Notes under the pieces: model-generated
What the model saw: the letters and a program-made list of their open reading frames with translations, nothing else
Told to the model about the DNA's origin: nothing
Database searches by the model: none
Made by a program: the position numbers and the translations under genes
Origin: Bryoerythrophyllum caledonicum
Lineage: Eukaryota > Streptophyta > Bryopsida > Pottiales > Pottiaceae
NCBI GenBank assembly: GCA_963971425.1
Contig: OZ020515.1
Location: forward strand, 19,030,637 to 19,094,636
DNA length: 64,000 nt
Direction: 5' to 3'
Part shown: positions 1 to 64,000 of the stretch, piece by piece
Numbering within the stretch: the first letter of the stretch is position 1
Layout of the letters: every line of letters begins with the position of its first letter

Positions 1-1080
1 GAACGCTTCGCAACTTTGCTAAAGGATCTGGGGTTGCACAAAGAGAATGAGTAACTGATTGCGTCCACATTCAAATAAGATGGTCCGTGAAGCCATATTG
101 CACCTGAATTATGTATTGATAGAATGAGTAGGGTCCTTCATGAAGCCATTTGGTTGCCTCATGGCTGGATACGACAAATCACAATGCAATCAAGCTTGCA
201 GTACTCCAAAAATATAATAATTTATAAAGTAATTCCATCCGGGAAACACGAAGCGGTAGGGTTGTCCATTGCTATTCTGACATGCTTGCCGTCGGCTCGT
301 CGTTTTTCAAAAGTGGTGCAGGTTATTACTATTGATTATTGAGTGTGAGCCAGAGTCAGGAATATGAAAGGAGAAAGTTACATTAATAGAGACTTTAGTG
401 TTGTTTCCATTCAAACTAAAGCCTGTCAAGATCCAAAATTTTGCATAAAGCTATTTCTCCCCTCCCCGTCGAAGGTACAAGAAGGGTTATATTTTGCACC
501 CTTGGGGTCCTTGCAATTGTGACAAGAAGTTTGTGATTTTTCTTACGAGGTTGTGTTGTTTAGGGAGTGGAGAAGACAGTAAAGTACTGAGTGTTGAGGA
601 TGACTAAGAACGCTAGACAAAGGAGAAGAGCAACTAAGTTTTCAAATCCTAAGCAAGTATGTGCTCAAAAGAATTGTCGAGAGCAGCAAGCAGTATTAGC
701 TTCCCAGAATACAGAAGTAGACATAGCAAAAACAACTGAGGAACTTAGGGATTTGCCTTCTATCGACAAAGGAGCTTTGTCATCCCGATCCAGCGTTCAA
801 GTATTTTATGATTGGTGTTCCTTTGTACTGTAGAATAAATGACTCATTTCAGTTGAATGGTAATATTGAATACCTAGGCTTCTCCCTTCCCATTTGCCGC
901 ATTCCGTTTCAGTGGCGGACCATGGGCCACGTCTGTAAACCCGGCGAATGCGTGCACTCGCTTAGTTGGGCTCCTTAAAGCTTCGGACTTAGGGTTAGGG
1001 AAAGTTTGGCTACGCGCCGGCCTTTGCAACGCCACTAAATCCCTCAAATCCCTTGGCTAGTTCGGATTTTCATTACAGCA
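1..1080. other. No recognised gene; possible 3' end of an ORF at 1-51
   Basis: The window opens in a frame that stays open for 16 codons and stops with TAA at about 52-54. This could be the tail of a gene whose body lies outside the window, but the peptide is too short to assign. A short basic ORF at 591-833 has no recognisable domain. From about 890 to 1080 the DNA becomes GC-richer and may be a leader or promoter for the repeat array that follows. I assign no function. Confidence 0.2.
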
Positions 1081-1086
1081 TCCTCC

Positions 1087-1914
1087 TCTTTCTGGACTGG
1101 GTGCGATCTTCAAGAAGTTGCCTGCGCACTACAGGTGCTCCCACCTCCACAGTTCGTCGAAGCAGGGGCCTTCGCCATCGAGGTAGGCTACTCAGTGCGT
1201 AGATTTTATATCATTCAGGATGACCCTCGGATCCGAGGGTCCTTCGGGCCACCCCAATTTTGAATAGCACCTCCCCATTTCGTGCATGAGCTCATGCTTG
1301 TGTGAGGCCTTGAGCGCATAGTCTCTCCTAATTTTGAGCTGTCAGTGGAGTTTGTATTGCACTCCGGGGGAAACGTCCAGGAAGTTGGTGGAGGACCGAA
1401 GCTGCTCCATCTCGACAGTTTGTCGAAGCAATTAGGGCCTTCGCCATCGAGGTAGGCTACTTTATGTTTTTTTTATCATTCGGGATGACCCTCGGATTCG
1501 AGGGTCCTTCGAGCCACCCTAATTTCTTGTAGCATCTCCTCAGTTTGTGCACGAGCTCACTTCCGTGTGAGGCCTTGGAGCGCGTAGATTCTCTTTATCT
1601 TCAGCTATTGGTGGAGCTTGTATTGCGCTCCGGGGGAAACGTCCAGGAAGTTGGTGGAGGACCGGAGCTGCTCCATCTCGACAGTTCGTCAAAGCAGGGG
1701 CCTTTGCCATCAAGTACTCTACTTTATGTTTTTTTTATATCATTCGGGATGACCCTCAGATCTCAGGGTCCTTCGGGCCACCCGGATTTCTTGTAGCACC
1801 TCCCCAGTTCGTGCACGAGCTCATGCTCGTGTGAGGCCTTGGAGCGCGTAGATTCTCCTTATCTTCAGCTCTTGGTGGAGCTTGTATTGCGCTCCGGGGG
1901 AAAGGAGAAAGTTG
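1087..1914 (+). repeat. Tandem ~265-bp repeat array with 18-bp palindrome, left part
   Basis: One partial and about three further units are visible. Each contains ACCCTCGGATCCGAGGGT or a variant (1223-1240 perfect; 1488-1505 and 1752-1769 with substitutions), giving a period of 264-265 bp. Each unit also ends in a segment like GCCATCGAGGTAGGCTAC, which reads as an exon end followed by a splice donor and a T-rich intron start. The array is broken at 1914 by element A and resumes at 9425. It ends immediately before the ParB-methyltransferase copy 1, so it may be a repeated leader exon and promoter unit of that gene. Confidence 0.85.
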
Positions 1915-4900
1915 GTAGATGTCGTAGTTTGTAGAGTCAGTATTCCTCCGGAATGCACTCAATTGCCACTAAGTACTTCCAAATTGAACCACTCCGGTTT
2001 CGTTCCCACAGAGATCTTTTTATCCTTTCAGATTATCCAAACCCACTAAGCTATTAATCACCTAGGTTAGTTATCATCTTCCGTAATGGCTCCGGATCCT
2101 TCCGGATTCCGGAACTCATACAAAGCTTGCCGGAACTAGTTTCCGGAAGGTATATACAGTTGTTTCCGGAAATGATTTTCGGAAATCAGGAGGGTAGTTT
2201 GATTTTTCTCTGTTCCTCCTCAGAGCGGCTTCCGGAAGGTTTAAACGAGTGACCGGAAGGCCACTGATCCTATTTTGTATAAGTGGCCGGATTCCCCACT
2301 GCCTTGTAACTTTAAGTGGTTAGACACCCACTGCCCTGGAGTTTATAGTGATCGGACAATCACTCTCCCTACTCTACTAACCGGTGATATGGTGTTGCTA
2401 CTGGACTTAAACTCTCACGACATCTAGAAGGCCTTCCGGATGCGGTCACACAGAAGTAAGTCCGGACTACAACGACGTTCCGGTAGCACTTTTGTAGCCC
2501 TCCGGAGAAAGTGATATAGTTTACTTAGGAGGACTCCATCTAGACTCACCTCGCAGGCTTTTCCTATCGTGGGGGTAAACTCCGGCTTTTGATCGGAATC
2601 CGGGTTCACACGGATTATTTCGTGCCCTAGAGACTACCAGGAATACCTCTGCAATATATCTCTTCCCCTCTTCGATTCTTCCGGACTCTGTAGGTGACCA
2701 GGAACACCTCTGCAATCTCCTCCAACTATTCCGGGCGCTCTCCTACTGGAGATCCAAGCCGGTTCACTCATAAGCGCAACAAATATCCCTCTCTTCAAAG
2801 AAACTTGCACAACATGTACTACAACAACGGACCTTGAACCTCACACGGAAAACAACTCTCTTCACAAGCACTAGGTAGCAAATCTAGTAATAGCTCCAAA
2901 ACATATTCCACGTGAAGGAAAAACAAGGCAATGAGTTTTCCAGAACTCATCTACTAAATACTTACAACTATTCCTAATCTTAGGCTAATCTGATCTACAA
3001 GAAATCCGGAGGATCTTATCCCTAAAAATCCCGAAAAGAGAATCTCAGATCCTATTTTCCCGTGTCCGGATTTTGGACATCCGAAAAGTATGCAAAATTC
3101 CGGAAGTTCACAAGTTTCCGGGAGTCTTAGCTTCCGGATTAAGTAGCCGGGTGCAAATCTGAGCCCCATCGTAAATCGCTACCTAGTCTCGATCACTAAG
3201 CTGCTGCTACTTCTAAATCTAAACCTATCTAACGGGGTGATCCAACGTTCTTGAATTGGGGACTGGTAGGCCTCGTAGAAGTCTCCGTCTTGGACTTGCC
3301 GGGCCTCCTCCGCTGGGGCGTAGTGGCTGCCGGAATCTCTTGTGATCTGGCTCCGGTGCTGCTGCCGGTGGAGTGGGATCGGTGGGGGTATCCACCAAAA
3401 TGGTCTCCGGAGCTTCAGAGAAGCCCTAGAACTGGGCTTTGGGACTCGGAGGATCCGTCGCCAAACGCCTAGCAAGCGGGGAGGTTGACTTCCGGCGGCT
3501 TGACGAAGGAGGAGTAGGTGCAGGCCGGATGGGTGAAGGGGTTTCGTTCGAACCCACCTCTGGTAGTAAATTCGTCTAGTGCTTTCCGGTACCGGTGTTC
3601 GGATTACCGGGAGGACTGGAGCTCATGTGTGCAACAGGCTCCGGTTGAGCCAGGTTCTCATTCTGTTTTCCGGAAGCCTCGGGATGCACGCTTGATGGTC
3701 CGGCTTCATCCGAGGATGTCCGAATACGGACCGGAACTACGAGGTCCTCCAGTGCTTGGGTGCTCCGGTTCTCCGGACCTTCCGTGGTCATGTTGGCCAC
3801 CAGTTCCTGCATTTTGTTCCATGTCTTCTCGATCTTCTTGCCGTGGTCGTGCAGAAACCGTATGATCTCGACCCTGTTGAGCTTGCTCTCCTTCTCCAGC
3901 TGACCTGTGAAGAGAAGACTCCGGTTGACAGTGTCAACCGGGAGTGCTAGTGGTACACGTACCTTTGTCAAGGCGTGGGCGGACGCGTTTGCTCGATCTT
4001 CGGCCTGCTTCAACTTCTTCCGGGATTCCGCCAACGCCGTAAACGTCTCGTCGCACTTGACCGCGAACTGATCTCGACACCGGATGATAGTAGCTTGCTG
4101 ATCTTCCAAGGCTCGGAGTCAGAGCGTGTTCTTCTGCAGTTCTTGGATTGCTGTCGGTATCTCCACAAAGTTCTCCACCTCCAACTCCTGCCGGATACCG
4201 TCAAGAATCTGCCCATGTCGTGCCTCGGATTGGCACACGATGGCCACACGCCAACCCGCATGTTGGATGAGCTCAAGTAGGTCGGGCCCGCCGAGTCCGA
4301 CGAGTTTCGGTGGCTCCGCCGGAAGAATGCGACCTTCACGTGGAGCTTGTCTAGCGTCTCCCTAAGGTTGACCACCTGTGGGCTGAATCGACGAAGAAGG
4401 TTCCGGCGTTGAGTCCCTTGGTACAGATCGGCTCCTCTTCCGGGGTTGCGGAACAGCCTTGGGTACGGAATCTTCAACGTCCTCCATACCTTCGTTGTCG
4501 GACACTGGCTCTGAACCGCCATAGTTCTCGATGTTCAGCACCAACTCGTACGCGTCTTGCTCGTCCGGGGTAAGCACGTCGTGTTGTGCGTAGAGATGAG
4601 TGAGATACGAGGGAAGTGGGGTGCCGGCCCTCTTCGACTTCTGGAGCCCTCTCACCATCCGGTTTATCATCTCGCTCACAAGCGAGGCCCAGTCTACGCT
4701 GAATTTTTCCCTCATCGACCCTAGAATGGTGGTGGCCCATTTAGACACCACCCGTTTAGGTTTTTCCGGGTGGAAGATGGGATTCATAAATCTTACCACA
4801 ATCTGCGCGTCTTCATGCCGGAGGTCGTCGGTGTTGTAGCCTTCCTTGGGGTCGGCTTGCTTCGTGAACTCGTCTCCGAGGATGTCATCGTTTCGCTCCG

Positions 4901-5088
4901 CTGTCTTGACGGTTCCGCTGCCGAACGAGTAGGTACGCTGCCACTCCGGAATACCCCAAGTTTCGGGGTGAGCTCGGATGGTGCCGTCGTATTGGTTGTC
5001 CGGTGCACCGAGCAGCTCCAGGACCACAACCAGTTTCGTTTCCTTCGCACCTCACGCCACGTCGAGCACTACTAGGAAAACAATAGAA

Positions 5089-5452
5089 ATATGACTACGG
5101 CCATATGACTACAAGCTCCTTTTGGTTGGAATGCAGTCAACAGTAACCACTTTGATGACTAAAATGGCTGTAGTCATCACATGACTATGATTCTAGTCAT
5201 ATTTTCTGGGGACCTCAATGGGAACTCCGTAGGGAACATATTCTTCCTGTTAAATTTCACGTGGGCAGCCATATGACTACGGCCATATGACTACAAGCTC
5301 CTTTTGGTTGGAATGCAGTCAACAGTAACCACTTTGATGACTAAAATGGCTGTAGTCATCACATGACTATGATTCTAGTCATATTTTTTGGGGACCTCAA
5401 TGGGAACTCCGTAGGGAACGTATTCTTCCTGTTAAATTTCGCGTGGGCAGCC
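5089..5452 (+). repeat. 182-bp tandem duplication in the CACTA subterminal region
   Basis: Two units, 5089-5270 and 5271-5452, each begin ATATGACTACGGCC and are almost identical. The same duplication is present, inverted, in the second copy at about 28.95-29.31 kb, so it predates that transposition. Each unit holds several ATGACTA motifs. Confidence 0.85.
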
Positions 5453-5559
5453 ATATGACTAGAATTAGTCGTTATGTGACTACGGTTTCGGGCAGCAATA
5501 TGACAATATATAGTCGTTATTTGACTATGCTTTTAGGCAGCCAATCGTAAGAGGGTTTT

Positions 5560-6240
5560 AGAGTGGGGCCTTTATGATTTTAATTCAAATTTATATACTT
5601 TTGTTTATGTTTGATCTATTCTTTCAATTTGACTTTTCTTTCTTCAATTTACACTCTTTTTGGAATTTATTTCGTTCCTTTAAGGTTTTAATCTTTCCTA
5701 TATTGTATTTTTTTTTTCTAATTTCGTTTTCTTTCTTTATTCAAATTTCGTTTATCTTTTTCATGTTTTTTCTCTACTCTATTTTTTCTTCATTCCATAT
5801 TTTCTTCCTCTTTCATTTTGTTCTGCCTTTCTACGGTTTCTTTTATTTTTTTTTATTGTTTTCGTTACTCCTCTTTTCATCTTTTATCACTTATTTCCTT
5901 CTCTCTCCTTCATTTCAGTTTTTTTCTCTATCTTCTTTGCCTTTATTTCTTATTTTTTCTTTTCTCTCCCATCTAATATTTTATTTATTTATTTATACTT
6001 TTTTTCCTTCTTCCTCTTATCTATTTTTTCCTCTTTCTTGTATTCTTCTTCTCCCTCTGGTCTCTCCCTCATCTTTTTATTTTCATTTTTGCTCTTTTTT
6101 TCCCTTCTCTTATTTATTTATTTATTTATTTATTTAGCTTTTAGTTTTTAAAGATTGTTATTATTATTATTTTTCTTTTTTCTTTTTTTTCAAATCTTAC
6201 TTCTGTTATTTTATTTTTCTTTTGACAAAGTTGTAAATAG
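5560..6240. repeat. Polypyrimidine tract and (TTTA)n inside CACTA element B
   Basis: About 650 bp consisting mainly of T and C on the plus strand, ending in a TTTA tetranucleotide run near 6109-6136. The inverted copy is at about 28.16-28.84 kb. It yields long open frames by composition alone. Confidence 0.8.
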
Positions 6241-7291
6241 AATTAGTGTTGCACAAGTTTAGGGTTGAATTAAAGACGTTAGACTTGGAGGTAAGTCCAA
6301 TTGTTTTATGGCAATGCTTTTGGCTTCCATTTATTTTTTCTAACATCATAGTTTTTTTTTAGTGAGTTCTCAATTCATTTAGTTATCACAATTATATCAA
6401 TTTCTTCAATCGAGAACACAAAACCATAACTTTTGTAAATTTATAACAATCAAATTTAGGAAAGATTGAAATAATTTGTTCTTGAAGTTTAAGGGCTAAG
6501 AGCTTGCAATCAATTTGTTTCTATTTTTGGTTTTTGAAGAGGGAGTTTTTGAAGAGGGAGAGACTATATTAACTATAAATTACTATCATGATTAGATTCA
6601 TTTAAAAAAAATTATAAAATTAAAAGAATTAATTTGCTTTACCAAGGGGTATTTTATGACAGTTTTGACCAAAAAAATGGTTGTTTCTTGAGGGATTAAT
6701 GTCAAAGGAAGTGAACCCAACATCCATTTGTTGTATTTAGGTCAAGTACTCATTTACAGAAATCTTCTAAATCCTCAACTCGGTCACTGATGCATTTCTT
6801 AGGAAGCATCCAAATATGTACAATTAGGTAAAGATGAAATACATGAATACATGTTGCAAAGGATTAAATATTTTTTAGCACTACAAAAGATTCAAAACAA
6901 TAGAGATCCAACATTAGCATAAGGAAGTATACAAAATTTAATCCAAATGTCCCGGAGACTAATCAAAACTTAAAAAGTCTGGAGAAGAAATTCTTCACTA
7001 TACAGAGTTGGAAATAAAATTAGGTATACTACATACTTTTTGCCAAGAATATCTAATATTATACACTCTACACTAATCATATAAAAGATTAAAAGACCTA
7101 GAACTTCCATCTAATTACACAATAAAGTAAATAGTTGACTACTAATAGTCATCATTGCAGTAAGCAATCAAAAAATATAGTCATTAATCAAGGAGATGTG
7201 ACTAGAATTAGTTATACATATTGAACAACTATGACTAAATGTAGTCATTATCTTTGTAAATTGATGACTATATTTAGTCATCAAGAAGAGA

Positions 7292-7400
7292 AAACCCTAA
7301 CTCTGATATCGCCGCCACCTAAACCCTAACTCTGATACCGCTGCCACCTAAACCCTAATTCTGACACCGCCGCCACCTGAACCCTAAACTTAGGACCGCC
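7292..7400 (+). repeat. 29-bp minisatellite with CCCTAA motifs in CACTA element B
   Basis: About four units begin at 7292, 7321, 7350 and 7379. Each has AAACCCTAA or a variant followed by CTGATACCGC-like sequence and CGCCACCT. AAACCCTA is a telobox-type motif common in plant promoters. The surrounding 7.3-7.9 kb is less AT-rich than the rest of the element and may be captured host DNA. I recognise no gene in it. Confidence 0.7.
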
Positions 7401-9424
7401 ATTTTAGTTGCCATCGCCATTTACTACCACGTTGGAGTTTGAGCAACTTCCTGCCATCAGTGCTTCTAGAGTCTTGAGTGTTTTGGAGTTGGGTGGTGTC
7501 TTGTGGTAATGTAGTGCGTGGTAGTATTGGAATGAGGAGGTTGGATTAATGTGTGTATTGTAGTGTTGGGTGGCTGTGAGGTGGTGGAGGCGAAGGATGT
7601 TGATGGAGGGATGTTTTGATTATCGCTAATGTGAGTCATTGGAATCTTGGATGTAGAGCTGGACGACTAAATCCAAAGAATGGCGTGAGCGATCGCAAGA
7701 TTTTGGGTAGGCCTAGGCGTATGTGCTGGCAAACACTATAGAGTGGAGGTTTTGGGTATGAACATGATGGTTTTGTGGGTATGGAGTTGTGGTGTGGGTT
7801 TTGTGAGGTGGGGTGGGAGGTGGTATTGGATCTGCGGTAGGTATTCATGATCTTGTTAATGGAGTGTAGGTGGTGAAATAGAGAGTGTTTTCTGAGTTGT
7901 AGTTGTGATGTTCAGGTGAAGAGGATGGCAATCACAAGCAACTATCGATCGAGGGTAGTTTAAGAAGCGGTAGAGTTCAGTGGTCACTTAGTCACTTACG
8001 CTCATGAACGTTTTGATTCTCATGACTATATGTAGTCATTAGTTGTAGTCAGATTTTTGAAAGCAACGACTACTCATAGTCAGATTATGAGCATTTTTGA
8101 CCAAAAATAAAGCTTTTATTCGGTCATATCATTGGGCAGATACTTGAATGTATGTGAACTTCTGACTACCAGTCGCTTGTTGTTACATATGACTAAGTCC
8201 AGTCATCCATGACTAGAATACACAGACATCACATCTCAAACACCTACTAGCAGATGTGAATGACTGACGAACCTTCACCAATATCTAAACCGAAAGAATG
8301 ACTAATTCTAGTCATCACAACCATATTATTCAACTACTGGTAGTCATATTATGACATCATTAAATTCCAGCATTTTAGTCATGTACTTGAAGAAGCTGAC
8401 TAAATGTAGTCAGTTGGTTCTGACTATCCTTAGTCATATACATATATGACTATTATTAGTCATGGAGTTGAATACGCTGACTAAATTTGCGTAGATGGTT
8501 CTGACTAGTCTTAGTCACATACATATGACTAAATATAGTCACATTTATCAGGCTGCCCAGAATTGAGGTCCCAAAAATCTTTTGGAAACGCGCCTGTGGG
8601 AACGCGTGCTCGCAGATCTGACTACGAAATTTGACTTGTCCGTTATGACTGGATTGAGGACTAAAATTGGTAGTAGTCATCACCCAGTCATATGTCGTTT
8701 TCTAGTCATAAAACCCAGTCATATTTCCACTGTTTTCCTAGTAGTGGAGCAGCCCGCGACAGCCTATGTTGGTAAGGTAATGTTCGGGGTCGGCCTTCTC
8801 CTTCGGGTCTGTCGGTATGATCGGAACCACTCTTTGTACCGCCGGCTGGGTTGTGTACCTCGAGTAGCTCGGCCAGTTTCTCCTTCCGCCATTTCTACGG
8901 AGATCCCTGACAATCTCTCCGGTACCACCTGCACGCACTGACTCACCAAACACCCTCTCTACTGGAAACACTTCCGTTTTAACGAAATCAGGAAGGTAAG
9001 AAGCAAAGGAGAAAGAAAGTGAGCAAGCCAAGAAGTGTGGTAAGTCAATTTTAGCTTCTTACTCTTATACTTTCGGCGGCATACGGATGGCCGTTACGGT
9101 CATGATGGCCGTTCCGGCTCCTAACCGTTTCCGGATCCGGGTGCCTTCCGACTCCGGTTTCTTCCGGATGGTTCTTTCCGGTTCTTGATATTTCCAGAAG
9201 GTTCCGGTGGTGAGGACTTCTTCTGGGCACAGGCCTCTTGGATTTTTATCATTCCATTAGAGCTTTTAAGGATCTAGTCTACCCCTTATTTGTCTTATTT
9301 GCTATTTCTCTCTGCTATGGTTTAAACCTACCTTTCTAACATTCTAATACTACAATTTTTTTTTGTTTTGCCGGATTTTTAGGTTAACTTCCGGAACCTT
9401 GTGGGAACGGATTCCCACAGTAGA

Positions 9425-10030
9425 GGACCGGAGCTGCTCCATCTCGACAGTTCGTTGAAGCAGGGGCCTTTGCCATCGAGGTAGGCTATTTTATGTTTTT
9501 TTTTTATCATTTGGGATGACCCTTGGATCCGAGGGTCCTGCGGGCCACCTCGATTTTTTGTCTTCCTCGCTCAGTTCGTACACGAGCTCATGCTCGTGTG
9601 AGGCCTTGGAGCGCGTAGTTTCTCCTGTTCTTGAGCTGTCGGTGGAGCTTGAGCGAAGCTCCGGGGGCAGTGTCCAGGAAGATGGTGGAGGACCGGAGCT
9701 GCTCCATCTCCAAAGTTCGTTGAAGCAGGGTACGTGCTCATCGAGGTAGGCTCCCTGAATTTGTTTTTTTGATCATTCAGGATCACCCTCGGATCCGAGG
9801 GTCCTTCGGGCCACCTCAATGTTTTGTCTTCCTCGCTCAGTTTGTGCACGAGCTCATGCTCGGGTCGACCCTCGGAGCGCAATTGGCATGCTATCAAGCC
9901 GCAGTCAGCTCAACAGAAGTGACGCCGCAGGTGCAATATTCAAGAAGTTCATTGCGCCCTTCTGCTGCTCCCACCTCCGCAATAGACATCTTGTAGAGGC
10001 CTTCGCTGTCAAGGTTTACTTGCTTGCTTG
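9425..10030 (+). repeat. Tandem ~265-bp repeat array with palindrome, right part
   Basis: The array continues after element A with palindromes at 9519-9536 and 9785-9802 (266 bp apart). The last unit ends GCTGTCAAGGTTTAC, a donor-like sequence aligning with the GAGGTAGGC of the other units. A splice-acceptor-like TTGATTACAG follows at about 10064-10073, and the first ATG of copy 1 is at 10122. This fits a leader exon plus intron. Confidence 0.8.
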
Positions 10031-10121
10031 AATTTTATCTTGCTCACTCTTGAATCTCGTTTGTTGATTACAGGCACAGGCGAGTCTGGAGCACTCACAG
10101 AGCGTAGGGGGCGGTGGAATT

Positions 10122-13100
10122 ATGAGTGGAGCTAGCATTACCATTGATGAGGTATGTTGGTGCGTTCGATATGATCAAGATTGATAGGCTTTGTGGTTCT
10201 CATGGATGACGTTTCCATTATGTACTTCTATGTTTCAGATGGCACACCAAGACCTAGGGACCAGTAGTTCTGGTTTAAATCCGGTGAATCAATCCGTGGA
10301 GGAAGGATTGAATGACTTGGAGGCCGACTCAAGGATGGAATTGACAGAGCAAGCGTTGAGGAAGTCCATTTGGGAGACAACGTCTAATGTCCTCCAGAGT
10401 TCACTCTACCTTCAATCGAGGAGCTCCTCATTCCACTATGCCGCATGCGACCCATGACGGAGGTTTGTCTCCCGTTGAAGAGTGATGTTGAAAAGCTCAA
10501 GGCGGAGTTTGTGAAGGGATATCAACCTGGATCTGCATGCTTCTATGTAGCGGCTAAGAGTTTTTCAATAATTGAATAAGAGGTGCTTCTTATCGAGCGA
10601 GCTTCGTGGTCCCCACTTTGACAAGAGGAGGATCGCAAGTTTGAGACAATGTTGCAGAGTCGACCAGAGTTGCAGGCATTCTCAAACAAGTACTTCTTTA
10701 TCTGGGATGGCAACCACCGCCATATTGCATGGATGGAGGTGATATCCCAGATGCACTCTCGGGACTTCATTTTTCATTCACCGGTGAGGGCTGTGGTTCT
10801 AGAGCCGTGTTTGGCAAACCGCCATATTCAGATATTCTTCTCAACGCTATGACTGATCTTAATAAGTAAGACTCATATCCAACTGTTTTCTGTCAATAGT
10901 ATTTCTGCGTTGGGCATTATTATCAATACTATGGTCGAAATTCTAGGTTCAAATAGATATTGTATATGCACGTATCTAATCAATGGTTATTGTATCGTAG
11001 GCAAAAAGAGGCCGATCACGTCACTCAGCATATCTCGCATGAGCTGAAGAGAGTCCAACATTTTGGATTGTTGGACTTCGAGCAGTTAAAAGGCTTGATT
11101 AGCGAAGACGATTACAAAGCAAGCGTGCACGAGTAAGGAAAGAAGGCAACAAAGAAATGGTATCACATGACGTATGACGCATTTTAGAAGCTCATGTTTG
11201 AGGTAAGCTTGTCAGTGCACAACTGAATTTCAATTACCATTGTTTCCTAGTTCAGTAATTGATCAATATTCATTATCTATTTTTGATGAATGTTGGTTTC
11301 TAGCGGGAGATTGTTGCTGCCCAAGAGGAATGCATACGCAATTACAAGGATGCCTTGTCACAGGCGTTGGTGTTGATCGCGTTGGAAGTCCAACAGAGTT
11401 GGTGAGACTTTGCACTCATGCTATTCAGAAGAAGAAAATTGCTTGTCAAACAACATTCACACGGATGTTGGCGATTCCAAATCCGGCGAACGGTGAGGAA
11501 TTCTTTAAGGAGGTATGTGAATTTCAAATTTGATGGCACATGTTTATGTTTTTCCCATATTGTATCATTTTGATTCAATGTCGAACCATAATTGAGTCCA
11601 AGTACATGTGCCTCTACTTTAGGTGATTCGCCATTTTGATATTTACCAGACTAAGCCAGAGATGACACTCGAGAAGCTCCAACTCTTTTACACGGCGAAG
11701 GTGGCTGGGAAGTTGAAGGAAAGATGGTGCAAATGGTGGAACATGAGCAAGGACAATAGGGCGGAGTATAATTTCCCCAAATCGCCAGCTTCAGACACAA
11801 GTCTCCAGGGATGGATCGATACTGCTGCCTTTTGGGCTGGGGTGAGTATTTCAAATCCCTATTGTCTATTGAATTTTAGTTATCATATTTAATGGTGATT
11901 TTGTCTAAGAGATTGTACTATATGTTACAGTTGGAGGAGGAAATTGAGAAGAAGTTCTCCGAGCTTATTGAAGAGGACAACGTCGTATTGAAGAATGACG
12001 GGCATCCTAATCCCATCCAAGACATTGGTTCTTGGATGTAGGCCTGGAGCATCATGCTGTGGGCAAAGGCATTCAAAGACCACCTTGGGAGAAAAGGTAT
12101 GTTCTCGAAGTCAGAGGAGTTTCTAAAGCAGGAGGAATGCGAGAAGACTATGAAGCGGGCGATGCTTCGCTACTTCTGGAGGGAGCTCGTCGCTAAAGGA
12201 GCCTTGCTACCAAGTCAAATGCCCATCCGCTTCAAGAAGTAGACGGACCCTACTTCACCAGACTGCATCTCTATCGAACAACAGAGGCAGCGCTTCTCTC
12301 GTCATCACTTGGTGCAGTGCCCTTGGTACTTCGAGTTGAAGAATTCCGATCCTACTCTAGGTGAAGAGCTTCAGCTATGAAGGGACTGTGATTTCCTAGC
12401 CACCGGTGGAGATGGCGACATGTTTCCCTCTTCTGTCTCTACAGTGGTTGAGCCAGTTGACGTTTCGCTTTTGGAGAAGGATCGTGCAAAGGCTGCGGAA
12501 AGGGTGACCAAGGCGGCGGAGAAGGAGGCTTTGAGGGTGCAGAATCTCAAAGCAAAAACTTTGAAGAAGGAGACGAGGGAGAGGAACAAAGAGTTGGCGG
12601 CATTGGTGGCAAAGGAGGGGCGTGAGAAGTTGTTTGCTCATCTTGGAGGGGCGGCAGCGTTCGCTATTCTAGTTGCTATGGGACTGACGCAAGGCATTTC
12701 TCCATCGGGCAGCAGTCTACCCTCCACCTATGTGGCAAAGTCTTCGCAGATGATCTACACAATTCCAACGGTGGAGCATTTGGAGTCTACTGTCGGAGTG
12801 GAGGTGATTTCTCAGAGGGCTCTCAGCATTATGACTCTGTTTGATAGTATTGCTGAAGAGGATGACTTTCAATCTCTTTGGTTAGGATGCGGCATTTTAT
12901 GAAGGTACATTCTGGGTCGCAATTGCGGCATCACCGTGGAGAGCCTTGCGATGACGGTTTGGTAGACATGATACTTTTTGATGTCCCAGAGGATTTGCCG
13001 GTCCCTGGAATTGAGGGCGGTGGTACGGTGCGGAGTTGGAACAAACTTCCAACTCAGCACTCTGATGGAGGAAAGCTAGAATCCCATTGGATTCACCGGT

Positions 13101-14163
13101 GTTTTGAGATGGCAGAGGCCTTGCTTCGCGATGGGGCACCGCTCATCGTGTTCTACCCGGACTTGAAATTTATCTCTAACGAACTTTATGCTTGGGTAGA
13201 GTGGGTAGATTCCCGTAAAAAAACAAGGTGGTTCGCCATTAACGGTTTGTCTCTCTCGCGCGAGGGCCATCCCGGGCGCACTCACAAGTGCTTCATGGTG
13301 AAGTGCTATGTGAGGAAGTTGGAGCCTTGGGTTCCTTTTTCATTCAATGATAGGATGGAATTGTTGCTGGAGGGGATTCAGTTGTCATCAGATGGTCACT
13401 TGACCAATCTGATCACATAGGAGACGTTGAGGATGAGAGGATCCACCAACCAGCCATGGCGTGGAGCACGAGAGAAGTCCTCCAACTTCATGGAGGCTCT
13501 TATCGACCTTTGTACCCAGGAAGATGAGATCGTCCTCGATCTTACAACATCCACTGGTAAGTGTTCTACAGACTTCCTTTTCTCCCATAGTTTTTTTACT
13601 TTCAGCTGCTAACTTCTATTTACTTGTTTCAATTGAATAGGTGCATCCATCAAGGCTTGTAAGGCCCTCAAGCGCCACATCCTCGCATTAGAAGAGGACG
13701 TTGATTTGGTTGATGAGGTCCTCCGCCCTTTGATTCCGAGTACCATGGAAGTAGAGTCCGGAATTCTGCCACCGGTGCAAGAAGGCTTCAGAAAACGCCC
13801 ATTGGAGGTCGAAGATGACGAGCCCGAGGTGAAGACCGCTCGCAAGAGAACTTGTAAGTAAGTTTAGGGTCCCATCTTTGTTGAATGACTTTCCGTTGAA
13901 GTTTACCGCCTTTGATAATATTCACTCGTTGACATCACCGTTCCACTTGATCAATGCAGATGGTCGACGTCGTTGATGGCTTCACCATCAACATCTCAGA
14001 CCGGGGTGCTATCGCGCATGTCGAAGGAGATGATGAGTCCGCATCGCTCATATCATATGAATCCTTGGGATTGGGGCATCGCACATGCGATGGCTGCATT
14101 ACCATCTCCTCCACCGATTTCACGAGTAGCCCATTTTTAGGTCTGCAGCAGAGCAGTTCATAG
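10122..14163 (+). pseudogene. ParB/Srx-like domain fused to beta-class DNA methyltransferase-like domain, copy 1
   Basis: A multi-exon gene with about nine recognisable exons and good GT/AG sites (for example introns 10152-10238 and 13557-13640). The first ~250 residues (10240-10850) contain PSIEELLIPL, SDVEKLKAEF, GYQPGS and WDGNHRHIAWM, the pattern of a ParB/sulfiredoxin fold. The middle exons (11000-12400) are helical and unassigned. A Lys/Glu/Ala-rich coiled coil follows (12430-12630). The C-terminal part (12900-13860) has FDVPEDLPVPG in the place of the DPPY motif, then REKSSNFMEALIDLC and EIVLDLTTSTG (motif I), the IV-then-I order of beta-class N6/N4 amino-methyltransferases. It carries several stops (in exons 2, 3 and 6 and before 13421) and at least two frameshifts, so it is decayed. 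Two relatives lie at 50.4-54.8 and 59.4-55.4 kb. Known: ParB-methyltransferase fusions occur in bacteria and phages. Inferred: a plant family derived from one. Confidence 0.6.
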
Positions 14164-14986
14164 ACAGAGAAGCGGTTGGTAGTTGTATGGATAGTAGTTT
14201 GCTTGATATTTATGAGGATAGCTCGGATGAGCTATCAAGGGAGGAAAATTGAATTATCCATTTGGTTGTTTTGTTTTTTAATAGTGCGTGTTGATTTTTT
14301 ATATCTTCATTAAAGTCGTCTATCTATTGTGTTTTATCTAGGAATAACGATTTCTTTCTACATATACTTAGCCAACATAATTACCATTTGTGTAATGTTA
14401 GTTCATTGAATGTTTTGAGCCACGCGATTTTTACAATCTCAAACCATATTTAATGAACTACAAATACTTTCAAAGTATCCAACTTTTCCAAATCAAAGTA
14501 GTAAAACAACATGGGTATCGCCTAAGTATTAGATGAATGTGACCCATGTATTAAAAAGATATAGTAGATCCAATCCACGGCCATAAGTGTCCCTTTAGAT
14601 TTTTAGACAAATTGTTACAATCCTTAACATCAAAAATTAAGTAGTCACAATGTCCAAATATCTTGTCCTTGTTCATTGTTGCATGTTTTCAATTTAATGC
14701 CAAATTTTTTAAAATTTAATCCACGGTCATAGGTTTCCATATCAATTTTAAAAATTTTGGACAAAAAAAAACCAAAAAAACAGTGCTTACCGCTCGCTGC
14801 TCAAGGCTCACTGCTCACAAGATAGCATTTCTGACACGTGACAATGAGGTGGAGATAAGGGCGCGAGAGACTGAAGATGGCTAGCAACAAGACTAGTTTT
14901 GCCGCAACTTTGGGGGCCATTGGAGCATTGAGCACAAGAGTTTCTTCCGATTTTCTCCAGAGAGAGCTGAGAAGAGAGAAGATGGT
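14164..14986. other. AT-rich spacer with a GAGC-terminated repeat (14540-14822)
   Basis: No gene is seen. From 14822 leftward (minus strand) the sequence reads GTGAGCAGTGAGCCTTGAGC, an A-rich tract, then CCTATGACCGTGGATT. The same order of motifs occurs at 54794-54900 and 56805-57070, so this is probably one copy of a small repeat family. Its far end and any target duplication are not clear. Confidence 0.45.
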
Positions 14987-15455
14987 GTGTGGCATGAGGT
15001 AGACAATGGCATTGAGTGGGGAGATGAGTACAAGAAGTACAATCGTACTTTGGTTGTTAGAGCCCTAGTCCTTGCAAAGTTGAAAGAGGCCGCAAAAATA
15101 CGGTGTTCAACGAAAGAGGCTTCTTTTGAAAAAATAGAATATTCTTATTGGGATGCGGTGCTAGCATTTGATCGGAGGATTGACGATATCATTGGCTATT
15201 GGCGGAATGTCCTACAGAAGCCCTTAGGGAAATTATTGGTGTCATTTTCAGAGAATGACGCTTTCAGTGAACAATGTGGTGGAACGAATTGAGAAGGCCA
15301 TGGAATTCTTTGCGGCGAAGATGGTGGATCTTGGCGAGAAGCGGAAGAGGGATGGCAATGACAGCGACGATAGTTGGGGGTCGGAGATGCATAGGGAAAT
15401 TGCAACCGTAGATCGAGAGTACGAAAAGGGGGGAAGGATTGCCACGCCAAGTTAG
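14987..15455 (+). CDS. Hypothetical protein, possibly trihelix/Myb-like, two overlapping frames
   Basis: One frame (14987-15292) encodes a 101-residue acidic and basic helical protein with regularly spaced Trp residues (WHEVDNGIEW, SYWDAVLAF, IIGYWRNV), loosely resembling the trihelix DNA-binding proteins that accompany some plant transposons. An overlapping frame (15255-15455) continues with NNVVERIEKAMEFF and a KRKRDG basic stretch, so a single-base frameshift near 15270 may split one ORF. It is divergent from the hAT-like pseudogene next door and could be its accessory gene. No intact start-to-stop family match is recognised. Confidence 0.3.
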
Positions 15456-16035
15456 AGATCGCGGACTCGTAGTAGCACACGAACGGATCATACGAACAAG
15501 CCTTCTTCTTCAAGGCAATAGAATGGGGTAGATGAACGTAAAGCTTAGCGTAGTTGTTGTTGAACGAATGGTGTGGCAAGAAATTGGAAGGATGCCGTGG
15601 TGGGACATACTTTCTGAAATATAGGTTTACAATTTGTAAGATATAATGTCCACTTGTTAATTCTTCAATTGTATGTGGATGTTAGAAATGTTGTAGTGCA
15701 TCAGGTGAATGTGAAGCAGTGAAATAAATAGAAGTTTGCAACCTCGAAGTACATTCGGTACACAACAACAATGTCATGTTAAAGTCATTTTGTAGGGGAT
15801 GACTAAATCCGACACAAAACACAAGACAATAGAATAGCAAAAGAGATGGATATTAAACTTGTCCATATATGAAATATTTTTATTAATATTCAGTATAAAT
15901 CCAAAAATCAATTGAGGCAATAGAAGCTTTAAATGCATCCGCGGTACGACTATAAAGTTCCATGAACTTGAACTACACTATTTGTAATAAAAATAAGTGC
16001 GGTGAACACATACTATGTAAATAGGCCAAATTTTC
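15456..16035. other. No gene seen
   Basis: AT-rich DNA between the small hypothetical ORF and the 3' end of the hAT-like pseudogene. It may include the 3' untranslated regions of both. No repeat or RNA gene was recognised. Confidence 0.4.
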
Positions 16036-19000
16036 CTACTCATTCATGTCGATAGGAAGTTTGTAATCGCTGTCTCCTTTGATTTCAGCTCCATTAGATC
16101 CTAAAGGATTGTCTTCATAATCGGTGGTGGCTTCTTGTTTGATTCTCCATTTAATCGACAAGTTTTGAATGGCTTTGAATTTCTTGCAAGTTTCAATGAC
16201 ATCAATTGGATTATTAGGTCGCGCGGGAACAAATGGATGCATGAGAGCTTTACGTTTCTTCGTGGCTTTTGTAGGCCGCTTAGGTTGTAATCCTAAATCC
16301 CCTAGAACCTTGGGATGATGTATGAAGAGCTTAGATAGAGATACATCTCCATCACTGGATATGCCGTCGGATTGGCGTTGCAGTGTTCGGGTTGGCGCAT
16401 GTTTTGAAAGGGTCACCAAACTATGGGAGGATTTCAAATTGGTTGTAGTGACCCTTGCAAATAGAGACGATGACAATGGGAGGGGTTTCAAATAGAGACC
16501 GTGACGCGCGACCCTGCAAGCGGTTGATCATTAGAGGAGGATGCCTTCTTCTCCGTGATGTGAATGGGACTCTTTGTACCACCGTTAGTACCACCCTCCA
16601 TAGTTTTCTCCCCGAGAACAACCGTGTCGTCTAAGAATGGCTCTTTTAATGTTTGCTTGAGGTTTTTTTACAAGTGCGAGACCGTGGTGCTTGCCTTTCT
16701 CAGCATTTTTCACCAGAAGCCCTTGTGTTTTTTTCCCGTGTAGAACCGTTGTACGTGAGGATGATAAATCTTCTTCTCCCTTGTCTTTCGTGTCTTCCGG
16801 AAGCGGAGCTGGTCCATGACGAAGGATATTATTGCTATTGACCATGCCGTCTCCATTCAAGTACCGTGCTTTAGGCAACAAGTCATCTTCTTTCTCTGCA
16901 AGAACGTCGCCTTCAACAAAATCATACTCGGTGATTGGGGCGTCGTGAGTATTATCCATACGTAGAGATGGGCCGCTGTCCATGTCCATGTGTAGATGCT
17001 CTGCATCGTAATTGGCAAGGACACCCGATGCTTAAATCGTGAGAGTATTCCGGGTCATTTGATTCACGTAGTTGTGGATCCTCTAAATCCAAAATCTCCG
17101 CGTACCACCTCTTTTCATCCGTCAACTTTGCATTCGCAAGCAACTTTGAGTTCGTATACACAAAGACCAAGTCATTAGTCCTTTCCGGTAGTAACCGATT
17201 CCATTTCTTGTCATAGACAAAGAAGTAGCTACTTCAATTGCGTTCACAAGAAGAAGATGACATTATCTGCGCTAGTATTCACTTTGCAATTGGTGCAAGG
17301 AGTTTTCCACAAGCACCTTCAAAATCCCACCAAGCATATAGAAAACATTTTTGGTCCTTAGGATCCAACATGTCATGGAATGGTACATCCTTGTTTCGAA
17401 ATGCTATGAACTCGTTCACCACGTCCGGATAAGTCGCCGGAAGACATAGCTTTTGTAGTACTCGTTTGCATGCCGTGATGACATCTGGATCATCAGCCAA
17501 CTCTTCGTCATGGAGTAAATAAGGATTGAGAAGTGCACCGACGGAATGTGAATTCGTTGTCATCATCTGTTCCCGGGTGTAGAACTCGTCTTCAGCAATG
17601 ACGTCAAAGACGTTATCGAGAAAATGGTTATTTATGCAATGCCAGAACATGCTTCTCGAGCTCGCAAAGGATGTGCAAAACCTTGGCCATACAAGGTTCC
17701 TTGGCGTCAAATTCCCGAAGCGCATACACTATAGGGGCTATCATCTTCTGAAATTTTGTGCACCACTCCCAGAAAAGTTCATCTAGAACCACTTTTTTAT
17801 GCTCCGAGAGATCACTAGTTTATCTCTAGCCGAGAGTGACTTCTTTGAGGCGTATGCCTGCCATTCAGGATCAACAAAAGTTTGCTCCAATGATTCCTTG
17901 ACCTTCAACAGGCGATCTATCATTGTGAAATTACATGCAAATCTTGTTTGCCCGGGCATCAATTCGCTGAGCTTTGCCTTGTGTTTTCGAAACACGACGA
18001 GGGACATTTGCCGATTCCTGACAAACTTCACCAAGAACTTGGCCTTGTCGAGAGTTTCTTTTATCCATGTAGCCTTCCCTCAGTCCTCCAATAATAAGTC
18101 CATGGCTTGCACGGCACATCCTTAGATGAATATGTGTGGATATTTCTTGACGACTAATTCAGAGGCATTGAGCATTATTGAAGCATTGTCAGTACATACG
18201 TGAACAATGTTGTGGAGGCCAACTTGTTCAATGAACTTCAACATGATAGATTACAGGTACCCATTGTTATTTTCTTTGCTCGTAGTATCTACAGCTCCCA
18301 AGAAGAGCTCTCTAGCAGAAGACACAAGCATTGCATTGCACAAAAGGCGACTAGTCACAGATGTCCACCCATCCAAGGCTAGAGTTCCTCCAAACTTTCG
18401 AACACTCTCGAACAATCTATTATTAAGTTGTGCTTCCAAATCAACCTTTGCTTGTCCCAATAACCTTGTCCGAATGTCATGGTAAGAATATGGGACATAT
18501 GGTTTTTTGAAAGGGGCAGTCTTCGTCACGACTTCCTTGAACGCTGCATTCCGTGCTACAACAAATGACACGTTTGCTTCTTAGAAAAACTTTGCCCACA
18601 CTTTGTCTAGCTCCCGCTGCTCTACTTCTTGAAAGCCCTCTTTGATCACGGATTGCCTCACCAATCTAGGGAAGGTGGCAGCTACACTCCATTGTTTGGT
18701 GGAGTCGTGGAAGGTGGGGGACGGTTCAACCATAATTGTTCTTAAAATCAAGGGGGAGCTTGAGTGGACCCTACACAAAAGTCTCCACTAGTGGACTTGG
18801 GCGTGCTATATTCTGTGGCAAACGCAAATTTCAATGATGGCCTAGGGCAATGTCCGGAGAAAAATTCTCCATTATGTTTCGGGTAGTGGCCACGACAATT
18901 TTTAATTAAAGTCTGTACGCGGATAGTCAATTTGGTGCAGAGGCCAACACCGCTATTGCGCTTGCCATGGAATTCTTCGTACTCGAGATGACTAATTTGT

Positions 19001-19116
19001 CGTTCTAGCCTTCTAGCAAAAATGCGATGACAAAGATTGCATTGGGGGGAGTCGGACTTTCTCCCTTGTACTTCAGTGATTTCATTATACCAAGGAGTCC
19101 AAGGTTTGGTGGCCAT
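16036..19116 (-). pseudogene. hAT-like transposase pseudogene (BED finger, DUF659, hAT C-terminal region)
   Basis: Starts at MATKPWTPWY (19116) with a BED-type zinc finger, CNLCHRIF followed by His. Next comes a DUF659-type block: GGTLALDGWTSVTS (~18380), VHVCTDNASIMLNAS (~18190), GQTRFACNF and DRLLKVKESLEQ (~17930), then VDPEWQAY. The hAT dimerisation region follows: HSVGALLNPYL (~17540), WWDFEGACGKLL (~17310), SSSSCERN and a LLPERTNDLVFVYTN segment (~17170). An Asp/Glu-rich tail ends at 16036. Stops and frame changes break it at several points (for example near 18581, 18100 and 17770). hAT transposases cut and paste DNA with a DDE nuclease; DUF659 proteins are their plant relatives. I could not find terminal inverted repeats or an 8-bp duplication. 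Confidence 0.8.
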
Positions 19117-19199
19117 TTTGATGGGTATAATATCTAGAAATGAACGAACGTGATAAGTAGTATGTGGAAAAAATATCATGAGTTTTTAAAGAAACTCCG

Positions 19200-19860
19200 A
19201 TATTGAAGACTCCCGAACTCGATGATTACCAAACAATGGATACATAGTGCAGCTCAAAGCTCTTGGGAACCAAAAGTTCAGAAGTGAAGTGAGGCTCCAT
19301 GTGGTGTTGTCTTCATACTCACGGTGATTATGACCGTTGAGAGACGGGAGGATGTCAATCTACCTGCGGACGAGGTTGGGGGAGGGGTCGCCAGGCCGGA
19401 CGGCGAAACGGCGACTGTCAGACGGTAAGCCGCGCGGTCAAGAGAGGGCCGTCCGTCGCGGAGACGGCCGTGCAGTTGCCCTTGCGGATGGAATGGCCGT
19501 CCGCAGCACGATCGCCTCTGGTGGTGGACGCCCGGCGTCGTTTGCCAGGCGGTCGACCGGGGTAGGAGACGGCTATTTACCCTCGGATAAACTGACCAAA
19601 ATCAGTGATGTCACCGGACGTCCTCATGGGGCCGAGGACGTCCTCCATCCGGACGACTGGACGTCATGGACGTCGAGCGTCCTGAAAACTTTGCACCTAG
19701 CAGCGGTCAGATCCTCCTGCGAAGGACTTGGATTGCGAGATATACCATCTACATCCAAATTCGTGATATCGGCCCGATGTAGACTAGAAATCCAGGGATA
19801 AATAATTAGTGGTTTGTCTCTTTGATCAGCTATAGATTGACGATCAATAAATAAACCATG
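19200..19860. other. GC-rich region, no convincing gene
   Basis: 19337-19740 is strikingly GC-rich with many CCGTCCG and GACGTCC motifs. A 154-residue open frame (19337-19801) is rich in Arg, Gly and Ser and looks compositional rather than coding. It could be a CpG-rich regulatory region or part of a retroelement. Confidence 0.35.
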
Positions 19861-19889
19861 TGATCATTATTTTCTGCCACATGGATTTC

Positions 19890-20115
19890 TCATCCATCTG
19901 CCAACTTGGAACGTCATCATGGGGGAATGATGAGGTGACTGATGACGTGGATTCCAATGTTACATGGAATTTGAGGTGGATTTTGACGTGGATTTGACGT
20001 TGAATGGAGATTGAGGTGGTAGTTAACATTGATGATGACGTGTTTTCCTTGATGACGTGTAATCATATAAGGCAGCTTAAGTGTCACTCTTTTGGGACCC
20101 ACTTGCTATTACGTG
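19890..20115 (+). promoter_or_regulatory. Cluster of TGACG/ACGTCA motifs with a TATA-like site
   Basis: Within about 200 bp there are repeated TGACGTGG, TGACGTGT, TTGACGT and ACGTCATCAT motifs, the core of plant bZIP (TGA/as-1-type) binding sites, followed by CATATAAGGCAGC at about 20064. This arrangement looks like an inducible promoter or a retroelement regulatory region. No gene follows directly; the downstream 900 bp are AT-rich without an ORF. Confidence 0.4.
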
Positions 20116-21041
20116 GAAGAGTTTGATTGGATGAAATCTATGTGTGCACTACATAGTTATTAATTAGTTGTTTTGTAGTTTTCTCTAGTTATTTTTACTT
20201 ATTTTTGAGATATATCACACTTATTTTTGAGTTACGTCGAACTTATTTTTGAATTACGTCGAAGTTATTCACTAATTATTGTATAGTTGTTCTAGAATTG
20301 TTTTGTATTCATTTCAATTATTTTCTAATGACTGTTTAAGTATCTTCACAATTGTTGAAGAGTTATTGAGAGCAATTCTTTATAGTTATTACATCGTGAT
20401 TAGAGAGTTATTTTGAAGTCACTTGATTAGTTATTAGGTATGTATTACTATGGATTGCATACACAATATGTGCTCAAAAACCCATATAAACTTAGTGATT
20501 CATTTAAATGCACTAGAGTAAATAAATAGTGAAGTATAGTCCCATTCAACAAAATGCTCTAAAGTTTAAGCCAAATCGTAGTACCACAATTCCTACCAAT
20601 GCCAAAAAATACATGTCTAATCAAAACCCAACCATAAGCCATGGCTGAGCTTCATGAGTTGGATTTCTAAAATATCACTAAATCTCTAAATCTCCCACAT
20701 GGTACTACATCTTCCACATGGTATTACTAAATCTCCCACATAGTACTCCCAGGCCACCAAATACAATTGTATTTAAATAATCCATTCAGATGCATTTCTA
20801 CACAATAACTATATACTTACTCAAAACAACTCCAGAATGACTATGATATAACTGTAGAATGACTTTGATATAACTACAAAATGACTGAACAAAGCATAAG
20901 TGTACTCCTATGAAATGACAAAGTAATCACTACACAAAAACCATATTGTCGTGTAAAGAAAGATTGATAACTTCAACACATCGAGAATATAACCAAAAAA
21001 CGAATAAACAAAAAACATACACTAAAACAAGTATACGTAGT
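20116..21041. other. AT-rich spacer, no gene seen
   Basis: Contains short repeats such as ACTTATTTTTGA(A/G)TTACGTCGAA near 20215-20270, repeated CTCCCACATGGTA(C/T)TAC near 20690-20745, and AATGACTATGATATAACT near 20840-20880. No open frame, RNA gene or transposon end was recognised. Confidence 0.4.
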
Positions 21042-21046
21042 ACACC

Positions 21047-24000
21047 TGTTGCAGTTTGTAGAGTAAGTGTTCCTCCGGATAGCACTTAGTTGGAGCTAAA
21101 TGTGTCCGGAATGATCGCTCTAAATTCGTTCCCACAGAGATCTATTGTTTCTTCTTTGAATGATAAGTAAACTAACTACTATCCTTCTACCACGCACCAG
21201 TTAGCATTCCTATTCTACGCCTTATCTATTCATCCGGATCCTTCCAACTTCCGGAAGGTCAGATGGAGTTTTTCTTCCGGAGTTTTTAAGCGAGTGGCCG
21301 GGTACCACTGATCCTATTTTGTGTAAGTGGCCGGATTCCCCACTGCCTCGTAATTTTAAGTGGCTAGACACCCACTGCCCTGAAACTTATAGTGGCTGGA
21401 CACCCACTCTCCCTATATTGCTAAATGGTCGTTGGTTTGTTGTTTCCAGATTCACTCTTTCACATTATCCGGAAGGCCTTCCGGATACGGTCACTCAGAG
21501 GCTCACCCGGACTACAACGACATTCCGGTTGATGATCAGTGGTTCGGTGAGGTATGAAGGGCAGATCTGCATTTGGACTTCCTTCTAGACATACACCACA
21601 GGCTTTTCCATCTATCGTAAGGGAAAATTCCGGTCGCAACCAGAATCCAGGTTCACACAGATTCTCCGTGCCCTAGGAGCTACCAGGCCCACCACCTAAA
21701 GTACCCTCCCTCCCCCTCCAGGCTCCTTCCGGTCACCAAGGATCGTCAGACTCTATCTAACCTCTCCTTCAGCTGTTCCGGGCGCTCTCCCACAGCAAGT
21801 CCCAACCGGTTAGACTAGATGCTTATCTGTGAACCACTTCAGTTTCAACAACTATTCCACTAATCATCAACCACAATGGGCCCTATCCTTCATTCACGAA
21901 ACAATATACCATCAACATAATTTCAAGAAGAGAAAATATACTAACAGAAAATATCATTTAGGAGGAAGAAGGAAAAAAGACCCTGAGCCGGCTAAGACTC
22001 AGGTATTAAGAAACCGCTACCACTGATCTAAAAAGCTAAAAATCCGGAAAATCCTATCCTAAAAGTGAAAGGGATCTTATCCCTAAAAATCCGGAATTCA
22101 AACTCAGATCCGAAAATTTCGGATCTGAGATCCGGTTTTTACGGATCTAACTCAAAATTAAAAGCAGGGTTTTCTTTAGTCTACCGCATGATAGCCGGGT
22201 GCAAACTTGAGCCCCATCGTTAATCGCTATTATACTTTAGCCCTAAAGATTCTAATCTACGGAGTTACCTGGTTCCGCCTCCTACTGCTACGGCGTGAAG
22301 GGGTAACCTCTGCTGGTGTGGTGCCGGCCTCGGATTGCGCCGGAATGGATGCTGGTGGCTCCGGTAAGGAGGTCGGTGTCGGCATCCCTGTCCGGATGGT
22401 GTATCCGGATCCTCTGTTGTCACCGTCCGGCCGGATGGTGCGTCTGCTCGATCTTCGACGTCCGGAAGGTCCCGGAAGCTACCACTGGGGCTGACCACCA
22501 TGGGTGTCGCTGCCGAGCTTCCGGGTAAAGGGTCTATCACTTGTGGCCCCGGAGATGGAGACTCTGAGGGAATTCGGAAGGGCAAAGGGGGTACTGTATG
22601 GCTCCCTGGCACCTGTTCCTACTTCTGCATACTCTCCGTGCTTGGGAAGGCCACCCCATTCCAACTCATAGGAGAGTTGAAATTCGGCGTTCCCACAAGG
22701 TCATTGAACTCTCCGGTGAGGGACTTCGGCGTTCCAGCTGCTGGTCTGGGTGAAGAGCTGGCCGGAGGTTGGGGCGGGGAAGCAGCTGCCGGTCCGGATG
22801 GGGTTCCGGACGGTCCTGCAGTGGTTCCGGATGGATCAGCCCCGTCTGGAGCAGGAAGTGCCGGAAATGGAGGTGGAGGTTCTAGTACTGTTGAGGTTGC
22901 CGCCACGAGATCCCTCACTAGCTCCTACATCTTGGACCAGGTGCTCTCCATTTTCCGGCTGTGATCCACCAGGAACCGGATGATCTGTCCCCTGTTGAGC
23001 TTCTCATTCTTCTCTAAGCTCTCCGTGTAGAGCAACGCTCGGTTGACCGTATCCACCGGGAAATCCAACGCCGTGCGGATATCAGTCAGTGTCTGAGAAG
23101 CTGCCCGGACCTTCGTTTCTGCCACCACTCGGGCACGCTGTGCCGCATCCCGTGCAGCTTCCGCCTGCCGGACCTGACCCTAGAGCCGGGTGTTGATCTT
23201 GGTTATAGTGGCGTTCTCCTGCTCCAGTCTCGTGACGGAACCGTGCTTCTCTTTCATCTCTCTGAGCTAGGCGATGAGGTGAGTGGTGTCCTCCAGTCCT
23301 ACTGCCTCTAGGACGGCCATGATCATGGCGTGCCTCTCCCGAATTTCTCCTTCTTGAATTCTGGTCCGCCAGACAATATGTCTGCAGAGCTCGTGAATGT
23401 CCATCGGTATGTCGCCAGTGATGGCTGGAACAAATGTGGGTCCTGGCTCGGATCCGGTCGTGAATCGGTCGTCTTCCAGCGCCGTTTCCGGTGCGGTTGG
23501 GGGTGCTGCGAGTGGTGGTGCTGCGGTTGGGCTCTAAGCCGGAATTGTCGACAAGGGCCGACTTGCTTCGGGGGTTTCCGGAGTCCTCTGCACTGAACGA
23601 CTCCGCTTCCGGTTTGGTCTCCGAAGTATGAGGGGGGATGACGACTTCTCCGTGTCAGAGTCCGTCGATTCTTCCGGCTCCTCATCTGTTTCCATCCCTC
23701 CGTATGACTGGATGGTGAGCAGGCTATCGTACTCGGCCTGCTCATCCGGACTCAACATCTTTTGCTTTGCGTACATGTGAGTCAGGTAGGTGGAAAGGGG
23801 GGATGGGGTTTTCCGGGCTTTCGGCAGGTTCTTCACCATCCTATCGATCTGCTCGTCCATGATGGCCGCCCAGTCGACGGACAGCTTTCCTCTCATCGAG
23901 CCCAGGATCAGTGTAGCTAGCTTGGCCACTATCCGTTTAGGCTTCTCGGGATGGAAAATGGGGTTGAAGAATGCCATTACTAACATGGCGTTCGGATCGG

Positions 24001-24859
24001 TGAGGTCGCTGAGGACATAACCGTCTTTAGGGTTAGCCTTCGCACGGAACTCGCCCTTCAGGATGGCGTCGTCACGCTCCGCCACCTTGATCGTCCCTGC
24101 CCCGAACTTGTAGGTGTCTCTCCAAAGTGCCGTGGTCCAAACCTCCGGATGCGTCCTAACCTTTTGTGCGTACTGGCTTGGTGGCTCTCCCAGGAGCTCC
24201 GCCATCATCGTTTCGCTCTGGAAGGTCCATGGTGTTCCTAGAAGACCTTCACAAGCCATGATCTTGAGGAAGCTCTCTAAAACCCGACAGGTCTTGACCG
24301 GCTTCGGAATCTCCGGAGTCACCTTCTGCAGCACCAGGGATTCGGTAGCCGCAGCCTTGCTCTTCTTGCCCGCCATCCGTGCCCACCTCTCCGTGAACTT
24401 GCGCCTCGCAATGGTGTCCAGAAATCCTGCACGCATTGACCTCACCAAGTCTCTCGTGCTATCCTAATTCTGCGCTACCGTCCTTCACAGAGGCCGGATT
24501 CGAAACCCTAAGAGGACGCGAGGAGCGGAAAGAGAAGGAGCCTGCTGGAAACCCTAAAAGATTGGCGCGCTGGGCTGCCAGTCGCGTTTTGTATCTGACA
24601 CCCTTGTACGGAAAAACCGTTATGCGTCATGATGGCATTCCCGGATCCGGCTGTAACCGTCCTCCGGTTTCGCAACTTCCGGGAAGGGTGCTGTAACTAC
24701 CTCCATTAGGGATTCCGGCGCAGCACTAAAATCTTATTCCGTTCTATGAACTACTTATGCTCCTATGGCTAACTAACTAGCTAATTTTTTTAAATTTTCC
24801 TTTATTTTTTTCTGGATTTGGTATTAAGTTCCGAAAGTAAGGGGGAACGGCTTCCCACA
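21047..24859 (-). mobile_element. Element C: second full-length member of the A/C/D family
   Basis: Starts TGTTGCAG at 21047 and ends TTCCCACA at 24859, flanked by ACACC at 21042-21046 and 24860-24864. Length is 3,813 bp, matching element A without its CACTA insert. The right end carries the stem GGGAA-CGGC-TTCCC. Many TTCCGG/CCGGAA motifs are scattered through it, as in A. The coding strand is minus, as in A and D. No long direct terminal repeat is apparent; only the short word TTCCCACA recurs about 85 bp inside the left end, near 21131. Confidence 0.78.
22265..24448 (-). pseudogene. Element C protein: one ~728-codon frame interrupted only by TAG codons
   Basis: The frame opens with a 304-residue block (24448-23534) starting MVRSMRAGFLD. 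It carries WTFQSETMMAELLG, FNPIFHPEKPKRIVAK, ILGSMRGKLSVDWA, PLSTYLTHMYAKQ and an Asp/Glu/Ser acid tract followed by a basic RRPNRKRSRS segment, a likely nuclear signal. The same frame continues through a coiled coil (~23300-23000), PVDTVNRALLYT, an IIRFLVDH segment and a Pro/Ala/Ser-rich tail (22918-22265), ending in TAA at 22265. In-frame stops lie at 23534, 23267, 23180, 22925 and 22619, and all five are TAG. Element A has CAG (Gln) at the position of the 22925 stop. Function is unknown; the first block resembles plant retroelement-associated proteins of gag-like position. Confidence 0.6.
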
Positions 24860-24864
24860 ACACC

Positions 24865-25269
24865 CTCAAGGAATAAGTATGAAATCACTCACGTAGTCAA
24901 GCGTCTCGCACTCCACGAAGGGTGAATCAACGAGTGTGAGTAGTATAGGAAATGCGGAGCCATCACTCATGATAAACAATCACTTACAAGCAAAGGTAAT
25001 CACTAATACTCTCTAACTCACTTACAAAGCTTGATTTGACAAAGACATCAAGTCAAGGATGCGTGGGGCGCTATATGCACACGCATATAACCCTAAGTGG
25101 ATGAAAATATCCACGAATGAATGCGGTGCGCCGCTATTCGTCCCTGAACACACGTAGATTAGTAACAAACTAATCTACGCTAAAACTACGAGAAGGAGAG
25201 CCCCTTGACGCCACGTCCGGTGACACCAACCATATAAGATTTAAAACTCCCATACACTTAGACACCACT
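24865..25269. other. Spacer with three consecutive short hairpins
   Basis: No ORF. Within 25070-25180 there are TATATGC-ACAC-GCATATA, GTGGAT-6 nt-ATCCAC and CGTAGATTAGT-AACAA-ACTAATCTACG (25153-25179), the last a perfect 11-bp stem. These may be structured RNA or a transposon terminal structure. Confidence 0.4.
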
Positions 25270-25653
25270 TTTGTGTGCAACATTAGCAATCAAAGCTACG
25301 TGACAGAAATGTCATACGGAATAAAGTTGATTTTGTCGGATGAGGCACCAATGGTCAACAAACTTGCATTTGAAGTTGTCTATCATACGCTCCATCATAT
25401 AAGCATGCAAGATGTGCCCTTCAAAGAAATCACTTTTATAATGTGTAGTGATTTCAATCAAGTACTCCATATGCCAAAATATGTGTGCTATTCCAACCTC
25501 TGTGATGCTTGTTGAATTAGGAAACCAGACATTTGTGGATTGACTTTGAGCAATTAGATTCGGCAAGCTCAACATTGTTAACAGAGATTATATCCGCTGC
25601 TCATCCAAAATGCTATTGCCTCAACAGACGGTGAAAATCCTAATCGACGCTAT

Positions 25654-28600
25654 CACTACTAGGAAAACAGTGGAAATATGACTGGGTTTTATGACTAGAA
25701 AACGACATATGACTGGGTGATGACTACTACCAATTTTAGTCCTCAATCCAGTCATAACGGACAAGTCAAATTTCGTAGTCAGATCTGCGAGCACGCGTTC
25801 CCACAGGCGCGTTTCCAAAAGATTTTTGGGACCTCAATTCTGGGCAGCCTGATAAATGTGACTATATTTAGTCATATGTATGTGACTAAGACTAGTCAGA
25901 ACCATCTACGCAAATTTAGTCAGCGTATTCAACTCCATGACTAATAATAGTCATATATGTATATGACTAAGGATAGTCAGAACCAACTGACTACATTTAG
26001 TCAGCTTCTTCAAGTACATGACTAAAATGCTGGAATTTAATGATGTCATAATATGACTACCAGTAGTTGAATAATATGGTTGTGATGACTAGAATTAGTC
26101 ATTCTTTCGGTTTAGATATTGGTGAAGGTTCGTCAGTCATTCACATCTGCTAGTAGGTGTTTGAGATGTGATGTCTGTGTATTCTAGTCATGGATGACTG
26201 GACTTAGTCATATGTAACAACAAGCGACTGGTAGTCAGAAGTTCACATACATTCAAGTATCTGCCCAATGATATGACCGAATAAAAGCTTTATTTTTGGT
26301 CAAAAATGCTCATAATCTGACTATGAGTAGTCGTTGCTTTCAAAAATCTGACTACAACTAATGACTACATATAGTCATGAGAATCAAAACGTTCATGAGC
26401 GTAAGTGACTAAGTGACCACTGAACTCTACCGCTTCTTAAACTACCCTCGATCGATAGTTGCTTGTGATTGCCATCCTCTTCACCTGAACATCACAACTA
26501 CAACTCAGAAAACACTCTCTATTTCACCACCTACACTCCATTAACAAGATCATGAATACCTACCGCAGATCCAATACCACCTCCCACCCCACCTCACAAA
26601 ACCCACACCACAACTCCATACCCACAAAACCATCATGTTCATACCCAAAACCTCCACTCTATAATGTTTGCCAGCACATACGCCTAGGCCTACCCAAAAT
26701 CTTGCGATCGCTCACACCATTCTTTGGATTTAGTCGTCCAGCTCTACATCCAAGATTCCAATGACTCACATTAGCGATAATCAAAACATCCCTCCATCAA
26801 CATCCTTCGCCTCCACCACCTCACAGCCACCCAACACTACAATACACACATTAATCCAACCTCCTCATTCCAATACTACCACGCACTACATTACCACAAG
26901 ACACCACCCAACTCCAAAACACTCAAGACTCTAGAAGCACTGATGGCAGGAAGTTGCTCAAACTCCAACGTGGTAGTAAATGGCGATGGCAACTAAAATG
27001 GCGGTCCTAAGTTTAGGGTTCAGGTGGCGGCGGTGTCAGAATTAGGGTTTAGGTGGCAGCGGTATCAGAGTTAGGGTTTAGGTGGCGGCGATATCAGAGT
27101 TAGGGTTTTCTCTTCTTGATGACTAAATATAGTCATCAATTTACAAAGATAATGACTACATTTAGTCATAGTTGTTCAATATGTATAACTAATTCTAGTC
27201 ACATCTCCTTGATTAATGACTATATTTTTTGATTGCTTACTGCAATGATGACTATTAGTAGTCAACTATTTACTTTATTGTGTAATTAGATGGAAGTTCT
27301 AGGTCTTTTAATCTTTTATATGATTAGTGTAGAGTGTATAATATTAGATATTCTTGGCAAAAAGTATGTAGTATACCTAATTTTATTTCCAACTCTGTAT
27401 AGTGAAGAATTTCTTCTCCAGACTTTTTAAGTTTTGATTAGTCTCCGGGACATTTGGATTAAATTTTGTATACTTCCTTATGCTAATGTTGGATCTCTAT
27501 TGTTTTGAATCTTTTGTAGTGCTAAAAAATATTTAATCCTTTGCAACATGTATTCATGTATTTCATCTTTACCTAATTGTACATATTTGGATGCTTCCTA
27601 AGAAATGCATCAGTGACCGAGTTGAGGATTTAGAAGATTTCTGTAAATGAGTACTTGACCTAAATACAACAAATGGATGTTGGGTTCACTTCCTTTGACA
27701 TTAATCCCTCAAGAAACAACCATTTTTTTGGTCAAAACTGTCATAAAATACCCCTTGGTAAAGCAAATTAATTCTTTTAATTTTATAATTTTTTTTAAAT
27801 GAATCTAATCATGATAGTAATTTATAGTTAATATAGTCTCTCCCTCTTCAAAAACTCCCTCTTCAAAAACCAAAAATAGAAACAAATTGATTGCAAGCTC
27901 TTAGCCCTTAAACTTCAAGAACAAATTATTTCAATCTTTCCTAAATTTGATTGTTATAAATTTACAAAAGTTATGGTTTTGTGTTCTCGATTGAAGAAAT
28001 TGATATAATTGTGATAACTAAATGAATTGAGAACTCACTAAAAAAAAACTATGATGTTAGAAAAAATAAATGGAAGCCAAAAGCATTGCCATAAAACAAT
28101 TGGACTTACCTCCAAGTCTAACGTCTTTAATTCAACCCTAAACTTGTGCAACACTAATTCTATTTACAACTTTGTCAAAAGAAAAATAAAATAACAGAAG
28201 TAAGATTTGAAAAAAAAGAAAAAAGAAAAATAATAATAATAACAATCTTTAAAAACTAAAAGCTAAATAAATAAATAAATAAATAAGTAAGAGAAGGGAA
28301 AAAAAGAGCAAAAATGAAAATAAAAAGATGAGGGAGAGACCAGAGGGAGAAGAAGAATACAAGAAAGAGGAAAAAATAGATAAGAGGAAGAAGGAAAAAA
28401 AGTATAAATAAATAAATAAAATATTAGATGGGAGAGAAAAGAAAAAATAAGAAATAAAGGCAAAGAAGATAGAGAAAAAAACTGAAATGAAGGAGAGAGA
28501 AGGAAATAAGTGATAAAAGATGAAAAGAGGAGTAACGAAAACAATAAAAAAAAATAAAAGAAACCGTAGAAAGGCAGAACAAAATGAAAGAGGAAGAAAA

Positions 28601-29623
28601 TATGGAATGAAGAAAAAATAGAGTAGAGAAAAAACATGAAAAAGATAAACGAAATTTGAATAAAGAAAGAAAACGAAATTAGAAAAAAAAAATACAATAT
28701 AGGAAAGATTAAAACCTTAAAGGAACGAAATAAATTCCAAAAAGAGTGTAAATTGAAGAAAGAAAAGTCAAATTGAAAGAATAGATCAAACATAAACAAA
28801 AGTATATAAATTTGAATTAAAATCATAAAGGCCCCACTCTAAAACCCTCTTACGATTGGCTGCCTAAAAGCATAGTCAAATAACGACTATATATTGTCAT
28901 ATTGCTGCCCGAAACCGTAGTCACATAACGACTAATTCTAGTCATATGGCTGCCCACGCGAAATTTAACAGGAAGAATACGTTCCCTACGGAGTTCCCAT
29001 TGAGGTCCCCAAAAAATATGACTAGAATCATAGTCATGTGATGACTACAGCCATTTTAGTCATCAAAGTGGTTACTGTTGACTGCATTCCAACCAAAAGG
29101 AGCTTGTAGTCATATGGCCGTAGTCATATGGCTGCCCACGTGAAATTTAACAGGAAGAATATGTTCCCTACGGAGTTCCCATTGAGGTCCCCAGAAAATA
29201 TGACTAGAATCATAGTCATGTGATGACTACAGCCATTTTAGTCATCAAAGTGGTTACTGTTGACTGCATTCCAACCAAAAGGAGCTTGTAGTCATATGGC
29301 CGTAGTCATATTTCTATTGTTTTCCTAGTAGTGCTCGACGTGGCGTGAGGTGCGAAGGAAACGAAACTGGTTGTGGTCCTGGAGCTGCTCGGTGCACCGG
29401 ACAACCAATACGACGGCACCATCCGAGCTCACCCCGAAACTTGGGGTATTCCCTCTTACAATTGGCTTACTAGGAAAACAATAGAAAATATGACTAGAAT
29501 CATAGTCATGTGATGACTACAGCCATTTTAGTCATCAAAGTGGTTATTGATGACTGCATTCTAACCAAAAGGAGCTTGTAGTCATATGGCTGTAGTCATA
29601 TTTCTATTGTTTTCCTAGTAGTG
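25654..29623. mobile_element. Composite CACTA insertion: inverted copy of B plus captured DNA and a second end
   Basis: 25654-29333 is a near-identical inverted copy of element B (CACTACTAGG...CCTAGTAGTG). It is followed by 119 bp (29334-29452) matching the DNA next to B inside element A (complement of about 4948-5066), then CCCTCTTACAATTGGCTT and a short, internally deleted B-type end (29470-29623) finishing in CCTAGTAGTG. The 3-bp target duplication TAT lies outside the whole block (25651-25653 and 29624-29626). So the 3.97-kb block moved as one unit, using the outer end. No transposase is encoded. Confidence 0.85.
29334..29452 (+). other. 119-bp fragment of the element A gene captured by the CACTA element
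   Basis: The sequence from CTCGACGTGG to GGGGTATTCC equals the complement of the DNA immediately left of element B at 5066 down to about 4948, including coding sequence around ELLGAPDNQY. Similarity stops abruptly at TATTCC, where a B-related sequence begins. It marks the donor site of this copy. Confidence 0.9.
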
Positions 29624-29799
29624 TATATACTCCAGAATTGCGATTAGCAACAACGAAAGCTACAATTATAGGAGCCACGCTATATTAGCATCACACAACG
29701 AAGACGTGGGAATAATCATCAATGTTGTGCTCAACATAATTCCCAAGGGAAGTCAAACTTTCTTAAGCGTTGACAGGATAGACAATGCAAAGGGCGCCA

Positions 29800-30054
29800 T
29801 GGTTGTTCCGGCGTCCGTCCGTCCGGCTATCTATCCAATAGAGGTTGTTGTCCGTCCGGTAGAGATTATTCTAGAATATTTCGATATATTCGAGAATATT
29901 CAGAAACATTCCTTTAGATTTGGAGAATATTCTCAAGAATATTCTATGCATATGTCCAGTAAAGGTGTTGTTCGTCCTGTCGGTCTGTCCGATTGTCCGA
30001 CTATCTGTCCGTTCGCTGTCTTTGGGCCCCTGTCCGTCTATGTAGACAACCCTT
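29800..30054. mobile_element. 255-bp MITE in the helicase, 10-bp direct repeat flanks
   Basis: Flanked by AAGGGCGCCA at 29790-29799 and 30055-30064; the uninterrupted helicase (see the copy at 39.8 kb, DNEDGANVI) has this sequence once. The ends are weak inverted repeats (GGTTGTTCC... and ...GACAACCC). The interior is rich in GTCCGTCC and contains GAATATTC repeats. The 9-10-bp duplication points to a Mutator-like element, with hAT as an alternative. Confidence 0.7.
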
Positions 30055-32099
30055 AAGGGCGCCAATGTGATATTTGCGAGTTCTTGAATTTGCTAGAAGT
30101 GAACGAGTGTCCATCGCATGAGCTTAAATTGAAAGTTGATACAGTGTTGTAGTCTAGTAGTTCGTAATTCCTAGAGTTAACCGAAATTAACCTTAAGCGA
30201 GCCTACCTAACCAGATTTTTTTTTAGGGATCTCTATCGTGTGTCAAAATTTCTAAATCTAAGGACAATTCACTCTTCATAACTTTGCACATCCCAGAGGA
30301 TGGCTTCCCCGATACCTTAGTGGCCCATAACAAGTAACCACAATTGTTTGGTTTAAATTCAGTTGAGCGTCAGAGTGGTTTTCCGGTAAGTTTTTTAAAT
30401 GCCCGGAAAGTCACTGCCCTCTGTTCTCACGGTCGAGAGGCCACAATCTCCACGACCTAACTCTACACCATGAAAGAGTTAGAAGGTTGTAGCTAGTTCA
30501 CCAACCTTTACGATCTATCGGAAAATAGTCCCGGTAAACCTTTTACACAAAGTCGGGTTCCAACTACAACCACACCTAATGAATCTAACAAGGAAGACAC
30601 AATGATCACAATAGTCTAATGCTAAGTAATTTTACATAAGCAAGACAACCTTCCACAGGGATCAAGTAATCTCATCCATTGTAAAGGTAGAAACCCCAAA
30701 ATACTCCAAACTCAAGCTAAACCACGATCTCTCCTACTGTATCAAAAAGGAGGATATCACCCCTCCTCCCTACCAATCCGAACACTTCCCACTTAAGGGA
30801 TGCTATCATAAATAGCAGTGGGCTTTCCCGATTCCATCCGATAAGCAACTCTACCTGGTCCAACCGGTTTAGAATTTAAAGTAGATCTCGAATCTTACTC
30901 CACGATCTAGCCTGGATATCCTACTCCCTCCAGAAGCCTCAACTCACATTCAATCACATAACATTCAACAAGCCACAACCGTGCAAATCCTAGCAAAGAC
31001 CCACTAGGAGGACTCAACTTCCTCCCTCTCTACTCACACAAGCTCAACAATGATTCTAAACATAAGCAATGAAGGCAAGACACAAGCAAATCAACAAAGA
31101 GAAGAGTACTTAAATCAAAAGCCCAAGGCTCCTTAAGTACACAAAGGTCACTCGCTACCCTCCAAAACTAGATCTCCGAAAGGTGGGAAACGGCATCTAG
31201 ATCCTAGAATTGAAGGTTGTCTAATCACTCGCGGATTACCGATTAGACCGGTAAACCAGAAGACTTCTGGTCAAAGACCGCTAAAACATTCTTAAATGAA
31301 AGTAGGTAGCTGGAGAATTCACTCATGTGGTAGTGACTGGGTGCACAATGGGGCCCCATCGACATCACTACTCTCACACTAGCGTTAATCTATCGCACCT
31401 AGCAACATCCTATCAACCGATAGAATAAATCCACAATTAACATATAACATATAACATAGGTTCATCCGGAAGAGTCATCCAGAGGATTGGACTTATCTTC
31501 CAATAAATTCATGGAAGGATTGATTGGAAGATTGGAGTATCCACCGGTACATAGTCAAGAGAATCTACCGGAGGTTGGAAGTCTCAACCGGGAGATCTAC
31601 CGGTAGATTGGGAGCATCCACCAATACATGAAAAATCTCTACCGGATCAACAAGCAAAGCTATCGGAGACTCAACCAAAGAATTCGTTTGCGAGAAAGAA
31701 AGATCAACCGGTTTCTTCCTAGGAGGTTTGACCAGGAGGCTTTGTTGCCTCTTATAAACTTTTACACCCTACTCTTTGGAAGATGGAAAATCCGCTCGAC
31801 TCATTGGGCATTGAGTGGGTTGTTCAACATCTTCTAAAGAAAGAGAACTGGTATAGACAAACCTTCTTTTCTTTCGGGTTGGGCTCCGATCTTGCATTGA
31901 TATGGGAGCACTCGTCTGACTAGCTAGTAGCTTGGTTAGTGCCACCATAGTCTCTTGTGCCTTGACCTTCGTATCAACGTGCTCCTTCTAGATATCTAGA
32001 GATCCTTCTTCACCTTGGTCAATTGTTCCAGGTCCTCTCGGGCTGCAGCCAAAATGTCTTCGGTATTTTCTACTCCAAACACCTTCCACAAAGCCCTCT

Positions 32100-33184
32100 A
32101 AAGACTCCTTCAAGCCTCCGGAAGCTCCATCTCCATCTGCTGGATATCCCGGGTCACATCCCGGAAGAACTTGACAATGTTCTCTACCAATGTCAGATTC
32201 TTGGATGGTCGGGGTGGTGGTGGTGGTTTTTCCCAGTGAGACCGCGATAACCTATCATTGTTCAAAAGTGACAGAGATGATGACTCCTCCCGTGGGAATG
32301 ATGTTAACGCCAACCGTAGCTTAGTATGTTGGGGAAAGGCCCGGGGAGCATGGTCTTGGGGAATGATCCTTTGTCTCCAAACTCTCTTCTCTTCCGATTC
32401 CAAACAGTCATAATACTCATACAAGTGCATGAGGTATGGAGTCAAAAAGGTCTTGGAACATCTACTTTGTTGAATTGCACGGAGTTGTAGCAAAATTGTT
32501 TCTTTCAACAAAAACCCCAAATCCGGGAAGGAACCTTCAAAGAATGCCTGTATGTAGGTGGTGGCCAGCCGCGCTGTGATTCTTTCAAGTCAATTGGGGT
32601 CGAAGATTGGGTTTAAAAACTCAACCGATTGTTCGTGAATTGATCACTCCGGTAGCACTCCAATACATCGCAGGAGTTTGATAAGTGTTTATCCAACAAC
32701 TCCCGGTTGACCTCAGGTATCCATTCCTCCTCTTCTTGAAAAGAATTCACCTTACGCCATACTTTTATAGTCTATGTCCGGAGATTAGCCCGGTAGACTT
32801 CCTGGGGTGTCCTGGAAGGTAACAACTTTGCATCCGCATATCCCTTTTGGAAGATCCAAGCTTTCTCGTATAATCTCATGCAACCCATCAGGGTGAGGTC
32901 TTCCTCCAATTCTCTTCCTTGCTCTCTCTCCTCCCACTTGTTAGGATCAATCTTGAAAAGCTTCAATGTCCCCGGTGGAGTCATGTTGTCCAGAATGGAC
33001 TAACTCCGGGATGTGCCTTGTTCACAACTCTTGTCACCTCTTTCTTGCGCCCGTAACCTCCTTGAAGTCGTTGCTTAGTCTCTAAATCTTCTTGCCGCGC
33101 TTGTGAATCTCCTTCCACCGTCTCCACGCCTAGGAATCTCCACCTCCTTTTGGATCTAAAATCCCATTCGCCATAATCTTCCAC
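32100..33184 (-). pseudogene. Element D protein remnant
   Basis: Fragments in order on the minus strand: an N-terminal charged piece (33184-32981), 32984-32772 with WEEREQGRELEEDL and LYEKAWIFQKGYAD, then VEFLNPIFDPN (~32610), ATTYIQAFFEG, LTPYLMHLYEYYD (~32440) and a C-terminal VENIVKFFRDV segment (~32180). These align with the NPIFHPEK, YLTHxYA and IIRFLxDH blocks of elements A and C. Stops separate the fragments. It shows that the A/C protein is shared by a much older lineage. Confidence 0.5.
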
Positions 33185-33285
33185 AAACCCTAGCTTGCAA
33201 AATTCAAACCCTAGGTTGCAAAAATCAAAACCCTAGGTGTTTGCAAACTTAAACCTCAGGTGGTTTCAACCCTCCTTCCACCTTC

Positions 33286-33510
33286 CTCCTCTTCTTCTTC
33301 CTCCTCTTCTTCTTCCTCCTCTTCTTCTTCCTCCTCTTCTTCTTCCTCCTCTTCTTCTTCCTCCTCTTCTTCTTCCTCCTCTTCTTCTTCCTCCTCTTCT
33401 TCTTCCTCCTCTTCTTCTTCCTCCTCTTCTTCTTCTTCTTCTTCTTCTTCTTCTTCTTCTTCTTCTTCTTCTTCTTCTTCTTCTTCTTCTTCTTCTTCTT
33501 CTTCTTCTAC
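33286..33510 (+). repeat. Compound microsatellite (15-bp CTTCTTCTTCCTCCT unit, then TTC)
   Basis: About nine units of a 15-bp CTTCTTCTTCCTCCT repeat are followed by a pure TTC run to about 33508. It lies upstream of the element D coding region. All six frames are open, giving poly-Glu, poly-Ser and poly-Leu frames that are compositional. Confidence 0.95.
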
Positions 33511-34869
33511 GCCCACCGCTGCCCGCTCCTCACTTGCTCTAGGTTGCGCTCCTCACTTGCTCTAGGTTGTGCTCCTCACTCACTCTCGGGCAATGCTCCT
33601 CACTCGCTCTTCGGGCTGGGTTGTGTTTCTTACTCGCTCTCGGGCTATGATGTGCTCCTCACTCGCTCTTCAGGCTGTGTTGTGCTCCTCATTTGCTCTC
33701 TTACTCGATTGATGCCCTTCTTGTACTGGTACCCGGTTGATGCCCTTCTTGTGCTTGTACCCGGTTGATACCAGGATTTAGCCCGAATATCAGCCCTTTA
33801 ATTTATTTATTTTAAAAATTCTAATATTTTTGTTTTCTTTTATTTTAATTAAAACTCCTATTCTTTCAAATAAAAATTTAGGTCTCTAACAAACACTAAA
33901 CTAAAGAGAGGAAACCTAAACAATTAAACTAGAAAACTAATAAATAGTCTATCTACTTAATGAAAACTTAAATAACTAATTTAGCCCTAAGTGGTAATTT
34001 CGATCTTTTTCCCGGAGATTCTTCCCGGGCGCTCTCTTTAAGTCTTACCAGGCATAATACTTGGTTGTTTATGGCCCGGTTTTATCACCAATGTAACACT
34101 AATTAACTAGTTAAGCATTTTCCTTCTTTCACTAATTGCTATGTAGTCTACTTCTACGTAATACTAACTACTTTGCCAGTTATCTAATCTAAAAATCACA
34201 ATTTTAGCTAATTTTTTAGGTAGGGGTAACCAAGTGGGAGTTTCAAACTCCCACATACACCAATGATGCTTTTGGGTAACTTAGATCCATCTAACGGAGT
34301 ATGCAATGGTACTAGAATTATTGTCCACTACTACACGGCCCGAAGGATTGAGGCAGAAGTCTTCACAAGTGATCGTGCAGGCCACGTGACATTCATACCA
34401 CAAGTTCATTTAATTACTGAGAGCTATGGATTTCCTTATCCAATATGGCGCAAACAATTTCTAATCCGCATCACGTATGCCATAATGATCAACAAGTCAC
34501 AAGGACAAATGCTTCCCAAAGTTGGCATCTACCTGAGTAAAGACATTTTTTCTCATGGATAATTGTATGTTGCATTTTTGGATGCAATAGCTCCGGAAAA
34601 GGTTTCCGTGCTCTTAGAAGTAGCACATGGAGAGGGCATTAAAGTTGTTTACAACATAGCGCTTCTGTAATCGCATTTTCATCCAATTCCATTCACATGT
34701 GACTCTATTTTGCAGTGCTTTACAATTCTGGATCCCTCTTTTGTTTATATTTTGATTTGTGGTCATTTTGGTATTTGTGCTTTCTTTAGTTTTAATGGTT
34801 TACATCAACTTTCTATTCCCTCTTTGATAACAAGATTTTCCATGTTTTTCTAAGCTTTTCTATTGGGGA

Positions 34870-34889
34870 CAACGGGTCAATATACTAGT
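34870..34889 (+). other. Possible Helitron 3' terminus
   Basis: ACGGGTCAATATACTAGT ends in CTAG followed by T, the usual Helitron 3' end, 250 bp after the helicase C-terminus. The expected strong hairpin just upstream is not obvious, so this is tentative. Confidence 0.35.
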
Positions 34890-36213
34890 AAGAGAAGAAT
34901 AAAAGCAAACATAGAAGGGGAGCAGAATATTCATATTAACATTTGCATCTCATTTGAATAACAGATAATTATTACAATAAAGGGCTTGGTATTTAATAAT
35001 CAATCTTATAGGACTACATGTTTAATATTTACTTGTGCATGAAATTCATCTACTGGTATTATCCATCTCCAAAAAATTTGTGCAGGAATAATAGAAATAA
35101 CATCTAGAGTTCACAACTCTCTTCCTACCTCATTCTAAAACTAATGCTAACACAACCTCTCAATTTTTAAAAACATTGTTAAATCTCAGCGATGATTACT
35201 TTCTTTTATAATAAACCAACCCATTCCTGTGGTGACATAAACTTGTATCTTTTCCTTGATGCCACTTGCTTCATTTTCGTGAGCCTCTCTAGTCCTAAGC
35301 TCATCTAGGAATACTCCTTCTCAAAGATGATTAAATGGAAAGCTACGTAGCACTGATTCTAAAAATGAATAAAAAAAGTCCTTCAACAAGTTCAACCTTA
35401 CTCTACTTCGAAAAATGGCTTCTCTAGTCACAAATTTCATTTTTCACCAAGATTCTTCCTGCTGCGTTTTTTTGCTTGGAAAGGGAGGTAATGCTAAGTT
35501 TATTCCACCAAGACATCAAGAAGACATCCCTTTTGGAATCTCGAAACAACTGCAACACAGGTAATATTCCCATAATACTCAATTATCTCGGAAATATGCC
35601 AAAACCACTTTCATGTTAAAGTTCCCTAACATACGGTACCTGGGCAGCCTGATAACGCATTATTCTAATAATCCTACCACATTCAAAACGGAGCTTTAGG
35701 GCTTTACTGTAACTCCGAGGACCCTCAGCCTTCCACCTTCCAGGGTTGACCCCCAAGTTCCTCGAAAACATCCCGACCGCTTTCTGACATTTAGGTTCCG
35801 TAAAGACCGTCTAACAGATAAAATGAGACTCTACTTCTGTCAGGGATGGAGAATGTAATGAGAAAAACACCCGAACATTTGGATATGTAATCCCCTGCCT
35901 CTTCAGAAATAATCTAGAAAAGAGATGAAAAGCAGAACTGAAATGTTAATGAGAATGATGAAAATCACGCGAAATGCAGTTCACTTGAATTAGGACCTGA
36001 GAAAATCTTCGAAGTTCTGATCTTGAAGACAACGCTCTCCCAAGTCACTAAAGCCTCACATCTAGTACTACACGAAGAAAGTCAAAGACAAGCCAATGAA
36101 CCCTCCCCTGATGACCGCCAAGATCACTCCACCACAGTAGAACAATTTTTTCGTACCGTTAGACTGCAAGTAGTATACCAGGGCTGCCATCTTGTTGTTA
36201 TGCCCGAGGCGTC
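34890..36213. other. No gene seen; includes the 3' flank of the BPM gene
   Basis: Non-coding DNA between the Helitron remnant and the BPM stop codon. The last few hundred bases before 36214 probably hold the BPM 3' untranslated region. Nothing else was recognised. Confidence 0.4.
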
Positions 36214-37997
36214 CTAGGTCCTGGGTCTAACTCGCCTCCCAACGGCATCGGTTCCGTCCGATAACTGACCCCACACACTCCGATTCCGGTTCGACACCAC
36301 GCCCGTGCCACCATCTTCGTACACACCAGCGACTGTTTTCAGCAGCTCCGACTGCAACGTGGGGCAGCTGTCGCGGAGGTACTCAAATCCCTCTGAGTGC
36401 ATCACTGCCGCTAGGTTCGAGGCTGCAAACTTCAAACACACGGCCTTGAGCTCCGCGGCGTGGTGCTGCTCGGCAAGCGCAAGAGTCGTCGCCACGGTAT
36501 CTACACTGACGTTCTCGCACAGCTTCGATTCGCATAATAGACGCAGCCGGTCAAGACCGAACCTATCAGCTGCAGCCAACAGGTGTTGCGCTAGCAGAGT
36601 TGATGTCGTCGGCGATCCAACGAGCTCCTTCGAATCAGGCAGAGCGTCTCGGTATATGAAGTGCAGTAAAGCTTTGAATACCTGCAAGATGGGTACTACT
36701 GTCAGATGGGCTCTCCTGAAAGTAATTTCAGTACGTCAATGAACTTGACCTAATCCAAAACGGAAGTCGGCATGTAAAGGTGACCAGGAATCTCTCTGCA
36801 CAAGCCCCGAAGAAGACAAGATACATCTCGAACGTATCTAAGTATATTTACAGACAACATAAACTAAGTTGAAACAGACACCTTAAAACATTTAAAATAA
36901 ATTTCGCATAAAGACGCTACTAGGGTTACACTGACATAACCCAAACACGAACACATCCTCACTTACACACATACCCATGTGGCCAGATGGAAGTTATCGC
37001 AGAAAACTATCACCAAGATGGGCTACACTAGAAATTCACCGAATCATGATTGTGACAAGTGAGAACTACCAAGAAAAAAACCTAAGGAAACGGAGAGAAA
37101 AGCAAAGACCGCGGAGCAATCATTACGCTTCTTGAACAAAAGAAACAGAAACGTAACTCTGGCACACATGTGATGACCAGGAAATAAGAAACTTAAAAAG
37201 GGGCAGATAAGATCCACGAAAGGTAACGCACAGATGGCAAGACGAGATGTGAGAAATCTTACCGGAGGTTCGATGTCCTTGATTTCGATGTTGCCGCTGT
37301 TCCGGTCTCGCATGGGCCCGAATAACTGCGCTTTAAATACAGGTGAGCGAGCCGCAAGGACCAACTTGTGAGCGTGAAACGATTCTCCGTCCACATCAAA
37401 TGTGACATCTGTGCCTTCACCGCTGTCGAGCAGGGCGCCAAAATGCTGGCCCAGGTCTGGGTCCGGCACGGGAATGGAGTAGAGGCGGGGGCCTTGCGTA
37501 GACGACACCACAACTCCCACTGTACATGTAATTGCCAAGCTATCATTCTTGAGGAAGTCCGACGTCTCCAGCACCGCGCGCCTGAAGAAGCGCTTGTAGC
37601 CCCACATGCTGCCGCGGTACTTGAGCGTGTACGGGCCGCTCTCGAGCGAGCGATCGAAGTGGCTGTGCACCTTGTGCTTGGCCTTGCCGCTCTGATCCAG
37701 GAGCGTCAACTCGAAGAGCGCGCGCACGTCAGTGCCCTCGCTGGCCAATGCGATGAACACCGACACGTAGAGCGAATTGTCCTCCGCATTCTTGCCGTCC
37801 GGATAGAAGTAGATGGCCCACTGGTATCCACCCACGGAAAAGCACTCGCTCGCTATGTACTTCCCTACTCCCATCCCCTTGGCCAACGAATACCCATTAA
37901 TTGTAAAATGATGCGACCCGTTCACCGTCTCCGTCACGCACCGACTCCTCGTGTTCGAATTCCCCGCACCCGTGCACGCCATCGGAGTCTTCGCCAT
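36214..37997 (-). CDS. BTB/POZ and MATH domain protein (BPM), 400 aa, one intron
   Basis: Substrate adaptor of CUL3 E3 ubiquitin ligases: the MATH domain binds targets and the BTB domain binds cullin 3. Exon 1 is 37997-37263 and exon 2 is 36681-36214, with intron 37262-36682 (GTAAGA...TTGCAG). The join is in phase 0 and restores [11 protein letters not shown]. Residues ~18-165 form the MATH domain ([47 protein letters not shown]). Residues ~185-300 form the BTB domain ([46 protein letters not shown]). The C-terminal region has [19 protein letters not shown] and NTVATTL-like [15 protein letters not shown]. Length matches family members (~400 aa). An upstream in-frame ATG adds five residues (38012); I prefer MAKTP as the start because it fits the family N-terminus. 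No stop or frameshift is seen, so it is likely functional. The last ~20 residues are less conserved. Confidence 0.93.
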
Positions 37998-38640
37998 GCT
38001 GTCTCTCCTCATTCATTCCCCCCTTCTCTCTACCTCATCCCGATCCCCTGCCACCACCAAACCCCCTGCCCCACCCCCCCAAACCCTCCTGCCCTCCCCC
38101 TAGGGTTGCAACCACACCAAACCCTAACAACACACAAGAGAGAGAGAGAGAGAGCGACACACACACACGCGCAGAGGAACACACAATAATAAATACAAGA
38201 ACAACCCGGCACAGACAAAGAAGGCTAAGGCCGCGAGGCGGGGCGAGAGTGAGTGATGGCGTGGGGTTTGGTCTGCGACGTATGCGAAGGAAAGCAAGCA
38301 AGTTGTGGCGAGGGGCGCTCGAAGCTACGACTACATACTTCTCTACCCATTCTCATCCGCAGCAGGGAGGCAGCCCACCCGCGAAGGAACCCCAGCCCAG
38401 CCCAGCCCAGGGCTTTGTGCTGGAGAAGAGAGAGAGAGCGCGGGTGGCGGGTGCGGGCCAATAAGGGCGAGGATGTTGGGCGGGTGGGACCCGCCGATCC
38501 CCCACTTGATGACGCCTCCAAACTCGCGAGGGGTCGAAACCGACACCAACCGAGGGCGCGTCATGATTGGAGCCCGCTGGGTTTATCACTCGCGGCACCT
38601 CGTTTGGGACGGTCCGGGTGTTGGGGGGATTTGAAAAAAA
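37998..38640 (-). promoter_or_regulatory. GC-rich 5' leader and promoter region of the BPM gene
   Basis: Reading upstream from the start, there are C-rich tracts, a CCCTAGGG-type motif at ~38098, GA and CA microsatellites (GAGAGAGAGA at ~38135-38150, ACACACAC at ~38158-38168), then a 400-bp GC-rich stretch ending near 38640, where AT-rich DNA begins. GAGA/CT repeats in leaders are typical of broadly expressed plant genes. Long open frames on both strands here are compositional. Confidence 0.5.
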
Positions 38641-39210
38641 CTAAGGTCGGTGAGCCTTCACTGAGGTGGCACCACCTCGGATTTGCGGTGCTGTTTTTTG
38701 GATTACCGAGGTGTTCTCTTAGTTGGAGTTAGAATTGTTTGTAAAATGAGGCAGACGTACCAAGAGTTTCGGTCTCTTTTCGGTTTCTAATCATTGAATT
38801 TTCAACCATGACTTTTCGTGTTTGGTTCGAAGAGGAAAAAGGTGGCTGAGATTTCTAGTACAACATGACCTCTCCTTCTTTATGAGTGGTGGCTAAACTT
38901 TTAGCTTGATGTTTTTGAAAATTTGGTGATTACATACATTTTGAAAATAGTATTTATTGTTGTTATAATCTTACGACTATCTGTCTATTGTGGCCAAAAA
39001 GCACTTGTAGCCTAGAAATGTATGGAATATTTGGGCCAGGAAGGTAGATTTTATACCGAAATTAAAAAAAAATCTTAAGTAGCTTAATGCTAAACCTTTT
39101 AGAACAAAGAAAACTGGTTGGATGGAAAAAATGAACAATCATGGAAATGCAACAATGATGAATATATGGTTAACTAGGGTAGATATCCGTCGTTTGCGAT
39201 GGGGGAAGGG
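38641..39210. other. AT-rich spacer, no gene seen
   Basis: No open frame, transposon end or RNA gene was recognised between the BPM promoter and the second Helitron helicase remnant. Confidence 0.4.
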
Positions 39211-39213
39211 CGT

Positions 39214-40790
39214 TCACGACTCCTCAGTGTTAGAAAACTTGTTTAAAGATTGGAGAGTCATTGGTGAATCAATTTGCAAATTACCAAGGCGCTTTGTTGT
39301 TGACAACATTGCGCAGTAGTTTGTCATCTCCATGTGATACTCTTTTAAAAGCATCAAAACGTTTTTGGGAGTTGTCACACGCAAAAATGCAACATACAAT
39401 TGTCCCCATGCATTAAAACGTCCTCGGTGAGGTAGATAGCAACTTTAAGAAGTGTTTATCTTTGTGACTTATTGATAGTCATGGCACATGTGACACGGAT
39501 TGGAATCTGCATGCAGCATATTAGAAAAAGAGAGTTTGGTGCTCTCACTAATCAAAGGAATCTATAGTATGAATGCTACGTACCATCCACAATCACTTGT
39601 AAAAACTTACGCCTCAATCACTTGAATTGAGTAGCAGAGGACGACAACTCTAGTGTCATTACACACTCCATTTAATGGATCTAAGTTGCGCAGAAGCACC
39701 ACCAATGTACCAACTTTAAGTGTAAGCTTATGTGAAGGCCATCCGTTGACTTCCAACATAATGTTCAAGAACTCGCATGAGATCACATTGGCGCCATCTT
39801 CATTGTCTACTTTGTTAGTGCTTAAGAAAATTTGACTTGCCCAAGGCACTATGTCCGGCACAACAACGTTGATTCTTGCCATGTCTTTTTTACGTGCCAC
39901 AAGAATATTGTGATTGTTGTAAAGTCCCTTCCGCCATTGTGAGTCACAATTTTGGGATAAATTGCATCAATCAGACCCTTCGTAGGTTATTGAGGCAATA
40001 GTATATTGGGTGGACAACAAACATTATCTTCATTATGAGTGTTCAGCTTGCCTTCTCTAAATGCCAAAAGCCAATCTACAAACGTTTAATCCTCCAATTC
40101 AGCAAACATTATAGAGGTTGCAATAGTTAGCATATTTTGACGTAAGGCGCACACCTCAATGTGGCTCTACAAATAAGACTCCTTGATTGATGCTATGAGA
40201 ATGTCTCGGCACAAGCCTTTTGAAACAACAAATGAAACATGTCTGAAACTGCAGCATATCACAAAAGTGATTACTCTAAAGGGCACATACTGCCCGGTAA
40301 TGTTGTGGACTGTACAATCAACAACCTCAAAAGCAAGCTTGTTGATCATTGGTGTCTTGTTCAATAGAATAAGCTTTGTAGATCGTGTAATTTTTGCCAG
40401 GTCAATTTGTTCATGTTGCACTCAAAAGTCTTTGTAACACAATTCAAATTTTGTATTTTAAGTGAGCAATCATGCCTTTGAGTGGTAATATTGCAACAAT
40501 TTGGAACAAAGCAAGTGCCAAAGCAATCTAATTTTTACGCACGCATAGGCTTTAGGATGCAATTCTTCAAGTAAGGCTTTCATATATCTTCTAGTCCATC
40601 AACAAAATAAATCTTGTCAGAAATATTAAGCAGGCTCGATTACTTGACTCTTTCATAAATGATCCCCTACTTGATGTTCAACATTTCAATTTATTGTGGA
40701 ACCCCTTCATTTGAGTCTGTAGCATTGCTCTTGACTTGCTTTAAAATAAGCTGATTTGCTTCCATACCTCCATATAAAATGTAGGTTGTA
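39214..40790 (-). pseudogene. Second Helitron (PIF1-type) helicase remnant
   Basis: On the minus strand: KLLEDFSILQP (~40790), IVAILPLKGMIAH (~40490), a degraded Walker-B block KLILLNKTPMINKLAFEVVD (40360), then FLSTNKVDNEDGANVISCEF (39830), HKLTLKVGTLVVLLRNLDP (39740) and NGVCNDTRVVV, ending with LYVAFLRVTTPKNVLMLLKE (39395). Walker-B DE is replaced by NK, and stops separate the blocks, so it is dead. It serves as the uninterrupted comparison for the helicase at 25.3-34.6 kb. Confidence 0.75.
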
Positions 40791-40885
40791 AAATGCTAAA
40801 ATCTTCTAGCAACTTCTCAGATATTGTAAGTAGTTCAGCCATCCCGCTCAATGCGGGACTATATGTTTGGTCATGTAATGGTTGT

Positions 40886-41175
40886 TTAACTCTTTGTATC
40901 AAGTGGTATACCAATGGACTTGCACTCTTCCATGTTGAAGCGCTTGAGCACCTTCACAATGCACTTCTTTTGGCTCATGGTGATGGTGCGTACCTTGCAA
41001 TCCCTCACAAATTCTACACCAAGACAATACTTCAACTCGCCAAGATCAGTCTCGTCAAACTTTGCGTCGAGCTTGCCTTTGAGCCATGTCAACTTGGCCA
41101 AAAGGCTAGCCAAGATGATCAAGCCATCCACATAAATGAGCACTATCAACAAGTATTCACATGTTTGCTTGATGT
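40886..41175 (-). pseudogene. Copia reverse transcriptase, C-terminal piece
   Basis: Begins right at the Tc1 insertion with IKQTCEYLLIVLIYVDGLII, corresponding to the catalytic YVDD box; here it reads YVDG, losing the second Asp. It continues LGELKYCLGVEF and SQKKCIVKVLKRFNM, standard copia thumb-region motifs. It joins in frame to the piece ending SEADHPLY at 43955. Confidence 0.85.
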
Positions 41176-42139
41176 ACAATAGGGTGACATTCAAATTGGC
41201 CGTTTAGTAGTTCCAGGGATAGTGTCCTACACTGCTGCCAACTTTGACACCCTCCCCAAAGCTGAGAAATTGTTATTTTACCATGAAAACTTGGGGACAG
41301 CATCATCTTTATGTTGAAAACATGCATACCAAATTTCAAGTCGAGGAGACTTATACAAAAAAACTTATGCAAGATCTACCAACATGGGATAGCTGTGAGA
41401 AAAGTGTCACAGCTGCCAACTTTGACACCCTCCCAAGAATTGAGGAAATTTTTTTGCCCATGAAATTTTTGGAGCAAAAACATTTTTATGTTGTTTGCAT
41501 GTGTGGAAAATTTCAAGTCCAAAAGACCCAAACAAAAAATAATATTCCAAATCTACCAACATGTGTAGTTTTGAGAAACATAGGGGAAAACCATTTTACT
41601 ACTTCCAACTTTGACGCCCTCCTTAGGATTGAATTTTTGTTGATACATAATGAAATTTTTGGTACAAGATCATCTCTACGCTGGTAACATGTGGGATAAA
41701 TTTCAAAGCCAAAAGACATACATAAAAAAAGTTATTCTATATCTATCAACATGTGTAACTATGATAAACAATTTGAAGGTCATATTGAAAATGTCAAAAT
41801 ATCTTTGACACCTCATGCTTTTTCATTGAACTCAATCATGTGAGTAAGCCACCAAACATAAATGCTTCTCAAAAAGATCAATAACATCTAAATGAAGAAG
41901 TGAAGAGGTGTTCCATGCAGAAGAATCCACTTGGCCATAAAGTGTGCATTAGACACATGACAAATTTTTTCTTCTAAATATCTATTGAACACTATGTAAA
42001 GGGAATGGTGTGTGTGATTTGGGATAGACTGAATGTTGAGACAATCCTCAAAACAGAGAGTGTTGTATTGTGGGATGCATGAGTGTTGATTCACATTGGG
42101 CATACATGATGAGTGATTAAGAGCAAAACGATTTTTCAT

Positions 42140-42355
42140 GTATGCATATGGGCTTGTGTTTTGGCGACCCTTCTCTCTCCTCTCTGCTCCAGCGCCTTGG
42201 CTCCCTTCTCTCCCCCTTGCTCTGCTCCAGCCCTGTTCTCCTTCCTCTTCCAATTGTCACGTGTCAATCCTGCAACCCCCTTTGCTCTGCTTTAGCCCCT
42301 TGGCCCCCTTCTCTCCCCCTTGCTCTGCTCTAACCCCTACTCTACTGCTGTAGCT
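42140..42355 (+). promoter_or_regulatory. C/T-rich leader repeats upstream of the Tc1 transposase
   Basis: Two to three copies of a ~45-bp unit containing CTTCTCTCCCCCTTGCTCTGCTC, GCCCCTTGG and similar pyrimidine-rich sequence precede the start codon at 42379. Such pyrimidine patches are common near plant transcription start sites. Overlapping ORFs on both strands are compositional. Confidence 0.35.
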
Positions 42356-42378
42356 AGCATCACGCACTCTATAAGTTT

Positions 42379-43389
42379 ATGATGGCAATTTCAGATGAAA
42401 TTCGTGCTCGCATCATAGGTTTGAGTGAGGGAGGATTTATAGGAGTTCAAATTGCAGCTACTATTGGAGTTCCTATTAGAACAGTTACAAGGTTAGTAAA
42501 AACATTTAGAGAAGATGGAACCTACAAGCGCAAACCTTGCGGTGGAAGTCACGCTAAAAAGCTTAGTGATAGAGATGTTCGTAGTATTGTGCATTACTCA
42601 AAAATTCATTGTTGCTCTTCACTCTCAGAGATTACCAATGCATGTCCTACTCAAGTGTGTAGACGTACTATTCAAAGGGTCTTACATAAAAATGGCATTT
42701 TTAGTCGAATTGCAGTCAAAAAATCTTTTTTGAAACCTCGTCACATGTCTCAACGATTAGCTTTTGCTCAGAAGTACCGTGGATGGAGTGCAAAAGAGTG
42801 GGAGCGTGTTGTTTGGACAGATGAATCTACTTTTGAAATTGGAAAAAATTCTCGGCAAATTCATGTTTGGAGAAGTGCATACGAGTGTTATTCATCAAGT
42901 TGTCTAGCTCCTACTTTTAAAAGTGGAAGGACTTCTTTAATGATTTGGGGCGCATTTGCCGGAGGACAAAAGTCAGAACTTGTCTTTATGCCTAAAGGTC
43001 AACGTTCTGCTAAGGATTTTATAGAAGTGGTTTACGATGCCAAATTGGTTCATTTCATGGGTCAAATTTCACAAGGAGTGCTTATGGAAGATGGCGCACC
43101 CATCCATAGGAGCAAAATATGTGAAGAATGGAGACAAAGCCACCTTCTCGAAAAGCTCAACTGGCTTGCAAACTCTCCCGACCTCAATCCAATCGAGAAC
43201 GTTTGGAGGATGTTAAAAGATGTTGTGCAACATGGCACACAATGCCCTAGAAGCTTAGATGTGTTGAAGGTAGTTCTTGAAAGAGAGTGGAAGTTAGTCA
43301 ATGGTACAAAGCTCCTTCAACTATGTCATTCTATGCCCTCTAGGTTACTAGCAGTGATTGACGCTAATGGAGGACATACACGTTGGTAG
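42379..43389 (+). CDS. Tc1/mariner-superfamily transposase, DD34E, 336 aa
   Basis: Cuts the element out and inserts it at TA sites. The N-terminal ~110 residues hold two helix-turn-helix units (DEIRARIIGLSEGGFIGVQI; RTIQRVLHKNGI). The DDE catalytic domain follows: first Asp in WTDESTFEIG (residue ~149), second Asp in LMEDGAPIHRS (~236), then Glu in SPDLNPIENVW with exactly 34 residues between the second Asp and Glu. That is the Tc1 signature; typical plant mariner-like elements are DD39D. The frame is intact and its stop codon falls at the inner edge of the right terminal repeat. The first two codons are both Met; either could be the start. Everything needed for activity appears present. Confidence 0.93.
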   Translation: MMAISDEIRARIIGLSEGGFIGVQIAATIGVPIRTVTRLVKTFREDGTYKRKPCGGSHAKKLSDRDVRSIVHYSKIHCCSSLSEITNACPTQVCRRTIQRVLHKNGIFSRIAVKKSFLKPRHMSQRLAFAQKYRGWSAKEWERVVWTDESTFEIGKNSRQIHVWRSAYECYSSSCLAPTFKSGRTSLMIWGAFAGGQKSELVFMPKGQRSAKDFIEVVYDAKLVHFMGQISQGVLMEDGAPIHRSKICEEWRQSHLLEKLNWLANSPDLNPIENVWRMLKDVVQHGTQCPRSLDVLKVVLEREWKLVNGTKLLQLCHSMPSRLLAVIDANGGHTRW

Positions 43390-43954
43390 ATATGGAATAA
43401 CTTTTTGTGTACATCTTTTGGCTTTGAAATTTATCTCACATGTTACCAGCGTAGAGATGATCTTGTGCCAAAAATTTCATTATGTATCAACAAAAATTCA
43501 ATCCTAAGGAGGGCGTCAAAGTTGGAAGTAGTAAAATGGTTTTCCCCTATGTTTCTCAAAACTACACATGTTGGTAGATTTGGAATATTATTTTTTGTTT
43601 GGGTCTTTTGGACTTGAAATTTTCCACACATGCAAACAACATAAAAATGGTTTTGCTCCAAAAATTTCATGGGCAAAAAAATTTCCTCAATTCTTGGGAG
43701 GGTGTCAAAGTTGGCAGCTGTGACACTTTTCTCACAGCTATCCCATGTTGGTAGATCTTGCATAAGTTTTTTTGTATAAGTCTCCTGGACTTGAAATTTG
43801 GTATGCATGTTTTCAACATAAAGATGATGTTGTCCCCAAGTTTTCATGATAAAATAACAATTTCTCAGCTTTGGGGAGGGTGTCAAAGTTGGCAGCAGTG
43901 TAGGACACTATCCCTGGAACTACTAAACGGCCAATTTGAATGTCACCCTATGTA

Positions 43955-44310
43955 CAATGGATGGTCCGCTTCACTTTTTGTAAAGCCATCTTTAACGAAA
44001 AATGAGTCGATCCGTTGGTATCAAGTCCTTGGTGATTGTTTGGATCTGTATAACAACTTCTTGAGCTTGCACACAAGATGCTCAAGTCCTTCTTCTCAAA
44101 ACCTTGTGGTTGACTCATATAGACCTCTTATTCCAAATCGCCATTGATAAAGCGGTCCTCACATCTATTCGATGGATCTCCAAATCCAACGCGGCTCCAA
44201 GAGCAAAGATGCACCAAATGGTGTTGAATTTTGCAATGGTGTTGGATAGAGATGAGCACACTTTGAGAACATGCAAGGTATCAGGCTGCGGCTTAAAATA
44301 ATTTGCTATG
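43955..44310 (-). pseudogene. Copia reverse transcriptase, middle piece
   Basis: Minus-strand translation gives LGAALDLEIHRIDVRTA, FINGDLE, a stop, EVYMSQPQGFEKKDLE, LVCKLKKLLYRSKQSP and SEADHPLY, the central copia reverse transcriptase with the MDVKTAFLNG-type first catalytic box. At least one frameshift and two stops are present. It ends at the TA target of the Tc1 element. Confidence 0.75.
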
Positions 44311-46428
44311 AAGTTCTGTCAAATCTTATTGTCTTCAGCCTCCAATCTTTAGTCTTCGGTCTTCAGTCTTCAATCTTCAAATTCCTTCCCGTTGACCTAT
44401 TTTGTGGTGGTTCTAAAGGATTTGAAGTAAAGTTGGATGATAAGAAATCATGGCGTTGGACGGGTAAAACGGGACGGCCAAACCACAAGCTAACCGTCCG
44501 AAAGATTGGCTCCTAAACTTCAAACCCACGGTGACCAACAATCGTACCTCAACAATAGGAACAACATATAAGATTGACCATGTGGGTGATTAACCCTACT
44601 TCATTGTGACAAACATTAAAAAAATGGAGTTTATAATCATATGACTCGCAACAGTGTTTATGATGCAAAAAAATGAAAGTAATAAGCCTCCAGAACTGGC
44701 TAGGAATAACAATAAAAAGACGCCTCCAAAATCGGCTGGGAATAACAAAGCCACAAGCCACAACACACAAGTCTTCAAAATTCAATCTTCAAATCTTCAA
44801 AGTCTTTAAAATCTTCAAAAATTAAGAAGAAACTGAATTCCACACTCATCCTAAGTACATTCTACACAAAATAAGAAGGCAACAAACCTTCTTTTGCTTC
44901 TCAACTCATAACATTTGCACATTTTCTCTAAATTAAAAAGTTGATGATTTTCAAGAAAGCTAACAAAATTTCCTATATTCTCTAATAATTCCATTTTCAA
45001 CAAATTCTCCAAGAAATACTGATAGCTCTACAAAGTCACGCGTTTTAAAAGATTAGACCTACCTCTAATCAAGAACCTATAACTCTTGCTATACAACTTC
45101 ATTTGATTTAAATGACAAGTTTTTGAAAAACTAAAAATAGTTTTATGATGTCTAAAAACTTCAAAGAGAGAAGAAAAAACTACAAATTCTGGTGGTCATC
45201 CGAATCTCTGCTCCTCTATGTTGAGTGGCAGTAGACCCTCCTTCACTCACACGCTTATAACTTTTTGTTCACCACTCTAAATCAAGCAAAAATAATCTTC
45301 ATATGAGCACATCAAATAGATAAAGAAACCCTCAGAATTTCGTTTCAAAATATTTTTTACAACAAGAATTATGACTGTCAGACTCACGGCTTTTTACTCC
45401 CATAAACACTGTACTCCAAAAAACACACTTATCTTTTCCACACAAAAATCCGACTAGGAGGGAGGAAAAAGATGCCTACCTATCCTCGAGAATGCTAAGG
45501 TTGGTGGAATCTGCCTAAGTGCACCTTACATGGGTCTCAAAACACCTATTGGCTCAAAGAATACACCTAAAGGCAAGTTCCCATTTATCTTTTAAGGCCA
45601 ACAAACTTCTACAGTTCTAACTATGAGGTAAATCACCCTCTATTTACCATCTTTTAGTTCCTAACACTCAAATGAAACATCAAAACACTTATTCAAAGTA
45701 CAAAGCTTCAATCAAAATCAAATAGAGGTAAAAACTAAAATCAAAGAAGAGTGGTACTCTATCTACAAGAACTTAAGGATGCGCTTGATAGTAATTTTGA
45801 TGTAATCTACATGTTGAGCCTTTGACAAAGGATTCACTGGCTCTCATAACCAATGATGTTGGCTAGCAATTACCTTAATTGGCCTAGACATGCAAAAATA
45901 GTGGTTTTTGTTCAGACCCTCAAAACTTCCTTCAAATGTCACTTCACTAGTGCCCGGTTCAACACATCCAGTTTGAAGTAAGATCAATAAAGCACAAGCG
46001 TCCCTTTAGAGATTACTATGCCAATGCCGCTCAGTACAAGGCTCTTTCAGCGGACAAGAAGGTCCAACTTCATTAAAAAGGTGGAAGACAATGGTGTGGA
46101 ATCTGCCGGATGAGATAGTTGAATCAGCAACTAAGACAAGAAAAACTCTAATTTTACATCCAATTCAAGTTCTAGATCTTGTAATTCCATAAAAATCCTT
46201 CAGTTCGACATTTTACAGTTCAAATTTCAATTCCAAATACAAATCACAAGACAATAAATAAATAGTTTGAATTAATGAATATTATTCATGGCTTTCGCCT
46301 TTTAAACAAATCCATAACCAACAAGCATCACCTTGAAGCTATTAGAAGCGTCACCAATCAGTTCCGTCCTCCTAATCAAAGATCTTTTCAAAATGTAAAC
46401 AAGTATATATTTTATATACTGTAGATAT
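44311..46428. other. Unidentified ~2.1-kb segment inside the copia element
   Basis: AT-rich DNA that separates two reverse transcriptase pieces, so it is probably an insertion. It contains clustered TCTTCAA/TCTTCAG repeats (44335-44385 and 44765-44820). No long ORF and no clear terminal repeats were recognised. It could be a retrotransposon fragment or solo LTR. Confidence 0.4.
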
Positions 46429-46640
46429 TTACATTAGGACTACATGAGCAATGGTCTTCAGGAAGTCCACTCCTTCAACTTGAGAGTACCCCTTTGCCAC
46501 CAACCTGGCCTTGTAGTGCACAACTTGACCAGAAGCACCCTTCTTTGTGCGAAACACCCACTTGCATCCAACGTTCTTGCGACCCTTCGGAAGGGAAGCC
46601 AACTCCCAAGTTTCATTTGCCATGAGCGAGTCATATTCCT
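46429..46640 (-). pseudogene. Copia reverse transcriptase, N-terminal piece
   Basis: Translates to NETWELASLPKGRKNVGCKW, then VFRTKKGASGQVVHYKARLV, AKGYSQVEGVDF, the highly conserved start of the copia reverse transcriptase domain. It breaks off after KTIAHVV, where VVRLTSIR would be expected. Confidence 0.9.
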
Positions 46641-46751
46641 CTACTATGGCCGCCTCGCACTTGCTCGCATCGCTTCACACACGTTCAATGGATCCTTGAG
46701 AGTGGCCACATTGATCAGTTGCACTTCATCTAACGACAAGTTGTGATTCAT

Positions 46752-47880
46752 TCACCTCTCTCCAGGCGGCCGCCGCTCCCTTCTGGGATATCGTGGCTCT
46801 AGAGTACTCCCACTATCTTCATCACCACTTGGTGTTGATGTAGGTGTTATTGAAGACCCCACAGTTGCACCTTCTTCTTCACCATCCATCGTCTTCTCCT
46901 TCTTAAGAACACTATTACTCGTGGTACTTGGTTTTAAAGATTTGTCCACTAAAACCAACAAAGGCATCGCAATACTCCCACTTGGACTCATCTTCAAACC
47001 ATGATCAACACTTGAGCTATCTTCAACAAACACTACATCACGACCTCGAATGATCTTCTTTGTTTCAACACACATGAGGCAATATGCCTTGGTGCCCTCG
47101 CAATAGCGAAGAAACAAACACTTTGTGCCTCTTGCATCGAGTTTACCTCTCTTTGCATCCAACACCATCGCATATGCAATGCCTCCAAATACACATATGT
47201 GTGCAATGTATGGCTTGCGGCCGCTCCAAGCCTCCTGTGGTGTGGTGGTCACAAGCGCCCTTATCGAGCACCAATTGCGGATGTACACCGCCGTCTGCAT
47301 TGATCACCGCTTCTATCCAAAATGCAAGCTTGAGTCCTTGAGCATGAATCCTGCTCCTCGCCATTTCCACAACGGTACGGATAGCTCGCTCTGCCACTCC
47401 AATTTGCTTGAACGTGATAGTGTTGATGGTTGCCTATTCATGCTATGATGCTTCAAGTAGCTTTAAAATGCCTTTAAGATGAACTCTCCACAATTGTCTA
47501 ATTGAAACACCTTGATCTTGTGCTTGGATTGCTTCTCCGCAAGCACTTTGAATTCCTTGAACTTCTCAAGACACTCCTCTTTTGTCTTCAATGTCTACAA
47601 CCACATCTTTTTTGAAAAATCATCAATGAAGGTTACAAGGTATCTTGCACTACCAATGGACGTGGTCCTTATGAGACCGCACACATCCAAATGTACAATC
47701 TTCAAAGGTTTTGTCGCACGTGTCTCTCTATCCTTTGGAAATGGTGCCTTATGTTGCTTGCTTTGCACACACCTTTCACAAAATGGCATGGATGATTCAT
47801 CTTTGCCAAGGGTCATGCCATTTACCATGTTTTGAAGCAAATGCACATTTCTCCCGTTGAAATGACCAAGTCAACAATGC
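46752..47880 (-). pseudogene. Copia integrase region
   Basis: GAG-pre-integrase and integrase motifs in order: MPFCERCVQSKQHKAPFPK (47770), PLKIVHLDVCG and YLVTFIDDFSKKMW (~47600), AERAIRTVVEMARS (47390), then ALVTTTPQEAWSGRKPYI (47240), VFGGIAYAMV and KCLFLRYCEGTKAYCL, a Pro/Ser-rich linker and EPRYPRRERR near 46770. Frames shift between blocks. Integrases join the cDNA to host DNA through a DDE site. Confidence 0.85.
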
Positions 47881-47960
47881 CAAAGCTCCATGGCTCCATT
47901 CTTGCTTGATGATTATGCCAAATTTGTTGCATCGATCTCATATAGTTTGGTGAAGGCCAC

Positions 47961-49146
47961 TTAGTACAAGTTCTCTTCACGAGGTGCAACCGCAAGTACA
48001 TCTCCATTTGGTGCCCTCATTTTGCACCCGCCGACATTGAATAGCACCTTTATACCGCTTGACACAAGCTTGCTCATGAAGAGCAAGTTTGCTTGCAACT
48101 TCAGCACATGGAGGACGTCCTTGACTGTCATCCTCTTTGAACGCCCCCTCATGAGCACTTCAACAACAATGGCACCGAGTCCAATGACATCCACAACACT
48201 ATCATCATCCAAATGCGCGTTGCGAGATGGAATTACCTCATATGTATGAAATGCCGCCCGATGTAGTGTCATGTGTTTTGTGGCGCCCAAATCCAAAATC
48301 CACTTACAAATGGACTTGGAATGAGGTCCATCATGAGTTGCAAATGCATAGTCATCGTCCTCGTTGGTATGGTTGGCATTCTCCTTCTCCTTTGCTTGGT
48401 TTGCATTGTAGCGCTGCTTTTTCTTTGGCTTGAAGCAATTTCGTGCAAAATGACTTGGTTTGCCACAATTGTAACATACCTTAGGCTCGCCATGTGAGGA
48501 TGAGTTGCGCCCCTTGCTTTGCTTTGATACCAAGGTTGCATCATCGGCATGTGTCTCCTTGTCCTTGCGCTTAGATACTTTGTGCATCATCCGTGCAACG
48601 CAAACTCCATGGTGAGGTCCTTCATGCTCAACGTTTCTAAGGTGGTGATGAAGTTCTTTAAGGACGGCGACAATCTCTCGAGCAACGTCACCATGACATC
48701 CTTATCTCTCACAAAGATCTCCAAGCAACTGAGTTGATCAGCAAGTGCCTTCACTTGGTTGATGTCAGTCAATAAGTCATCACCTTCTTGCATCTTGGTT
48801 GTGAAGAACGTGCGACAAATGAAGGGGATGTTGGACTTTCTGTTGGTTTCGTGGATGTTGCACAAAGTCTTCCATGCCTCCGCCGGTCCTTTGCAACTCT
48901 TGATGTAGGCAAGTTGGTTGTCCACCAAATTTAGCCCAATGATAGACATGGCCTTCTTCACACGTCGATGTAGTCCTTTAACACCTTTGGATCATCATCA
49001 AATGATGGAGGTGTTTTTGTCTCTCCAACAATCTTCCAGAGGTCCATGGACTCCAACACCATCTCCATCTTGAACTTTCAATGATTGAAGTTGTCTCTCT
49101 TAAACTTGTCGATGACCCTAACAGTCTCATTCTCAAATGTGGCCAT
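47961..49146 (-). pseudogene. Copia gag and protease region
   Basis: Starts MATFENETVRVIDKFKRDNF at 49146, then KFKMEMVLESMDLW (after a stop where Trp is expected), then SIIGLNLVDNQLAYIKSCKG and ALADQLSCL, the UBN2/Retrotran gag region. A zinc knuckle, CYNCGKPSHFARNC, lies at about 48480. The protease site is altered: WILDLGATKHM instead of the usual DSGA. A frameshift near 48590 separates gag from the rest. Confidence 0.85.
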
Positions 49147-50400
49147 GTTGACACTCAAATGGCCAAGATCAGCCTTTTCATGCTTCTAATATGCACTATT
49201 GCATCTCAATCACTCAATTGAGCCCTTTCAACTTGGCTCCAAGGTGTATGTATACACCTCAAACATTCAAATCAACCCCTACTAAGGCTCTAATGGACAA
49301 CTAAGCATCATACACACTCAAATCAACCCCTTTCAGACTCTAATGTGCATGTACAATCAAATGAGTCACTTCTAAGCTCAAATGTGCAAAGAAATAACTC
49401 AAACATTCATATCAAGTTCATCTAAACTCAAATGTACACCTTTGCACGTCATTCAGACAAATCATCCTTTTCTTTGCTCATACACGCAAATATGAACTTC
49501 AATGACCTCAATGAGCTTCACGTAGACTCCAATGTGCAGCTAAGCTCCTTAATGACTCAAAACAACACCTTTAGAGAGCAAACAAGCACATCCACAATGA
49601 ATGAATACTTACAAGGTTCAAAAGCTTGAATGTGGACAACCGTCCCTCTTTGCAACTCCTTGTGTCTTTTGAAATTGCCTCGAATGTTCTAAATGAGCCC
49701 TTTTGCACCTCCTAAGCTTCAAATAAGCCCTTTTGAACTTGAATCGCTCGAAAGCCTCTTTTTTGCACCACCGAAGCTTCAAAGTCTTCTTTATACAATA
49801 CCGAAGCTCCAAAGCCTTCCTTGTACACGACTAAAGCTCCAAAAGCCGTCCTTGTGCACCACCAAAGCTCCAAAAGTTGTCCTTCTACATCTCCGAAGCT
49901 CAATATTGGCTAAAACATTCAAACGCACTCAAGATCTCTTCCAATCAACTTAGCAACAAAACTCTACACTCGCAATTCTCATTAGTGGGCCCTAACCTAT
50001 TAATGTTAAAAGAAATAGTGAGATGGTTACACAAGCAAGTGAAAAATACATAAGCTAGTACAAACAATGTTTGGAGTGAGATGTTGCTTTCTTTCAAAGC
50101 CGTTTACTTATCCTACTACTTAGTGGCGTCTCATGCATCTTGTAAGCGGCTTCTCAAGCAACTTGCAAGTCCCTCTATGCCAACTCATAGCCACCCACTT
50201 GTCCTTGCTTATCCCATGCAAGACATGTGGGCTCGTCCTACCTCTTTCACCTTGCGCTTTACATGTACCTCTAAAGTTTATTTCACCTCTCCTCCTCGTC
50301 TATCCATTTACTTTCTCCTTTAAATCTACCTCAATAACTATTTCCAATGCCGTAATAACTACGAGCAACTCATAACTCCAATATATTGGACACGGACTAT
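49147..50400. repeat. Repetitive non-coding DNA, including a ~36-bp tandem repeat at 49690-49905
   Basis: 49200-49440 repeats CTCAAATGTGCA and AAATCAACCCCT-like words. 49690-49905 holds about six ~36-bp units built on CCGAAGCTCCAAAGCC and TTGTGCACCACC. The region upstream of the copia gag would contain its 5' leader and LTR, but I could not delimit them. No gene was seen. Confidence 0.6.
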
Positions 50401-53400
50401 AAATATCTAGAGTCCAAATTTGTGCATGGTTATCGTGAAAGGGTTCGCATATTTTACGGGTCTATCACAGATGAATAAGGAGTCTGTAAGGAGATAACTA
50501 ACAAGATAACAAAGAACATGAGACGAGCATTGGCATCGTGAAAATGATATTTTTGGAAGCCAGCTTATGTTTAACGATCACTCGGCTTCATTATCTTGAA
50601 AGATGATTTTTGTTTGGGATGGTAATCATGGGCACAAGGATTGGCTTATTACATCTCCAAAATGCATTCATGTGATGCCGCGTGGCATTATTTGGTGGAT
50701 TGTATTCTCCTCACATCAAAGGGGAGCACCGGCATTCTCATGAATGCAATGAACGACATCAACATTTCAGAATTCTATTGTCAAAATGTTTTCTCTCTTA
50801 TTCCAAGTAATATTCAAGTACATAACTGATAAATATTTTGACATGCACAGATCCACCAAGAATGCTCACGTGAAGACTAACGTGGTGGATCAATTGCATC
50901 GAATGAACAAGTATGGGCAAATGAATCTAATTGAATCTAAAGAGCTCCTAATTCCGGACAAGTACACAACACGTGAAAATTGCCTGAAGCCCTACACGTG
51001 GTATCCTTTAATCTCCAAAGTCTTCATCAAATTCTTGAATAGAGTAAGTTATTTTGTTAAACCCTTTCATGTATAATCTTCAAGTCCTCTACTTTTAATT
51101 AAATCAAAATAAACTTCTATTGTAGCAAGAAGTAATGGCTTTTGTTGATGAAGCCGCAAGACTCTACACCGAGGAAAACACCATTAGAAAACCAGACATG
51201 AGTACGAATTCAGAAGGCAATGAACGATGCCTCTCAATTGAAAGTTAAATCTTTCATATCGGAATTTGATAAGCTAGCTTCTGTAGCTAATCCCAAGCAT
51301 ACACCCGAATTCCTCAAAGTGGTGAGTATACTCTTGTCTTGCATGTTATAGTCATTGTTCAATTTGCCTAATCATCTCTATTCACAACATTCTTGGTTCT
51401 ATAGATCAATTACCAGAGGAGCAACTTCAAAAAGCCCGAGATATCATTAGAGAAGCTCCAGAAAATCTCAGCTCCTATTGTTCAACCTCAATACAAGGTT
51501 AGGTGGTTGGAATGGTGGAACTCCGGTGACATTAGTAGTTGGCATTAAAACCTCTACGTTCTGGTATGACTTCTGAGAAGCTTGATGCATAGTTACACAA
51601 GGCAGCATTCTAGGCCGAGGTGAGGTTTTACATGTGATTGTTTTATCTTCACATTATATTATTGTAGGCAAAGTTTGATTGCTTCATACTAAGTTGTAAA
51701 ACTGACATATTTCACAGTTGGAGCATGTTACGGTGAAAGCTGTAAACGATACTCTCGCATCTGCGAAGTTGACCATTGATTGGATCGTTAAGGATGATCT
51801 TGATTCAATTGAAGATTACATTGAAAAGTGGCAGATTATCGTGTGGGATCACGCGTTCTATTTCCTCTTTAGGAAGTAAGGTGGCTTCTCAAGACTAATC
51901 CTCTTCATAGGCCAAGAGGGAAACAACAACGCTATGAAGCGACTTCTATACCGGTAACATATCCTATAACTTTGTTTGCTTATTGCATCCCAATCCCCCT
52001 TAATTTTGAGGTCCTCCATGCGGAAGAACATCCTTGCTTCTACTACGTTGTGGTTCCCATGATTTTACAAGGGTCCAAGCCACGGGAGCAAGGCTCCTTG
52101 TTTCCAAGGACCTTAATTGCACTTTATAATTTATCCATGAACTAGACTTCTTATTATGGAAGAGCATATTTTTCTTGGCCAATTTTGAGGTCCTTGTTAC
52201 GAAGGAGCACCCTAGCTTCTTCAGTTTTCATCTCCTATAATGATTTGGTTCATTTACATTAAGTAGGGTCCTTGACATCGATGGCCTTATTGATTTTGTG
52301 GTGTATCCTTTGATGCATATTGATATGCAGGAGTAACAATTCTTTCAATAATTAGTTGTCGTTGTTCATTATTTGTTTTACACAGTACCTCTAATTTTGA
52401 CAAACATTGTTATGGAATGATATAGGTATTTCAAAAGAGAATTGCTTGCTAAGGGCGAGATCGATCGCAAGTCCATGCCCAAGTTTTTTGGAGCTTGGTT
52501 TGAGAAGACTCTTTCTACATGCATGTTTACTACTAGACAAACGCGGGCATTCAATTCAATGGAACTCTAGGCTTGCCCATGGTACCTGGAATGCCCAAGA
52601 AAGATTGCTTCCACAGAAGACAAAACCAAGAAGGCAGGCCATACTCCTCAAGCTGGAGACACGGAGGAGATCTTTGATGACAAAGAGGAAGAGGAAATTG
52701 GGGTGGAGGTCGTTGTGACCACTAGTAAGAAATCTGCCAAGGAAAGCAAGGATGCCAAGGAAACAAAGGACTCCACTGACGCCAAGGGTACTAAGAAGAC
52801 AAAGGAAGCAAAGGGGAGCTTGTCGAATGATAAAGCCAAACAAACATCCGCAACCTAAGTGGCACCTTCAATTGCACAGGCGGTAAGTATTTTGTCTCAT
52901 TGCTCTCAGTTTCAACAGAGATGTTTGCACCTTCTCAATTGCATGCCCTTAGTGCCCAAAGCAGAGGCACTCATGGCATTTAGTCCGTTGTGTTGACCTT
53001 ATGCATATCAATCCCTGCCATTATTGACTACATGGTGAAAAACGTTGCACAATCTCCCGAGTTCATACAACTTATGGACTTTGCTAACATGGTATACTCT
53101 CTTTATTTCCATTTAATTTTCTCACCTCGTCATGGAGCATTCTGATTATTTTCATTATATATGGTTTTATGATTGTTTGATGTAACAAACTCTCTCAGAT
53201 GGGTCATGGTCGTGAACGACTTGATGGAGTTTTAGCAAAACAAGAGTCATGTTTGGACCTCATCATGGTTGATGTGCTAGATGGCTTACCAATCCCGGAG
53301 TTCTCGAAGTTAGATAAGGACATCCCCAAATGGAATGAATTGTGCAAAGACTGGGCAGAACCAATTTTAGAGCTAGATGTGAAGTTTCTCCAAGACAATG

Positions 53401-54794
53401 GCGCTATAATTTTTTTTCATTCTGACAACTCTAGAGTTTGTAATGCGACGGATTCATTGGCGGAGGCTTACGATTCTTGCATGATTGGTGGGGCAATAAT
53501 GAGATTCACTTGACATCATTTAAGAACCCAAAAAAAACAATAAGTCAGTTCATTTTCTATTCTCCTAAGTTGCTCAACGATGTCCATTCCAGTCATGATT
53601 ATTTCAATAGCTAACAGAAAGCTTGTACTTGTCCAATACTTTAAACAAAATGTTTTTGGATCGTTCTTTACATCAATGAGTCATTTGGCAGGAATATAGT
53701 GCAGTCGGACTTTTCTATTGAGGCAAACCAAGAAGCGAGCAATGTTGGCACGGACATTGTTGGCAAGAGTATTCTTTTATAACTACACAACCACCAGTTC
53801 CTACTTGAGGAATGGTGCAAAATTGAGGCGGGGTAGTTGTGAGAAGCACGCTCTCTTGGTCGAGTTGCTCATTAAAAGCTTCTCCAAACCAAGAGATGTT
53901 ATACTCAACTGCAACACCTCTACTGGTTTGAATATTTTTCTTATCGTTATGTCTGCATTCTGGATTACAAATTCTATCCTTTCTAAGGGAAAAAGATGTT
54001 GAGGAACGGCAAGTTCTGAGGACGACCGTCAATTTATTTTTGCCGATTTTGTGTTCTTTTGTTAAATGTTGCACTTAATTTAAGCCATCTCTTCTATAGT
54101 TGTCCACTTCTTGCATGTAGCCGAGGAGCTTTTGTTTCCAATATTAAATTCTAATCATAGTTTGCTCTATTAGTCATATGGCAGACCTTATGGAGAGATT
54201 CCTCGGTTATGCATTTTATTGCTCCCAAGCGCAAGTGTCCAGGCATTTCGTCGAAGTAAATGCCACCTTGTGGCATTGGAATCTGATACTCTCATATTTA
54301 GAGACATCTTAGCGCCTTTGAGTTCAGAGTTGTCTAAAGTAGTTTGTAAGCACAACAAGCGTAAGGCACCGTCAGCAACCGTGAAGAGTTTGGAGAAGAG
54401 GCCCCAAAAAAGGTTCCCAAGAATCGATTGAGTACGTAAGTCTAATCACATGTCACTATCAATTTTTGTTTCGTTTACTGCTATGTTATTTGTTTGTTTT
54501 ATGCCACTTACTTTCAAATTCTCACTAAAAAATCCATTTATCTCCTGTTGCAGTCATCTAGATGAATGTGCAAGCCCTCCAATCACATATCTCTTGCCGT
54601 ATTATATTGTGTCTTTCGCAATAGAGATGGCGAGTGTTTCTACTCCGATACGTCTATCACCTTCTCCGCAATACAATATTAGAGTGTGGAGACTCTTGGA
54701 TATAGAAGCCAAAGAGGTGGATCAGGAAGAAGAAGTTTCGAAGGAGATCAGGACTCCGAGCCTTCATGTGGCAGGGGGGAAAGCTCGTATGTGA
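50400..54794 (+). pseudogene. ParB/Srx-like plus DNA methyltransferase-like protein, copy 2
   Basis: Same exon order as copy 1. A decayed ParB part contains VKGFAYF (50430) and FVWDGNHGHKDW (~50610). Middle exons follow at 50851-51043, 51125-51240, 51410-51540 and 51720-51880, and 52425 onward gives YFKRELLAKGE, parallel to YFWRELVAKGA in copy 1. A Lys/Glu-rich linker (52640-52860) replaces the coiled coil. The methyltransferase part has DLIMVDVLDGLPIPEFS (53258-53310), EKHALLVELLIKSF and VILNCNTSTG (~53905-53925), then SVQAFRRSKCHLVALESDT (54240). It ends with a Ser/Pro-rich exon stopping at 54794. Numerous stops (for example in the ParB part and after SSWH at ~51545) show decay. The end faces copy 3 656 bp away. 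Confidence 0.6.
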
Positions 54795-55449
54795 GCGGTG
54801 AGCAAAAAAAGAGAGCTAACTTTTAAGGATTTTACATAGACTTAATGAACAAAGGGGCCCCTATTACCGTGGGATACTTTTAAAAAACTTGAAAAAGTTA
54901 GCTTTCGAATGGATTTTCTTAGTATATTTATAGACATTAGGGCTAACATCATCATGAACATTTATTAAAAAGAGTGATGTCATCATGTACTATGTAGGGT
55001 TTTTTAACCATAATTTTGAATACTATATGGATTAAGGGCTCAAATATTACAAGTACGAACAAAAAGAAGAACTCAAAAGTGAAAATAATTAAAGATTGAT
55101 AAGATGAAGATCCAAAATATGGTTAAATATATTTCTTTTTTGATAACATGATAGTGCGGGAGTAAATTAGTAAGATAGAAGATAAATGTATGTGTTAGTT
55201 ATTAGTGTGAAATTGGTATTGTAAAACCATTATAACATTACATGAAGAGAAGAAAAGAAGATCAATATATAATGAAATAGTCCTAAAGGACACGGTACAA
55301 TGCGACAAGTATAAATGAAATCTAAGATAAAGCTATCAATTGGCAAATCAATGTCAATTGAAGGCCAAGTTAAACCAAAACAAATGCTTATTCAAATGGC
55401 ATGCAATGCAAATAAAAAAACTATCTATGAACGGACCGCCATTGTAAGC
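54795..55449. other. Spacer between convergent copies 2 and 3, starting with a GAGC-type repeat
   Basis: Begins GTGAGCGGTGAGC followed by an A-rich tract and CCCCTATTACCGTGGGA, matching the motif order of repeats at 14822 and 56805. The remainder is AT-rich with no ORF. Confidence 0.45.
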
Positions 55450-58400
55450 CTATTTAGAACTATCCTCGCTACCAGCACTTTCATGAGCCTCTAAATCAAG
55501 ATCCTGAATAACACGCTTATCAAAAGCGCGCCTAGGTTGCCGTAATTGTGGAGATGGCAACTCTACCATCACTTGAGCTGCATCTCCAACATAGCTAGGG
55601 AGAAAAATGCTTGATGGTGGTGAAGACGAAACAAGCCTTGATGGAGCAGAAGGAGTTGATCTTGTTGAAACTCTACAAGGAAAAAAACAATAAGGAATTG
55701 AAGAAGATTTAATATTATGTTTTTAGTATGAAGGATAAACCATAGTACAAGGTCCAAACTTACTCACAAGATGCTACGCGATTGCGTTTTTGTCTCTTTT
55801 TAGGACGCTTATTAGAAGCATACCGTTGAATCCTCTTATTCTGTGCCACCGGAGGCGGCATTGCTGTAGGAATAAGAGGTTCCAATAGAAATTTGAAGAT
55901 TTCCGAGTCATCTTCAAAGGCCAAAATGTGGCGACCGGTTGCTTGACAAACACGAATAGATGCTCCCGCAAGAGGCCAAGTCAATTAATAACTGGCTTGA
56001 CTGAATAAATAAAAGCTTGAGCACATTAAAAAATCAAATGAAAGATTTAGTGTCAAATAAGAATTACCAGTGGAGGCATTCCAATCTAATATGATATCTC
56101 CAACCTCTGATGTTGCCTCAATGAAGAACCGCATGAAATCCGAACCTTTCTCCCGAGGCCCTCGCCATGGCACACTCATGCATAAGTTGAGTGTCAGAGG
56201 TTACGACATTGTAGAAAGTGTCGTCTTCATCAATGCTCGAGCGGAAGAAGAATTGAGATTTGATTGGATCATCTCGTACAAATAACTGAGCCCAGAACCG
56301 AGTACACTACAAAAACAAAGTAAAAATGAATTAGGACATATAAAGTTAATATACTATGGAGATTGTAGAAAATAAAAAGTATAAACATACCGTGGAGGAG
56401 GAATTACGTGGCAAAGCTAAAGGAAGATCATTCATTGCCCACCAATCGTGCTCAAGCCGGAAATTATAAGTCTCTGCTAGCTCTTCCACCTCAAACAAGA
56501 CGTCATGATCATTTGGATGAAATAGTATGACAGGGGCGTCGTCATGCAAATACAAATCAGCAAATTCAAACACCGTCTCCATATATTTATCCGGCCTAAC
56601 ATTGCAAAGAGGAATGGCCGTATTCGGTACTGATATTCCAGGCACAGGCAAATTCTCTGGAATGTCGACAATAATCAAATCGATTCCACTGGTGTGTTTG
56701 CATTGTGGATTGGAAACACGACGGGTCCTCCTTGCTCCAACCTAATAGAAGAAATTATGAATAATGAAAAGAATTAAATCAAATGATATCATAGGGGAAA
56801 GCTATTTTTCGAGCGTAGGGTTGCGAGCGGAGAGCGGCGAGCCTTGGTTCGCGAGCGCAGAGCGCAAGAAGTAGAGAGTTCAAAGAAAAAAAGCTAAAGT
56901 TTATGGAAATTTAAAGTTAAAGCTAAAGGAAAAGTAAAAGTGAACATTTAGGATAGGGTCCTATAGCCGTGGAAATTGGACTAGATCTGAGATTGAAGTG
57001 CTATCAAGATGTACTAAATTGCCACTAGAAGTGAAATTAGAGTAGGGACTGACCAATGAAATGGGTATTACTACCCTATGACCGTGGATGAATTGTGTTT
57101 TAATGAAAACAATTCTTTGTACAAAAAGAGGAGAGGAAAGTTGGATTCCAAATACAGTTTCAACTAGTTATTCATCAAGACTTATAAATATCCAACGAGT
57201 AAGTGAGATTTAAAGAAGGAGACTCTAAATTTGAATTAAGTGGAAATTTTAATCGTGAATTCTGTCGACTGAGGGACTTCAACCATGTATGTGGAACTAA
57301 TATTGGTATTTAAATAATTTTCTTAAGAAGAACTCAAGAAGCAATATATCTTCAATGGACATAGTGAGGGACCACATACTGGACTGCTATAGCAGATTTC
57401 CATATGAACTAATGTAGAGTAATTTGAGAGGTTGCTTGGAGGGGAAGAGCATGTTTAGTAGTACAAGAGTAGTGTTTATATTTTCCATAGTGGATATTCG
57501 ATCGGTTGTAGAGTTTGAATAGGATGAAGAGAAGAGCTTGAAATCAACAACTTTGAAACATTGCAGTGATGCAATGTGATCAAAACGACGGCATCAAATT
57601 AGAAATTTAGTGGCAATCTAAAGTCATCACTTCCTTCAATCAATGTCAATTTTGGCACTTTCTTTACTAAGGTGTTGATGCGCAATGCAACATCTTTATG
57701 GGACCACTGAGAATGTGGCGACACTCTCCACAGAGGTATTTTGTTCATTGGCAACAACGACATGGATTTCAAAAATGAAGACAAAAGAATGAGTAATTTA
57801 ACATAAGTGCAAAGAGTGGGAAAATAAATAGAATTTGATAGATAAAGTTGTTTTGATTCGGTACACAAGCATGAACACCAAACAATACTTCCATTATCTT
57901 TTTGATACTTGTAGGCTCAACAAAGATTGAAATAGGATGTGACAAAATGAAGCGGGAAGCACATCTACTTTCTACTTCAATTTATGTGTAATAAAGGAGG
58001 GGGGACTTTATTCATCCTCTATTAACGGTAGTGGGCTAGAGTAATGGCTTCAAGCAACAACTGCAGCAGTTAGGATAATGTGAGCTAAATCAAAGATATA
58101 TGTGTTGACACCTATATCCACTATCGTGAGGGCCTCATTGTGAGCCGCCTACTTTGTTGTCATCTCAGCAATAGCAACCTCAACAAAGAGCTTGATGCTC
58201 GCTTTGACCTTGGCAACTACAACCTTCAACTTCATAATAGCTTTAGCCTCCACGGCTGTTTTTGCCTCCACCATTGCTTTCTCTTTCTTTGCCTTCTCAG
58301 CTTCAGCCGCCTTCATCTCCGTTCCTCTTGTTTGTTTTCTAGGCGCCGCAGCATCTAGCAAACGAACCATAATCTCACTGCCAACTTAATCGGGTTAGAT

Positions 58401-59412
58401 GCCATTTCTGAGTTTGATGTCAAGGATAGGGGCTTGGTCAGTGGGAGTTGAAGTATCACCCGCATTTATGCTAGTGCAGATGGGCCTATTTTTTGGGATG
58501 TTTTCAGCTAGAATGCACCTGTTGCCATCACAATCTACATAATTTTCAAAATATGCACGCATCTTTAACGTCGCCTTCCTTGTATACAAGATGTAGAAAA
58601 ATATATGTATAAGACTTAGGTCATGGCCTATGAAATTCCGATGACCAACTTTGCAATACAGTTCTTGTGCACACCCTTCACATCCAACTTGTCCAGAACC
58701 GCCAAGTCCCATAGCTAAATGCGCATTCACTCTACGTAATCTTGAATTAATAGAATGAGACACTCTCTAAAAGCTTGAATGATGAAAGTCAATCGCCTCT
58801 CCAAGTTCAGATAATGTAGAATCAAATAAGACCACCACCTCAATTGAAAGCTGCAGAAGCATCTCCAATGAGATCATATGAACTAGTTTAGAATCAAGAT
58901 TATTGAAGGTATTGAAACAAACATGTGCTTACCAATTTGCCTTCATCAGCTATCTAAGAAAAGAATTGTCTACAAGTTTTCCCATTGGAAATTTCAGTAA
59001 AACACGCAAAGAAGCTAACTTATTCTCGCTCTCCAGCCACTTGACCTTTCTGGCAACGTCCATTGCAGAGGTTGAGGGATAAATCAAATTTTTTTGAGAC
59101 ATCTTTGGATAATCTTTCAAACTCTAATTATATAGCCTGATTTGTTCAAGGGACTGTGGAGTAACCTTAGGGTCTGCAATGGGCAACAACTTCTTCAACA
59201 TAGATGTCATTTTTTTTCACTTTCATGACAACTTTGCTGACCACCTTGTAGAGTTTCTCCGTTGTCCACTCAGTTGACTTATCTAAAAAATTGCTCTTGA
59301 AACATCTGAGTTGCATTTGAACGACATTATCAAACTGTTTATGTATTAAAAAAACACGATTGCATGAGCAAATGATGCAATGAAGGATAGGTGAAAGTGC
59401 ACTAATGTTCAA
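55450..59412 (-). pseudogene. ParB-methyltransferase-like family, copy 3 (N-terminal domain missing)
   Basis: Collinear with copies 1 and 2 on the minus strand. Middle exons: 59412-59167, then ADPKVTPQSLEQIRL and VARKVKWLESE (~59170-59030), MRAYFENYVDCDGN (~58560), and an Ala/Lys/Glu coiled coil (58370-58149). The methyltransferase part is better kept: IIVDIPENLPVPG (56675-56640), HDDAPVILFHPND, EHDWWAMNDLPLALPRN, PWRGPREKGSDFMRFFIE, GDIILDWNASTG (~56085) and an intron, then GASIRVCQATGRHILAFEDD. It is followed by a basic KRPKKRQKRNR nuclear-signal-like run and a last exon ending with TAG at 55450. The ParB part would lie above 59.4 kb, where the foldback array now sits. Confidence 0.6.
56805..57070 (+). 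repeat. GAGC-terminated repeat, third copy, inside ParB-methyltransferase copy 3
   Basis: Begins with GCGAGCGGAGAGCGGCGAGC and related words, then an A-rich tract, GGTCCTATAGCCGTGGAAATT and, further on, CCCTATGACCGTGGATG. The motif order parallels 54794-54900 and the complement of 14540-14822. The right end is uncertain. Confidence 0.45.
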
Positions 59413-59689
59413 AACTACGATAATAGCACATCACAATATGGAGGCAATCAATATTAGCAGACCCCAGATACAAACTTGGAATATGCCTTACGGTCTCCAC
59501 TTGACGGCAGCCGCTTAGCTGCAAGAATCTTCTAGACTATAGTTTACTTAAACTAACAACTAGTAATATCAGCTACCTACAAAGGGAAGGTTGAATTTGA
59601 ATATCTTCTTGGAAGTCAACTACTTCAGCAACCCATGGAGACAATCATACCTTTCTAAAGAGCCCTCTTATTTTTTTTAGAGAACTTCA

Positions 59690-60845
59690 AAGAAGATGTC
59701 AACATCTACACCTATGTAGATGCCAGTTCTAAGGTTTCAAAAGGGAACCTCTAAAGGAACTGCCAACATTGGCACCCTTCTAGAGGGCCTCTCCAATTTT
59801 TATTAAAGAAACCTCCAAAAGTAGAGCCGACATTGGTGCCCTTTAAGAGGTCCCTTTATATGTATATTTGAGGAACCTCCAAAAGAGCAGCTGACATTGG
59901 CGCCCCTCAAGAGAACCCCTTAAATGAATATTATTAAAAAACCTCCAAAAGGGTAGCCAACATCGGCGCCTTCCTAGAAGACCCCTTAAATGTATATTAA
60001 GGAACCTTCAAAATGATTACCGACATCTTCCCTCTCCAAGAGGACCCCCTAAATGTATATCAAGTGAACCTTCAACATGGCAGCCGACATCAGCGACCCT
60101 CATGAGAATCCCTTCAATATTTATTAAGGGAGCCTCCAAAAGGGTTGTTGACATTAGCGCTTTTCTAAAGGGCCCCGTAAATGTATATTAAGGGAACCAT
60201 AAAAAGGGTAGCCGACATCGGCGCCCCTCTAGAAGACCCTTTAAAGTTATGTTAAAGAAACCTCTGAAAAGGCAGCCGACATTGGCGATCCTCTACATGA
60301 CCTCTTAAATGTATACTAAGGAAACTTCTAAAAGGGCAGCCGACATCGGCTCCCTCTAGAATGTGCAACACGCTCTGGAAAATTTGAAGATATTTCCGAA
60401 ATGGTATTACACTTTATTATTGGACATTGTATGGATGAGTTATCAATGGATGAAGTTCTGAATCTCATAACTTCATCCGCAAATAACTCATTCGTACAAT
60501 GTCCAATGATAAAATGTAATACCATTTCAAAAAAATCTTCCAATTTTCCAGAGCGTGTCGCACATTCTAGAGGCAGCCGATGTTGGCTGCCCTTTTAGAG
60601 GTTTCCTTAGTATACATTGAAGGGGTCTTGTAGAAGGGTGCCGATGTCGGCTACCTTTTTGGAGGTTTCCATAAGTACATTTAAGGGGTCCTCTAAGAAG
60701 TCGCCGATGTCGGCTGCCCTATTGGAGGTTCCTATCATATACATTTTCTCAAGGTCCTCTTTGTCGGCTCCGATGTCGACTGCTCTTTTAGAGGTTTCCT
60801 TGATATACATTAAAGGGGGTCTTTTGAAGGGCACCAATGTTGTCT
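59690..60845. repeat. Foldback structure: inverted arrays of ~63-bp units around a central palindrome
   Basis: Left arm (59690-60357): about ten imperfect units containing AACCTCCAAAAGGGCAGCCG, ACATCGGCGCCCCTCTAGA and CCCTTAAATGTATATTAAGG. Right arm (60565-60845): about five units in the opposite orientation (GCCGATGTCGGC, GGAGGTTTCC). The centre (60357-60565) is itself a ~100-bp-arm palindrome from GAATGTGC(A/G)ACACGCTCTGG to the complement CCAGAGCGTGT(C)GCACATTC. Two similar 65-71-residue open frames read out of the centre on opposite strands purely because of the symmetry. It resembles foldback transposons, whose long inverted repeats are built of tandem units. No target duplication was identified. 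Confidence 0.85.
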
Positions 60846-60869
60846 CCACGGTTGTTTTTGACTCCATCT

Positions 60870-61124
60870 ACAGTTTCTTCGTGCGAGAAAAACTCTGGAA
60901 AGCTTTCCGACCAGTCAAATTCACTGAGCATAGTCGGCCTGCAATGCAACGTCTTGAGGTCAATCCGAGGAAAGGAAAAGACAATTCTAGCATCAAACTC
61001 TCGAGATATCATCACTTACACCGAGAATTAGATATCGTTGAGAGGATTACTATGCGCCTGTAAAACATCTTCTTCGGCAATTGCCCTTTCTGCTTCTTCC
61101 CTACCTTCACTTACGAAGGCGACG
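60870..61124. other. Short unique stretch, no gene recognised
   Basis: An open frame runs through 60870-61060 on the plus strand (VREKLWKAFRPVKF...) but most of that ORF upstream is translated foldback array. It might be an exon of the transposase-like pseudogene downstream. I cannot assign it. Confidence 0.25.
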
Positions 61125-61402
61125 GCCATGGCGAGAAGGGCAGCCGCTATCGGCCGCCCTCCTCACCATGGCCGTCGTCTGTCAAGACGATGACCATGGC
61201 GAGGAGGGGGCCATACCCTCCTCGCCATGGTCGTCGTCTTCGCCAACCACGGCCATGGCGAGGAGGGCAGCCGTTTCCAGCCGCCCTCCTCACCATGGTC
61301 GTCGTCTGTCAAGACGACGACCATGGCGAGGAGGGTATGGCCCCCTCCTCGCCATGGCCGTCGTCTTGGCCGACCACAGCCATGGCAAGGAGGGCAGCTG
61401 AC
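61125..61402. repeat. GC-rich alternating inverted repeats (CCATGGCGAGGAGGG)
   Basis: The words ACCATGGCGAGGAGGG and CCCTCCTCGCCATGG alternate about eight times, separated by GGCAGCCG(C)TATCGGCCGCC, GTCAAGACGACGACC and similar spacers. The segment can fold into several nested hairpins. The GGCAGCCG-ATCGGC motif is shared with the foldback array just upstream, suggesting a common origin. It abuts the first recognisable exon of the transposase-like pseudogene. Confidence 0.75.
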
Positions 61403-63999
61403 AAAGAGTACCTAGGAGAATTACTATTATGCCCAGAAGGTGTTCCTCAGAAGGTTCTTCCATTTGATGAACTCATTCCAGTTCTTGACAAGTTCAAGGA
61501 GATGCCCTCCCCAAAAATTTGGAATGAAATGACCACTTTCCGATACTTCCGACGATTTGGAGTTATGGACAGTATAACAAAATTGAGCGGCTTTAGTAGC
61601 TGGGCATTCATCTAGGAGAACCGCTTTTCTGGACAAAGATCAAAGACGGAGAAAGTTTTTATTTTCAAGATGTCCGAGGTTGGTCATGGATGCGGGGTTG
61701 ATTTAGTAAAGCGAATGCAACCTGGTGGCAATTTGGAAGAGGCGTGGATGATGATTGACCACGTGAAACGCGTTAAGGAGTGGACCACCATGGCCTGTCA
61801 TGTTTACGATTCGACATTTTGTCGTGTTATGACAGTTGTTGTATGCGATATGCAGTCAGAGGACGTTGATGTCCAACAACTTTTCTGGAATAGTCTCAAT
61901 AATGTTGCAAAGAGGCATGGTATCTCTGGCCCAAATATTAAAGGATTCATGGCGGAAAGTGCTCAGGAAAATTGGAATGCGGTGCGTATTTTGTACGGTT
62001 CGAGCGACCCCGCAGTGCCAATGGACAACCGCAAGAGGACTTGCCTATTTCATTAGATGCAATCACTTGAAAAGTACACTAAGACAGACAATAGGGCCGA
62101 CCTTCAGGACCAACACCGCCGTCTCTGCAAGCAGTATAAGGACTCCATCTCTTTGGAAGATGCCCATAGTCGATATTTGGCAATCCGAGCATGGTGGTTG
62201 TCTTCTGGTGCCGCAACAGAGGAGGCACTTCCAAGACTTGACTTGTGGCTTGCATTCTGGCATTTCAGATATCGGCAATGGGGCGGATTCATGCAACTAG
62301 TAAGTTCCTTTAGAATCATGTTTCTTATATCTTTATTCTAAAAAGTGTTGATGGGTTTTAGCAGTGTACATTGCTTTGTACTCGATTAGTTCATTTTACA
62401 TTCTACAGTACTAAAACCTGCTTCGTTAATTCCTTTCACCAAATTCTAGTAGTGTGTTTGGCAACGTGAGTCTTACAATCTATTCTATACAAAATTAAAC
62501 CTTTTCATTCTTCATTGCCGGTATGTTTATATTCACAATTCATTATTTTTCATTGATTGTTTTCTGTATTTCCCGGTTTTTTCCATCTTCATTCCATTTC
62601 TTTTGGTTTTTTTCCCTTTCACTTTTTTTCTTCTTTTCTTTTCTTTTGGGCAGTTCCTATTCCCCCAGGTTTTTCTCTATCCTTATTACAGGTCGCCGAT
62701 ATCGGCTGCCCTTCCACAGTAATACAGTTGGAATCATCTGTTATGGGAATTGAACCTAGTCGACATCGCCTGCTCACATGAGCAACGAAGTGCTCAATGT
62801 CATTCATTTATATCGGCGACGAAGGTGTCTGTTCTTGACCAGTCTCAAGGCGTTGTCGCCATTGCCTCTACTGAACCACGTCTTTCCTTGCGGTGTTGTT
62901 ATCACTTTGAGTCTTTGAGTGCACTTCGAACTCCAGTTGCCAAATCATGCCTACTGAATCTTCTTCATTGCAGGATCTGTCCGACGTCGAACTTGCGGAA
63001 ATGCCCTGGTGTAACTTGGCCAAGACAGTCCACAACAAATGGCTGCAATAGTCCGACAAAAGAGGGAACGATCTTTATGTCGCCACTGTTGATGACATGG
63101 TCCGCGCATTCATGCAGGTTGTTGCCTACTATCAGTTTCTTAAGGGTTAAAGCCCGGAACTGGTCATGACAAGGAGGAACTCCGACTCCGTACTGCCCAT
63201 TGAACCGCTCAGTGCATTAGGAATACTACAGTTCTTCAAGCAACTTTTGCCACAATGCCGGGTGCAAAAGAATTTTGCACACGAGATCCTCACCTAGAAG
63301 GTGAAGAAGAATTCGTTTCGTTGAAACGAAATGCGGACCTTCCTCCAGACTCTGAATTTGATTCCCACCGCCCTGACAAGATTAATGTCTCCCGTCCACG
63401 ACTTAGAAGACGAAGGAACGATCCAAAGATTGTTGATCTTGTAGCTGACGACTATGATTTGCCGTCTGAAATGAGGCGTGCTCCAGCTGAGGTTCATTCG
63501 TCTAAGACTCCAGCTACTTTGCCTCCTATGCAGCATGTTAAATCGGTTCAAGAGATTGTTTGCGACGAGAGGGAGTGGCACATTGCAAGGCTTCCGAAGA
63601 CCTCGGAAAAAGCTTGTTTTGCCATGCATGGCAGAAAGAGATGTGCTACAAATATTTTGCAGAGCGGGCGACCTACGGCTGCTCCAACTTATAATGGCCT
63701 CATGGACAATTACAAGAAGACCAGAATGGAGAAGATGCAATTCTTCTTTTGCAAAGACAATATCCATCCTTGTGTCCACAGCCCTCAACGATTGTGGGTT
63801 GTTTGTAAACCCTTTCTTCCAGACGTATGGCCGGTGAAGTTGGGCACTAATCTTAGTAATTCGAAGATATTTTCTCTCGAGTGTGGCGGCTTTAGACTTG
63901 CAGAGCGAGTTGAGATGTCTCCTCAAAAGCTGTTTGGCGAAGGCGATTCCGTGGACCTCGCGGACTACCCTCCTCCTCCCAATCCTTTGGACCACCCAA
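61403..63999 (+). pseudogene. MULE-like transposase-related protein with CDMQSED motif, runs off the window
   Basis: Exon from about 61403 to 62299 reads through ELIPVLDKFKEMPSPKIWNE, FRRFGVMDSIT, then HVYDSTFCRVMTVVVCDMQSED (61800), NIKGFMAESAQENWNAV (61940), CLFH (62050) and FWHFRYRQWGG. Intron 62300-62973 has GTAAGT and TTGCAG and joins in phase 0 to DLSDVELAEMPWCNLAKTVH. In-frame stops at 61613, 62054 and about 63053 are all TAG; the second sits where Trp is expected. A different frame is open from about 63285 to the end (KACFAMHGRKRC, KKTRMEKMQFFFC, KPFLPDVWPVK), with spaced Cys suggesting a zinc-binding C-terminus. The RNase-H-like look of the first block suggests a DDE transposase relative, but the family has no function I can name. 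Confidence 0.5.
62744..62802 (-). repeat. tRNA-like sequence (possible tRNA-derived SINE or pseudogene) in an intron
   Basis: On the minus strand a D-arm-like GAGC-ACTTCGTT-GCTC is followed about 30 nt later by GGTTCAATTCCC, close to the B box of the tRNA internal promoter. The anticodon arm does not pair well, so this is not a working tRNA. SINEs commonly carry such heads. Confidence 0.4.
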
Positions 64000-64000
64000 C

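Follow-up and report, generated by a model that had tools for sequence, protein, structure and literature searches.

Three decayed loci in a moss are copies of an accessory gene, with ParB-like and methyltransferase-like parts, of a high-copy DNA transposon family

Do three related multi-exon loci that resemble a bacterial-type DNA methyltransferase represent host genes of a moss, or the cargo of a mobile element? The loci lie in a 64,000-nucleotide stretch of Bryoerythrophyllum caledonicum DNA (contig OZ020515.1), referred to here as the window. The initial annotation had described a multi-copy plant family with introns and a beta-class methyltransferase domain, and our analysis supports that description. 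Comparison of reading frames identified locus A (10122-14163), locus B (50.4-54.8 kb) and locus C (59.4-55.4 kb, minus strand) as collinear relatives, which bears out the earlier grouping at the level of exons: A and C match at the motif IV exon (E 6e-13), the motif X/I exon (E 3e-13) and the exon 3' of motif I (E 3e-11), and B and C match at the motif IV exon (E 2e-12). The N-terminal and middle exons of A and B are collinear as well, with weaker single matches. The WDGNH(R/G)H block attributed to two loci reads WDGNHRH in A and WDGNHGH in B, and motif IV precedes motif I in all three, as had been claimed, though motif IV of B is DVLD. Stops or frame changes interrupt all three loci.

Locus A is a pseudogene that forms the accessory-gene half of a transposon copy on the forward strand. 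Its earlier end at 14163 is corrected here, as the element runs to a transposon terminus and the half-copy spans 10122..14833. This region is 87.5% identical over 4742 columns (blastn) to positions 6897-11620 of E31, one of three elements that we examined (E31, E33 and E35). The ParB-like exon (IPLCRM ... WDGNHRH ... VRAVVLEP) lies at approximately 10241..10860 and contains frameshifts and stops; positions 10400-10849 align with a profile of 67 relatives (A3) at an hhalign probability of 100. Three middle exons follow within 11001..11841 (approximately 11001-11202, 11304-11512 and 11623-11841, with boundaries placed by eye from the sequence), in the order found in intact copies. A long exon at approximately 11931..13556 encodes a linker, a charged region, motif IV (DVPEDLPVPG) and motif X/I (PWRGAREK...LDLTTSTG), and the last shared exon (ASIKACKALKRHILALEED...) starts at 13641 and ends near 13855. 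The right terminus (GCTCACTGCTCACAAGATAGCATTTCTG) is at 14806..14833 on the same strand. The central part of element A, at 11..856 on the forward strand, is 73% identical to E31 4007-4838 and has been displaced by extra DNA: the interval from 856 to 10122 is about 7 kb longer than its counterpart in E31. Three repeat units of family D1, spaced by about 264 bp, lie at 1202..1903 (+) and are probably the central array of the element, and two further D1 units lie beyond the extra DNA, at 9498..9936 (+). Element A extends leftward beyond the window, where a transposase-bearing sequence is 92% identical to E31.

We then examined copies across the genome of this moss. The search returned 150 scored methyltransferase matches, all with E <=4.7e-78, from 1432 first-look candidates. 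Near-identical copies occupy different contigs, with one pair (L031/L032) 99.7% identical along a single aligned piece (2947 columns) and another (L033/L034) 98.2% identical over 6039 columns. The three elements examined are 11.6, 13.2 and 14.9 kb long, have inverted ends of about 20 bp, and are flanked by 10-bp target site duplications (TSDs) that match at 10/10 positions in E31, 10/10 in E33 and 9/10 in E35. With up to 1 mismatch allowed, the right terminus pattern occurs at 451 genomic places, compared with 0 for a reversed control. The elements carry a divergent gene pair encoding a SWIM-like, D/D/E-like transposase and a protein of approximately 1040 residues with five introns. An E35-type methyltransferase copy is found within 12 kb of 39 of 63 transposase places and within 35 kb of 45, and every such partner within 35 kb is on the expected side and strand. 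(The 63 places derive from 64 rows, as one copy that is split in two was counted once.) When the list of methyltransferase matches from the same genome was used instead, partners were found at 36 of 63 places within 12 kb and 39 of 63 within 45 kb. The chance expectation within 12 kb is about 0.5 places. No partner was found for between 13 and 24 of the 63 places, depending on the list used; hand-picked rows (21, and six added in union counts) were left out of the counts in favor. Collectively, these results show that a high-copy DNA transposon family carries the accessory gene, of which loci A, B and C are decayed copies. The initial annotation had offered two identities, and the transposon-borne gene is the right one, as copies have transposon ends and are linked to a transposase; for the same reason, a chromatin-targeting host factor is unsupported as the primary identity. 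An independent host gene family is ruled out, since the copies bear transposon ends and TSDs. Our literature search found no description of this methylase-carrying plant transposon.

Loci B and C are diverged pseudogenes. Locus B, at 50420..54790 (+), retains WDGNHGH, DVLDGLPIP and LNCNTSTGASVQA. Locus C, at 55450..59430 (-), retains VDIPENLPVPG and PWRGPREK...LDWNASTGASIRV, and we saw no ParB-like WDGNH exon in it. A transposase fragment at 61652..62307 (+), divergent from locus C and 66-82% identical to the transposase regions of E31, E33 and E35, probably belongs to the same element. A terminus-like sequence (GAAAGCTCGTATGTGAGCGGTGAGC) at 54779..54803 (-), which differs from the terminus pattern at 6 positions with up to 7 allowed, is possibly the end of that element.

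We infer that the transposon is Mutator-like; the grounds are the length of its TSD, sequence motifs and Pfam matches, which are weak. The 10-bp TSD of the three elements falls inside the 8-11 bp range of Mutator-like elements (MULEs). The best Pfam match of the transposase core piece is PF00872, at a weak E of 0.11, and PF10551 is not among its matches at E<=10. A CxC...CxH motif is present in all three elements, with a weak match to the SWIM family PF04434 (E 0.93, 9.6 bits, compared with a cut-off of 19.6). Searches with whole transposase ORFs returned no transposase family in Pfam, and a PDB search with the transposase returned no transposase. The elements contain internal tandem repeats that differ between subfamilies. 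Of two candidate binding motifs, neither CCACGGYCWTAGG (3, 3 and 4 per element, compared with shuffle maxima of 3, 2 and 4) nor GCTCRCC (5, 7 and 7, compared with 8, 5 and 10) is clearly enriched; in two copies (L034 and L035), however, the right end carries GCTCGCC as a 4.6-copy array.

Intact copies of the accessory gene yield stop-free spliced frames of 1037 aa (E33), 1038 aa (E31) and 1039 aa (L055, from another source), and five GT-AG introns interrupt each of them at matching positions. A script selected the splice sites in a way that preserves the frame, and frame continuity is therefore partly by construction; the absence of stops and the GT-AG dinucleotides are independent of that choice. 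In E35, the ParB exon is open in the correct frame. From its N terminus, the predicted protein can be read as a DGNHR (ParB/Srx-like) domain followed by a middle region and a charged linker, with a beta-class DNA methyltransferase domain at the end. This two-domain fusion is read from genome sequence, and our searches found no single database protein carrying both domains. Between subfamilies, dN/dS is 0.115-0.189 for the long exon (three pairs) and 0.059 for the ParB exon (one pair), which shows, at the level of sequence comparison, purifying selection on the predicted protein.

By homology, the predicted C-terminal domain belongs to the beta-class N6/N4 DNA methyltransferases, a claim that concerns kinship and not catalysis. 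A relative from Ceratodon (P0156) passes the cut-off of PF01555 (35 bits compared with 26.7) across profile positions 2-217 of 221, and two further relatives give E values of 9e-4 (P0130) and 8e-4 (P0131). In the window, the spliced C-terminal part of locus A (E 4.4e-4, 20.7 bits) and locus C (E 9.8e-5, 22.8 bits) match below the cut-off, and at E up to 10 this is the only one of 24736 families that either of them matches. Sequence matches in the PDB include the adenine methylases DpnA, RsrI and CcrM, and motif IV comes ahead of motif I, in the beta-class order.

Entry of the gene from a bacterium or phage, as first proposed, is plausible; among the hits of our contig scans, none is a convincing relative from a prokaryote or a virus. 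Three scans of viral contigs found 50, 55 and 6 stretches that fit a search pattern, none of which was confirmed. A scan of genome contigs found three loci. Two of these, L055 and L056, have the same introns as the plant copies and sit in a cyanobacterial bin, and are probably plant DNA. The third, L057, comes from a Chloroflexaceae bin; the match is short, and we take it to be an ordinary SAM-binding motif.

What might such a protein do for a transposon? The explanation that we favor, with some confidence, is that it is an accessory protein of a Mutator-like transposon that acts on the DNA of the element itself. The protein would be made for the benefit of the element; its ParB-like and middle parts would engage element DNA, either at the ends with GCTCRCC or at the tandem arrays in the center; and its SAM-binding methyltransferase part would modify, or sense modification of, that DNA. 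As a result, the element might escape host silencing or gain competence to transpose.

The catalytic motif IV of these enzymes follows the pattern (D/N/S)-P-P-(Y/F/W). In all 14 rows of an alignment of our choosing (A5), motif IV is instead D-x-P-E and the aromatic residue is absent, so methylation activity is uncertain. Among 30 loci of the same genome, motif IV is DVPE in 12 and DVSE, DVPK or DVLE in one each, with 15 outside the pattern; a motif pattern that itself required an acidic or amide residue at position 4 of motif IV matched 25 of 42, so the statement on D-x-P-E is based on the 14 aligned rows instead. The substitution, together with the retention of motif I and the motif X-like PWRGAREK in many relatives, would fit a catalytically dead fold: a binder of SAM and/or DNA, comparable to an inactive partner subunit, that would tether or license element DNA in a structural or regulatory role and never methylate it. 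We rate this possibility a little short of even. The D-x-P-E-x-L-P-V-P block is kept in 14 of 14 rows and dN/dS is low, however, which would also fit an altered working site.

The initial annotation also described a ParB/Srx-like domain. The ParB-like motif is supported; ParB/Srx identity of the predicted N-terminal domain is weakly supported. In 67 aligned relatives, out of 120 listed for the ParB exon, the DGNHR residues are conserved in 66 (D), 66 (G), 67 (N), 67 (H) and 65 (R) sequences. Aligned by hhalign with 14 phage ParB domains, the profile scored 20.4 compared with a maximum of 17.9 in 100 shuffles, and 19.0 compared with 15.1 when the insert was removed (above 100 of 100 shuffles), with probabilities under 5% in both cases. 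PHROG 1033, 'ParB-like', was matched by 10 of the 67 relatives (best E 0.044), and two of the 67 matched DndB in a Pfam/NCBIfam search (best E 0.087). PF02195 had 0 matches at E<=10 in this genome, although the same model gave matches in 11 control genomes out of 14, and it is absent from the 25 Pfam families listed for the 67 relatives. A PDB search with the ParB-like exon profile returned no ParB, only a ribosomal protein (E 0.069), and a tblastn search of phages with one ParB-exon relative yielded four weak hits that carry no ParB annotation. This domain is central to a less probable alternative, in which it would be an NTP-regulated nickase or DNA clamp that aids cutting or targeting by the transposase, with the methyltransferase part only setting the timing (e.g., new versus old DNA). 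Such a cofactor would fit the divergent pairing with the transposase at 45 of 63 places within 35 kb, the retention of DGNHR, and the DNA nicking reported for the ParB-methylase Bce_0392 of Bacillus cereus in the available part of PMC5512222; the weak ParB identity counts against it.

Also less probable is the boldest form of the favored reading. A bryophyte Mutator-like lineage would carry its own bacterial-type ParB-methyltransferase with a working, altered D-x-P-E site, and would equip its own DNA with a 6mA/4mC mark or a SAM-dependent clamp, as a private epigenetic identity against host 5mC silencing or as a license to transpose. It is very improbable that the gene is a captured host gene, spread by the transposon and useless to it. 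Mutator-like elements do tend to acquire host gene fragments, according to the portion of PMC6446971 available to us, but full length, intron places and frame are kept in three copies from two sources, dN/dS is low across subfamilies and linkage to the transposase is frequent. Chance resemblance to methyltransferases can be dismissed almost entirely: PF01555 matches neither locus B nor seven relatives (P0123, P0126, P0135, P0141, P0142, P0153 and P0162; E up to 1), and P0001 (E 0.01) and the intact ORFs of L031 (E 0.11) and L035 (E 0.74) match weakly, yet P0156, P0130 and P0131 match and A and C hit this family alone.

A methylase-like second gene is of interest since its product may enable the element to mark its DNA or protect it. 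Few transposons bring along a chromatin- or DNA-modifying protein of their own, and those that do are instructive; they include VANC in Arabidopsis, TET/JBP in fungi and SET in oomycetes (PMC5735166, PMC12730594). A high-copy plant element with intact copies of a bacterial-type DNA methyltransferase-like protein would add one more route of this kind, and the disputed N6/N4 DNA methylation of land plants would become testable in one well-defined family.

Several known systems share parts of this design. A single polypeptide likewise joins an N-terminal ParB-like domain to a DNA methylase in Streptococcus phage Javan492 (Javan492_0027) and in B. cereus Bce_0392 (the latter as given in the accessible text of PMC5512222). 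Javan492 differs in that DPPY is kept and the methylase is annotated as two adjacent genes. The plant protein, in contrast to these phage and bacterial fusions, has approximately 1040 aa, a long middle region, five introns and D-x-P-E, and belongs to a eukaryotic DNA transposon. MULEs, especially VANDAL elements with vanC, share the 8-11 bp TSD range and, in the transposase, a candidate C-terminal SWIM-like zinc motif (PMC6446971, in part), as well as a second element-encoded gene and subfamily-specific internal tandem repeats (PMC5735166, in part). The VANC anti-silencing proteins encoded by MULEs bind noncoding regions that form tandem repeats, as excerpts of PMC5735166 and PMC10398659 state. 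Unlike MULEs, the plant transposase matches the Pfam Mutator and SWIM models weakly and its terminal inverted repeats are short (about 20 bp); unlike VANDAL, the second gene reads as methyltransferase-like rather than as VANC. Fungal DNA transposons with TET/JBP also have a DNA-base-modifying enzyme family as accessory gene (PMC12730594, as partly available). Those enzymes are dioxygenases and their hosts are fungi. The 4mC methyltransferase of bdelloid rotifers, N4CMT, is a host gene. The point of comparison is that bacterial-type 4mC is reported to serve as an epigenetic mark in a eukaryote (PMC8885841).

Searches of the organism's own genome (437 Mb, 894 contigs) with the methyltransferase (MTase) exon of locus A (10122-14833, plus strand) returned at least 150 scored matches, all with E ≤4.7e-78, among 1432 first-look candidates. 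Many of these matches sit in open frames of 564-648 aa. We compared five 10-kb stretches and added the left neighbours for three, from which three complete elements were read: E31 (11,620 bp), E33 (13,232 bp), and E35 (14,926 bp). Their left ends are GAGCGACGC, CAACGACGC, and CAGCGACGC, then TATCTTGTGAGC, and their right ends read GCTCACAAGATAGCAWTCCTG. Two 10-bp flank duplications are perfect (TATGAGGTCT and GTGAAAATAG, 10/10 each), and a third, GGATTGTGCC/GGGTTGTGCC, matches at 9/10 positions by eye and over 7 bp by script. With at most one mismatch, the right-end pattern occurs at 451 genomic places, compared with 0 for the reversed control pattern. These ends, duplications, and recurrent termini bear out the suggestion in the initial annotation that the gene could be transposon-borne.

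The accessory gene lies on the plus strand of the complete elements, and intact copies retain an open fused reading frame. Scripted splicing, at sites picked to keep the frame, removes five GT-AG introns (83-136 bp each) and leaves a stop-free protein of 1037 aa in E33 and 1038 aa in E31, where the first-exon start is not fixed. L055, a locus from another source, yields a 1039-aa product whose introns occupy corresponding positions. Central tandem arrays vary by copy, from 244 bp x 5.1 in one (L031) to 221 bp x 4.1 plus 139 bp x 2.4 in another (L034) and short units only in a third (L035). The gene is under purifying selection. Between subfamilies, dN/dS of the long exon (Nei-Gojobori, own script) was 0.115, 0.189, and 0.149, at dS of 0.95-1.73, and that of the ParB-like exon was 0.059 in one unsaturated pair, two other pairs being saturated. 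Among eight intact copies, the median was 0.31 over 17 of 28 pairs, namely those with dS >0.02. Because intact copies were chosen and dS is high, these values are rough, yet lower than expected of a passenger gene.

Two open reading frames (ORFs), 713-736 aa and 455-476 aa long, lie on the minus strand of the elements' left half and are presumably exons of a single transposase-like protein. This protein contains the D-containing blocks MFDHVKRVKDW and FMADSAGANW and, further on, an NLAETVHN block, all with putative catalytic roles, and ends in a SWIM-like C-x-C...C-x-H motif. Among Pfam families, pieces of it gave weak matches to Mutator (PF00872, E 0.11) and to SWIM (E 0.93); the whole ORFs matched no transposase family there, and a PDB search gave no transposase match. 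We infer kinship with Mutator. A review of Mutator-like elements (MULEs) describes target site duplications 8-11 bp long, SWIM fingers in many elements, and additional ORFs that the elements have acquired; the covered part of its table lists no DNA methyltransferase (PMC6446971).

Linkage of the two genes is frequent. Among 63 transposase places (64 rows, with one copy that was split in two counted by its first piece only), an E35-type accessory match lay within 12 kb in 39 and within 35 kb in 45, always on the expected side and strand. Using the at least 150 A-type matches, the partner was within 12 kb in 36 of 63 and within 45 kb in 39, where chance would supply approximately 0.5 partners within 12 kb. 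The other 18-24 places may have no partner or one outside the matches listed.

Within the window, which spans positions 19030637-19094636 of its contig, the three loci are related and collinear, as had been proposed. In a frame-by-frame comparison, the MTase exons of loci A and C (55450-59430, minus strand) matched at E 6e-13 and 3e-13 and those of B (50420-54790, plus strand) and C at 2e-12; middle and N-terminal exons are also collinear, with weaker matches. Locus A has WDGNHRH and locus B WDGNHGH, and no WDGNH-type exon was seen in locus C. All three are pseudogenes, since each has stops or frame changes. Element A ends on the right at 14833, and its segments 11-856 and 10122-14833 match E31 4007-4838 (73%) and 6897-11620 (87.5%), respectively. 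L053, a locus left of the window, is 92% identical to E31 1308-3994 and encodes a transposase piece; no left end or target site duplication of element A was found within the 6.5 kb searched. Locus C would form one element with a transposase fragment at 61652-62307 (plus strand), divergent from it as in the complete elements, and with a terminus-like sequence at 54779-54803. The fragment has FMAES where complete elements have FMADS. A second terminus-like, GAGCGG-rich sequence within locus C (56811-56835) may mark a related element nested in one of its introns.

The window also holds other features. Inverted arms of 3799 nt (4948-8746 and 25654-29452), reported as 100% complementary and 16.9 kb apart, represent a recent duplication or paired insertion; tandem units of 182 bp lie within the arms or next to them. 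A Tc1/mariner-like element (41179-43951) has 550-bp inverted repeats, 98% complementary, and an open 343-aa transposase ORF (42358-43389; PF01498 and PF13358). Minus-strand ORFs at 4362-5051 (229 aa) and 23534-24463 (309 aa; no Pfam match) share FNPIFHPEKPKR by eye and probably belong to another repeat family. Also on the minus strand are copia-like remnants (46429-48991; zf-CCHC, Pol_BBD), a hAT-type DUF659 ORF (18251-18580; E 7.9e-8, just under the cut-off), and MATH-BTB (BPM/SPOP-type) pieces (36214-38012), apparently of an ordinary host gene. A long GAA/TTC- and GGA/TCC-type microsatellite (33240-33560) opens several frames.

The C-terminal domain is homologous to DNA methyltransferases, in agreement with the initial annotation. 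Against 24736 Pfam families, PF01555 (N6_N4_Mtase) was the sole match of the spliced C-terminal parts of A (E 4.4e-4) and C (E 9.8e-5), both under the curated cut-off; that of B had no PF01555 match. The sole match of the first protein search (P0001) gave E 0.01 against PF01555, and the intact ORFs of L031 and L035 gave 0.11 and 0.74. When 5.8 billion proteins were searched with a profile, 42 relatives came up, including KC19_N032100 (P0156) of the moss Ceratodon purpureus, which scores 35 bits against PF01555, above the cut-off of 26.7 (E 1.9e-8, profile positions 2-217 of 221). Of nine others scanned, P0130 and P0131 matched below the cut-off (E 9e-4 and 8e-4), five had other weak matches only, and two had none. 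PDB sequence searches returned the adenine methylases DpnA, RsrI, and CcrM, with lower-ranked matches including rRNA adenine dimethyltransferase and an aldolase. Canonical motif IV is D-P-P-Y, of which this family retains the D and second P alone: D-x-P-E-x-L-P-V-P is present in 14/14 aligned rows (window exons A and C plus 12 of the 42 relatives, picked by the analyst). Across 30 own-genome loci the motif is DVPE in 12, different in 3, and outside the search pattern in 15. Membership in PF01555 is thus supported, and methyl-transfer catalysis, which we regard as putative, is not.

The N-terminal assignment to ParB/Srx fared less evenly. With the exon profile, 167 relatives scored E ≤1, and the best 120 of them include Ceratodon M758_9G115400 (P0026). 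In the 67 of these that were aligned, DGNHR is kept (D 66, G 66, N 67, H 67, and R 65 of 67). At E ≤10, PF02195 matched nowhere in the genome but did ring in 11 of 14 control genomes. The 25 Pfam families listed across the 67 relatives did not include it, and DndB matched two relatives (best E 0.087). None of 11 NCBIfam families listed was ParB, and the PDB search with the exon returned a ribosomal protein only. The most frequent PHROG was 1033, 'ParB-like partition protein' (10/67, best E 0.044). Compared profile to profile with 14 phage ParB domains, the exon scored 20.4, and the highest of 100 column shuffles reached 17.9. Leaving out the family-specific insert gave 19.0 vs 15.1, with 11.1 for the MTase alignment as negative control; hhalign probability was <5%. 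At a low alignment threshold, strand and helix order follows ParB in the analyst's reading. On balance, profile comparison and PHROG hits somewhat favour a ParB/Srx-like domain, and the PF02195 search does not.

Entry of a bacterial or phage fusion, also proposed initially, was not borne out by the scans. No relative was confirmed in the viral contigs scanned, and the two good prokaryotic matches, L055 and L056, bear introns; their contigs, assigned to an uncultured Synechococcales cyanobacterium (AVDCRST_MAG81), are probably plant contamination of a bacterial bin. The only two organism-named relatives among those listed for either exon are from Ceratodon purpureus, which makes a moss or close relative the likely host. 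A bacterial or phage source is nevertheless plausible by analogy, since a ParB-like domain precedes a methylase with DPPY in Streptococcus phage Javan492, and a bacterial ParB-methylase is reported to nick DNA (PMC5512222).

Our best-supported guess is that the protein would act on the DNA of its own element, binding a target within the repeats and either methylating it or sensing SAM, with anti-silencing or licensing of transposition as the outcome. In the literature searched, mostly without subscription papers, no description of such an element was found. VANC is reported to act on DNA of its own VANDAL MULEs (PMC5735166, PMC10398659), and TET/JBP may act on their own element's DNA in fungal transposons (PMC12730594). 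A transposon with an epigenetic enzyme is of a known kind; the combination of an MTase-like enzyme, ParB-like pairing, and a moss-lineage host appears to be new among such transposons.
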